From contig NC_081547.1 of assembly GCF_901000735.1 (NCBI RefSeq), positions 7,130,001 through 7,194,000 on the forward strand: 64,000 nt of DNA, written 5' to 3'. The translations under genes were made by a program, and so were the position numbers. Within the stretch, counting starts at the first letter, position 1, and every line of letters begins with the position of its first letter. Shown here in pieces: positions 1-64,000 of the stretch. The notes under the pieces were generated by a model that did not search any database, was not told where the DNA came from, and worked only from the letters and a program-made list of their open reading frames with translations. The DNA is from Corylus avellana (lineage: Eukaryota; Streptophyta; Magnoliopsida; Fagales; Betulaceae).

Positions 1-96
1 CCCAGACATGAACATATTGTAATAAATACATTATATTTTTACTGAACTAGTATTTCCCTTAGCTTGCTTCAAACTCCCTACCCTTTCTGACAGAAG

Positions 97-385
97 GTGT
101 TGAGTGTCCTCCCTCATTCAACTAAAAAAGGTCGAGCAAACCACCTCACTCAACTAAGGCTTCAAATAATTGACCCAAACAGATTGGGTTGGTTGAATGT
201 CCTCTCCCCTTCAACCAAAATGGTCAAGCATGCCACTGTGCTCAATTAGAGCTCCACAAACTAACCCTATACAAATTAGGTTTGTTAAGCCACCACCACC
301 CAGCTCAACTCCAGGCAACAAATGATTAACCACATTCAATTTAGGAACATTGAGCATACTACCCCCGCTCAACACAGAGTTTCAA
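97..385. repeat. Degenerate ~95-bp tandem repeat in ATG1 intron
   Basis: Two similar units start at about 98 (GTTGAGTGTCCTCCC) and 194 (GTTGAATGTCCTCTCC). Both run through TCAACTAA/TCAACCAA, a GGTC-AGCA segment, a CTCAA-TAGGCT/AGAGCT segment and end near A-ATT-GGTT. A third, more diverged unit follows from about 287. Confidence 0.6.
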
Positions 386-556
386 ACATATAATCCCCGA
401 TCGAAATGGTGTGCCTTGGGTAAACTTTCATATTGCAACTTTATACTTCTTTATTCAAAAGCTACCGTTGAAAATAACTTTTAAATATACACTTCATGCT
501 ATGTATACTATTCATAAATCCTTTTGAAAACCTTTTCTCAATTATGTTGCAAATAT

Positions 557-559
<3 letters not shown>

Positions 560-592
<33 letters not shown>
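560..592. repeat. (GA)n microsatellite
   Basis: Uninterrupted GA dinucleotides in the ATG1 intron. Confidence 0.95.
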
Positions 593-696
593 ATTGACTC
601 CTTATATTGCAATGTATATGTATACATTGTTGTAATACCATCTGACTCATTCATGAGCATAATATCCACTAATGCCAAGAGCATCAAATAACTAAC

Positions 697-3600
697 CTTT
701 TCTAGTGATAGTTCTCCAAGAGCCTGAACATACTGATGTAACAAGTGGAGTCTAGTCGAATGATTCAATATGGTTAGTCCTTGCACTTCCCTTAATATAG
801 ATGATGCACTTGGTGCCACCAAGAGATTTGATCCATGGCTTTGTGCACTTGCTGGACAACCCAGAGAACTATCAGCCAGCTCCATTGTTGGCATTGCAAC
901 ACCTAAATCCCAGTCATTTTTCCTTGAAGGACAGACAGAAACTCTGGTGGTGGATTTATCTTGCAGGGAAGTCCCAAGGTAATAAGAGAAAGCCTCCATT
1001 GAAGCAAAATGAGCATTGACTAAGACATAACCTTTCTCAATAGACTCCATCGAATCAGAAACTGGATAGATAAGAAAAAATAAGTAATTTCAAACAAAGC
1101 ATGAGCATATATGGAAACATCCTAAAAAGAGAAACAGACCTTGAAGCTGCTCTGATGAACATGCACCACCATCAACAGATTTCCTCAGCCTACCACTTGC
1201 AATATTTGGTGTAAACCCATGAACACTCTTAGTGATGGATGTATTGACACAATCTTTCCCTTGCTTTTGTATGTTCTGATGTACAGATGTAGTAGTTATT
1301 GCTGAGTTTCTGCTAGATAACTTCATGGGATACCCAGAATTTAATTGCAATCTCTCATCAGAGGCAGTAGAACTGAAAATCCCAATCATTGATTTTATTG
1401 GTGGAAGTGTAGCTGGCCTACAGATTACAAGATAAGAGTTTTAAAACCTTGATCCCCAAACAACCAAAACATAATGGGCTTCCAGTCAATATGAAAAAGA
1501 AATGTGCCCCAAACCAATGCCTTACAAAAATTAGAAGCTAGAGATTATAACCTGTACTCCCCTAGGAACCTGTGATTGAAGAAGTCCTTGAATGTTATTC
1601 GCTCAACTGCAAATTGAAGTTCAAATAAATATGGATGTTTCTGGATGAGCTATACTGGCAAACTCTTGAGATTTATAATGAGTAATAGTGGAACAATAAT
1701 TTGAACTGTTGAGCTGTAAATCGTAAATAAAAATAAATGTGCACACCCCCACGGCCCCAATAACCTTCCCCACCCCCCAAAGAATCCCCTTTTCCCCGAC
1801 AAAAGACATGCACAAATGAAAATCCCATCAAAAGTACCTGGGTTTTTACGTAATAGGCTCCTGCAAAGATCCACACAATCTGGATGTAGTTCTTCCAAAG
1901 CACCTTGCGGAAACCGCAGCTCAGTCGAGGTTAAAATGTTCTGAAAAAGCTGGCAATACAGAAACTAATCAGAAAAAGTATGAAATAGTACTGAAAACAA
2001 AAGCGCCCATATTGATATCTGTCCTAGTAGCTTTATAGGCTTGATCAAATATAGAAAATCTTATGATCTTTCAGATAGTAATTAATCTTATAATTTCTCA
2101 AGAAACCTGAAATTGACTATTGCCATGGAATGGTGGCTTCCCAGTCACCAGCTCGAAAAATATTGCCCCAACACTCCATAAGTCAGCCTGCAGGCAGCAT
2201 AATAATAAGTAAAGATAACACTGTAAACGAACAACTACCTACAAGAAGAAAAAACTGAACGTGACTTCAGTTTTACGTTGCATCACCTTTGCATCATACT
2301 TCTGGTTCAGAATAATCTCTGGAGCCATGTATAATGGTGAACCACATAGGGTGTCTGCCAAGCCTTGGGGCAACAGGGACCTGAGAAACAAGTCAAGGAA
2401 ACAATCAAGTGTAAATGATAATTTGATATATTTGGCATATTATCGTTTATTTTATTTTTTGCTTAATAAAAGTGACAAGAGGTTTCAATTTCTGCCAGCC
2501 AACTCAATCTGCTTGAGTAATATTTTGAATGAACTAGAGTTATCTATAGACCGTGTGCGCCAAATTTGATAGACTTATTTCATTTTTTTTTTTTAAATAT
2601 CGACTTTCAGCACTCAGTGGTATTTAATATTTTTGCAAGTTACAGATTTCCAAATTGTATAGGTTCATGAAAAGTTTGGGAACTAGAAACGCTGATACAA
2701 ACAGAATAATCTTTTATACCATATGATCACATTTAAGACACAAGAATGACCCAAGGGTTTAACTCGATAACTTAAAAATTTAGTGGAAATATATGACCCC
2801 AGACAAACTTTGCTGGATCCGTGTAGGCAAGGCAAACAAATTGGAATAAGTTTTTGTTGAGCTGGCTTATGTTAATGATGACCTTTCCATTCTAAGGAAC
2901 TGCATAGATAAAAATAAAAAATAAAAAATAAAAATCTCTTGGTTGCAGCAGAAAATGTCACATCAATGCAGAAATGCTGTTGGAAGTATTAAACTTCTTA
3001 TCAAAAGAATTTTACCTTGCAAAACCAAAATCACCAATCTTCAAAAGTGGAGTCCCTTCCCTAGTTGACAAGAGCAAATTCTGCAAATTTGAGAAGAATC
3101 AGCAAGACTTGAACCAAACACAAAAAATGTTCAATTTGTTACCAAAATCCAGTTACCATCATAAAGAGAAATCTGATTATGGATGTCACTTGGATTTACC
3201 AAATTGTCCCTCATGAGATATAAAGTATTAAATGATAATTAGGTTAACATTTAATACAGGGACTCGTCTGGTACAAGTTAACCATAAAACAGACATCTTA
3301 CTTGTGTGAAAACTTCTCACAGCCTAAATGAATAGGGACGACAGTCCCACAAATTTATAAGGTGTGCGTCATTAGCAAAACATTCTAATACGGGAGAAAC
3401 ATAAACGGCTAGTGCAAAGGCTCTACATTTGACTTTAAGGTATAACATCATATCAATCAAATGAGGAGATATTTGAAATTCCAGCTGGAGGAGAAGCATA
3501 AGTACCTGCGGCTTCAAATCTCTGTGGATCAGGTGATTTTCTTGAAGTACTTGCAATCCTGCGGCTGCAAAAGACAATCCAAATTGAACAATCAAAAGTC

Positions 3601-4395
3601 CAACAATGTTATTTTATTAACACATGCAAAAAATCGTAAACATGGGAAATAAAATGTAGTAAGCTATTAAGAATCGATACTTTGGAACATATCCACTAGC
3701 CTATTCAGTAATCACATCGATGTGATTGCGATTAACATCCTAAACTAGTCATAAGGCTGAGTTAGGCATATACCCTGTTGTCTAACCACTAAACCACTCA
3801 CTTGGTCTAACTGAGCAGCCGAAAAAGAGTATCATTAGGGTGAGGCACGTACCCAATTGCCTTAACATTAAAAAACATGAACCGATTGTAATTCAAGCAG
3901 CCAAAAAGTAAAGTTAATGTTGATCATATATACCCAATTGCCTCATAAAGTATCTCGCAACGGCCTCGGAAACTTTGCCGTAGCGATGAATGTAGGCCGC
4001 TAGGTCACCACCATCGCAATACTCCAAAACAAGGTAAATTATATCATCAATCTGCAACCAACATAACATTCACGTGCAGTTAATAATTGCCATGAAAGAA
4101 CAATGTCTAACGCAAGCAGACCTTGGAAACCAAAAGCGTGTTATACCTCGAAGGACTCGAAAAGGCGAATGATGTTTGGGCTATTGATGGTGCCGAGAAT
4201 GGAAATCTCTTTGCGCAAATTGTTACTGACTTTTGGGCAAAGTTGTTTCATGTTAATCTCTTTGACAGCGACCTCTGCACCCGAGTAGCGGTGCCTGGAC
4301 CGCCAGACCACGGCGAAGGAACCCGACCCGATTCTCGGACCCAGTATGTAGTCCCCTATCAAGCGGGGATGGTGTTTGGGTTCTCCAAGATCCAT
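697..4395 (-). CDS. ATG1: Autophagy-related Ser/Thr kinase ATG1 (partial, 3' end off window)
   Basis: This is the plant ATG1/ULK kinase that initiates autophagosome formation with ATG13. Ten exons can be spliced: 4147-4395, 3934-4051, 3506-3564, 3016-3080, 2287-2380, 2107-2187, 1838-1949, 1552-1606, 1140-1417 and 697-1061. They total 492 codons and end in phase at a GTTAGT donor, so further exons lie left of position 1. The kinase has a glycine loop (GSGSFAVVW), the VAVKEI lysine, HRDLKPQN across the exon 3/4 join, DFGFAR, and [10 protein letters not shown] in the activation segment, so it should be active. The stretch after the kinase ends with the conserved [12 protein letters not shown] region. 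I start at MDLGEP (4395) because the ATG1 family begins close to the kinase; an in-frame ATG 12 codons upstream (4431) is possible. Exon 7 has two candidate acceptors 9 bases apart; 1949 keeps the family-like LFQNI. Synteny suggests ATG1a. Confidence 0.93.
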
Positions 4396-5489
4396 GTCTT
4401 CTTCTAGAAGCAACCAAAACCACCCGACCAACAGAGTTGGGTCTTCTTCTTCTCGTTCAATTGTGCGACATCAAATCAGGCGGTTCTGTTTTTGAAGGGT
4501 TTGCGGTGTTGGGTATAAGGGGGGTCATTGAATTTGAATCCAACAAGGATTTTGGTCTACGTTGGACTCTCTTAATGCATTTGTGCGGAAACGACGCCGA
4601 TGTTGTTTCCAGGCAGAGGGACACTACTGTTTTGGTCCTTTTTGATCTTTTTTAGAATACAGAGACGGAGAGCTGCCGGTTGCTGAGTGGATATTTAGCT
4701 TATCTAATATCTACCACTGGTAAAAACCTTTTCTTTTTTTTTTTTTATTTACCCCTGGTTGGATATTATTGCCGAGTCGTCGTGTGGTTGGATAATATTT
4801 TTTAACCTTTTATTATTTTAGTTTAAGTAATGATTGGTATTATATTTTTTTTTTATCCTAATATAAATTGTTTTGATAATGTTGATATGAAATTCTAAAT
4901 TAATTATTGAATTTTTATTCATTCAATTCAAACGTTAATTTAGAATTCCACATCAACCTTATCTATCTATCACTTTGCTTTTAATTTGTTTTCTCTATGT
5001 TTTAGGAACACTCTTTGTTTAGGGTCTCTTTCCCATTTACTTTGGGGGTATGGATGGGCCTTGTTTTCCTTTTATCCTTTCTCTTTTATAGTAATTTTTT
5101 TTTTGTTTCCTTTTTAAAGTGTTTCTTTTTATAATATTTGTACATTTGGATATGATTATACTCCTATAATTTTTCAAGTAATGTTGCTATTGTACAAAGG
5201 CAGTAGTGTAACATCCCTTAATTAGCTAATAATTAATTTGGAATGTTACTACTCCATTCACAAGCACCACATAGTAATTAAGTCTAATACATTCCAAAAG
5301 AAATATTAAGTACCGAAAGCCGTTTAGAAAACTATATAGTGTGTCCTCAAAGAACTATATATGAAATGATGAAATCAAGCTTAGGCAACTGCATCTACCT
5401 TCGGGTCCTCTTGCTCGACTTCTAGGACCGGCTTCTCTGTTCCGTGTTGATTAAAGATGGCATCCTTGCCGACCTAGATTTTTCTAATT
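4396..5489. other. Intergenic; 5' flank of ATG1
   Basis: AT-rich, poly-T-studded sequence upstream of the ATG1 start. No gene, RNA or clear repeat is visible. It is the left part of the 3.4-kb divergent interval between ATG1 (minus) and the receptor-like kinase gene (plus). Confidence 0.6.
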
Positions 5490-5849
5490 TTGAATCTTGT
5501 GTTAGAAGGAAACTTCCTGCTAAAACTAGAAAACAAAAGGTTGGCAAGTGAGGATGTTAAGCAGCTAATACATACCGGCATATGTGGTCCCATTACTCTT
5601 GTTGGCTTGCAAAATTATGAGTACTCATCACCTTTTATTGATGATTATTTTTGTTATGTTCACATTAAACTCTTTCATGAAAAGTCAGACTTATTGGAAG
5701 CATTTAGAAATTTGAAAGCTATAGTAGAGCTTCAGAAAAAAAACAAGAAGATGAAAGCGATTAGATCAAATATAGGTTATGAGAATTATGGAAGATACGA
5801 TGAAACTAGGAAAAATCCAGGACCATTTGCAAGGTTCCTTCAAGCATGA
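5490..5849 (+). pseudogene. Copia-type retrotransposon integrase fragment
   Basis: A 119-codon open stretch resembles the integrase core of plant Ty1/copia polyproteins: ICGPIT, FIDDY, HEKSDLLEAF, VELQK, YGRYDET and NPGPFARFLQ appear in the usual order. Catalytic positions are damaged. The first Asp context, normally HTD, reads HTG, and the SDRGGE-type motif reads SNIGYE. There is no start methionine context, and flanking frames are closed, so this is an old dead fragment of a larger element. A tandemly duplicated promoter-like piece follows at 6109-6294. Confidence 0.85.
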
Positions 5850-6108
5850 CGTCCTATATTATTTGGGTGTGAAAAAGTTGATGTGTTTATATGGAATATG
5901 TTTTCTCTAAATGATATGAGACATTTTGAGGTAAACCCAATTATAAAATCATGCGAGCTTGGCTCAAAACAGATAATATCATATCATTTAGGGCGGGATG
6001 GTACATTAGATGTCTTGATGTTACTAGGAAGCTTTCATCTTTTTTCATTTTTCCTACTACCCAGAGTTTCTCCAATCTCTCTAAATCACTGGAATTAATA
6101 TGGGGTAT

Positions 6109-6294
6109 CGTGGAAGCCTAGGATTTTGTTGCCTATAAATACTTGTTATAGACAACCTAAAACGAAGTTTTGTTATATTTTATATTTTATCGTAGGAAAA
6201 TTACCTAGCGTACGTGGAAGCCTAGGATTTTGTTGCCTATAAATACTTGCTATAAACAACCTAAAACGAAGTTTTGTTATATTTTATCAGTTTT
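6109..6294 (+). repeat. 104-bp-period tandem duplication, LTR-like
   Basis: The segment starting CGTGGAAGCCTAGG at 6109 recurs at 6213 with about three mismatches over 80 bp. Each copy has a TATA-like CCTATAAATAC. Lying 260 bp after the copia integrase fragment, it may be LTR promoter sequence, which is inference. Confidence 0.75.
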
Positions 6295-6717
6295 CAATAA
6301 GAATCACTCAAAGTTTGAGTTTTTCTCATATTTTTTTCAATTCTTTGATAGACTCTAGATTTTTGAGAAGAATTATGAAATATTTATTGTTTGTCTTTGC
6401 AAGTCTACTACGTCACGCTACATTACATACTCAACATGAAATGATGGATACAAATCTCAAGTAGAAGAAGCATATAAATACATTTTTTCTTGCTTGTGAA
6501 TGTGTACAATTAACTTTGGTGTAGTTGATGTATGACCAATTGTTTGTTGTTGTATTATTTGTTCACATAAATAATTAGCCAAATCAATCACTATCGATGC
6601 AACTTTACTGCAAATTAAGGTAATCTTGGCCGTGGGCTTCAGTGTCTAAGAAGTCAATAAAGATACTTTCCTTCTATCTGAAGCATTCGAAAAGCAGCTA
6701 GCCCAAGATTGTGTTAG

Positions 6718-6935
6718 GGCATATTTGTAATTGCGTTTGAGTGGCTTAAAAATACTTTTAACATTCAAAAAATTCATTTAAAAATAAAAAGTACTCGTTT
6801 GGTAAAAAAATTAAAAGCGTTTTTAAAAATCTAAAAAGCCTAAAAATGACCAAAATACACTTTTAAGAAGCTTTTTTCCAAAAGCGTTTTTTTATTTAAA
6901 AGCTTTATTTCTTAAACGCAATTCCAAATATGCTC
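6718..6935. mobile_element. MITE-like inverted-repeat element
   Basis: The left end GGCATATTTGTAATTGCGTT pairs with the right end AACGCAATTCCAAATATGC, giving terminal inverted repeats of about 20 bp around an A/T-rich core of about 215 bp. No coding capacity. No clear target-site duplication was found, so the superfamily (hAT-like by look) is uncertain. Confidence 0.65.
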
Positions 6936-7329
6936 ATAATCCTCAAACACCTCATGTATCTTCCGACCTCGTAAGTTGCAAGTACAGAAGCATGTAATTT
7001 GTCTCGACCTCATTCTCATGGGTCTTGGGAGAGATGATTTCATTCTAGCTAGTACACCAAATGAAGGTCCACTTTGGCCTTGTTCAGGCCACCCATTTAG
7101 CATGTGATTATGCCACACGACCCGGCAAAATTTGGCATCCCAACACGAACCTCACTCACAACAGTACCAAGAAGCTAGAGTTAGCATACACATAATATAT
7201 ACAAAATTGTTTTCCATTTGCACCACTTTCATGCCAGGGTGAAGCTAACTGAGCCTTATGTGAGCACAGATGCCATTTTGAGTGCCCACCACGCGTGTTC
7301 TTGGAGGTTGAGGATCTTCTCTTACATGC

Positions 7330-7353
7330 TATATATATATATATATATATATA
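7330..7353. repeat. (TA)n microsatellite
   Basis: About 12 TA units upstream of the receptor-like kinase gene. Confidence 0.9.
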
Positions 7354-7826
7354 GCAGATGATCAGCATTTTCAAGATACATGCATATTATAGATCTGACA
7401 TTCCGTAATTCTCAAACTAAACAATTTTGTATACAATATTGTTTACAATTTATATCTATCCAATCTCGAAAACCATGCAAATCCATATAAACTAAGCCCC
7501 ATGCAAGTTTTTAATAAAATAATGGTGCCTGAAATGAATTGAAATGCTCGCACATCGGCCGTGCTGATCACATAGAACACACCATCCCATGCTGTACAAG
7601 CTGTAGCCCATTCCTCCGACCAATCTTCTCACCCTTCCCTAAATTCTATGCCCTCCCTCCTCAATGCACTACTACCTCTCTGATCTTGCCACGTTGCCAT
7701 CTCCTTCTTCTTGATTGTGGGTCTTATCTGACATGCCAAACCATATGATCATCTCTTTTTGTTAGAGATATATATCCTGCCACTCAAAATATTTCAACAG
7801 GCCGGCACTACCATAGCAACATCAAC

Positions 7827-10800
7827 ATGCTCTGTTCTTCCAAATATTCTCTGCAGTCAACCCTTTCACTACAAATGCAACCTTTACTCTTTGCTTCCTG
7901 TGTTCTCCTCAGGCTTCTTAGCCAACTACCCATGTCTCACTCTCTTGCAGTTGCAGAACCACGACAAAATCAACAGCTACAAAATCACAGCAATGAAAAA
8001 TGTGGGAGATTTCACATCCCATTCCCATTTCACTTGAACACTTCATGTGGGTCTGTTTCTAATGCTTTCCATCTCTCTTGCTCTAACTCCACCACCCTTA
8101 TTCTCAACATTGGCTCTGAAAGCTATCGGGTTCTCGAATTCTTCTCTGATGGGTTACTAGTGGACTTTCCAGGTTCCTCTGCCTGTCGTCAGTATAACGA
8201 TTTGCACTCCTTCAGTTTCGGTAGAAACGATTACTTTGCCGTGGCGGTTGATAATGTCATTGGCTTGTATGATTGTGAGGATTCTTCATTGTGTAAAGCA
8301 GAATGCGAAACTATTGACTTGCCTGATTGTGATGGCAGTGACAGCGTTTCCCCCGCCTGCTGCTACCCCCTCTCCGATCATAGCATCTGGCATGTTGGCG
8401 ATGGGTTTTCAGGATTTTCCAAATTTGGGTGTAGAGGGTTCTCAAGTTGGGCTGTTCTGAGAGGGACTATTTCAGGTAAGCGTGGAGTTAAGTTGGAATG
8501 GGCTATTCCAAGGAACTCATCCGGGGGAGTTTGTGCTGCCAATGCATACATTATCAATGCTACAGCAGTTGAAGGAGGGGTAAGGTGCTTGTGTCAAGAT
8601 GGGTTTATTGGAGATGGATTTGCAAATGGAGGCGGGTGCTTCAAGTGTGAGTACTTGTTCAATTTGTTTTCATCATGGACAACTTTATCCCTTTCCTTGA
8701 AATTGCCTGTGAATTAAACCATCATATGTGTTTGGTTTGTTGAAATTATCATCCACAGATCTTTCAGTGAGTATGATGTGTTTGAGTGGCTCTGAATGTG
8801 GTAGTATTAAGAGAAATCTTACCACTAATTGTATTCGAAAGTTCATGGTAGATATCTTTGTGATTCCATTTCATGATAACTGAATATGGGTTAGTTTGAT
8901 GTATGAAGATAATGATGAGAGTGTAAGTTAGATGTCAGATGTTAGCACTCATTAATAATTGGTGCATCCCACTGACATCATTATTGCATGTCATAATGTT
9001 TTAGACAATGCTCATCAGTCATCATGACAGCTGCAGCATACAAAAATATTTAGGATTATTTATTTATTTTGTGATTCACTAGTGAAAGACACCAGGTCTT
9101 TCATAAGCCACAGCCAGACTATTGCTGTTGCTGCAGTACTCTGTGTCTTACTAATAAGTATCTGTATGTTGTGTGGGCCATTCTAGACTCCATTAGGAAC
9201 CTAAAGGAATTTGAAATTAAAATAAAAAATAAAAAAATAAAAGTTAATTAAATTGACTTTAATACCATGAATGAAGTACTTAAACATCTGTAGAAAGGGA
9301 ACCACAAACAGAATATCATCCAATTAACATGTTCTGATTATGGCCTACCAATTGACATAATGGAAACAGTAAAATTGGGTGGATTCAAGCATTTGGTGCG
9401 ATTTGGTACTGTTATCTACTGAACTTGTTTGATGTATTTAACACACATATCCAAGTATATGGTATATATATCAGTGAATCCTATTCATCCCTCTCCTTCA
9501 AATTTACCTAACAAAACACAAGTGATATAAATCAGTTTACTGTATTATAACAATAAACTAAACTAATCCATTTGAAAAAGAAAAAAAAGAAAAAATTATT
9601 GCTTGGGTACTGAATCATTTGAAAGTGGACATCTTTTAATTATGCTCTACTTGCTTGAATTTGCGACATTGTTATTGTTACTGATATTGCTAAAGACACC
9701 TCCCTGTAACTATGACATTCACATGTATTAGGCATGCCTTTGACAGCATGCATAAAGGATGGACGGGAAGCATATGGAAATGACTGCTACACCAAAAGAC
9801 ATGGTGAAAGGAAAGTAATAATTGTAGCCGGTACGTACTTAAGAATTACATCCTTATGTGCCTTATGATTTTCATATGAATTGTGGTTTGAAGATTTTGT
9901 TGCCTAATTTGTCAAGCACTTAATGGATAATTTAGGATAGTTCGAGGAACCTATGCCAATGAAGAGATAACATGCTACCTCTTGAACTATACTGCTGGAA
10001 CTCTAATGGAAATAGAATTGGAATTCTAATGAAAGTAGAAAACATCTTGCTGCTTGTTTATTCCTAGCTATGACTCTTGGAAAGAGTCCTCATCTCCATC
10101 CCTTTGCACTCCATTAGACCCGTAACAGGTATTAAAACATTTTTAGTGATTGTTCTATTAGATTTATATGAACACAAGGTTTTGGGTTTTGACTCCCATA
10201 GATCAATGGGAGAAATTGTCTTTTATTTATAATAAACAACATGCAACTCATCAGTTCTTACATGTTACAAGTACACTTATAAAACTCTTTAACTTCAAGT
10301 GATTTATATCTCAGGTAACTCCTCATTATTATTGCGACTCATATGACTTTTGTGTAGCCTTTTGACTCTTCTTATCCTCCAAGAATTCTTTTCTAATATG
10401 TTCAGTCATCTCAACATTGTCCCTGAGAGAATAACATCATAGCATCCTAACCATGCAGGAGTTCTAGCTCCAGTTTTCATAATTGCCTCCTTGATTGCAC
10501 TTTTTTGTCTACTTAAGCGACGAGTTAAGCAGAGGAAATTTGCCCCTGACCAGGATTACTTTCACAGCACCATCTCATTCCGAAAAGCTTGTAGAACTCG
10601 ACTATTTACTTACCATGAGCTAGATGAAGCCACTAAAGGGTTTGAAGATGGTCAGAAGCTTGTAGATGGCAGAAATGGCACAATTTATGCAGGGGTTCTT
10701 GGGGAAAAATGGCACATAGCTGTGCACAAGTTACAATGTGACAATGAAAGAGACCTACTTCAAGTCCTATCCCAAATTGAGGTTTTATCTGCTGTTCAAC

Positions 10801-11531
10801 ACAGGAATATGGCCCGCCTCCTTGGATGTTGTATCGACTCTGGCTACACCCCACTTGTGGTCTATGAGTATCCTGCAAATGGTACCTTGGAGGAACATTT
10901 ACATCAAAGTAGAGAACATAATATTGGCCTTGACTGGTACAAGAGATTGCACATTGCTGCAGAAACAGCTAGTGTTCTTGCATTCCTACAGTATGAGATT
11001 TCTCCTCCCATCTTCCACCATTATCTCAAATCCGGTTACATCTTTTTAGACGAAGATTTTTCTGTGAAGATTGCTGGGTTTGGTCTACTTAGCTCAAGCC
11101 TTGGGAATGGTTCTAATTTGTATAACAGCTATGAAGATTTGCATTTGCAGGAAAATGATGTTTATGATCTGGGTTTGCTGCTTCTTGAGATTATTGCAGG
11201 CACAAATCACTTGGACATGCCAACTGTAACTTTGCAAAAAATAAGGTGTGGAAGGCTAGAAGAGATTGTGGATCCACTCCTTTACTATCATGAGCAGCCG
11301 CCTTTCCGCAGAGAGCAAATAGAGATAGTTGCAGACCTTGCAACAAGATGCTTATTGTTTGGTGGAGATGGCAAACTTGGCATGATTGATGTTGCAAGGG
11401 AGCTGGTACATATTGCTAAAGAGAGCATAGATGGAGGTAGTAGAAGGGGTCCTGCTCTAGAGGAAACATTTTCAAATTCCAGCCTCCTTCAAATGATATC
11501 AATGTCTCCTGATTCTATACATGTGCCTTGA
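7827..11531 (+). CDS. Probably inactive receptor-like protein kinase (At2g46850-like)
   Basis: Three exons, 7827-8646, 9732-9830 and 10459-11531, join in frame to 663 codons plus TGA. A more likely secretion start is the second Met at 7875, which opens a hydrophobic signal peptide (MQPLLFASCVLL). The ectodomain is cysteine-rich: CGRFHIPFPF near the N-terminus is the GUB_WAK-type pattern, then CVCANAY/CLCQDGFIGDG-like wall-kinase motifs. A transmembrane helix (APVFIIASLIALFCLL) starts exon 3, followed by a cytoplasmic kinase fold. Key catalytic positions are lost: the ATP-binding lysine motif reads IAVHK, HRDIKSSN reads HHYLKSGY, DFG reads AGFG, and the glycine loop is DGRNGTIY. Hence a pseudokinase, probably a plasma-membrane scaffold or receptor of unknown ligand. 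Intron 1 (about 1.1 kb) and intron 2 (about 0.6 kb) hold nothing recognised. Confidence 0.92.
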
Positions 11532-12788
11532 ATTCTTCTTTGATGATACTGCTGCCGGTGTCACCTGCCAAAAACTCTGCTTGTGTGTTTGTGTGTTTTG
11601 TGTGCACTTGCACACATCTGCAACTCTGGTACATGGATTAGCAAATTGGGAACTCAATTAATTTGAGTGCTGCTGGTCCTGTTTTGTGTGTATCACTTGC
11701 ATGTATAGGCATATGTAAGTTGTGTTTTTTCCTCTTCAAGAAAAAAAAAAAAAAAAGATACTAGAAATTTTTGGGTATGCATATTACAGTGAAGCTTGTC
11801 TACCTACAAATAGCTTCTTTTCTTCTTTCCTTTCTATTTTTTGGGTTGGGGGGTGGGGGAGGTTTAATCTTTAAGCCTGCTTTAGTTAAATCCGTTCATT
11901 GCGTATTTAATTAAAATGAGACGTATGCAAAATCTAAAAGGGTCTAGCCAAGTTTCTGACACACACAGAGTAATGATAATGGCACGTTATGAAGCTAGTA
12001 ATTTAATCTTGGTGCTATTGGCGAATCACCTGCACAGCTGACCCTCTGATCATGCAAAGAATTTCATTTAAAACGTGCAGGCAAGTGGCAACGTGGTGGG
12101 AAGAAATTGGACCCATAAACAAAAATATATGTGGGAAAGGGAAAGGGAAAGGCAAAGGGGGAAGTACCCACAATTGCCTCTATATTGATCCAACAAATCA
12201 CGAGGCATTGGAATCTATTCTACATCACATGGACTTTTGTGACTATTGGACAACAGAAACAACACGACGCATCACACACGCACTGCCTTTTCGTCAACGA
12301 AAGGTTTTACTCGTACACTTCCTCTAGATTTTCCCGTCATATAAAATACAAGACCAAAAAAATAAAAAATAAATAAAAAAATAGAATCCCTTTACATTTT
12401 ACATATTTACATATTTATGTGGGGGTGACCATTTGTGTTTGGATACAAATTTGTGTTAAGTTGAAATATAGGTATAAGACTATATAAATTAATTATAACC
12501 TTTCATTTAATTAAATGAGTTAAATACTCTAATCATAATTCTTTAATTTTGTATTGAGTTCATGTCAGATTTACGCGTCATGTCAAAAATTGCTAGTCAC
12601 TATATCACGTGTCGAGTTTGAATCGTGTTGAGATATGTGTATGAAATTATATAGGTCAACTTTAACATGACCTATTTAATTAAACGACTCCGATTCTAAC
12701 TCTTCAACACTAGCCAATTAATTTTGTATTAAGTTTTTTTTAGCATATGTACCAGTCGTATAAAAAATTATCAACTCTATGTGGAGTT
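11532..12788. other. Intergenic between receptor-like kinase and PPA-A
   Basis: Contains the 3' flank of the kinase gene with a short poly-A run (11742-11757), a purine-rich GGGAAA repeat near 12133-12162, and AT-rich sequence. No gene is visible. The duplicated PPA segment begins at about 12789. Confidence 0.6.
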
Positions 12789-12988
12789 CACTTTTTTATC
12801 TTATCAAAATACTTTCTTAAATCAAAACCCAAAAACACTTTTTAAAACCAATATCAAAACTTCGAAATAAATAAAAATTTGAAGCAATAGATGGAGATTT
12901 CGACATTTTCGCCTGTAAATTAACTTTGAGAATAAAAGTGAAGCAGGCCTGGTGGAGGGGTCAGCCAACCACTCTCGCAAACTCTCAC

Positions 12989-12995
12989 TATAAAG
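12989..12995 (+). promoter_or_regulatory. Candidate TATA box of PPA-A
   Basis: TATAAAG in a CTCTCACTATAAA context conserved with PPA-B. It lies about 90 bp upstream of a conserved untranslated first-exon donor (CCGAG|GTATGG, intron from 13083). Confidence 0.5.
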
Positions 12996-13440
12996 TGCAC
13001 GTTTAAGATCTCCGCCCCGTCCATATTCTCTCTCCGCCCTCTTCCAAACCATATTTCTAGCGCTGACCAACGACAATCCGAGGTATGGTTCCACTGTTTT
13101 TCACTTTACCGTTGCAATAAAAGCTTTGGGTCTTTTTATTAGTTAGCATATTTGTGCTTTACCCAGATCACCTTCATGAGGTTTATGTGCCTACTCTTAT
13201 TCATATAATCATATTGGAATATTGTCATATGTTGCACTGGGAACTGGGAATCGTGATTGATCTTAACTTCTTAAGGCTTAGTTTTTACACTCCTTTTTAT
13301 CTAGTCGCATCATGCGTAAGAGATTTAAGCACATAAACATCGTGGATTGTTTTGTAGAAAAAAGTCAATGCCAATTGTATCACGTTCTTAGATTTGTTGT
13401 GTGCTGAATTCAATCACTTGGGTATTAAGGGTTCGATTAG

Positions 13441-13467
13441 ATGTTGATGTTGATGTTGATGTTGATT
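13441..13467 (+). repeat. GTTGAT hexanucleotide repeat in PPA-A leader intron
   Basis: About four GTTGAT-like units; the matching place in PPA-B (30397-30417) has fewer, so the repeat changed length after duplication. Confidence 0.8.
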
Positions 13468-13831
13468 ATGGCTGTTACCCTGCATCAACTCGTCTGATAT
13501 GTTTGACGCATACACTTTCACTCTCTCTCTCTCTCTTTTTATACGCTATCTTTCATCTGGGTATTTCAGACCTTGCCTTCCCTTACTCCTAGACATCTTT
13601 TTCTTTGTGTGTGTGTTTATAAATTACGTAAGCATCTAATGGGTCCTCAACTCTCCATCATTTGAGAAAGACCTCATTGAGATGTGTATGTAGTTGGCTA
13701 TTCAATATAAGATTACAAAATGAATTCTGGCATTTGCTATCTCTTGAAACTGATATGGATTTGAATTGACAAACAGAGTCTCTTATTTTATAAAGATTGT
13801 CATGTGATACTTTTTATGTATCTTGTTAGAG

Positions 13832-14374
13832 ATGAGTAACGAAGCAGATGGAAAAAAAGTTGAAGAAACTCATACTCAACGTCAAGTTCCCCGGTTGAAT
13901 GAGAGGATCCTTTCATCTTTGTCAAGGAGATCAGTTGCTGCACATCCGTGGCACGATCTTGAGATTGGTACCTATAAACACGCCATGTTTAGTGTTCATA
14001 TAAACTTAAACTTAAACTTAAAGTACTGATTCTGTTGCAAATAATCTTGTCTGCAGGACCTGGAGCACCCAATATCTTCAACTGTGTATGTTTTGAACTC
14101 AACTTTATCATGCGAAACAGAATACTTATCTTTAGAGCTAAAATTGAAAGGAATATACACATTGAGCCCATGGTTTTCAACAACCTAATTTTTCTGCTGT
14201 ATTTGTACTAAATAGATAAAACAACCACATCTTCCCTCTTTTTTCGTCTTTTTCTTTTTTATGAGGAAAGAGAAATATAGTAGAAGATATGAACTTGTAC
14301 TTTTTTTTGTGGGGGACATACAATAGAATATATCAAGCACCATCTTACCAATCTTACCAAATATATATATATAT

Positions 14375-14406
<32 letters not shown>

Positions 14407-16309
14407 TGAAGCCCAACTAGCATGCAAATTTTTGTTCTTTGCCGAGTCTCCAACTCTGTCCCAGGTTGCAAATATAACTTCTCCAATTAGAATTATCAAA
14501 GTAGACTCTCTGTCTTTATGATTTTTCTCATACAATCTTGCATTCCTTTTTATCACATTGTACAAACCAGCGGTGCAGGTTAATTTGTGGCCACCAACCC
14601 TAACCTTTTCCTGTCAAATTATTCTTTACTTTAATTGGACTCCATATGGCAGCGGCCAACTTTTTTCAGCCTCTCTCAAATTTCCAGCAGTTTTCTCTTT
14701 CCCAGCAACAATGTTCAACTTCCAAGTGGAATTATATTTCTTCAAGAAAAATTTCAGAAGTATCTGTTTGTTGAATTGCTTATTGGAATGGTACAGGTGG
14801 TTGAGATTACAAAGGGAAGTAAGGTCAAATATGAACTTGACAAGAAAACAGGACTGATTAAGGTACGAACCACAAGCACTCTGAAAATGAAGCTTTAAGT
14901 GCCAGTGCAAAGCATGTTCTTTCTGAAGAATACTTTAACTAGAAAAGGTTCACATTCTCTTCAAAATGTTTCAAGTCCAATCCAGTCTAATTACCCACAA
15001 TTGTAGACAGTATACACCCTATGACACGCAACCACCATTTAATGGGGTGCGGTTCAGCTGGATGAGGACTATAAAATTTTTGGAAGGTTTCTTGAGTTGT
15101 ACTTTGGAAGAGTCTTGGTCCTTCCAATTTGTTACCTTGTGCTTTGCTTAGATTTTTACCATCATGATTGTTCTTACTGTCGGAATAAATTGCTCAGGTT
15201 GATCGGATTTTGTATTCATCTGTGGTCTACCCTCATAACTATGGTTTCATCCCTCGTACATTGTGTGAAGACAACGATCCACTTGATGTTTTAATTCTCA
15301 TGCAGGTAATTTGTTATTATTTAATATTCATTAATTCAGTAAAAAATCTTGTTTATCAATTCTGTTGAGTCCTGATGAACATAATGACAAAGTGACATGT
15401 TTCTTGGATCATTCTCATATCATTATTTCTTTACAACTTTGTCATTGAGTCTACAAAATTCATTCTGCAATGCTTCGTACTACTAACTATACTATTGACA
15501 GAGATTCGTTAATATAAGGGGTAAATTCCTATAATTTTTTACTGTTCGCATGTTTGAGCTTCATAAATCCTAAACTAAGCCAGTGACTTGAATAGGAGCC
15601 CGTCCTTCCGGGTTGCTTTCTCCGAGCGAGGGCCATAGGACTTATGCCTATGATTGACCAGGTACTCTTTTATAGCGCTAAAGCAAATATAACATTTGTC
15701 ACTTCTTTTTATTAGTTTGCTAATGACTACTTTGTACTTCCAATTATAGGGCGAAAAAGATGATAAGATCATTGCAGTGTGCGCTGATGATCCAGAGTAT
15801 AAGCACTATACTGACATCAAAGAGCTCGCTCCTCATCGTCTTTCTGAGATCCGCCGCTTCTTTGAAGACTGTATCGTTTTTAAACCTTTACATCTGAAAT
15901 TCATTGCCCAAATTTAGATTCTTTAGTTTATTTGAGGTTTATTTATAATTAGAGAGGTTTCTTGACATATTTTACAGACAAGAAGAATGAGAACAAAGAG
16001 GTTGCAGTCAACGACTTTTTACCTTCAACAAGTGCTGTTGAAGCCATCCAGTACTCGATGTAAGCCTATCCCAGACAACCATAATTTTTTTTAGCTCAGG
16101 TCTAATTTTAGAGATCTCTAGGACAGGAATTTTCAGTAAAGAACTGGACATTAGTATCCTAAACAAATCATATAAGCATGTCTGTCAGTTTTCTCCTCCA
16201 CATAATATTGTTGCTACAAAAGTTTTTCATGAGTTCACCAACTGAAGTTTGTATTTTAAATTGCAGGGACCTTTATGCTGAGTACATTCTGCACACATTG
16301 AGGCGATAG
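13832..16309 (+). CDS. PPA: Soluble inorganic pyrophosphatase, copy A
   Basis: Family I soluble pyrophosphatase, hydrolysing PPi to two phosphates in the cytosol with Mg2+. Eight coding exons, 13832-13967, 14057-14085, 14797-14862, 15198-15305, 15596-15661, 15750-15870, 15978-16059 and 16267-16309, give 216 aa, the usual plant length. A leader exon ends at 13082, so the 5'UTR is probably spliced. The active-site signature DNDPLDV (Asp102, Asp104, Asp107) is intact, as are [14 protein letters not shown], the [15 protein letters not shown] stretch, [10 protein letters not shown] and YTDIKEL. The ATG at 13832 sits just after the acceptor and matches the other copy. A GT microsatellite lies in the intron after the 29-base exon, and a GTTGAT repeat in the leader intron. 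It is the left member of a tandem pair. A LINE sits 420 bp past the stop codon. Confidence 0.96.
14361..14406 (+). repeat. (AT)n(GT)n compound microsatellite, PPA-A intron
   Basis: AT units followed by about 13 GT units. PPA-B has the matching tract at 31301-31336 with a shorter AT part and a longer GT part. Confidence 0.9.
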
Positions 16310-16716
16310 GCACAGTGCTGTATTCCATTGACTAGAATAAGTCCTTTTTTCAGTTATCTGAAGATGTTATGAGAAACTCCTTTTTTCACTTATCATAATT
16401 TGGATATTTTTATTCTTTTTTATTTGATGAACCTAGTTGGGGAGGAATGATATGGGAATATTTGCATGATATGCTTAAATTGGAATTGCAACTTATTCAG
16501 AATCCTAGATTCTTGTTAATAATTGTTTGAATTCACGGCTTTAACAACATGATCATGACAAGAATTTGATTTCTCCTGCCTGGATCTTCTTTCATATATT
16601 ACTAAATTGATTTTCGTGTGGAAATAATTTCGTAATAGAGGAAACTTAGGATAAAATTTTTCATATATAGTACTTTTCATTATTCAATCAAAATCGGTGC
16701 AGATAAACTCCTTACT
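16310..16716 (+). other. PPA-A 3' flank
   Basis: Downstream sequence of PPA-A, closely matched by 33268-33664 after PPA-B. No separate gene. It ends at the LINE target site. Confidence 0.8.
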
Positions 16717-16731
16717 GATATTAAAGTCTAC
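16717..16731. repeat. LINE target-site duplication, left copy
   Basis: GATATTAAAGTCTAC; matches 22721-22735 at 14 of 15 positions. Confidence 0.9.
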
Positions 16732-16833
16732 GCTAAAAACTTCTTCTCTCGCTCTCTCCCTCTGAAAGAGCTCTCTCTAGAAGCCCTTCTTCCTCCCTGA
16801 GACTTTGTCTCCTCCTCTCTATCGTTTCTCCCT

Positions 16834-18300
16834 CATGGAACTTGAAGCTCTCATTGCGTAGACAGCCGCCCTCTCTTGGGAAGATCCCACATCCCAAATA
16901 GAAACCCTCTCTCCTAATACAACCTAGATGAAATCTTACCTTTAGTAGGGCATATCATGTCCCAAAAAACCCACAATAACCACTCCGTGAATGCTGCCCT
17001 CCACAGAGCTTGGGATTTTACCTGTCCCTTCTCTTTTCCAGCTCTTGGCCTAAACAAGTTTTTGTTCAAGTTCAGAAAACAGGAACATATTGTCAGGATT
17101 AATAGGCAAGTCACGTGGAATGTGAAGGGATCCCTTCTCACTCTTCAACATTGGTCTCCTCATGCAGTGTTGGGAGAGTTGACGAATAAAAATTTCCCTT
17201 TCTGGATTCAGGTGCATGGTTTGCCTCTGGTTAACATGTCTCTTAAAAATGCCATAGCTATTGGGAAGGGCTTGGGCAATCTCATCAAGTCAAGATATCA
17301 GTGGTAAAAACCTGACCTTCAGGAGCTATCTTAGGCTGCTGGTCAAGATAGATGTTTTTGCGCCTCTGAACCCTAGGTTTCTTCTACGTAGAGGAAATGG
17401 TGAGCCCACCTGGATATCCCTGAAGTATGAGAGGTTGGATATTTACTGTGTCAAATGTGGAAGAATTGGACACAAAGATCAAAACTGTCGTGCCACTCTA
17501 GAAGAAAGCCTCCCTAATAAGTACTCCATCTCTCTTAAAGTCAATATCTTCTCTAACTTCTCTAATCTGCTTCCCTTGCCTCCCAACACTTGGGGCTGCT
17601 CGGACGGAGAACCAGCTGTAGTGCAACCATCCACAGCCCATAACCTAGGTGCTGAGTCATCTCAGGCAAATTGTCATATTCCCAATCCTCACAACCCTGT
17701 CAAACTCACCCACCTAACCCCTTCCCTTAATCCCATCAAAAGTCTAACCGTGCAACCCACTAAACCCTCCACCATACTTCTTACTCAAAAAAGTAATCAT
17801 TGTCCACCCCTCACCTCATTAAATATTGATTATGGAAAGCCACCTACTGCCGCTAGAAGTGACCTTGCCTCTTTAAATGAACCCTCTCTTGTCAATCACC
17901 CGCTCTTGTAAATCCCTACTAAAGCAAACAGCCCTACCCGTGACTCTCCAACCAGTTTAGCTTCTGGTTCCATCTCCATTGAACTCCAACTTTTCCATCT
18001 TGGGCCTAACGAAACAGCAGCAGAAAAAGCCCAAAACAATTCCCATTTTGTCCATCCCAAAAACCCTTCTCCCTCTCCAAAAAGCCCAACAACCCCCACG
18101 TCATCAACTACTTTTCCAAACATATCATACCCCCACCCCCCCGGCGGCAAAATCTCTTTCAAAAAATCAGCTGAAAACAGGTCCTCCCCTTACCCCTCTC
18201 GACACCTCAAACCAAAAAGACCCTTCCTTACTAATCAAGAACTCCCAAACACTAACCCCACCTCTCTAACTGCTCCCCTCACCAGAAAAAGAAAGTGTAT
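16834..18300 (+). pseudogene. LINE ORF1 (gag-like, CCHC zinc knuckle), broken
   Basis: Likely begins with ATG at 16834 (MELEALIA), immediately followed by TAG. Later segments show the plant LINE ORF1 (DUF4283-like) features FTCPFSF..ALGLNKFLFKF, WNVKGSLLTLQHWSP, FPFWIQVHGLP and a zinc knuckle CVKCGRIGHKDQNC near 17450-17490. A Pro/Ser/Thr-rich tail follows. At least three in-frame stops or shifts (16858, about 16924-16948, about 17305) destroy it. It would have bound the LINE RNA. Confidence 0.85.
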
Positions 18301-18546
18301 CACTGGAACCATTGCCCCTCTTAAAAAAGGTCCTGATAACTCTCACCATGAAGTGTTGTTATCTGATGAAGTGGACACAACATATCAAATGGACATCACT
18401 GTCACCCCCTCCAGCCAAGCCATTCCTCCTCATCTTCGCCCAATTTTCCAAGCAACCCGCAAAAACAAGCATGCGGTTTCTTCTTCACCTCCTACCCTCA
18501 GCAACTTCTTTTTTTCAGGGAACAATTGTTTGTCCCCAAAGAGCAT

Positions 18547-21500
18547 ATGAAGATCCTCTCTTGGAACTGCAGAGGGCTTTCTAAGCCAACTGCAGTTTGT
18601 TCTCTGCGCATGCTTATCCGTGAAAACAATCCTGACATTCTCTTCCTCTTTGAAACAAAATTCCCCCCTCCCCCCCAACTTTCTTGTCTCAACTTCTCTC
18701 AACCTTCTTGGTTTCTTCTTAATGTCTCAAGTTGCCCTTGTTGGTTCTAGTGGTGGCCTTGTGCTTGCATGGCGCCCTGGAGTTGATTTAGAATGTTTCA
18801 TCACAAACAAGAATAACATCTCTGCCTGGTGTTATTTTGATCCTCCTCATTCCCCTTGGATCCTTTCTTGTATATATGGCCCTCCTGGTAAGAAAGACAA
18901 ACCAGCTTTTTGGTACTCCTTCACCTCTGTTGGTGAAGGTTTTGTTAGTCATTGGCTTTGTATTGGTGACCTCAATTTTGTTCTTGATCAATCGGAGAAA
19001 CAAGGAGGAAGGACAGTAGCTAGCTCCTCTCATTGTCCCTTCAAACAGTTTATTGATCAATTTGGCCTTGTTGACCTTGGATTTGCTGGAAATCCCTTCA
19101 CTTGGTGTAACAATAGGCAAGGTAATGCCTCTATCAAAGAAAGGCTAGATAGAGGTTTAGCATCCCTCAGCTGGATTCACCTTCACGCTGAATATTCATT
19201 TATTCATCTCCCTGCATCAAACTCTGACCATCATCCCATCTCTCTCAATACTGCCTACCATTCTACCCTGCTGCCTAGACCATTCAGATTTGAAGAATTT
19301 TGGACAAGAGATCCCTCGTGTGGTTTTGTTATCAATGCAGCTTGGAATCAGCCTGTTTCTGGTTCTCCTAGCTTCTACCTGAGCAAGAAATTGACTCACA
19401 TTAAAGCCTCTCTCAAAAGATGGAACTCTCTCCACTTTGGAAACATCCAGTCCAAGATTAAAGCCACAAAGGCTAAGATTGACAGGTCCAACAGCTTTCC
19501 CTAAGCCCTAGCTCTTTCTCATAGAAGCTAACCTAAAGATTGATCTTGATGAACTTCTCATCAAAGAGGAGATTCTCTGGAAATCAAAGTCCAGAGAAAT
19601 TTGGCTCACCTGCACTGACCTTAACACTAAATTCTTCCACACTTCCACTATCATCAGAAGAAGATCCAATGCAGTAAATTTCCTTAAAACCAGCAATGGT
19701 GGCTGGGTTTTTGATAGAGCAGAAATTGGAGGAAATTTTGTTTCCCATTTCTCCAACTTGTTCTCCTCCTCCTCTCCCCCTATTGAAAAAGATCTTTTGG
19801 ACCTTTTCAGTCCTACCATATCTGAAGATGACAATCTGCTCTATCCCCTCAGAAGCAGAGGTGATTCAAGCCTTCTCTAGTCTTAGCTCTACTAAAGCCC
19901 CTCGTCCAGATGGTTTCACAGCCCTCTTTTACAAGAAATACTGGCCTACTGTTATAAGAGAGGTGCTGGATTGTGTTTGGAACTTCTTCCACAACAAGCA
20001 GCTGATCAAAGAGCAGAACCATACCTACATTACTCTGGTGCCTAAGCAAAATGGTTCTCACACAGTGAATCAATTCAGGCCCATAAGCCTCTGTAACATT
20101 GTTTACAAGATTATCTCCAAAATCCTAGCAAATCGGCTAAAGTGTTTGCTCCCCAAGATTATCTCCCCTCTCCAATCAGCCTTTGTTCCTGGCAGAAACA
20201 TTCAAGACAACTCCATCTTAGCTCATGAGCTCCTGCATTCTTTCAAAAATAAGAAAGGGAAAGGTGGTTTTATGTTCCTAAAAATGGATATGGAAAAGGC
20301 TTTTGATAAAATGGAATGGTCCTTGATTCTGGCAGTCATGAAGAAGTTGGGATTCTATGCTACTTGGATTAGTTGGATTAAAACCTACGTCTCCTCCTCC
20401 TCTTTCTCCATTCTTATTAATGGAAACCCCTTTGGCAAGTTTTATCCTGAAAGAGGGTTGAGACAAGGTGATCTCCTTTCCCCTTTCCTTTTCATTTTGG
20501 GCTCAGAAGTTTTGTCAAGATTATTGTTTAGAGAAGAAAGCCTTGGCAACATAAGAGGCATGAAGATTGCCAGAAGATCTCCTGCCATCCATCATCTGTT
20601 GTTTGCAGATGATCTGGTTATTTTTGGAAAGGCTACCTTAATTGAAGCAAATAGTATCAAATCTTGTTTAGACAAATACTGTTCTTGGTCTGGTCAATCC
20701 ATCAACTCTTGCAAATCCTCAATCAGATTCAACAAAAATACCAATACCCCCACCTCCTCCTCCATCCTAAATATCCTTCCCTACAATTCTAACCTTTCCT
20801 GCTCCATTTATCTTGGGCTCCATATTCTTATTGGTAGATCCAAACGTGCAGCCTGCCAAAGCATCTTAGACAAGATCATAACAAAATTGAAGGTTGGAGA
20901 GCCAAGACCCTTTCCCAAGCTGGTAGGTTGGTGCTCATTAAAGTAATAGCTGCAGCTATCCCCTTATATGCTATGAGCACTTTTTTGTTGCCTACTAGCA
21001 TTTGTAAAAAGCTGGATCAAATGTTTAAGAATTTCTGGTAGGGTTTCCCTCCAACAAAAGCTAGAAATCTTTCCCTTAAATCTTGGGACTCTCTCTGTGT
21101 GCTAAAAGATGCTGGAGGTTTAGGGTTTAGGAAAATGAAAGATGTTAATCTAGCTCTCATTTCTAAGCTAGGTTGGAAGCTCCAAACCAACTCAAACTCC
21201 ATGTGGGTGAATCAACTCAAAGGTAAGTATCTTCTTTTTGGTTCTTTTCTCTCCCCCCTTCCCATTCTTCCCCCTCTTGGCTATGGCAAGGCATCCTCTC
21301 TTCTCAACCTATCATTTCCAAAGGAGCCTGCCATAGAGTTCATTCTCTGTCCAGCTTTTCTATTTGGAATTCCCCATGGATCGTTTCTATTTCTTCCTTC
21401 TGCCCCTCCTCTCTCTCTCCAGTTTCTTTTTCCTCCTCTCCTCTTCTAGTCTTAGACCTCTTCAATCCAAATGCCACCTGGAATACCTCTATTCTTCTAT

Positions 21501-22550
21501 CTCTTTTTGACATCCATAGCGTTAGGGAAATCCTAAAAATCTCCATCAGCCCTTCTCCTTGTCCTTATTTTTTCTAGCCTCTTTCTTCATTTGGTAAATT
21601 TTCCATAAAATCGGCTTACAGATTGATAAGCAGCCCTAGAGTTTCCTCTTTTCCCTCCCCTCTTAGCTCTATCTCCTAGAAACTTCTGTGGAATCTCAAG
21701 CTGAATGCCAGACTCAAACTGTTTCTGTGGAAAATTGCCTGGGATATAATCCCCTCTAAGACCAGACTTAAATCTATTTTCCCAAATCCCTCTACAGTTT
21801 CCCTCTGCCTCCTTTGCAAATCAGAAGAAGACTCTCTTCCCCATTTGTTCTTCAGATGTTGGTTTGCTCGAATAGCCTGGAGAAATTCCTTCTGGCCTTT
21901 GGACTCTATGGCCTGGTCCTCTATGAGCCTCTCTAGTTGGATTAAGGGTATCATCAATCCCCATATTACGTTTGGCATTCCAAATTCTGAGGTTCACCTT
22001 TTCCAAATTTACGCTGCTGTCTTTTGTGATCTGTTATGGTTTAGTAGGAATAAAGCTCATCATGAAGGTGTCATTCCAGACATTGCCACTTTAGCTTCTT
22101 CCATCAAAAAGGCCGCTTTATCTCATGCTGCAGCTTGGAAATCCTCTTCTCCTAGAGGAATTGAAGTCTAGTCCCCTCCTCAGGAAGGTTATCACAAGAT
22201 CAACTTTGATACAGCCATTAAAGAGCATTTTTCAGCTCAAGCAGCCGTTTGCAGAGACCACAAAGGAAAAATTATCAAAGCTATCTCCCTGATCAGCCCT
22301 TCTTGCACTCCTAACTTTGGGGAAGCCCTGGCAGCTCTGTTGGCTGCCTCTTTAGCAATGTCTTTGAAGCTCAAAAATTTCGCCATCGAAGGAGACTCCC
22401 TCATTGTCATTACTGCTCTTCAACATCCATCAATCATTCAAGACTGGCACATAGAAAAGGTTATAGTAGATACATTAGCTCTTCTTCCTCCTTCTCCTAA
22501 GTGGGAGGCAAAGAAGATTAACAGAAGTGCTAACTTCTGAGCCCATCATG
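18547..22550 (+). pseudogene. LINE ORF2: endonuclease, reverse transcriptase, RNase H, broken
   Basis: Starts MKILSWNCRGL at 18547, the typical apurinic endonuclease opening. A frameshift near 18640-18720 moves to a second frame carrying IYGPPGKKDK, IGDLNFVLD, FTWCNNRQG and SNSDHHPI. A stop at about 19502 precedes the reverse transcriptase (19696-20946) with FRPISLCNIVYKIISK, FVPGRNIQDN, DMEKAFDKMEW, LRQGDLLSPFLF and the FADDL catalytic box. Past further stops come a zinc-knuckle-like SVSLCLLCKSEEDSLPHLFF region (about 21795-21855) and an RNase H remnant (KINFD, FGEALAAL, IEGDS; about 22195-22410). Most stops are TAG, where Trp or Gln is expected. Confidence 0.92.
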
Positions 22551-22720
22551 TGGCTTATTGGGCCGCGGCAAGAGTTCACTCGGGCTGCATTCCCACTTTT
22601 CCCCTTTCTACTCTTCCTCCTGTTATTTGTAGTGGTGTAGCACCACCTTCTGTTTTCTTTCCCCCTTGAGGGTTGTATGCTCTCTTGTTCTAATGCAAAG
22701 TTTGGTAAAAAAAAAAAAAA

Positions 22721-22735
22721 GATATTGAAGTCTAC
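22721..22735. repeat. LINE target-site duplication, right copy
   Basis: GATATTGAAGTCTAC directly after the poly-A tail. Confidence 0.9.
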
Positions 22736-23060
22736 TACACTAGATACTAAAAGCTGCAATAAAGACCTACTACTATATTACTGAACCGTAGTGCTACATA
22801 TTAATTAAAAGAATGACTCTTAAGTTCTATTCCTTTTTTATTAAAAATTATCAAAATAATTAATGAAGAAAAATGCTATGTACTTTTCCAATTCCCAAGA
22901 GAGCCACTTTGCTTGGGTCGAAAAGGCACTTGCTCTTGACCCACAAGGGATAATGTTCCTAACAGTCAAGAGCCCTTTAGTAATGTCCACCCCCATAGAG
23001 AGTGGTCATACTCGTATTGGCCATATTGCATGTGTTGATGTGTATATATAAGGAGCAATG
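22736..23060. repeat. Right part of the PPA-A duplicated segment
   Basis: Sequence after the LINE resumes homology with the PPA-B 3' flank (about 33665-34000), including ATCAAAATAATTAAT and GACCCACAAGGGATAATGTT. This shows that the duplicated unit originally ran across the LINE site. Confidence 0.85.
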
Positions 23061-23961
23061 ATACGTATTAATGGTATAATCCTTTTATCCCCTCAAAGTT
23101 GATGTAACTTTTAAAATTAGTGTTACTTCATTTACCCCCCTAAAATGACTTGCATTTTGCAAACACCCCTCAAATGTTTAAAATCTCTCACTTTGGTACA
23201 AGGCCGGCTCAATGTATTTGGGGGCCTTAGGCGAAATTTTGAAGTTGGACATTATTTTTTTTAATATTTAAATATTAATTAAATAATATTTATTTTAATA
23301 ATTTTATTATATTTTTATAATATTATTATTATTTTCATTCTCATTGTTGTTTCATAACTTTTAAGATTAACTTTTAACTAGTTGCCCAAAAAAATTGATG
23401 TGGCATATTTATTTTTTTGGATTAATTGGTCTTATTTTACAATGTGCTTATTATATTGAGGCCTTATTTTAGAAGCCTTAAATTTTTATGGGAAAAAATT
23501 TTGGGCCTTATTTAAAAAAAAAAAAAAAAAATTAGGCCTTAAGTTAAAATAAAATTAAAAATTTATTTAGGCCTTATTAAGATTTTTTTTGGGCCTTATT
23601 AAAAAAAATTTTGGGCCTTACCAATTAGAGACCTAGGCGTAGCCTGATTAGCCTAGCCATTGGTAGCACTTTGCTAATTGTATCCGAGCTTTCACGTTTA
23701 AGTTTGATTCACCCATTCAGGTTAGAGTTTCACATGAAATCCTAGCAGTGTCCTCTAAGTGTCTTTGCGCGTATGCTTAAATTTTGTTGATATCCTACTT
23801 ATACCCTGCTCATTTAAAAAGAACACATTGGCTTTGTAATAAAGTGGAGATTATTGCTTTAAAACCAAAACCAACAAGATTATTTCAAATTGAGGCTTCT
23901 TCTTCATCAACCATTTCATGCTTCTTCATATCAACCATTTCATACCCATTTTATACCCACA
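23061..23961. other. AT-rich spacer between PPA copies
   Basis: AT-rich with repeated GGCCTTA-containing phrases at 23460-23640 (GGGCCTTATT recurs several times), resembling a low-complexity expansion. No gene visible. Confidence 0.5.
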
Positions 23962-24278
23962 ATGGAGCAATCAGATAGTGAAGTCAGCAAGGCAGGTGCA
24001 AAAACCAACAATCTAATGTGCAGATGTGGAATGAGATCACGCGACCTAATTTTGGTAGAAGGTTTTATACATGTAAAAATTAAGTGGTAAGATTTTTGTT
24101 TTTTTTAGGTATTTGTTAAAGCGTGGGTAATGGTCTTTGTTTTTCTCTGAGCCACGTAGATCAAAAAAAAAAAAAAATTCTTTTTTTGGTGTTGCTGAGC
24201 TATTTTATCTAAGCTGGGTAGATCCCTTTTTTTTTTTTTTTTGGTGTTCTTTGGGATATTTTATCTAAGATATTAGTC

Positions 24279-24314
<36 letters not shown>

Positions 24315-24698
24315 GGTATTGCTAGGCTATTTTATCTGAGCTTGGTAGATCCCAATTTTTTTTGTTTATTGGTTTGCTAGGTTGCTGGGTATTTTCTCTT
24401 AAATTTTTTTGGATGAGGTATTTTCTCGCAAATTGTTTTGGGTGGGATATTTCATTGTTGTTGCTGGTTAAATCTAAATTAATTCACGATTCGTCGGGGA
24501 TTGCTCACTATGGGGCATCCCCATTTGTTATTTATGTTGATGTGAATATGCAGAATGTAGACAACCGTGGATATGGCTTTTTCAAATTGGTGGATCTGGA
24601 TATTTGTCAGCATGGTAAGCTAGTGGTATCAAAGTTGTTTGAGTGGCACGAGAGTTTGACGTCTGAACGTGTACAGATTAAAACAACAATCTAAAATG
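23962..24698 (+). pseudogene. GRF-type zinc-finger protein remnant
   Basis: The first exon (MEQSDSEVSKAG.., 23962) carries MCRCG. After a frame change it reads FGRRFYTC at about 24053-24077, the GRF zinc-finger signature. A second block (about 24551-24694) reads DNRGYGFFKLVD, DICQHGK and a coiled tail, which is the usual continuation of plant GRF proteins. Splicing between the blocks does not restore a frame, and an extra A disrupts the run after FYTC. Such small GRF genes are often linked to MULE or other transposons; a decayed MULE lies 2 kb away on the other strand. Function unknown. Confidence 0.6.
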
Positions 24699-25106
24699 AA
24701 ATTTTGAAATGCAAGATTGAACTGGCTGAATATAAGTCTAAAATAGAGGTTGAATCTGTTAATTTTGAAATGCAAATACAAATGCTGAAGAACAGGTTTC
24801 ATGCAAAGGAGATGAAGTACCGGTTTGCCTTAGCATGCTCATTGCTTCTTCTTGATGTATTGATGTTTTATCTCATGTCTAATTGATATTCCTCAAGGCT
24901 AATGTTGCCCTGAGCATATAGTGAAATGTGTAATGAAAACTCTTGTAATGTATTTTGTGATATTATGGTGTTGCTCACTATTTTGTGTAAGACTTGTAAC
25001 TTATCTTCTTGTAATTTATTCCACATTTGTCTTTTTCTAATTCACATGGGTTAGAATGAGCTACATGAACACCAATCAAAATAACCATAATGCATGTGAT
25101 TCTTAT

Positions 25107-25535
25107 AAAATAACCATCATAATCCAAATGATCATTCACATTTACCATAAAAATACCATTCACAACTACTAACTAAAAAAACACGATCATAATCCAAATA
25201 ATCATTCACTCACATTTACCTAAACAATATCATTCACAATTATCATCCCAAAAAAAAAAAAAAACTATCATAATCCAAATAACCATTCACTCACATTTAC
25301 CTAAACAATACCATTCACAATTACCATAAAAAAATATAAAATAATAATAAAATTAAAAATTAAAATAAAAAACCATCATAAACCAAATAACCATTCACTC
25401 ACATTTACCTAAACAATACCATTCACAATTACCATAAAAATAAATAAATAAAAATCAATCACAATAACCCTTCATTCACATTTACAATAAAAATACATCC
25501 ACAATTACCATCCAAAAAACCATCACAATTTCCAC
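25107..25535. repeat. Minisatellite, 75-110-bp units (about 5 copies)
   Basis: Units begin ATCATAATCCAAATAA and run CATTCACTCACATTTACCT, AAACAATACCATTCACAA, TTACCAT, then a variable A-rich linker. Starts are near 25114, 25190, 25266, 25374 and a weaker one near 25457. Length differences lie mainly in the A-rich linkers. Confidence 0.85.
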
Positions 25536-26599
25536 CACAATACATTGGCTAATATGGTGTGAACACCAAATATTCAAGTAACCATAATGCATGTGATTCC
25601 TATACATCCAACCCCATAAATTACATAGTAGTCACAAAATATTCTTAAAGTCACAAAATAATCACTGCATCTAAACACTAACACGGTTTACATTATTAAA
25701 GTCACAAAAACAAATAACCATCCCACAACAATTCATGGTTGCCATATTTTTTTCTTTCTTTTCCCTTTCCCTTTCCCATTGTTCATCTGTACAGTTCCTT
25801 CAAAACCAGGTGAAATTGTGTCACTTGCTGCTCCTTGAGATTTGGGTATGTCAAAATTAGGTGGACAACCCTAAATGTTATACCACCACCACGGGGAGGT
25901 CCCTAAGAGCATAGTGGTCAACCTCCAAAAATTTTTGGAGGCCCAACATGCTCACCCATGATATCTATCATTAGCTTGCCCTTACTGTTAGGCTCCCTAA
26001 CACTGCCAGAATCTGCCCTCAATCCACCAGCAACTCTTGATCTTGTGGCTAACCCCAATAATTTATTCTTCCTAGTTCTAGCTGATTTTTAAAGAAAATA
26101 AGAAAAATCAGCTATAAGATAATCAATTCAAATAATAAGCACATGCATTGGATTAGCCAGCAAGAATTGTAGCACTCATGCTCTAGATGATCTGTTTTGT
26201 TGAGCTATAGGAAGTTAAGTTGGGGCACTAGGTTGGGCTGTAGGAAGTTTAGTTGGGGCAATTGGTTAGGAAGCAAATGGTCATGCACTCTAGCTTACCA
26301 TGCTTGATTGGGTTGTTTGAGTTGTATCATGTCCAATACCAACATTGGTTGCTTTAACTCCTCTCTATCTTTTTCTTCTAGTACTAGTTGTTTTACTTCT
26401 CCTTTGTCTTTTACTTTCACTGATTGATGCGGCATTGGATGAGTCATCCAACTACAAAATAACATAATAAAAAATTAACAATGAAGGACTAAAATTAAAA
26501 AAATTTAAACTAACACAATTTAACATAACATTGACAAGAGATCAGTTCCAACTTACCATATCAAGATTCCAATCAATTCCTGCAGTGGATCTGTAGTAA

Positions 26600-27990
26600 T
26601 CTCATTGTTATTCTCTTCTTTCATCTTGCCTTTGCCTTGCAGGGCATGTTCTTTTGTTATAACCTCATTTCTTACATTGCCCACACTGGTTCTTGTTGCC
26701 CCCCTTCCTCATTGTGTTAGGATTTCTTAGCTCCTCAACCCCTCTCTGTTTTATCTTTCTAGGTCTCCTAGGAGCTACCCTTGACTATTGGTAGTTCAAT
26801 AGTAGGTTGATTGCTCCTAGGCCATTGCTTTTCACTGGACACAAGATAGATGATGAGTTGATATGTCTTCATGCACTTCTCCTTGGTATAGTAGTCACTA
26901 AGAAAGTCTATTGGATTGCAACCATGGTATGGCTGAGATGGCATGATTGCATGGTATACCAGTGACATCTCATTTCCTACACCCACATGTTCTGCCTTCC
27001 ACATTGACTACAAACCGTTTGCCAAGACATTCGACCTCAAAAATGCCACAGTCGGCATATGTGCACCAACAATTGCTGGCACCATCATCTTCCTTTTCCA
27101 ACTTTGCCATTATTTTTTGCTCTAAACTACCCTGCATTGCAACAATCAACTCCATTTTCCTAATATACCTCCTCATTAACTTATTTCTAATCCCTTCCAA
27201 CATTGACAGTATTGTCAAGTGACAGTACTTTAAGATCCATGAGTTAAAACATTCACTGCAGTTGTTGTGTACCAGATTAGACTTCGCCATGGTGTTGAAC
27301 CATCCCCTACACCAAGTACTGAGTTCAATCTTTACAAGATAATTGTAGGCAGGCTCACTGATTTTCTTCATCTCCTCCATCGCATTATGGAAATCTCTCT
27401 GAGTATAAGATGAGGCAACAGTCCAAAGCAGGTCCTTCAGTAGTATCCTCCGATGACCATCAGTTCTGAAATTTGCATACAAGTGTCTCACACATGTACG
27501 ATACTCAGCTATAGGATATACCCGTTGGAGGCTTGGTACTAGGTCCTACACATATGATAAGAGAAAATATGTCAGACTTTAATTGATACAAGTGTCCTAT
27601 ATGAAAGTTAGTTAAATGTAAAATAAAAAATAGGATTATGCTTACCTTTTGTTGATCAGATATGAAAGTCCACCCTTGTGCTGGTGCTGGGCCAAGATCC
27701 GCCACAAGTGTCTCCAAGAACTAAGTCCAATTATCCTTTGTCTCCGCTTCTACAACCACAATGGATATTGGACACATATTGTTGTTGGCACCCCTCCCAA
27801 CAGCAGCCATTAACTGGCCCTTGTACATACCCTTCAAGAAGCATGCATCGATACCTATCACAGGCCTACACCCTCATAAAAAATCAATTTTTATTCCTGT
27901 AAATGATAAGTACAACCTCTGAAACCTGCATGAGACCAAGGGCATTGGTCTATCAACTATCAGAATCAACAACTGTCCACATTGGTCTTC
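26600..27990 (-). pseudogene. MULE (MuDR-type) transposase, decayed
   Basis: Reading the minus strand from about 27990: FQRLYLSFTG, then RPVIGIDACFLKG (27870-27830, carrying the first catalytic Asp), MAAVGRGANNN, NWT-stop-FLETL, WTFISDQQK (second catalytic Asp, about 27655), an intron-like gap of about 105 bp beginning GTAAGC, then LQRVYPIAEYRTCVRHLYANF, AYNYL, WCRGWF, NNCSECFNSWI and the SWIM zinc-finger start CGCRK (about 26972). The rest of SWIM lies in another frame with the final Cys replaced (LVYHAI). A C-terminal knuckle near 26640-26690 reads CGQCKK-stop-GYNKRTC. Several stops and shifts show it is dead. Terminal inverted repeats were not identified. Confidence 0.88.
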
Positions 27991-29448
27991 CTAACCATTG
28001 CACAATAGTCTCATAACTGATAACATTGCTCATCCAACTTACCATAAATTTTTTTGTTGTGCCTTTTTCCTTGCCCTATACAACGAGCTAACATAGGAAT
28101 CTACATTCCCCTTGGCTTTAACCTCTTTTTGCAAAATATAGTACTATTACAAAATAAAGGTAAAAAAAAAAAACATATTCTAATCTCTTATAACATTATG
28201 TTTTTTTTTTTTTCTTTCTATTTTTATAGTACTTGGACGACAATATCTTGCGAAGAGAAATAGTTTCCAGTGAATATGTATTCCAATTGCAACTTAATGA
28301 TTATAATTTGAAAAAAAATTGGAGAATTATACTGTTACAAGAATCTTTGGACCACATGTTTCACAATAAGTTAAGATCGGAAAGTTAACATTTCATTATA
28401 TGTTTTTTTTTCCCTTTATATCTACACAATATTTTCCTACATAATTTGATGCATCTTCTAATTAAATGACGACAAATCTTCACTCAACATTCTTCAATGC
28501 CTTTTTCTTCACTTGTTGAAGATGTAAAATCAGATGATGATGACATGCCGATCAAATTGATTTGCAAACGAAAGCAAGATACTCAACACAGTAATTTGAA
28601 GAATAAGAAGTTTCAAAACATGAGCATAAAAGGTTTCAAAACATGAGCCAATCTTCAATACATGAGAAATGACAAGTCTCTTAAGCAAATTTACATTGAT
28701 TGAGAATGTTCAAGAATTTTTTTAATGTACTCCTTTTTTATTTTTATTTTTTTCTTTCTTTTCCATTAATTGAAATTTAGACGGTTGCTATATATATATA
28801 TATATATATATATTACAAATGTGCTTCTATGTGGATATCAAATATAAATTAATACAATGGAAAAATCACCCGCGAATTGCATTAAATATTGAGTGAAATA
28901 TGTGTTTTATTTTTTATTATAAAGAAGAGAGAAGATTTTGTTTATTTTACTCGGTATTTTTTTTGAGGTGGTTAGAACTTTATGGGTTTTATTTGTATTG
29001 AAATATAATAAGTATCACATCAACAATATCAGAGTTTCTTATTAATATTTTGATAATCAGAATTCAAGTTTTCTTCTTACTATTTTTTTTCTTTTATACT
29101 TTTCATTTTTTTTTTTTTTTTTGAGAATCTTTTATACTTTTCATTAAGTACATGTTTGGTATACTTAAAAAAAAAAAAAAGTATATATTTAGTAATGTAC
29201 CGGTATATAACCTTTAATATATATTTTCATTAAAATAAGCATGATGGATTTTTTCACACCTATTTTAACTTATAATGAAAAGTAAGAAAGTATGCATTTA
29301 AGATTTTAAATTAAATTATAATGAATAATCCCAAGCATAGCGGGTTATGTGCTAGTTTTAACAATTCTTCATACACAATGTATAAGTAAAAATCACCCCT
29401 TTTCAAACCAAAATCACACTTCCTTTTTTTTTTTAAAAAAAAAAAAAA
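27991..29448. other. AT-rich spacer left of PPA-B
   Basis: Very AT-rich with many poly-T/poly-A runs and a (TA)n tract at 28791-28813. No gene visible. The PPA duplicated unit starts again at about 29449. Confidence 0.6.
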
Positions 29449-29622
29449 TCACTTTTATATCTTATCAATAACACTTTCTTAAATCAAAACCCAAAAACAC
29501 TTTTCAAAAACATATTAATACTTTGGAATAAAAATTTGAAGCAATAGATGGAGATTTCGACATTTTCGCCTAAAAATTAACCAACTTTGAAAATGAATGT
29601 GAAGCAGGCGGAGGAGGGATCA

Positions 29623-29891
29623 GGATCCCCTGAATTGTTTGAGGGTTTTTTTTGTTAATCTGGACCGTTGGATGAAATCCAATGGTCTAAATCTTGCCAT
29701 GTGTCCCATTGCCATCCCATATTATTAAATTAATTTTTTAATATTTTATTTTATATTTATTTTTTAAAATATATATAATTTTTTTTTAATGGGACACGTG
29801 GCGAGATTTAGATCATTGGATTTCATCCAACGGTCCAGATTTAAAAAAAAAAAAAACCCTACAGCAATTCCCCAGCTATTGCTGGGGATCC
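29623..29891. mobile_element. MITE inserted in the PPA-B promoter
   Basis: Ends GGATCCCC / GGGGATCC form terminal inverted repeats. The inner arms (AATCTGGACCGTTGGATG.. and its complement near 29820-29850) extend the palindrome to about 100 bp per arm. Candidate 9-bp duplication: GAGGGATCA (29614-29622) versus TAGGGGTCG (29892-29900); the empty PPA-A site reads GAGGGGTCA. Length and site suggest a Mutator-like MITE. No coding capacity. It lies about 65 bp upstream of the TATA box. Confidence 0.85.
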
Positions 29892-29956
29892 TAGGGGTCG
29901 GCTGACTACTCTCGCAAACAGACACGAGGCACGGAGGCAGTGCCTCTCGCTCTCAC

Positions 29957-29963
29957 TATAAAA
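29957..29963 (+). promoter_or_regulatory. Candidate TATA box of PPA-B
   Basis: TATAAAA in a CTCTCACTATAAAA context matching PPA-A. The conserved leader-exon donor (CCGAG|GTATGG) follows, intron from 30051. Confidence 0.5.
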
Positions 29964-30776
29964 TGCACGTTTAAGATCTCCGCCCCGTCCATATTCTCTC
30001 TCCGCCCTCTTCCAAATCATATTTCTAGCGCTGACCAACGACAATCCGAGGTATGGTTGCACTGTTTTCACTTTACCGTTGCAATAAAAGCTTTGGGTCT
30101 TTTTCTTAGTTCGCATATTTGTGCTTTACCCAGATCACCTTCATAAGGTTTATGTGCCTACTCTTATTCATATAATCATATTGGAATATTGTCATATCTT
30201 GCACTGGGAAGTGGGAATCGTGATTCATCTTAACTTCTTAAGGCTTAGTTTTTACACTCCTTTTTTTCTTATCGCATCATGCGTAAACATAAACATGGTG
30301 GATTGTTTTGTAGAAAAAAGTCAATGCCAATTGTTTCACGTTCTTAGATTTCTTGTGTACTGAATTCAATCACTTGGGTATTAAGGGTTCGATTGGATAT
30401 TGATGTTGATGTTGATTATGGCTGTGGCCCAGCATCAACTCGTCTGATATATTTGATGCATACGTTTTCGTTATCTCTCTCTTTTTATACGCTATCTTAT
30501 CTGGGTATTTCAGACCATGCCTTCCCTTACTCCTAGACATCTTTTCTTTGTGTGTGTGTTTATAAATTACGTAAGCATCTAATGGGTCTTCAACTCTCCA
30601 TCATTTGAGCAAGGCCTCATTGAGATGTGTATGTAGTTGGCTACTCAATATAAGACTACAAAATGAATTCTGGCATTTGCTATCTCTTGCAACTGATATA
30701 AGGATTTGAATTGACAAACAGAGTCACTTATTTTATAAAGATTGTCATGTGATACTTTTTATGTATCTTGTTGTAG

Positions 30777-31299
30777 ATGAGTAACGAAGCAGATGGAAAA
30801 GAAGTTCAAGAAACCCATACTCAACGTCAAGTTCCCCGGTTGAATGAGAGGATCCTTTCATCTCTGTCAAGGAGATCAGTTGCTGCACATCCGTGGCATG
30901 ATCTTGAGATTGGTACCTATAAACACGCCACATTTAGCGTTCATATAAAAACTTAAACTTAAACTTAAAATACTGATTCTGTTGCAAATAATCTTGTCTG
31001 CAGGACCTGGAGCACCCAATATCTTCAACTGTGTATGTTTTGAACTCAACTTTATCATGCGAAACAGAATACATATCTTTAGAGCTAAAATTGAAAGGAA
31101 TATACACATTGAGCCCTTGATTTTCAACAACCTAATTTTTCTGCAGTACTTGTACTACATAGATAAAACAACCACATCTTCCATCTTTTTTCATTTTTTT
31201 CCTTTTTTATGTGGAAAGAGGAATATAGTAGAAGATATGAACTTTGAACATTTTTTTGAGGGGACATACAATAGAATATATCAAGCACCATCTTACCAA

Positions 31300-31338
<39 letters not shown>

Positions 31339-33267
31339 GACGCCCAACTAGCATGCAAATTTTCTTTCTTTGCCGAGTCTCCAACTTTGTCCCAGGTTGC
31401 AAATACAACTTCTCCAATTAGAATTATCAAAGTAGACTCCTTGTCTCTATGATTTTTCTCATACAATCTTGCATTCCTTTTTATCACATTGTACAAACCA
31501 GTGGTGCAGGTTAATTTGTGGCCACCAACCCTAACCTTTTCCTGTCAAATTATTCTTAACTTTAATTGGACTCCATATGGCAGCGGCCAACTTTTTTCAG
31601 CCTCTCTCAAATTTCCAGCAGTTTTCTCTTTCCCAGCAACAATGTTCAACTTCCAAGTGGAATTATATTTCTTCAAGAAAAATTTCAGAAGTATCTGTTT
31701 GTTGAATTGCTTATTGGAATGGTGCAGGTGGTTGAGATTACAAAGGGAAGTAAGGTCAAATATGAACTTGACAAGCAAACAGGACTGATTAAGGTACGAA
31801 CCACAAGCACTCTGAAAATGAAGCTTTAAGTGCCAGTGCAAAGCATGTTCTTTCTGAAGAATACTTTAACTAGAAAAGGTTCACATTCTCTTCAAAATGT
31901 TTCAAGTCCAATCCAGTCTAATTACCCACAATCGTAGACAGTATACACCCTATGACACGCAACCACCATTTAATGGGGTGCGGTTCAGCTGGATGAGGAC
32001 TATAAAATTTTTGGAAGGTTTCTTGAGTTGTACTTTGGAAGAGTCTTGGTCCTTCCAATTTGTTACCTTGTGCTTTGCTTAGATTTTTACCATCATGATT
32101 GTTCTTACTGTCGGAATAAATTGCTCAGGTTGATCGGATTTTGTATTCATCAGTGGTCTACCCTCATAACTATGGTTTCATCCCTCGTACATTGTGTGAA
32201 GACAACGATCCACTTGATGTTTTAATTCTCATGCAGGTAATTTGTTATTGTTTAATATCCATTAATTCAGTAAAAATCTTGTTTTTCAATTCTTTTGTGT
32301 CCTGATAAACATAATGCCAAAGTGACATGTTTCTTGGATCATTCTCATATCATTATTTCTTTACTTACAACTTTGTTATTGAGGCTACAAAATTCCAATT
32401 CATTCTGCAATGTTTCGTACTACTAACTAGACTATTGACAGAGATCCCTTAATATAAGGGGTAAATTCCTATAATTTTAGACTGTTTGCATGTTTGAGCT
32501 TCATGTTAACAAGACCATTCATAAATCCTAAACTAAGCCAGTGACTTGAATAGGAGCCCGTCCTTACAGGTTGCTTTCTCCGAGCGAGGGCCATAGGACT
32601 TATGCCTATGATTGACCAGGTACTATTTTAAAGCACTAAAGCAAATAGAACATTTGTCACTTCTTTTTATTCGTTTGCTAATGACTACTTTGTACTTTCA
32701 ATTATAGGGAGAAAAAGATGATAAGATCATTGCAGTGTGCGCTGATGATCCAGAGTATAAGCACTACACTGACATCAAAGAGCTTGCTCCTCATCGTCTT
32801 TCTGAGATCCGCCGCTTCTTTGAAGAATGTATAGTTTTTAAACCTTTACATCTGAGATTTATTGCCCAAATTTTGATTCTTTAGTTTATTTGAGGTTTAT
32901 TTATAATTAGAGAGGTTTCTTGACATATTTTACAGACAAGAAGAATGAGAACAAAGAGGTTGCAGTCAACGACTTTTTACCTTCAACAAGTGCTGTTGAC
33001 GCCATCCAGTACTCGATGTAAGCCTATCTCAGACAACCATAATTTTTTTTAGCTCAGATCTAATTTTCGAGATCTCTAGGACACGAATTTTCAGTAAAGA
33101 ACTGGACATTAGTATCCTAAACAAATCATATAACCATGTCTGTCAGTTTTCTCCTCCACATAATATGATTGCTACAAAAGTTTTTCATGATTTCACCAAC
33201 TGAAGTTTGTATTTTAAATTGCAGGAACCTTTATGCTGAGTACATTCTGCACACCTTGAGGCGATAG
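30777..33267 (+). CDS. PPA: Soluble inorganic pyrophosphatase, copy B
   Basis: Second copy of the cytosolic PPi hydrolase. Exons 30777-30912, 31004-31032, 31728-31793, 32129-32236, 32554-32619, 32708-32828, 32936-33017 and 33225-33267 give 216 aa with the same phases as copy A. The DNDPLDV active-site signature and flanking motifs are intact. Seven residues differ from copy A: K9E, E11Q, K72Q, P118T, D175E, E197D and D204N. Introns are also highly similar, so the duplication is fairly recent. Its upstream region carries a MITE that copy A lacks. It ends 1.15 kb from the stop of convergently transcribed DCL1, the arrangement of PPA1 and DCL1 in Arabidopsis. Confidence 0.96.
31301..31336 (+). 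repeat. (GT)n microsatellite, PPA-B intron
   Basis: About 15 GT units; counterpart of 14361-14406 in copy A. Confidence 0.9.
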
Positions 33268-34414
33268 GCACAGAGCTGTATTCCATCGACTAGAATAAGT
33301 CCTTTTTTCAGTTACCTGAAGATGTTATGAGAAACTCCATTTTTTACTTATCATAATTTGGATATTTTTATTCTTTTTTATTTGATGAACCTAGTTGAGG
33401 AAAAAAGATATGGGAATATTTGCATGATATGCTTAAATTGGCATTGCAATTTATTCAGAATCCTAGATTCTTGTTAAGAATTGTTTGAATTCATGGCTTT
33501 AACAACATGATCATTACGAGAATTTCATCTCTCCTGCCTGTATCTTCTTTTATATATTACTAAATTTATTTTCGTGTGGAAATAATTTCGTAATAGAGGA
33601 AACTTAGCATAAAATTCTGCGTGGTACTTTTCATTATTCAATCACAATTGGTGCAGATAAATTCCTTACTGATATGGAATTTTACTACATTACTAGGGTA
33701 CTAAATTTTAAAGAGAAATGCTAGAGGTATTAAATTTTATAAATTTTTTTTACGAAGAGATTAATACTAAAATGATGGAAAGCTTATTTATTAAAAATGA
33801 TCAAAATAATTAATAAAGAGAAATATAATGTATTTTTTCAATTCCCCAAAAAGCCACTTTACTTCGGTCAAAAAGCCACGTGCTCTTGACCCACAAGGGA
33901 TAATGTTCGAAATGATTAAGAGCCCTTTAGTAATGTCCACCCGGACCACCCCCAAAGAAAGTGGTCATACCCATATTGGCCATATAAACATGTATTATTC
34001 TTTGATCTCCTAAAAGTTGATTTTAAAAATTCACATTAATTTTTGAGAGAATAAAAAGATAGTATATAGCATTACTCATCTATAAGAGGACATTAGTTGA
34101 GTCGGTATTGGTCAAATTTTGGACACCCACCACTAATTCCTTAACCCGGTAGAGTTGAATGTTCCAATCCCATTGCCGACTAATTCTCAATCCGGCCAAT
34201 CGGGCATTTAGCAATTTACTCACCCCTATGCACAAATAGAAACGAAGTAGACATTTTCTCCAGCTTCATAGAACTTGGTTAGAACTTCATAGGACTTAAT
34301 ATTGATTTAAATGAATACAGTGAACAAAAAGGCAGATATTGCCACTTGAAAACAGCCTGCCCCCACTCAAAAACCAATGATTAGGCATGATAATTTGAAC
34401 TGCAAAAATGGCCG
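33268..34414. other. Convergent 3' interval between PPA-B and DCL1
   Basis: Holds the PPA-B 3' flank, the intact counterpart of the LINE target site (CTTACTGATATGGAATTTTA at about 33667) and the duplicated tail to about 34000. From there to DCL1 it is unremarkable AT-rich sequence. Confidence 0.7.
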
Positions 34415-37400
34415 TTATGAGTATAATTTATTTAGAAGTTCCAAGAGAAGAGCAGCGGCAGAATCCTTGGCCTTTTTGACACTAGGCATAGGCTCTCCCA
34501 CACATTCATCTGTGGCTCCTTTGTCCGTAGTATTCACCCTTACAGCAAATGTAAACCGCTTCGCATGTGCAGGGCCACCCTCGCTCACACACCTGCAAAT
34601 GCAAATGCACAAAAAAAGTATTGAGCTCTCATCATCAGCAATCACGTTTACTAATGCATCTTCAAAATGGGCAAAAAGTAGAAAAACTATTCATCACTTC
34701 ATTACCGATAGGATGGCATAGGCCAATTTCTACGCAGGCAGATATCATTCAATGTTTGCCTAGTAAAAGTTTGGTTCCCATTCTTCTTTTTCTTCCCATT
34801 TTCATCACCTTTCTCCTTGGCTTCAGCTGTTTCCTTCTCTTTCAATGCAGCGAGTGCATTTCTAGCAGCTAGTTTCTGTGCCATCTTCTTTTGCGGATTC
34901 TGAGCAATTCCTATCTGGACGCCATCAATAAAGACTTCAACAGTAGCAAAATTGCCATTTCGACTTGCCTTGTATTCCAAGCCTTCCGCCTGTTGCTGAC
35001 ATCGTTCTTGCAGCTCCCGCACAGGATGCATTGGGAGTGTCTCTGGGGTAACCATTGGTTGCAAGAGAGGTTGAAACACCTAGCGACACAGATTGCGAAG
35101 ATGAGAGATGTCTTATATCAGTTCTTAACATCCCACTCCCGAAAGGAAAGGATCAAGAAAGAAGAAAGAAAGATAGAAAACTATGTCCCTTTACTGAAAC
35201 TAACCGTCCAAACAGCTGAAGTATCACGTTCGCTGTCAAGAAAAATGGCACCAGCAATGGATTCAACAATGTCACCAAGAACTTTTGGAGCTTTGCAGTC
35301 ACCCAAACCAAACGAGTTGAACCCGGGTTTTGACAATTCATCATGAACTTCTTTCACAAAGTCCCGAATCTGCAAACAGAAGCCAAAAACACCATGTCAT
35401 ACATATGCCATAAAAGCAAGTTGCAGCAAGGCCATGCAACCCCCTTTCAAGTATTAATGAATTTGAAGGGGAATGACAAAATAAAAAAACCTGCTTATCA
35501 AGGGCACTTGACCCATGCCGAAGGTGCAAGTGGAGACTGTGTTTGACAGCAACACGAGCAAAATTTTCATTGTTTACAGCAGCAGCTCGCAGGTCAGTCA
35601 AGCGCCCTGGGGGCAGATCAGTGTACGTGAAAAACAAATGCTTTGTTATGAGATGATCTAAGACAGCATCACCAACAAACTCCAGACGCTGATAGCAGGA
35701 TACTCCAGAAGATGGTCGTGAAGCATGAGTAATAGCTTCCACCAACAGGCCCCTGTCATTAAACTTGATGTTCAAAGCTCCTTCTAAGGCATCAAAGTTT
35801 ACACTTCTAAGTATGCTGTCCGGAACATTCGATGGCCTTGTTATGCACTCTATCTCATCCGCATCAAACTCTACCTGAATGCCAATCCATTTCATGAGAT
35901 GATTCGCAGCATGCTTCCCACCTTCAACATAATAAACTCCAATAAGTGCTTCAACAACATCTGCGAGCGTCTTGCTGGAGAGAACTCTATATGAACTCGA
36001 GTCACTCTCAAGCTCACCATCCTCCATTTCATCATTTTCATATCCATCACTGCACAGATCCATCCCATGTTCAGTCTCAGCACGTGACCCGTCCTGATCA
36101 AAAAAGGATGATTCTCCATCCTTGGTATCCTCATCAAAGACAGGCTGTACCCCAGGAGCAGCCCATCGAGATGGAGCAAAGCGATCTGCTTGGATATATG
36201 ATTGAAGTCCTTTACTCAAAGCATAGTGATATAACACCATGTTACTCACCATTTGTTGTCTCATCCTAGTAAGCTGACCCTCATGTTTCTGGGGGTATTT
36301 AAGAAAAAGAAATCGACTAACCACCCATTTCAGGTAAGCATCTCCCAGAAGCTCTGCCCGTTCATAACAGAAAGTCTCTTGGCATGAAGCAGCAGTCAAG
36401 GCTTCCAAGATCTGTGAAATAGGAAGCAGCTATCAGTTGAGAAGCAGTTGATAAGCATTTAAATTCAAATACTTGAGATCAGAAAATACCTTCGAAGCAG
36501 GGACAGTATAGTTTATTTTATCTTTGAGCTGAATTGCAAGCAGCATGCTTTCAACCCTCCTCATTACAGAGGGCAGTCTCTGGGCACCACGAACAACTGA
36601 TCCAGGAAGTGGGTGTACTAAGCACAGCTCAGCAGGAAGAAACACATAGTATGTTTTGTCAAGATTCTCTTCAGTTTCATCTTCAGGTGCTACACAGATA
36701 TAACAAGCTCCATAAGCGCATCAAGCAGCAAATATCTTTAGCAACCAAAGGGCAAAAAGGAGAGCATACCTTCCTTGTGTTCAAACCGAGGGGACAGGAG
36801 ATTCTTGCAATATGAGACACCCCGTCCTCTTATCAATGGTTGTTGCTTATAGATCAACTCAACTCCATACCTAGTTAAAGAAAACCCAATAGCCAAATGC
36901 ACCTTTTGTTGTGCAAGAAGAAAAGGAAAGCTTCTCCAATCTGTAAGGATTCATAAACTATTGTCAATGAGACATGTGCGGAACATATTAAAGCCCCCCA
37001 CACTTACAACCGACAGTAGTCAATTATATCCTTCACAGATTAAGGTTAGCTTTCCTCTTCTTCAGGCACAACAACTGAGGTGCAATGTGGCTAGTCGGTT
37101 GATAAATTATAATCAGGAAATTTCTGGACATTAGGGATGAGAGGGAAGGAAGGATTTCTTTCTTTCTTTTTTCAAACAAGATGGAAGGAACTAAAACTGG
37201 GCAGACAATTTGAGCTTTAAATTTGTATCTTACTTTTGCTTGTAGTAATCAGCATATGAGCTGTACTCCAGAGGACCAAGATATCCTTCTTTCCTCGGGA
37301 AAGAATTCTCCGCAGTCATATCATAGCGTACTGAGTCCACATAAAACCTCTTACCCGAGTGAACAGCTGTGACAATTCTGCCTACCAAATCTTCCGCACT

Positions 37401-39897
37401 CATACAAGTATCAGCCAACATCAGTTTACCTTTGGTCAAATCCACATGCTCTTGCAATTCCATACCATCCCGATTAGGAACCAGTCCAGAAGCTTTCACA
37501 ACATCAAACTGTGCCACGGCTCCTCTGATTCCATAGGTGGGATGAGATTTTTGTCCAAAAGCCATCCCATTACGCAATTTCCCAAACCCATACTCCCTTC
37601 TGTCTCCACCCAGTGTCCTCTCATTTGTGCCAAGATAGACATCTGGTCGAGCTTTCTGAAGGGGATTGTTCCATGCATCTGTATTAATAATATTTTCAAT
37701 CAGATCCCAGTCAATTTCTCTCATAGGATCTAAAGATTTATCGCCAACCACGGGGACAAACAAATATGCCTTTGTAGGATCCCAAGGAGTAGTGGAAGGT
37801 TCAACATCCACGTCCAGTACAATGCTCATCAATCTTACATGAAAACTCTTAAGGGAGGCCAACTGCAAACAATTCAAAGTAGGAATAGCATCAGTAGCGG
37901 ACAAATAAAAAGTCAAGACAGGTCTAAACAAACAAACTCAAACAGTAATTAATTGATCAACCTGACTTTCAGTGATATCCATTAACCCCCTGAAGACAAG
38001 AGATGCCTTTGTACTCATGGTTCGAGCGACAAATAGATCCATCGACATCGATAACACCTAATGCCAGTAAATGGGGTTAGTGAACCTAAAATTGATTTAC
38101 CATAAAAAATGACAGCTGAAAGTAAAATACCTCTGCATCCAGCTCATTGCCAAAAAGTAATGCAAAATCTGAAACTTGAGTCAAGAACGGATCTTTTGAA
38201 GAGCCAATATTTACACATTTAACAGCATACACATAAAGATGAAGCACTTCTGAGTCATTGCAAACATCTCTTCCAGATAAAATCCATTCTCCCTGAAAAG
38301 CCAGAGAACGTTACGCAAGTATGCATTTAAAAGACAACAATTACAGAAAAAGAAACCTCAAATATAGTTGTTGGTATAATTAAATACATCATATGTGGAA
38401 TAAGATGTATCCAACACAAGCACAATTTCCTTAGATGTATTGAACCACACAGAGTACAATACAAAGCAGTACTTGCAACAACTTCAAGTTAAAGCACCAC
38501 CGCAGTTTCACCAAATACATTATAAATGGCTTTTAATTCATATAATCACTTCACTTCCTGTGTACCTAGGTTGTGCTTTGCGCTTTTATGGATATTTCTA
38601 TTACTTATTAAAAAAAAAAAATTCATATAATCACTTCATTCCTCCGAAGACACATTGTGCATATAATTTAGTTGCTAAATCTATTGTGCCTAATGATCTT
38701 GATTCTCAACAATTTTTCCTCTCTGGGAAAAGATAATTTTTTTTCTAGATCTTCTATTTAATTAAAAGGGAATCAACTACATATAACCTTTTGAAGTTGA
38801 AAAATACTTTGCTAATGACAGTTAAACACTATATATTTAGAACTTGGAATTTGAAACTAAATAGATCAATTAGCCATGCATCAAAGACATTCTCGTTTGT
38901 AGTACAAAATTAAGGCTATTATAACAAGTTTCAAAATGCTACATGGTTTGTCTTTCTGCCCCTTGGTAACCAGCAACTTATAATCATAACAATTTATGTG
39001 TTACGTTAAATGACATGAAATCAAGCTTTGACGAAATACATATATTTCCAAATTATGTATATGTCACTCTCTTAGTTATCACATACTTTTTCCTTATCTT
39101 CCTTTCTTCATATTTTTTATAAATATGGTGTTCTTATTATAAAGCCCAGTTTCACCTAGTAACTAGGCAATGTGGGACTTAACACTGGCTATCTTTATAA
39201 ACCACCCACTCTATGTAGGCTTCTTCTCATCTTCCCAATATGGGACTGGGGTGTTACAAACTCCCCCTCTTAAATTCCTGACGTCCTTGTCAGGGCCATG
39301 TCAAGCAGTGCTCCAGTACCACATGACCTAGCGTTACTAGGTGGCTCTAATACCACTTGTAACGACCAAGGAAAAAAGCGCTAACCACATCTGCGCTATT
39401 ACTCCAAAATGACTAGTTAATTTGGAGCTTTCCTATAATTTATTATAAAGCTCAGTTTCACCTAGTAACTAGGCAATGTGGGACTTAGCACTAACTATCT
39501 TTATAAATCACCCACTCTTTGTAGGCTTCTTCTCATCTTCCTAAAATGGAACTGGGGTGTTACACTTATCAAAGCAAAAAAGGAATATTTGGATATATGT
39601 CTCCTAAACCGAAGTATTAACATATAGCAAATATAGGTTTAGATCACGTTGTGTTCATCTTTTCTTGCTTCATTTTTTTTTTTTTTTTTTGGTCAACACC
39701 CTACACACTAAAAGGGCAATTCAGGGATAAATTCCAGTATTCTTATATATATATATATAATTGAGATATCATTAAAAGCGTAAGGCGCCTCCAAGTGCAC
39801 AGGAAGTATACAAGAGAAAACACATAGTTCATTTTTTTTTTTTTTTCATAAACACCCTACACATTAAAAGTGCAATTCAGGGATAAATTCCAGTATT

Positions 39898-39932
<35 letters not shown>

Positions 39933-40253
39933 GAGATATCATTAAAAGCGTAAGGCGCCCCCAAGTGCTTAGGAAGTATACAAGAGAAAACACATAGAAC
40001 AAGAAAAAAGAACAAGAAAACCATGAAAATTTAGAACCAAATCCATTAAGTAGCTGTCACGTTGCTGTTAACATGCAAAATTCTAAGCCCAAACTAAAGG
40101 AGGCTGCAATACCAACTGTATATGCCAAACGTAAATGACCTTCTGCCAGTTTGAGGGCCAACAATTAGTGGGGGTCTGTTTTTTTCACAATTAGTGGGGG
40201 TTATCGCTTTTAATAAGATGGGATTATTACTTAACATAAAAAAATAATAATAA

Positions 40254-40302
<49 letters not shown>

Positions 40303-43300
40303 CTTAGGTGTTTTCAGTAGCAAGTCTTCTACAATAAAAACTGTCGGGTCACAAACATTTTCATTTAAACTTTTCTTTACAACAAAAACAAAATATTTAC
40401 ACCGCCATGTGACATGCATTATTAAACAAACCTTAAGAATATCAGCCACGCCTTCAGGATAGAACTCTCTATGCCTAGCAGTCCCAGGGAGTGGATCTCC
40501 TTCATCATTCTGGTCAACTTTTTCTCTTTCTTCCCCACTTCCCTTGTCTGGCAAGAGCATGTCCGTAAATGCTCCCATCTCATGGAGCTTCTTGCAAGCA
40601 GCCAAACAAACAGCCTGCACGATAGAGAGATAAATAAGCCATCTTTCTTAAAAGAGAAATGCTTGGCTTCATTAAAAAGTCCATACTTTGGCCATTTTAA
40701 TACTAGGTGGCATGGCCCATTTTAAAATTAATAGATTTTAAACAATAAATTAATAGATTTATGGAAAATGAGTCATGCTACCTAAGATTAAAATGGCCAA
40801 AAGATGGACTTTTTATTAATGAAGCCAAGCATTTCTCTTATTAAAATGACTCACAAAAAGCTAAAATGATCATGACAAACTGATAGCATGCCTGCTGTGC
40901 AAGGCGCATTGAACTACAGATGGGACCCTCAAGTTTCTCAAATGGTGCATTACAAGGCAGTTGAAGCTTGCATGAATATTCAGTGGGACCCCCTGACTTT
41001 TCATGCCTCTCCATGATAAACTCAGGACGAAGTATTGAATACCTGGATAACAGATACAAGGAAATTGAGCAAAAAATCGATCTTACTAGCAAATCTAAAT
41101 GTCTTGGTAAACATGTAGCATGTAAATATCAATCTTAGAGCACAAGCAAAACACCTGTCACTGGGTAGTTGAGAGCAGTAGAAATGGATGAGGCCAACAG
41201 CAGAATTTAAGCTTACAACCGCACCAGTTGACTCCACCTGGTACACAGTACCCGGAGAGGTATCCGCTGAAATTAATCTTGAAACATCTTTAAGATGACT
41301 AAGGTCAGTTCTCTCTATTGCTTCTTTCCGCAAGGTCTCCTCACTATTCCTGGCATTCCTTAAGAATGCTTCATGTGACAAATTCCCCCTAGATAATACA
41401 AAAATTTACACACTTTCAAATCCACTAACATTTGAAAGATCATAAACAGATACCACAATTAGAATTAAGACCAACACTGAACCTAACCCAACACAAGTAG
41501 AAAGTGAACAAGATTACAAAGAGAAAACACAGATTTGGATTTTTTTTAAACCCGCTATTTTTGTTTTTTTTTGCTGGACTATGCTAACATTGAAAAGATT
41601 TTTTTATTAAAAAAAAACACACAAGTACCTCTCAACCATCAGGAGGTAATCAGACCCAGGTTTTCTAGCCCGGCCCCTAGACTGAATGTATGCCAAGACA
41701 GTTTTTGCAAGGTCAAAGCGAATAACAACATTGCATTGCCGAATATCAAGTCCTTCCTCAGCAACACTAGTGGCAACTAACAAGGTCACCTAGAAAACAA
41801 GTGCAAGAATGGATGAGATGCTTGAATATCCAATCATGAAAGAATTCAATTTTTATGCAAAATGAGTCAGCAAGCATGGGATTCAAAACATACACGTCCA
41901 TCCCGGAATTTGGCAATTGTGTCCTGCATTTGGCATGTCCGCATTTCATGACTATTGTTGTGACCTATCAAGCTTGCACATTTAATAAAACTTAGAGAGG
42001 GAAGCTCTGTAAAAACCTGCATGCTTGGCAGAAGATAACAATATACTCTTGAGGAACTTGAGAAACTGAATTAACAAACAAGAACACAAAACCATCTATT
42101 AACATCTCAACCTTAGGAAGAACTAAAGCAGACACAACTCGCTCAACAAAAATGATTGCACGAAAATCTTCTGTGTTCTGATAGTTGAGAAGTATTTTAA
42201 TCAGTGACTGCACTTTTGGCGTCACTTTTCCATCAGCAACAGCAGCTCCTATTATCACATCCACATGCTCCCCACCAGATACAACTGCAAGAAGAACAGG
42301 TTAGAAGAAATATCAGTATATTTACCATTGTAAACATCTGACAAATCAGAAATTCATGCAACCAAGAAGAGAAATGAAACAGCCTGACACATATGGTTGA
42401 TGGTGGTCAGTCACTTGGATGACCCGGCATACATTTAAGGCTCACCTAGATGAGCTTAACATGTCCTTAAATGCTCTCCATGCATAAAATAGGACCCCAA
42501 ATATATTTCAATCACAAATTACTTCAACAATTTAACTACAATAATCCAGCCATCCAGGATTTAATATAACCAAATTCATTAGTTTTGCCATCTTCTGATA
42601 TGCCCTATACCAAAATTTGTGAAATGATTATATCATTTCTCTTTTTCTCTTGGGTGGCGGGATTTGTATAACTCAACATATGTGGGGATCAGTATGAGCT
42701 GCACAACATCTAGAATGTCTATTCTATGTAATCACCAAGAGTCAACAACCATACTCACCAGGATTTGTATAACTCAACATATGTGGGGATCAGTATGAGC
42801 TGCACAACATCTAGAATGTCTATTCTACGTAATCACCAAGAGTCAACAACCATACTCACCATGACTGTCAGGAAGCTCTCCCTCCTCAATCTCATCAGCT
42901 TCAGTCCCATCCTGAGCCACATCACTTTCTGTGTCTGCAACTTTTGTATCCTTGTCAGAAGCAGCCCCCTCAGATAATTGACATTGTATGAGAGATACGA
43001 TTTTGTTCAGGTAGGATTCTTGAAACTTGACATCAAGTTGGTAATTTGCCCTCTCATCATTTTGTAAAGCAGTCAAAAAAGATTGTGCAACCTGTGAAAG
43101 AATGGATATGAAACAGTTGAGCAGGGAAAATGCAAGTAAACAATAGAATTGGAACAAATTGGTACCTTGTAAGCGCACCACTGACCCAGTTCACCTAGTG
43201 CATAATTTATAGCCCTCAGCTTTTGAATTAAATTAGCAGCCCCATCACTTTCTGTCCTTTCAGAAACACCATAGACTTGGCGCAGCTCCTCCTTGGCCCC

Positions 43301-46300
43301 GGCATCTCTTGCTCCCATGAACTGCCACTTACTTCTTCTAGAGCTAGATTTTGCAGCTTCTTCAACTTCAGCTTCCATTTGCTTTATCTGCTCATGAAGT
43401 GACCATAAGCTGGCTGCTTTGTCATACTCCACCACAACTTCTGAGGGCATTGGTACGTGTTTCTCCAGCTCTTTACGGTCTTTAATGGTACAAACTATCG
43501 AATCTAGTTTACTTTCCAGATTACGAATCTTTATCGCACAATCAACTTGGCTGGAAACGCCTGAGTAGAACATAATCATGAGCAACATGTTGTGGCAGAC
43601 TTACGCAATAAAAAGGAAATTGTGACTACCTACAAAACTTTATTGATAAGATGCTTCTTCTAAGATAATTAACAGCTTGAAAAGAGAAAAATAGTAGCAC
43701 AAGAGAACCTTATTGTCACAATTACCCTTTAAGTTAACAGGAGAAGCAGTCATTCCAAATACAATTGGTCTCTTATCCTTGGGTGTCGTGTGATAGAACT
43801 CAGACATCACTAAAGAATATGGATGTTTCTTCACTGCATGATGACACTCATCTAGAATAAGGAGATTTATCGCTTCCATTTTTATTATGCTGTGCCTTAG
43901 AATGTTCAACAGAATTTGAGCTGTCATCACTAAAACCTGCAGTGAGAGGAAACAATTGGGTGAATAGGTGTATAAGCAGGCAACACCCAGGTGACAAGAC
44001 CAATAATAATTTTCTTGATGAATAACAAGACCAATAATAATGACAGAATCAATCACAATCACAGAACCTTCAGTTTTGGATGCAGTAACCTTTCAATGAG
44101 GAACCAAAATGCCTTGGACATTTTATCCAAATTCCATAAGAGCCCATCATAACAAGAACAGAGACAGATTTGAGACATCAATCACAGCAATGACAAGATC
44201 ATAGTGAACTTTTAATATGAAAACATGTGAATACGTATTGGCATGCTAACAAAGCCAATTTTGCAGTAAAACCACAAATGCTCAGTTAGAGGTGAAGGAC
44301 AGCAGATGAAACGAACTAAATTTGAACCAATTCATGAATGAATTAAATTTGAGTTAAGTCAATTAATTTAGATGAAATGATTCAGAAATCAAATTCAATA
44401 CACTTCGCTTAAGATGAAGAATTAGAATTAGAAACGAATTGGGTTGATATAAATTTTTTTTTTTTTTTTTTTTTTTGTGAATATGCACGATTTCAAATAG
44501 AAATCAAATTTAGTATTCGGGTGGGGGGAAACATAAGATGAATTGCATTGAATATGTTGAGCATACACATGTGAGTATAGAAAAGCTACAAAAATATCAT
44601 AGGTGTAGTGGTTAATATAATATAATTGTGTTAAAACATAGGTTTAAGCTTTTGGGTTAAGTAGTGTTCCAACATATTATATTATGGTCTCACTAAAAAT
44701 TCTCCAAAAGCATCAATCTCCCTAACAAGTGGTACCAGAGCTAGTAACGGAGTGCAATATGGTGAATGATAACAGTGCCTTTCGCACTTTGAGCGGTGAC
44801 GAAGGTCCACGGCATGGATAAAGCCCACATAACCTGCACAAGTAATCCTATGCCTATGGACAATCTATAAGATTAATAAAGCTTTTGTTCAAGGGGAAGG
44901 TAGCAATGTGGTGATAGACTTATAGTCTTATACATGAAAGAGAGATTATTGACCATACACGTATGAGAATAGAAAGATTAAGACATATATTAGAAAGATG
45001 TCATATGTGAGAGTGATTAATATAATATAATTGGACCTAAAACCATAAGTTTAAGCTTTTGGGTTAAGTAGTGCTCAAATATGTTGTATAATGGTCTTAC
45101 TAGAACACTCTCCATGGTGTTAATCTCCCTAACAAGGATATCAAAGACGATGGTTGCAGCATTGTGGATGATTGTAAGATAGTGATTCCTTTGGCAGTTG
45201 AAGCAAAGACGGTGCACATGTATATGGTGGGTGATAGTGGTTCCTTTCGCAATTGAAGCGGAATGGTGCACATGCATGAATTGTGGGTCCCATTCGCAAT
45301 TGAAGCAAGGACAAAAGATGCATGTCATGGATAAAACCCACATAGCCCACACAAGTCATCCTAGAGATGGCCCATAAGATTGATAAAGCTTCCATTCGAA
45401 AGGGAATATAACGATGTGTCCATGCCATGGAGAGAGTAACGATGTGATGATAGACTCACAAATAAGAGGGCGATTGTTGAGTATACACGTACAAGTGTAG
45501 AAAAGTTAATTTCCTCATAAGAAAGATATACAAGTGTGAATGACTAAAATAATTAGGCCCAAACCAAGGATTAAGCTTTTGAGTAGAGTGGTATTCCAAC
45601 ATGTTTTATTATGATCTCACTAGAGCACTCCCCTAGGTTTGGATCACTTTAACATAATAAAATTCCCCTTACTATCGCCACTACATGTTTCTAACCAAGT
45701 TTCTAAAAATCAAACACAAGTTGAAGAAAAGTGTAATCATTCATACTTATGTTCTTACAAAAATTGAGAGAGAGAGAGAGTGTAAAAGGGAACATGTGTT
45801 AGTGTTGGTATGTAGTATGTGGGGATGGAAAAATAATTTTTTTTACAAGTCATGGGGATGGAAAAAGATAAACAGAGATATTTTTGGTATTTGGTTAAAA
45901 GATTCTTACATGACAAGAAATGAATTAGGAATCGAATCAAATTTGAAATGATTTGGTCCATTGATAGTCAATTCACATGAATTCTAATTCAATTCATCAG
46001 GCAAGCAGAGAAATCTAAACATATGAATCGAATTTGACTTTAATTCATTTTGGTTCCAACACACAACTTGAATTCAATTCAATTCATATTGGTACCAAAG
46101 ACGTGAATTGGGCTAAATGGATTCCAATACAATTCATTTTGGCCAATTTATGGGTTTCCAAGCATGGTATTAGCATTTTTTTTTTAAAGCAATTCAATCT
46201 CATTAGAAAGCATAGAGGGGCGCAACCCTGCATTGTAGCATGATCACCTCATAATTCAAAATTATGCTAAAACATAGAACACAATTTGTTGAGACTGCAA

Positions 46301-49300
46301 AGCATACAGCATAAGAAAGATTCAACTGTTTCCACAACTTATTAATTCCCAAGAATTTTTCACAACAAAAATATTTAGGAGCTTATTAATTCCATGAATT
46401 TACAAATAAAATATTTATTTTTTGACATGTCCCCACAAGGAGGGAGGAGGGAGATTCGAACTAGTGACCTCCGCTTCATTAAGCGTGGTCTCAGCCGATT
46501 GAGCTACCTCTTGGGGACACAAATAAAATATTTAGGAGCTTATTAATTCCATGAATTTACAAATAAAATATTAAGGAGCTTATTAATTCCATGAATTTAC
46601 AAATAAATATTTAGGAGCTATGTCAGCAACAAATACAGTTTCCCACCTTTAGGCTTGGAAAAATCTAAGGCCATACTTCATCTATGATCTCTAAAGCTTA
46701 TCAATTCCTACGTAACATGGATTTCCAAGAAACTAGTAAACAAAATTCAACTTTAAACTCCTAAAATGAGACAGTCAGCAAGAGCTCAAGACCTCTGCTA
46801 GTTGATGTTGACAAAAACATATTAAATTCAAACCTACCACAATGATCCATTTTAAAGCGCTCCCTAAAGGAGACCATAAGGTAAGAGGAGAAGAATGAGC
46901 AATGCCAAACGAAGAACAATATCTTAATACTTCTGATCATTTCTTTCAAATATATCATGAATGAGATGGCATGAATTGTCCAACCCCTTGAAGCTTACCC
47001 TTATCTCCCTGACAAAGACCCCAAAGGCTATTGTGGCATGATGAATTATATTTCCATTAAGTATCATTACATGCCTCCAAAAGGAAATGCATCTACATCT
47101 ACAATGACCAAGCAAAAGTCTAATGCATGAGCATATGATCAATTGCCTGTTCTTTTTTTTTTTTTTTTTTTTTTTTTGGTTCAACATACAGTTATTCAAG
47201 CTAAGAGCTTTACAAAACATTATAGATTGTAACTTCTCATTGGTATTCATCCCACGGTACAACACTGGATATGCCAAATCCCTTACTCTAGGGGAAACTT
47301 TGGCCATACAAATCAATCAGCAGAGACCGGAACATGGGAAACTTAAACTTTAAACAGGTGATAAAAAGAAACTAGAAGTGAATAAAGCCATCACTCTCCA
47401 AAGACCATCATATATTACATAAAGAATAATCAGAGAGAAAACACCACTCAACACTTGGAGAAGAGAACCAGGTTCACTATCTGAAGGTAACATTAGTCTC
47501 GGAAGAATTTCTAGCCACAAAATAGGGAAGCAATTTAGAGAACCAAAGATCACTACTATCCCCCCTCCCTCTCTGGACCTTGAGAGCCTAAAGAGATGAA
47601 GGACTGCTTCCCTTGGAAAGACTGCATCCACCACAGACCCTCCCATAACCAATGAGTTCTCCTGTATTACATTTCCGTATCACATTTATCCTTACTTTAA
47701 TTACTTTTTTAATTACTTCTACTTGCTTTTCCACCAAAACAATGCCAGCTCAAATTTAGCAAAATATATTTTTTGATGTCTTTTTTAAAGTGTTCTTGTG
47801 TTAGATCAAAAATCATATAATTAGCTGCCACATTATTATTATGAGTATTATTATCATTGTAATTGTTGATAAAGTAATAATTCAATAAAAAAATATTTTT
47901 TAAAAAAAAAAAAAGGCACAACTCTAGAATATGGGAATATACAAGAGAATTGCCAAAAAAAGAATATCTGCCAGATAATTATCACAGACATTTTCAACAT
48001 TAAACTTGAGTGAAATTTTTATGATGGTGAGTTGGTGATGATTAGGTTATCATGTTTGTATACTGAAAATTGCTGGTAGTGGAACGTGAGGAGAGATGAA
48101 CAATATTTGAAAGAAAAAAAAAAAACAATGGGAACTATCCTTCCAGGAATAACCTTATTGTAACGGCAGAAAACAAGGCAGCAAGACATCGTATTGAACC
48201 TACAACAGGTACTGTTGAAAAATATAACAGTTTTATGGTTGACACAAGGCATACCAGATTACAAACAACTCTCTAATCCCCCCGGGGAAAAACAAATAAA
48301 TTTACTTTTAACAGGACCCCAATCATTTACTCTTAATTTGGGCTGTTGATTTCACAATCTTGATCCAATCCTATTTCTAAGAGCATCACAATTAATCTCA
48401 TTTGCATGGCAATAATTTTATGCAGGCATATAAAGTAATTTTGTCTTAAGAGATTCTCTTGAAAGGCAAACCCTGGTTGTACAACAGAAACACTGAAAAA
48501 AAAGGTATCTAAATTAGAAGACAGAAAAAAAGATAGCTAAACTAAATCTTTACTAAAAACCCTTTTTATTTTTGCATATGCTATGCACACCTAGACTGCT
48601 AGTATTCTACAATAGCACAACAATGCAATTTACACTGTGTCTTAAAGGTATTGTGATGAAAGAAATTTTCCTAACATTAAATTAATCTATAGGCATTTAA
48701 AGAATAGTTTTTTAATCAACAACTTTCATCTTTAGTGTGCATACTTTGCTAGTTTTCTAAAATAAGGGAACTATAACCTTTCCCCTGTATCTGGCAAAGA
48801 TTGCTTTTGCTCAATCATTACCACTAGAAAACAGCAGTTCCAAAAGATTTATTTTAGTAAATAGGAGCCTGCAAATCACCTTTCAATAATTGAAGCTAAA
48901 AACTAATTCGAACATAAGGAAGTTTAAAATAATATATGTGAATCATATCTCACCAAAATCAGAAACCTCACCTGTTTTGCTTCGAACTCACGCTGCCATC
49001 TTCGAGCATCCCAGAAATCTTGACCCATTTCACCACAATAATGGCCCACTTGGAAACCAGTCCGCTCGCGAATAACTTCTGCTTGCTGAAACAAAGCATA
49101 ACCAATGACATTAACTCATTTCGTAATGGATAGACACCATCATGGTTTAGTTGCAAAACAGAACATCATCAGTCTCCAAAATAGACTACCTGATAGACTA
49201 GCGGCACTTTAGGAACTAAAAACACGGCAAGCATTTTCATATTCAGCCTTTGTAAATCATTGGAAACACTTTTCATGAGAAGAACAGCAATGAGTGTCTT

Positions 49301-50236
49301 CCCAGCCCCAGTTTCAAGAAAGGCTATTGTGTTTTTCTTCTTTGCCTGTTCAAGAACATCCAATTGATACTGTCTAGCATGTTCTTGGGGAATTTTTTCT
49401 TTTGGTTCCTCCTCGGATTTCCTCTCCGCCCTCGCATCAGATTCCTGGATTTTTTCATTGGCCGCCTTGTTGGCGTCTTTGTTACGGTCGGCTTCCCAAG
49501 CACCTAAGCGGAAAACCATGTCACCAGAACCCGACCTATCCCTCTCCCAATAACCCTTTGCCTCTCTGTCCCTCCATTCCCTATCTCTACCATCCCTCCT
49601 ATTACTACTGTAATGTTCTCTTCTCCTACCATTATCCCTATCCCTCCTATCAATCTCATCCCAATCTCGACCCCTCTTCCTACTCAAACATCTTTCCCAA
49701 TCCTTGGGGTGATTCTGCACTCTGCTCGAGTAACACCTCTCCTTCTTGAAGTTACCAATCCTAGCCCTTTTACTAGACCTCTCTTCCCCATCCGCACTAC
49801 CCCGCTTCTCAACCTTTTGCATTCCATTTTCCCTTGAGGAATTATCCCCCACCAGCGGCACCACTTTCTTTTCGGTAATCTCTTTGTGGATGCCATCGGA
49901 CGGCGGAAATGAGCCCTCAGATGGGTCGCCCTGGAACCACGTATCCCCGCCATTGACGGCGGAATTAGAATCAAGGAGCTGAGGTAGAGGGACGCCGCCA
50001 CCGTTCTTGATGCTCTCAAGTATGTGATCGATTCCACCGAAGAAATCGCTGACAAGGCCGTCCTGATTTCCAACGTTGTCGACAGAGTTGGGAACAGGAC
50101 AAGTGTCGAAATCCACGAGGTCGCAGGGTATGTCCTCGCAGGCATCAAGCCAGTAAGACGGCCTCACATCGTCCGCCGATGACGCGGGTGTCAGCTCCCC
50201 CCCAACGCTTCCTGGAACCCTAGCCTCATTCTCCAT
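34415..50236 (-). CDS. DCL1: Endoribonuclease Dicer homolog 1 (DICER-LIKE 1)
   Basis: Nuclear Dicer that cuts pri-/pre-miRNAs with HYL1 and SERRATE. Twenty coding exons: 49190-50236, 48972-49085, 43726-43936, 43166-43560, 42860-43091, 42112-42284, 41894-42016, 41629-41789, 41155-41388, 40892-41042, 40432-40614, 38131-38292, 37962-38057, 37234-37862, 36770-36870, 36490-36689, 35491-36411, 35205-35369, 34706-35079 and 34415-34592. These give 1949 aa (Arabidopsis about 1909). Domains: Arg/Asp/Ser-rich N-terminus; helicase with GAGKT (310-314) and DECH (416-419); helicase C; Dicer dimerisation near 820-910; PAZ about 1150-1350; RNase IIIa ERAELLGDA (1421-1429); RNase IIIb QRLEFVGDA (1645-1653); two C-terminal dsRNA-binding domains. 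Intron 2 is 5 kb and transposon-filled; intron 10 is GC-AG. Regulation: a miR162 site and an intron-14 hairpin are visible. Confidence 0.97.
36898..37084 (-). ncRNA. Candidate intronic miRNA precursor (miR838-like) in DCL1 intron 14
   Basis: On the DCL1 strand, the 5' arm (37084 to 37028) and 3' arm (36950 to 36898) are complementary over about 50 positions, with small bulges and a 77-nt loop. Both arms share TGCACCT, TTGTTGTGC, GGAAAGCT and AATCTGT blocks when one is reverse-complemented. The 3' arm segment 36910-36930 ends CUUCUUGCACA. It matches about 17 of 21 positions of Arabidopsis miR838 as I remember it, and miR838 comes from the same intron of Arabidopsis DCL1. Not supported by expression data here. 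Confidence 0.7.
38048..38142 (-). promoter_or_regulatory. miR162 target site in DCL1 mRNA, split by intron 12
   Basis: Exon 12 ends CTGGATGCAGAG (38131-38142) and exon 13 starts GTGTTATCGA (38048-38057) on the minus strand. Joined in mRNA they form the known DCL1 miR162 site with the usual bulged middle. The 73-bp intron separates the halves, so only spliced mRNA would be cut. Confidence 0.9.
39133..39564 (-). mobile_element. TRIM-type retroelement in DCL1 intron 11
   Basis: On the minus strand: an LTR of about 207 bp (39564 to 39358, TGTAACACC..CGTTACA), then a primer-binding-like TGGTATTAGAGC, a short internal part of about 100 bp, a polypurine tract AAGAGGGGGAG, and a second, truncated LTR (39258 to about 39133). 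No coding capacity: the plan of a terminal-repeat retrotransposon in miniature. Confidence 0.85.
39680..39997. repeat. Tandem duplication (about 155-bp units), DCL1 intron 11
   Basis: Two copies (about 39690-39827 and 39848-39997) share ACACCCTACACA, CAATTCAGGGATAAATTCC, a (TA)n tract, ATTGAGATATCATTAAAAGC, GTAAGGCGCC and AAGTATACAAGAGAAAACAC. The second has a longer TA tract. Confidence 0.9.
40267..40293. repeat. (TA)n microsatellite, DCL1 intron 11
   Basis: About 13 TA units next to a short TG run. Confidence 0.9.
40652..40839. mobile_element. MITE in DCL1 intron 10
   Basis: AAGAGAAATGCTTGGCTTCA at the left pairs with TGAAGCCAAGCATTTCTCTT at the right. Arms extend to about 65 bp each (through GTCCAT.CTTTTGGCCATTTTAAT), leaving a loop of about 55 bp. 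The 188-bp element fills most of the 277-bp GC-AG intron. Confidence 0.85.
42660..42861 (-). repeat. 101-bp tandem duplication spanning DCL1 exon-5 donor
   Basis: Units 42660-42760 and 42761-42861 differ at one base (ATTCTATGTA versus ATTCTACGTA). The right unit includes the real exon-5 donor GTGAGT (42854-42859); the left carries an exact copy at 42753-42758 inside intron 5. Confidence 0.95.
44555..45654 (+). mobile_element. Tandem TRIM array (three LTRs) in DCL1 intron 2
   Basis: Three related LTR-like copies: 44555-44727 (TGTTGAGCATACACATG..CCCTAACA), 44947-45134 (TATTGACCATACACG..CCCTAACA) and 45475-45654 (TGTTGAGTATACACG..TTTAACA). Each has TTTAAGCTTTTGGGTTA-like and ATCTCACTAGA-like blocks. 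The first is followed by a primer-binding-like TGGTACCAGAGC (44730-44741), and purine-rich AATAAGAGGGCGAT precedes the third. Internal regions of about 220 and 340 bp encode nothing. Confidence 0.8.
46337..46620. repeat. 43-bp minisatellite interrupted by SINE
   Basis: Units TTAGGAGCTTATTAATTCC then ATGAATTTACAAATAAAATA recur at about 46375, 46531 and 46572. A diverged unit precedes at 46337 and a partial one follows at about 46610. Confidence 0.88.
46418..46520 (-). mobile_element. tRNA-derived SINE in DCL1 intron 2
   Basis: On the minus strand it starts GTGTCCCCAAGAGG, has a box A (TAGCTCAATCGG) and box B (AGTTCGAATCT), and ends GGGGACATGTC plus a short A tail. A perfect 14-bp target duplication AAATAAAATATTTA flanks it (46404-46417, 46521-46534). 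It inserted into a 43-bp minisatellite. Confidence 0.92.
46921..47650 (-). other. Unidentified insertion-like block in DCL1 intron 2
   Basis: A 25-base poly-T run (47152-47178) with open minus-strand stretches on both sides (to 47652 and to 46924). The look suggests a poly-A-bearing retrosequence on the minus strand, but no protein family is recognised. Confidence 0.35.
47651..48971 (-). other. First part of DCL1 intron 2
   Basis: Intron sequence after exon 2 (donor GTGAGG at 48966-48971). AT-rich; no element recognised. Confidence 0.6.
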
Positions 50237-51100
50237 TGCACTATAATTATTATCTCTATCTATATTTTCCTATAAAAATAGCACTAAGAAAAAGCACAAA
50301 CACTGAGCAATTTTGTGTAAATATAAAAAAAAACAAAAACAAAAACAAAAAAGGAAATCCAAAGTAACAGACAGGAAGGAAAACAAAACCAAAAAAAAAA
50401 AACGAACACCCCTGAAAGAAGACTCCTTTTTGAGAACAGGGCAGGAAGAGAAAGACAGAGACAGAGACACAGAGAGCAGAGAGCAGAGAGAAGGGGGTGG
50501 ATAGACCGTACGAAACACGCAAAAAGGGTTTAAGGGTTAAAGAGGTACAGCAGCAGCAGCAGCAACAACAACAACAACCACCCTAAACCACGCACTTTGT
50601 GTGTGATTCCTTTCGATTCCACGGTCTATCAACGCCTCCTATTCTGCTCTCCTTTTTTCTTTTTTCTTATGAACCTCACGCGTGCAAACAACCTCTCTAC
50701 GTGCTCTGTGTTTAATTTTTTTTTTTTTTTTTTTTTGGCTTTTCCTTTTTCTCCTTCTTATGGTGCGCTCTGCTAGGTTTTCTTTCTGCTCTGCTGCTTC
50801 TTTAAGCTACTTTCCCTAGCCGATGCGCCAAGAGAACCAGCAGAGCAAAGCAATCCACCATAAAACGCTTCCGTTCGGGTGGGGGTGGTGGGTTTTTGTT
50901 TTGTTTCGTTTTTTTTGTTTTTGTTTTTCTTTTTTTTTGGTTATTTTAAGGTAAAAAAGAGAAGGGGTTGGAACTTGGAACTTGGAACAGAACAAAAGCC
51001 AGGTGAAGTCGGTTTTTTCTTTTGTTTTGTAGAGTTGGAGCTCCAACTGGTTTCCAAGGGTAACTTTTGAAAACTCCTGGTCAGACAAGCTGAATTCGGA
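50237..51100 (-). promoter_or_regulatory. DCL1 5' leader and promoter region
   Basis: Upstream of the DCL1 ATG (50234-50236). It contains purine/pyrimidine-rich tracts and a (CAG)n(CAA)n compound repeat at 50548-50579. The start site and any leader intron cannot be placed from sequence. Confidence 0.5.
50548..50579. repeat. (CAG)n(CAA)n compound microsatellite, DCL1 leader or promoter
   Basis: Five CAG units followed by about five CAA units. Confidence 0.9.
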
Positions 51101-52030
51101 CATATAGATTCTTTACCACCTATCAATTTATGCCACGTCTCCTATAAAATCTTTAAGCCTTGCTTTTCATGGATTCGTGGGGATGGAGGGGATTGCATGG
51201 ATACGACGCCTTTTTTGTGAGCGTTTATTTTAAAATAAATGCTAAATAGTAAAAAGTCATTCTCACCCTCATCTCTCCTGCACAATTTTTTTTTTATTTT
51301 TTATAAAGTTTAGATAAATTATTATTAAATTTTGAATTTGATGATATTTATCAGGTCAAAAAATAGTTACTCAAGAGTTGTGAATGTGTTGCATTTTTTT
51401 TTATCTTAAATAAATGGTATGATAATTGATAACGACTAACTAAAAATTTAAAAAAAAAAAAAAGTTGTTGGGGGTATTTATTGGCTGAGTTTTTGGTATG
51501 GTTCTATCTACCATTTTTAGCTAGCTTAGCTATGGTTAAATCACCCCCAAAGCTCTTTGGAGTGGTTCATCTATCCGGCTAGTTCTAGAGTAATCGTAAA
51601 ACTCCCAAGTACTTAGAAGTGTTTCGAATTTGAGAGTAGTTGCACTACTCCAAGCACTTGGGATGATTCAGCCGCCCATAATAACCACTTTTTTGGTTTT
51701 TACTTTGTTGTTGCAAAAAAGGTATTAGATCCCATCTCAATCTTGAAACAACTAACACAAACGTGACCACTATTTGAAAGCCCACTTGCACAGCTCCACA
51801 AAGGGGATTGAAATCCCATGCAATAAATTATGACAATAAATAAAAAAATAAAAAAAATAAAAATAAAAAAAGAGTGGTGTTGGTGGCCAAGTCATCCAAA
51901 GTAAGTAGTACGCACACAGTTGAACCAGCTCAAAGAGAGTGGTCAAATCATCCCAGTGAAGTGGCCGCACCATTTTTGGTGATTAGTTAAATCATCTATT
52001 TTTGGTAATTCAGCCACCAACAACTACTCC
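51101..52030. other. Intergenic upstream of DCL1
   Basis: AT-rich sequence; no gene, RNA or clear repeat seen beyond A/T tracts. Confidence 0.55.
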
Positions 52031-52537
52031 TGTAACACTTCGGTCATGAAACTGGGTTTTATAATGGATTATAGGCAATGTGGGACTAGAGAAAAGTACT
52101 AGCCACATCCATGTCATTACTCTAAAAGGACTAGTCAATTTAGAATTTTCTTAAAATTTATTATAAAGCTCAGTTTCACCTTGTAACTAAACAATGTGGG
52201 ACTTAGCACCCATGATTATCTTTATAAACCATGCACTTTATGTGGTCCTTTTCCTATCTTCCCAATATGGGACCGAGGTGTTACAAACTCCTCCTCTTAA
52301 ATTTTCTTGACGTCCTCGTCATACAATGTTTCTGTACCACATGACTTGGCATTACTAGGTAGCTCTGATATCATCTGTAACACCCCACCCTAAATGATAT
52401 GTTATTGTCCGCTTTGGGTCAAGCCCTCACGGTTTTAATATTGGGTTTACCACAAAAATACCTCATGTCATTTAGAGAGAGCATATTCCATATATAAAAA
52501 TCATCTTTTTCACACACATGCAATGTGGGATGTCACA
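52031..52537 (-). mobile_element. Composite TRIM-like LTR pair
   Basis: An LTR of 255 bp (52031-52285, TGTAACACTTCGG..GAGGTGTTACA) is related to the intron-11 TRIM. It is followed by the complement of a polypurine tract (AACTCCTCCTCTT), a 90-bp interior, the complement of a primer site (GCTCTGATATCATC), then a different LTR-like unit 52376-52537 (TGTAACACCCCACCC..GGGATGTCACA). Confidence 0.75.
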
Positions 52538-52539
52538 AT

Positions 52540-52867
52540 TAAGGGTAGGCAAAAATCAGCCCAACCCGCAAACCTGCCCCAATCAGCCCGGATTTGGTTT
52601 TTTTTCTTGTAAAAACGGGTTGGATTTCTTCCAACCCATGGGGGCGGGACAGGTTTTGGGAAGATAAAATTTTGGGCGGCGGCTACCCGCGCTGTCCCGC
52701 TTTAACCTAAACCTAATAACCCAAAATATCTCCATCTCCCTCAATTCTCTCAGACTCTCACGTCTCCCAGACTCTCTCAATTCTCTCACGAGTCACGCCT
52801 CCCTCTCCCTCAGGCTCACTCTGCGCCGTGCCCAGTACTAGACGAAGCTCCAATCACAAGGTTTGTT

Positions 52868-52901
<34 letters not shown>

Positions 52902-53165
52902 ACAGCTTCATGACAAACTTTGATTTAGGTCTTCTTCTTTTTTTTTTGATTAACACGATTCACACATATAACAAAACCAAAATATATAAATACCCGAACC
53001 TACACCGCCCAACCCGCACCATTCTCACCCGCGCCCGCATATCCGATACCCAGTGGATAAAATCAAATGTAGCCGAGTGACATGGTACAATTTTCAAACC
53101 CGCATGGTGCAGGGCAAGTGTCATAAATTAGCAATATTCGGCCTGCCTCGACCCGTGCAGCCCTA
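52540..53165. mobile_element. Non-autonomous hAT element
   Basis: A 626-bp element with ends TAAGGGTAGGC.. and ..GTGCAGCCCTA (hAT-like TAGGGCTGCAC when reversed), flanked by 8-bp GTCACAAT (52532-52539) and GTCACAAC (53166-53173). It contains a (CT)n tract at about 52877-52902 and unusually GC-rich segments. No transposase. Confidence 0.82.
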
Positions 53166-53173
53166 GTCACAAC

Positions 53174-56100
53174 TCCCTTAACATCATCATTTTTTTATTT
53201 GTCATAATTTGAACAACTCACTTCAAATAAATGATCAGGAAAAAGGAAAATAATAATAATAAAAGAGAGGTTTTTGCACCCATGCAATATGGCATTGTAT
53301 GGGATCCCCATCCAGTTGTTTCCTACTTTTAGTCGTGGAATTGGAATCCAGCGGAAATTTTAGAGTGGAAAGGAAGAAAAGCGGCAACTCGTTCAAAAGT
53401 CAAAATGGCCAGACGTGGTGGACCGTCGGATTATATTTATTCACGATGAGCGAATATTTTTATCATCCCATCCGATCTTACTCTGTGGGACCAACGCAAC
53501 TGGGGTTGGTGGTGAATGGTGATGGACATTGGGCTGCGTTTCTCTTTTTCATTTGTTATCCTCGAATATCTACCCCTGGCACCTGCTTTACTAATTATAA
53601 TTTCTTTTTCTTTTTTTTTAGTGAGTTACTCATAAAAATTCAAATACATTAAAAAAAATCTCCTTGAAAAAAAAAAAAAAAAAAAAACGATTTTAAAGAT
53701 CAAAATCATCTTGTGGATTCGGGTGCTCCTGGTTCTTTGTGCTCGCTTTAAGCCATTAATTAGTAGAATAATTAGAAAAATAATATATGAACAAATATTT
53801 AATAAATCTTTCTTATATATTCATCGAAAAAATATATATTTCTGACATGACTAATATGCCCTTGATTTATTCCTTCGTGTATAAAGTGTATCTTTTATAT
53901 GGATTACAAAATCTCAAATGATGAATTTTTTGGTTTGAAAATAGGATTATGTGGATGATATTTGCCTAATCAGGAGTGCTTGACAAAAATTACCCTTACC
54001 TTTTTCTTTTTTTCTTGTGGGTTTTTGACAAGTAATGATCGTGACATATTAGGCTCTAACTATATATTGCATGAATAGGGAAACATTTGAGGTGTTTTAT
54101 TTATTTATATTTTTTTTTTTCTAAAAAAGTATTTGAAGGGTAATTTAGTGCTCAATAACCCACATACTTAATTATAATTTAGTGCTCAATTTTCAACTAA
54201 TCCTTTTTTTTTTCATGACTAAATGGTCAATTTTCAACACTTCTTAAAAAAAAAAAAAAAGGGATCATAAAGTCAATTTTCAAGACCCACATTCTTTGTA
54301 ACTTCTCTTTGTCCTTTTTCCCTAAGTTGAATAGAAAGAAAAAAAAAATTGACTTACTTTTCCTTGGACATATATTATTATCAAGTTTATGATCTCTTTT
54401 TTAGTGCGAGTCTTATCAGCTTTCTTTTGCTTTTTATTGAGGTCGATGATTTGTGTTTGCGTGTCAGATTCAAATTGTACCGAAATATGAGTATAAAACT
54501 ATATATATTAATCATAATTTTATTAGTTTAATTAAAAAAGTCAGACCCATTAATCATAACTTGCTAATTTTGTATTCAATTCGCAGACCGTATCAAAAAT
54601 GGTCTAACCCTACTTTCCACTCAAATCGTACCAAGATTTCAACTTCACTTTTTGGTTTTATTAAGAAATTTCTAACAACTTTGCTTCATCTAGTGACTCA
54701 TAATTCAAATTGAGTTGATTGAGAGGAAAAAAGAAGGCTTTTTTTTTTTTTTTTCTTTGGGAGCAGTCTAATATTCTTTCTTTTTGCTACCAAAGTCGAG
54801 TAGGTGAATGCAACTTCTCCTTTCTCCTTTCTAGGAATATGCTATATATCTTATTGCAAGCTAATATACGGTTCAAAAGAAAGGCTTTACAAGATTGGTC
54901 CTTCAAGTTGAAATTTGGTCTACTAAATCATGCTTAATTGACTTCAAAAGTCAAAGGAAATTGGAAAACAGATGCAATATTCTTGGTCCTACTGATCACA
55001 AAAAAGGGTGGGGTATTATTCTCTAGATCCCCAACTTTCATGATCAACGTAATTGCCAAGGAAAAAAGTTGTAGGAAACTAAAGAAAAAGAAGAGCCTCT
55101 GATTAATTAATTAAATGATGGAAGAAGCTCTACCATGCATGGAACTAGTGTACCAATTACAATTAAGTCTTGCCTAGATCGTTTTTAAAAGAGTAATGTT
55201 ATGCTTTATATTCATTTATCACATAATTTATTTTAGGAAAAATTACACTTTATCCTTCAAAGTTTCACCCAATTTTTCAATTTAGTTTCAAATGTTTAAA
55301 AATTGACAATATGTCCCAACAAAGTATCAAAAATTCGCAATATGACATATCCGTAAGCAATTTTCATCTACTTTGACGAAAAATTGTTCACGTGCGAGGT
55401 ACGTGCTTTTTTTCTCTTACTTTCCAAAATTTCTCCTTATTTATTGAGAGAATTTCAAAAATACCCCAAATTAAATAAACCAAAATAATAATAATAACAA
55501 TAATTTAGTGTGGCTGGCGGATCTAGGAATTCGTATTAGTGGGGCAGAAGAAAAAGAGTAGGGGCAGGCCGGGAGAATGAGAAGTAGGGGTTAGGGTCTA
55601 GAAAACTAAAAAAATACCCTTAGAAAAAAAAAAATTCACAAATTTTTGGAGGGGTAGGTGCCTCTGCCCGCCCCCCTTGGTATCCACCACTACCCGTAGC
55701 CACCCCTTTGGCCATTTGAGGGTGACTAGGCCACCCCCTTTGGCCATTGGTGGTTGAGCCACCCCTCGGCCCATGTTGATTTAAAATGATAGGAGAACCT
55801 ATTTGAAATTTGAATAAAACCTTTGAATTTATTCTTAAAATTAGAAACACATAAATTAAATCACAATTGGATGAAAGTTTAGAGGTTATATATATATATT
55901 TCTTTTTTACCTATGATTGAAAATAGTTACTATATCTCGGTAATAGAATTTGCATGTTGCGATTAGAAATCAAAGGATGATGTAAAAATATAACAATTAT
56001 GAATCCATTTTACTTTTCGTCGACATGATACTTTTTTTTCGTAATGTTGTCTATAATGACAATGACTAACATAGTAACATTGAATCGAAAACTACAAATT

Positions 56101-57885
56101 GATATGTTTTTTCTTATATATCCATCCTCTTGCATTATTTGGAGACTTCAATGTGAATTTAATACCCCAAATCCAATTGAACTTTGTTATTTTTAAAATT
56201 GCTCTATTAATTTCAAAAAAAAAACCCAATTGAACTCAATCGAATATAATTCTATTTTTCCTTCTTTATTTTAAAAAATACAATATGGGAAGTACTTGGC
56301 CTCTACCAACCCTAAATAATCCATGGGTTGAACTTCAAATTTCTGTTTTTGATGATTCTAATTAACTATTTTGTATGCCTTGTTAAGCTGTATTTTTATT
56401 TATTTTTTTTTTTTTTATAATTTTTTTGAAATGAATATGCCCTTGGGCAAAAAGGATACTATATGCCCAAAAGCAATAGAAAAAATCCAACCCACATCAT
56501 AAAAGAAAGAAGCTTACGAAACAATTCAAGCTTTTCCAAGAAAAGTTGATCCTACATAATTGGACCACTATATATATACCCACCAGTTATCTCTTTTTCT
56601 TAGACATTCTCTCTCTCCAATAATAGAAGAACCTCTAATCTATGCCAGCATAAGCAATAGGATCGAGTTTCTTATATTATTCCTTATTTATTTGTAATCT
56701 CACTCCAGTCTCTCACCACTAATAGTCTAATAAAATGTTTCTTATTAATTATAAAATTAAGTAGCTAGCATTCCTTCAATGTATATTGACAAAGAAAGTA
56801 ATAAGACAAATTCGGGTGTGTACGTTTGGCATTGTAATTTCGTAGACAAAAAGTGTAATTTTAAATCAAATTACAAAAAATTTGATCGTTTAGGCGATCA
56901 TAGGCAATGTGGTGCTTTTTTAAAAGAGCACAATTTTAAAAGCTAAATTACAATTTTAAAGGTCAAATTGCGATTTTGCTAAATATTTAACTACATTTTT
57001 AAAAATCATATTTTAAAATCGCATATTTTAAAATCGTTATTTCTAAATAGAACTTTTTGAAATCGCAAGCCTAAATTAACCTAATTAGATATATAATATT
57101 ATGTAAGATATGATTTGTTCAATGGTATATGTCCATGACAACGTACCATTGAGATATTGGGTTTAAGTTCATCAATTGGCTCAAATTAATGCACAAGTAT
57201 CAGAAGGAGACCAGGACTACCATTAAACTAAAACTTCAACTCGTTTACAAAATTTATGGTATTGATAAAATAAAAATAAAAATAAAAATGGCTTTTATTT
57301 ATGCTTCATGCATGTACGTGTGTGTGTGTGCAGCTTGAGCCTTTGAGGGTAGGAATTTTGTGAATGTGTTAATGATTATAAAACGTTAATTATAATACAT
57401 GCAATAATGATACCATCGACAAGGATTCTCTCCATTTCAATTGAGGTTTAGATGATTTATTTTATAGTTAAGATTTTGTTTTGTTGCATATAATGGTATC
57501 ACATCATTTAAAATTTTAAACGACATGACAATATATTAATGACCATGGGGTAACATATACACCATAATTGGATCTATGAAATTTGATTTGGACCAAAAAA
57601 TTGGACGCTCTTCATTTCACTTGAAATTGAGAGAATCCTGACATGAAGTGAAATAGGATCCTTCATTTCACGTCAAATGAAAATTATGATTTACGGTTAA
57701 GATTTTGTTTTTTGTTTTTTTTTTGTTTTTTAATTGAATAAGGGAAAAGGCTACATGTTAAGATTTTGTTTTGTTGTATATAAAATATAGAGGATTTGAA
57801 AGTGGAGATTACACCGTAATCAATAAAAATAAGGGATCAGGAACCCCATATATATGCTAATTAACATATAATTGGATAGAGTTTT
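53174..57885. other. Gene-free intergenic DNA
   Basis: AT-rich with poly-A/T tracts. A possible worn hAT-like MITE lies near 56820-57075 (GGCATTGTAATTTC versus complement GGCTTGCGATTTC). A GC-richer patch near 55510-55770 with GGGGCAG and CCACCCC phrases is probably an old repeat. Open stretches up to 117 codons show no recognisable domain. Confidence 0.5.
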
Positions 57886-58272
57886 CCTCCAAATTGAGTT
57901 GGAGGAAATTCCTTCAACCTATTCTATAAAAATTACATGTGTCATCTACACGTGAAAATCACATGTTTTTTAAATAAAATTTCTTCCAACTCTGTCATTG
58001 CAATTAAAAAAAAGCATGTGCTTCTCACATGTAAAGGACGCGTGTCATTTTTATAGAATAGGTTGGAAGAAATTTCCTCCAACCTATTCTATAAAAATTA
58101 CATATGTCATCTACATGTGAGAATCATATGCTTTTTAAATAAAATTTCTTCCAACTCTGTCATTGCAGTTAAAAAAAGCATGTGCTTCACATGACATGTA
58201 GAGAACGTGTGTTATTTTTATAAAATAGGTTGAAGAAATTTCTTTCAACCCAGTTTGAAGAAAAATTTTGTC
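57886..58272. mobile_element. Tandem dimer of a palindromic MITE
   Basis: Two units of about 180 bp (about 57904-58080 and 58075-58255), each itself an inverted repeat. AACCTATTCTATAAAAATTA at one arm pairs with its complement at the other, with AAATTTCTTCCAACTCTGTC in the middle. Outer flanks TTTTCCTCCAAATTGAGTT / CAGTTTGAAGAAAAAT are also inverted. Confidence 0.82.
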
Positions 58273-59602
58273 ACATCGCATTATAGTATTCATCTGTTAT
58301 CTCATACATGTTTTCTTCTATTATTTACCTATTATATCAAGGTATGGATCAATTGAATCAATAAGAGATCACATCTGGTCTTGTTAACCTAATGAATCTG
58401 GACAGCTCTAGGTGAAAAAATATGTCAGCAAGCTAGAATACAAGATAGCTCTAGGTGCCATGTTTAAATGCAACAAAATAAAATTTTAATAGTAAAATAA
58501 ATCATCATCAATATTTCACGTACAAGACAAAATCGTAATCTTAAAATAGATCCCCTCCATTTCTGATCCTATTCCGGAGCATGATGATATAAACACAGTG
58601 TACTATTTAATCCAAAGAAATAGCTCATTAATATTTCAGTAGCATCAAGCAAAAGAATTTTAGCTAAAACCCAACTTGAAGTGAAAAACCCTTCGATCAA
58701 TATTAGCTTTCAATGCAAAGCACCCTTGAATGCAATTAGAGGGAGGAAAAACTTCATAAAATCATGTTAATTTATGGCATGATCTGATAATGTAAAGTCG
58801 TTGCCAATTACTGGTGCATGCAATAATCTTGTTTAGAAATTTGGATCATCAACCTCATAATTTCTTTATTTTTCTTAATTTCTTAATTAGATGGTTGTTG
58901 GTAAATAGAACAACAAATTGACCAATATAGCTGAATGAGTTAATCCATTAATTTGACCTGAAATTTCCCTAGCCTGTAGAGAGATCGATGATGTCCAATG
59001 CCTTGAACAAAAATATTGATAAGTTTTTTGGGATTCAATAAATGATTTCTCCATGTCAAAATACTAATTTGGGTAGCATTGGATGGTCATTATGTGTAAG
59101 ATATATATGCATGAGATGATTGACAAGACAACTTAGTATGACAGTACTGCCTTTGCACTGTTAAATTAAGCAAGCATCAGTGGAGTAATTGTGTGCAGTA
59201 CATTTTTCAGCTTACGAATGCCACTGTTGCTTATAATAAATTTTCTTTAATTTTCTCATCTGAACAGTAGACAAATCTAGAAACCATTGTTAAAGGAAAC
59301 ATTTCCCCTACCTGAGAACCAGCTGCCAGCAAGAAAAGCAGTATTAAAAAGATCCTCATCATTGAAACACAATGAGAAATAAGAACATTTTTGGCATTTT
59401 CTCATTTTCATGAGTTTTCTTTCTTTCTTTTTTTATTTAGCTGTTCTTGTTTCCCAATAATGAAGCATCCTCTACTTAAATAAGTTAATTGAGGGCTGCA
59501 TGTAGCTAATTATCTACTCTTCTTGGTTCTCAATATATAACTAGTTGGTGAATATTGTTCCTTCTCCCCCAAAAATATTTGCAAAACTTTCAGAAATTGT
59601 CA

Positions 59603-59642
<40 letters not shown>

Positions 59643-61666
59643 TGGAATCCATCACATTTTGCTTCTTTGTATGTGTTATTTAAGCTTACTGTTTAATTAT
59701 AGTGGCAGTACTATTTTGCATTAGGTTTGTTTTTGGGCTTCCCACATGTATATATATATATATATATACTTTCTTTAAACCCTTCTTTTGTTTCACATTC
59801 CATTCTATTAATTAGTACTGCTTGCTTCTAGCTAGAATCCTTTTCCCACGTTATAAACGCATCATCTTAATTACATGTTATTTCAATGAAATTTCTTAAC
59901 AATTAAGTTGGTTAAATAAGGTAAAAAGATCTTGAGGATTCTGATCATGTGATACAAGGAAATAGGTTCTAATAGACTTTATACCTATATCCAATATCTA
60001 AGATGAGAGCATAAGATCAAATCTTGGATTAATGAAGATAAAATATATAGAAGAAATTAAGAAGAATATGAATATGGTTGCTCATGAAAATAGACAATAT
60101 AAACCCTTTGTCTGTCTTTGTAACACATCGCTACAAATTAATATCACGACTTTTTATTGGGTTAACAATGTTAAATAATAAACTTAATTTTAATAGTTTC
60201 TAAGTTTTAGATATTCTTGTAAGCAATTAAGTTATATTTAGCGTCTTGACGAGTTTGTGTTTTAGTTTTTCAAGTACGTGGGAATTACATGAGATTCATT
60301 CCATATGTGGGAGTTACATGCATGGATCGAGATGAGAAATGCTATATATATACTCGTCTTCTATCATACTCTTATACCATTGAGTTGATGTCATCGTGCC
60401 CATCATCCCAATGATGCATGAGTGAGATGAAATATGAGTATTTAGAATTACTTAGATCAGGGAACATGAAATTTATGCTACACGTGAGATTTAATTAGAA
60501 TTTATGAAAATGAATAAGCCTAATGTTGGAAGCTATAAGGATTCTCATGTAGTCTATAAATATGTAAGCAAGTAAGTCATTTTGATCATTAAAAAGACTC
60601 ACAGACCTCTACAGCTACAAGTTTTTGTTTTTGTTTCCTTTCCATTCTTGCTCTCTCTCTCTCTCTCTTAGTGTGTGAGTTTCTCCAATTTTCAACAAAA
60701 CTAATCAATCAAATCAAGCTTCTTGAATTGAAAAAAAAAAAAAAAAAAAATCATACATGTAGAAAAAGAACCAAATTAACCTTTCTTATTGCATAATGTC
60801 TTATCCAGAATGAGAAGGAAACCCATATTAATTAGTCATGAAGAGTATAGTTCTATTTTCTCATGCTTAATTAACACAAACATATATATGGTGTACGTTA
60901 ATTAATGTGACCTACTTGAATCTCAATACACATACTCAGATCGATCAACATATATAACACAATTGGATTTTGAAAGATATATAATAAACTCTTGCCAAAT
61001 TCTAATAGATAGAGTACCAGTACTGAAGTCTCAGGATACGAGCCTTACATTATTTGAGGAAAATCCACACTTTTATTTCAATATGAAGGATCTTTTGTGC
61101 CCATATATATAGACGTCCCCCAAGCTAGCTAGATATATAACAATGCAGCTATCTGCTGAATCACCAAGGTAAAAACAAGGGTAATTAATTACTCAAATTA
61201 CAATAAATAAATATAAATCTAACCAAAAGTACGAACAAAAATACAGATACTACCTTTCTACAGTACTGCTGCAACGACTTTCGGCGCATCACTGCAAAGC
61301 GTGCCTAACTAAGCAGCAGCGGCAACAGCAAGAGCATTAAACCAGGAATAGTATTATACAAACAACAAAGAGAAAAAGAGAGACACTGGTTATATATATA
61401 TATATATATAACCCTAACAAATATATATAGGAAGATGCTTAATTGGATTGATATTTTTGTATTTTGTATAATACCCAATTGAAAGATTTCAACTTTACAG
61501 CTGAAAAATGGAAGCTTCAGATGATTATCTCCAATCTCTTTCAATTAATCCTTCTTTTTTGTTTTTTCTAGATTCAATGATCTCCAAGCAAATTACATGG
61601 GTCGAGAAATGCAAGCCTCGTGATTCACTGTGTTCCTTCTTTCTTTCTCTCTGAATATTGCACTGA
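58273..61666. other. Gene-free DNA downstream of the NGATHA-like gene
   Basis: AT-rich sequence with TA tracts (59607-59640, 59749-59768, 61391-61411) and a CT run (60651-60669). It includes the 3' flank of the B3 gene. No other gene visible. Confidence 0.55.
59607..59640. repeat. (TA)n microsatellite
   Basis: About 17 TA units. Confidence 0.9.
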
Positions 61667-62788
61667 TCAGGGAAAGTCAAATGAACTTTTTCCTTTCTTT
61701 GAAAAGTCGGTTGGAATTGTCGGCAGTGCGGTGGCGGCGGTGTTGTTGTTGTTGCGTAGCCTTAATTGGGGAGGAGGGAAATAAGGCGAGAGCGGTGCCG
61801 TTTTGACATCTGGCTCTTCTGGTATGCTACATTCCATGTTTACACCGAATAGCCTGAGGCGTTTGGCAACCGTTTTGCCACGGTGGACGGCGGGAACATG
61901 GTGGTCATGATCATCTTGATGGGCTAATTGTGGAACTGCTACAATTCGATCATGTGGGGCCGTTGGATGATGATGATAATAAGGATGATGATAATTAGGA
62001 TGATGGGGGTGGTGTCGTGGCACCGACACAGACATCGACACAGAAGAGGGGGGCAGGGAATAGAGTCTGGTAGCCCATCGAGGAAACGGTGGCTGATTTG
62101 GCAGCTTCAATATGGGATTCAGTGCATCGATTGGCCGGCGCCTCCAGTCGATGTACAAACGGTTTTTACCGAACTCCCCGACGCCGCGCTCAAACGAGAC
62201 GATGTCGCCGGCGTCGAGCTTCTTCTCCTTGACGAAGCGGCTCCACCCTTTGGTCATCACATAGCTCTGGCTGCTGTTCCAGTAAGAGTATCTGAACCGC
62301 CATGACTTGCCATTGCGATCTTCGAAGGTCAGCAGCAGCCCATTCTCGGTGGCCGCGGCCGACGAGGAGGAGGAGCTGGAGGAGGCAAGGGGGAAGTACT
62401 TCTCAGCGTGCTGCTTCGGGATGACGAGGCGGTTGAGCTTCCCTACATCACTCGGAGTCACAACCTTATCAAACATATGCTCTCTCTGATCAACAACCAC
62501 AGCAGCGCCGCCAGCTTCATCATAATTATAAGCATTAATATTTGGTAGCGAGAAATCCATGAGCTGTAGGTTGCCGTTGAAATCGAGAGCTTCTGCTGGT
62601 GCAGCTGCTTGATCATGGGATCTGAACAACATCTGGGTGGGAGGAAGAAAGCCTTGGGAGTACTTATCGGAAGAAGAAGAAGAATAAGAGCAAGGAAGAA
62701 GATGGAGCTGATGATCTTCTTCTTCTTCTTCTTCTTCTTCTTCTTCTTGTTTGTCAGAAAACCCTTTTTGTTCCCGCACAAACTCCAT
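61667..62788 (-). CDS. NGA: B3-domain transcription factor, NGATHA-like
   Basis: Single-exon coding region of 373 aa. NGATHA/RAV-type B3 proteins bind DNA in the nucleus and shape leaf margins, style and stigma in Arabidopsis. The B3 domain spans about residues 106-216 ([77 protein letters not shown]). It is followed by a His/Pro-rich stretch (about 259-301) and the RLFGVNMEC motif (312-320), a repression motif typical of the NGA/RAV group. No AP2 domain is present, so it is not a full RAV. I start at [10 protein letters not shown] (62788), the family-like N-terminus, rather than an ATG nine codons upstream. A GAA run codes an acidic Glu tract near residues 15-24. In Arabidopsis, NGA genes neighbour DCL1/PPA (chromosome 1), PPA3 (chromosome 2) and ATG1a (chromosome 3). 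Confidence 0.94.
62715..62750 (-). repeat. (GAA)n coding microsatellite in NGATHA-like gene
   Basis: About 11 GAA codons in a row giving a Glu tract before the B3 domain; likely length-variable. Confidence 0.9.
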
Positions 62789-63037
62789 GATTTTAATTAA
62801 CCCTAGAGCAAACAAAATTACAATTGGTGGAAATAGGTATTTTTAGAAGCTCACCTGCAAAAACTTGTTTCTTGATGTAAAGATTAATGTCCTCCCAGAT
62901 ATGATGATGAGTAGACAGAACAAGGGTCGGTGCCTTCTTCTTTGACCAAGAAACCGTGAACCCTAAACAAGACAAGCCATGGACGAATCAACAAGGTCAA
63001 GTTGTTGCTATTATTGACCTAATTTAAGCGTATATGT

Positions 63038-63065
<28 letters not shown>
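63038..63065. repeat. (GA)n microsatellite in NGATHA-like promoter
   Basis: About 14 GA units, roughly 250 bp upstream of the start codon. Confidence 0.92.
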
Positions 63066-63068
<3 letters not shown>

Positions 63069-63302
63069 GCTAGCTAGTTACCTCATTATTTCCTCCATTT
63101 TGCTTATTGTTTCAAGAGTAGTGGAAAGAGAAAGTTTGTACGTAGCGGGGGGAATGGAGGATGCGGTTAATTTTGGGTCATGTGAGATTGTCCTTTTCAT
63201 TTTTTCTGGGTACTACTTCTCTCAGACCCACCTCTTCTAGAGGGAATTTCTTCAATTGTGGTAATTTTGCAGCGCAGTGATTTATTTACTTTTTTTTTAT
63301 TT

Positions 63303-63305
<3 letters not shown>

Positions 63306-63345
<40 letters not shown>
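63306..63345. repeat. (TA)n microsatellite in NGATHA-like promoter
   Basis: About 20 TA units, followed 12 bp later by a second GA tract. Confidence 0.92.
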
Positions 63346-63347
<2 letters not shown>

Positions 63348-64000
63348 CCAGTTGGAAAGAGAGAGAGAGAGAGAGAGATGGCATGTTGATGTTCTAGGGT
63401 TGTAGGTAGTTAGGTTCTGAGTTTTTTGACTTTTGGTGTCATTGATTGTGTGCTGGTCCTGCTAGTGGGGAAAGCTAACTATTAAGAGGATGAAACTGAC
63501 CGACCTGCACGCGCCTCCTTTTCCCTTCCTTCTAGTGCTAAAGATTCCTTGTAATCACATCATTTTTATTTATTTGTGTATTTCAACACACATTTAACCT
63601 TTTTTTTTTTTTCTTTCTTTTTTAATGAGAAAAATGGTTGTCCGGGAAGACTAATTGTGACTACTATATTTGGACGTGATCATAATAGCATTTATCCGAT
63701 AGGAGCTGCACAAGATGGACTTAAATAGTAAAAATTACATATGCTCCCTCAAGTCCAACTAAGCTATAGTTTAATCTAGCCCTACTTGAACATCAATAAA
63801 AATTTAAAGTAACTAATACTAATTAGGCATATATAGAGATTCTTTATTACGGAGATTTGAATTCTTACTCTAGTACATACTTCTTGGACTACTTGATAAT
63901 ACTATCAAGATTATTATTATTTTTTTAATAAAAATATGATAAAAAGCAAATTGGTCGGGTAATGTGAGTCATCAACCGCCCAAGAGTCAAGACTAATAAA

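Follow-up and report, generated by a model that had tools for sequence, protein, structure and literature searches.

The locus analysed here raises the question of whether the long hairpin in intron 14 of DCL1 is a relative of Arabidopsis MIR838 or a local structure of another kind, and whether it may let DCL1 control its own transcript. That DCL1 could measure itself via one of its own introns is a long-standing, little-tested idea that genome comparison makes testable. In the available portions of the respective papers, miR838 is called non-conserved (PMC4833791) or seemingly Arabidopsis-specific (the Brachypodium paper, PMC4053937). The window, i.e. the whole stretch of DNA that was analysed, comprises 64 kb and contains the following parts of DCL1:

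34415..50236, minus strand: DCL1 coding part, 20 exons, 19 introns, 1949 aa
38048..38142, minus strand: miR162 target site in the spliced sequence, split over the exon 12/13 junction (38142-38131 and 38057-38048)
37234..37862, minus strand: DCL1 exon 14, ending in ...YYKQ(K)
37230..37232, minus strand: in-frame TAA, codon 1305, if intron 14 is retained
36871..37233, minus strand: DCL1 intron 14, 363 nt, GT-AG, phase 2
36770..36870, minus strand: DCL1 exon 15, starting with (K)YGVEL

The exon search was guided by an Arabidopsis DCL1 sequence. Among the best 120 of 610 matches listed, the predicted protein shows 95.7% identity to DCL1 of Alnus glutinosa over 1949 positions (2 gap positions), and 87.5% and 84.6% identity to the Carya and Quercus proteins; Alnus is placed by taxonomy in the Betulaceae, Fagales and fabids. 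The window thus probably stems from a member of the Betulaceae or a close relative. Residues 1051-1262 of Arabidopsis DCL1 (7eld_A) match exon 14. The gene lies between a B3-domain gene and an inorganic pyrophosphatase gene; the order in Arabidopsis is NGA3, DCL1, PPA1. As a separate observation, a direct 3.7-kb duplication of 94% identity (12982-16721 and 29950-33675) overlaps the adjoining pyrophosphatase gene with its second copy. The miR162 site was placed with the miR162 sequence. Arabidopsis DCL1 likewise carries it at exon 12/13, according to the available part of PMC4429486, and intron numbering is therefore in register with Arabidopsis. With the numbering anchored by this site, the hairpin is found at the MIR838 location, in DCL1 intron 14 and on the host strand. 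The assignment of the stretch to the intron between coding exons 14 and 15, made in the initial annotation, holds in the 20-exon model. The first in-frame codon of a retained intron 14 is a stop (residue 1305) directly after exon 14; judged from the reading frame, retention would give a non-functional message, as expected of a DCL1 intronic self-control hairpin.

The hairpin in DCL1 intron 14 is real. The intron (36871-37233, minus strand) folds with an energy of -118.8 kcal/mol at z -7.93, and 0/100 shuffles were as good; a repeat of the test gave z -7.17, again with 0/100 shuffles. The hairpin proper spans 218 nt with 83 pairs in the minimum-energy fold of the DCL1 strand and takes up most of the intron, its stem beginning 133 nt from the 5' splice site and 12 nt from the 3' splice site. 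The long stem reported earlier is thus present, although not as nearly perfect arms over about 50 positions some 77 nt apart: the gap-free complementary arms measure 27 nt at 89% and lie 115 nt apart, and internal loops interrupt the longer stem, whose middle part is paired too. Three features describe it:

36883..37100, minus strand: MIR838-like hairpin, matching Rfam RF03974 positions 1-170 at full length, base 12 nt from the 3' splice site
36910..36930, minus strand: miR838-like 21-mer on the 3' arm, 17/21 to ath-miR838 and 18/21 to aly-miR838-3p
37048..37068, minus strand: would-be star strand from the pairing table, duplex ends deduced

The 21-mer at 36930..36910 reads CUUUCCUUUUCUUCUUGCACA and has the 3' end CUUCUUGCACA, in agreement with the terminal 11 nt and the roughly 17 of 21 identities to miR838 given for it earlier. 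In the predicted duplex (36930..36910 / 37068..37048) the strands are 21/21 nt long with 2-nt 3' overhangs, one 2x2 mismatch and no bulge. In the ungapped register the 21-mer starts with C, not U; the structural alignment has one base absent near its 5' end, which moves the homologous miR838 5' end to 36929 (U). The predicted lower cut sits above the internal loop at 37085-37087, at a distance of 16 nt along the 5' arm and 12 nt along the 3' arm. Base-to-loop processing by DCL1 uses a spacing of roughly 15-17 nt, and the modelled spacing would be roughly similar. The few duplex mismatches, the lack of a large bulge and a hairpin length of 218 nt, below 300 nt, agree with the structural criteria for plant miRNA loci reportedly laid down by Meyers 2008 and by Axtell and Meyers 2018.

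A strong stem does not by itself set intron 14 apart. The initial annotation had seen no comparable stem in any other intron, which proved incorrect: when the 19 DCL1 introns were fold-tested, the two longest as tiles, intron 10 beat intron 14 with z -12.3, and its repeat gave z -14.0 with 0/200 shuffles. A scan of the window folded 1596 stretches of 240 nt, with z computed for the 60 of lowest energy. Among those 60, values of -10 or below occur at four places, two of them in DCL1 introns (14 and 10) and the others at about 29.6-29.8 kb and at 57.8-58.2 kb. Strong hairpins alone are not rare in the window, and the standout feature of intron 14 is its likeness to MIR838.

The three other strong hairpins are MITE-like, and one of them sits in DCL1 itself, which favours an independent origin, i.e. 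a MITE that inserted in intron 14 and resembles MIR838 by chance. The intron 10 hairpin is formed by the following element:

40654..40837, no strand assigned: MITE-like element with fully complementary termini (12/12) and a 9-bp flanking repeat carrying 1 mismatch

From the length of its target-site duplication it is presumably Mutator-like, and no MIR838 match was found in it. In the gene model, its host intron (40615-40891, minus strand) starts with GC, hence a GC-AG intron. The hairpin at 29632-29870 also has 12/12 termini, with a flanking repeat of just 3 bp, and attains the top sub-threshold Rfam scores of the window. The strong hairpin at 57841-58250 overlaps a tandem duplication (57898-58084 / 58062-58250, 88%) and is a weaker MITE candidate, with 11/12 termini and an 8-bp flanking repeat carrying one mismatch. 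The search that gave candidates at these three places covered up to 40 nt from the ends of the intron 14 stem and found no terminal inverted repeats there that are accompanied by a target-site duplication. A MITE hairpin such as that of intron 10 shares with intron 14 a long stem in a DCL1 intron but differs in its terminal repeats, its flanking duplication and its lack of a MIR838 match. By and large, the background hairpins of this genome differ in kind from the intron 14 stem.

Likeness to MIR838 was examined with the Rfam threshold lifted, and the scores are accordingly sub-cut-off. Against 4227 Rfam families, the best match of intron 14 is RF03974 (MIR838), covering positions 1-170 of 170 with 40.1 bits and E 2.2e-6, far below the gathering score of 190 bits; at Rfam's curated thresholds the whole window gave no match. 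Other scores for the intron were 23.2 bits for MIR838 on the opposite strand, 27.9 for MIR169_8 and 26.0 for MIR869. A search of the 64 kb with E up to 10 placed MIR838 matches solely at the intron 14 hairpin (E 3.6e-4). In other families it is outscored by the MITE-like hairpin at 29.7 kb (MIR8562 with 69.6 bits and MIR7533 with 51.1, both below their own cut-offs). Plain hairpins can score well in Rfam models. Because unrelated families score high at the 29.7-kb hairpin, similarity was tested against shuffles that preserve the hairpin, with base pairs permuted one by one or as blocks of 2, 3 or 5 (20,000 each, 80,000 in total). Local alignment to the MIR838 consensus gave identities in 32/44 columns for the 5' arm and 31/40 for the 3' arm, with a summed arm score of 75. 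None of the 80,000 shuffles reached this sum, the best scoring 73, which points to homology of both arms beyond generic hairpin likeness; the single-arm scores were reached by 5 shuffles for the 5' arm and 3 for the 3' arm. Against the consensus, four further hairpin stretches in the window scored 24-46. The opposite strand of the intron 14 hairpin scores 76 compared to 75, as a near-palindrome must, and the arm test therefore bears on homology and not on strand.

When every 21-mer of the 64 kb was scored on both strands, 36930..36910 came out as the single best match to ath-miR838 and aly-miR838-3p. The reference sequences were those given in the available part of PMC9495863, and the MIR838 Rfam consensus contains ath-miR838 exactly. 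The runners-up (16 for ath, 17 for aly) fall on the other strand of the same hairpin and, for ath, also at 34688 on the minus strand (16). As CU-rich repeats near 62.7 kb reach 15-16 against miR838, the 21-mer alone makes a weak case and the arms carry the homology. A chance likeness of a CU-rich 21-mer was considered and set aside, given its best rank in 64 kb on both strands together with the similarity of both arms. Inverted duplication of DCL1 or another window gene was likewise rejected as source of the stem: at E 0.01, blastn of the intron against the window returned its own two arms and one 18-nt simple match (59416-59433), and no such duplication. Relatives of intron 14 were sought among viral contigs, with none found, and among genome contigs, where 19 pattern matches yielded 0 confirmed cases.

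This bears directly on the MITE origin. The two arms resemble MIR838 in matching order and in the same intron, at a level that the shuffles did not attain, and save for the simple match the window holds no other copy of the hairpin at blastn E 0.01. Together with the missing terminal repeats and flanking duplication, the MIR838 homology disfavours a MITE origin, which we regard as highly improbable. On sequence grounds the structure is best named MIR838-like and homologous; it is not filed as a member of RF03974, as its score stays short of the cut-off.

If the stem was inherited, the changes in its pairs are informative. In the structure-fitted Rfam alignment, the 63 consensus pairs of MIR838 divide in intron 14 into 32 unchanged, 3 changed on one side and still paired, 14 changed on both sides and still paired, 9 unpaired and 5 gapped. 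Sliding the partner by 1-3 columns lowers the two-sided changes to 0-3. Weight is put on the lower stem because sequence identity anchors it, whereas the full alignment is fitted to structure, and the eight two-sided changes elsewhere weigh less. The 40 lower pairs comprise 27 unchanged, 1 one-sided, 6 two-sided still paired and 6 lost; redealing the 3' letters within consensus letters gave at least 6 two-sided changes in 2/20,000 trials (mean 1.2). With two sequences, and short of a covariation study, the paired changes may be called suggestive. They also weigh on whether the hairpin is a relic, the decaying descendant of a working MIR838 hairpin, with no effect in the window plant. Such decay fits the loss of 9/58 comparable pairs, an upper stem that is little alike and a mature strand that is 3-4 changes off. 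Still, 17/26 changed pairs continue to pair overall and 7/13 in the lower stem, and the stem ranks among the four strongest in 64 kb, so that we consider a relic improbable, if less so than a MITE.

The window hairpin and Arabidopsis MIR838 (RF03974) share the DCL1 host, intron 14, the host strand, end-to-end alignment and a miR838 stretch on the 3' arm, the latter being predicted in the window; they differ in that the loop and upper stem are longer here (69 nt compared to 9 positions) and diverged, and in that the window hairpin scores below the Rfam cut-off. By taxonomy, Arabidopsis belongs to the malvids, Alnus and Medicago to the fabids. If the window species and Arabidopsis share a homologous stem, it originated at or before their common ancestor, and we infer shared descent of the intron 14 hairpin and MIR838 from at least the fabid-malvid ancestor. 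The initial annotation had left a choice between an origin older than the Brassicaceae and two origins in the same intron. Sequence comparison supports the former, and the latter appears unlikely, since some 40 nt of either arm are similar in sequence. The identification of a MIR838-like hairpin in DCL1 intron 14 is itself supported by the full-length match, the shuffles, the two-sided changes, the intron number and the shared miR162 site at exon 12/13.

The claim of novelty was overstated, and the stem in intron 14 is not wholly new: according to the available text of PMC4833791, a similar fold with a miR838-like stretch, together with intron 14 retention, was published for Medicago truncatula in 2016. 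The same text describes retention in 9-22% of DCL1 mRNA, three matching 21-nt RNAs of which none is the miR838 homologue, and 5' RACE that returned no fragment cut in intron 14. Retention would end the reading frame at once in the window gene, as reported for Medicago. The likeness of the two hairpins follows the published description of the Medicago one. The homologous, pair-conserving stem of a Fagales DCL1 and the Medicago report suggest an old rosid feature. Against a universal one stand Salvia, whose DCL1 has no miRNA-like stem in 19 introns as far as the accessible part of PMC4429486 goes, and grape, where no intron prediction matches miR838 in the accessible part of PMC2717091. An intronic DCL1 miRNA with proposed feedback is also known in Physcomitrium (miR1047, PpDCL1 intron 7); it differs in sequence and intron and is described as of independent origin (PMC4429486 and PMC10721683, available parts).

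The cut-versus-splice control proposed for Arabidopsis MIR838 may be proposed for the window hairpin as well, and DCL1 cutting in competition with splicing, on an inherited MIR838-orthologous stem, is probably the best explanation of the locus. DCL1 would bind the intron 14 stem in its own unspliced pre-mRNA and cut near the base of the 21-nt duplex (36930-36910 / 37068-37048), and the cut transcript, which could not be spliced, would be lost. A transcript neither cut nor spliced would meet the stop directly after exon 14, within the PAZ region. With abundant DCL1, cutting would outpace splicing and DCL1 output would drop; with little DCL1, splicing would win. Direct support extends to the intron, the stem, the sequence homology, the paired changes and the immediate stop; beyond the existence and homology of the stem, we infer every step from the Arabidopsis and Medicago papers. 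Points against this explanation are the low Rfam score, the 6/40 lost lower pairs, the asymmetric lower stem (16 nt vs 12 nt), the 5' C of the 21-mer and the Medicago results, where 5' RACE gave no cut fragment and the miR838 homologue was not among the 21-nt RNAs.

The main rival is an old splicing element, the relic and the unrelated transposon being lesser ones. The stem would hide the 3' end of the intron and slow its removal, leading to retained, stop-containing transcripts with no need for DCL1 cutting, and what preserves the pyrimidine-rich miR838-like strand would be its role as a splicing tract and not as a small RNA. The closeness of the stem base to the 3' splice site (12 nt) fits this, as does the miR838-like strand being the most pyrimidine-rich stretch nearby. 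In the last 130 nt, YTNAY motifs, which resemble branch sites, are confined to a position 4 nt from the end and to the range 73-117 nt from it, within the stem, although such a motif is too short to be telling. However, a pyrimidine tract alone leaves the matching 5' arm with its two-sided changes unexplained, and Arabidopsis miR838 is a sequenced small RNA. In Medicago, retention was measured and cut fragments were not found (PMC4833791, available text), in favour of the splicing element. On balance we judge it unlikely, albeit the least so of the three.

Returning to cutting in competition with splicing, a bolder version would take the stem as the selected thing: a rosid-wide sensor of DCL1 in cis, more than 100 million years old and kept by paired changes, with the released small RNAs, which along with their register drift between lineages, as by-products. 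We offer this tentatively, as a possibility that falls short of an expectation. If true, MIR838 has been misfiled as a young, Brassicaceae-only miRNA. The homologous stem directs attention to the structure, not just to the small RNA. The possible self-control switch of DCL1 is in any case suggested to be old and not peculiar to the cabbage family.

Two further repeat features were noted in the window. Intron 11 of DCL1 contains repeats at 38989-39591 with relatives at 52089-52321 (79-84%) and fold z down to -5.4, and a LINE-like element occupies 17258-22540 on the plus strand, with a reverse transcriptase domain (RVT_1) at 19678-20946.
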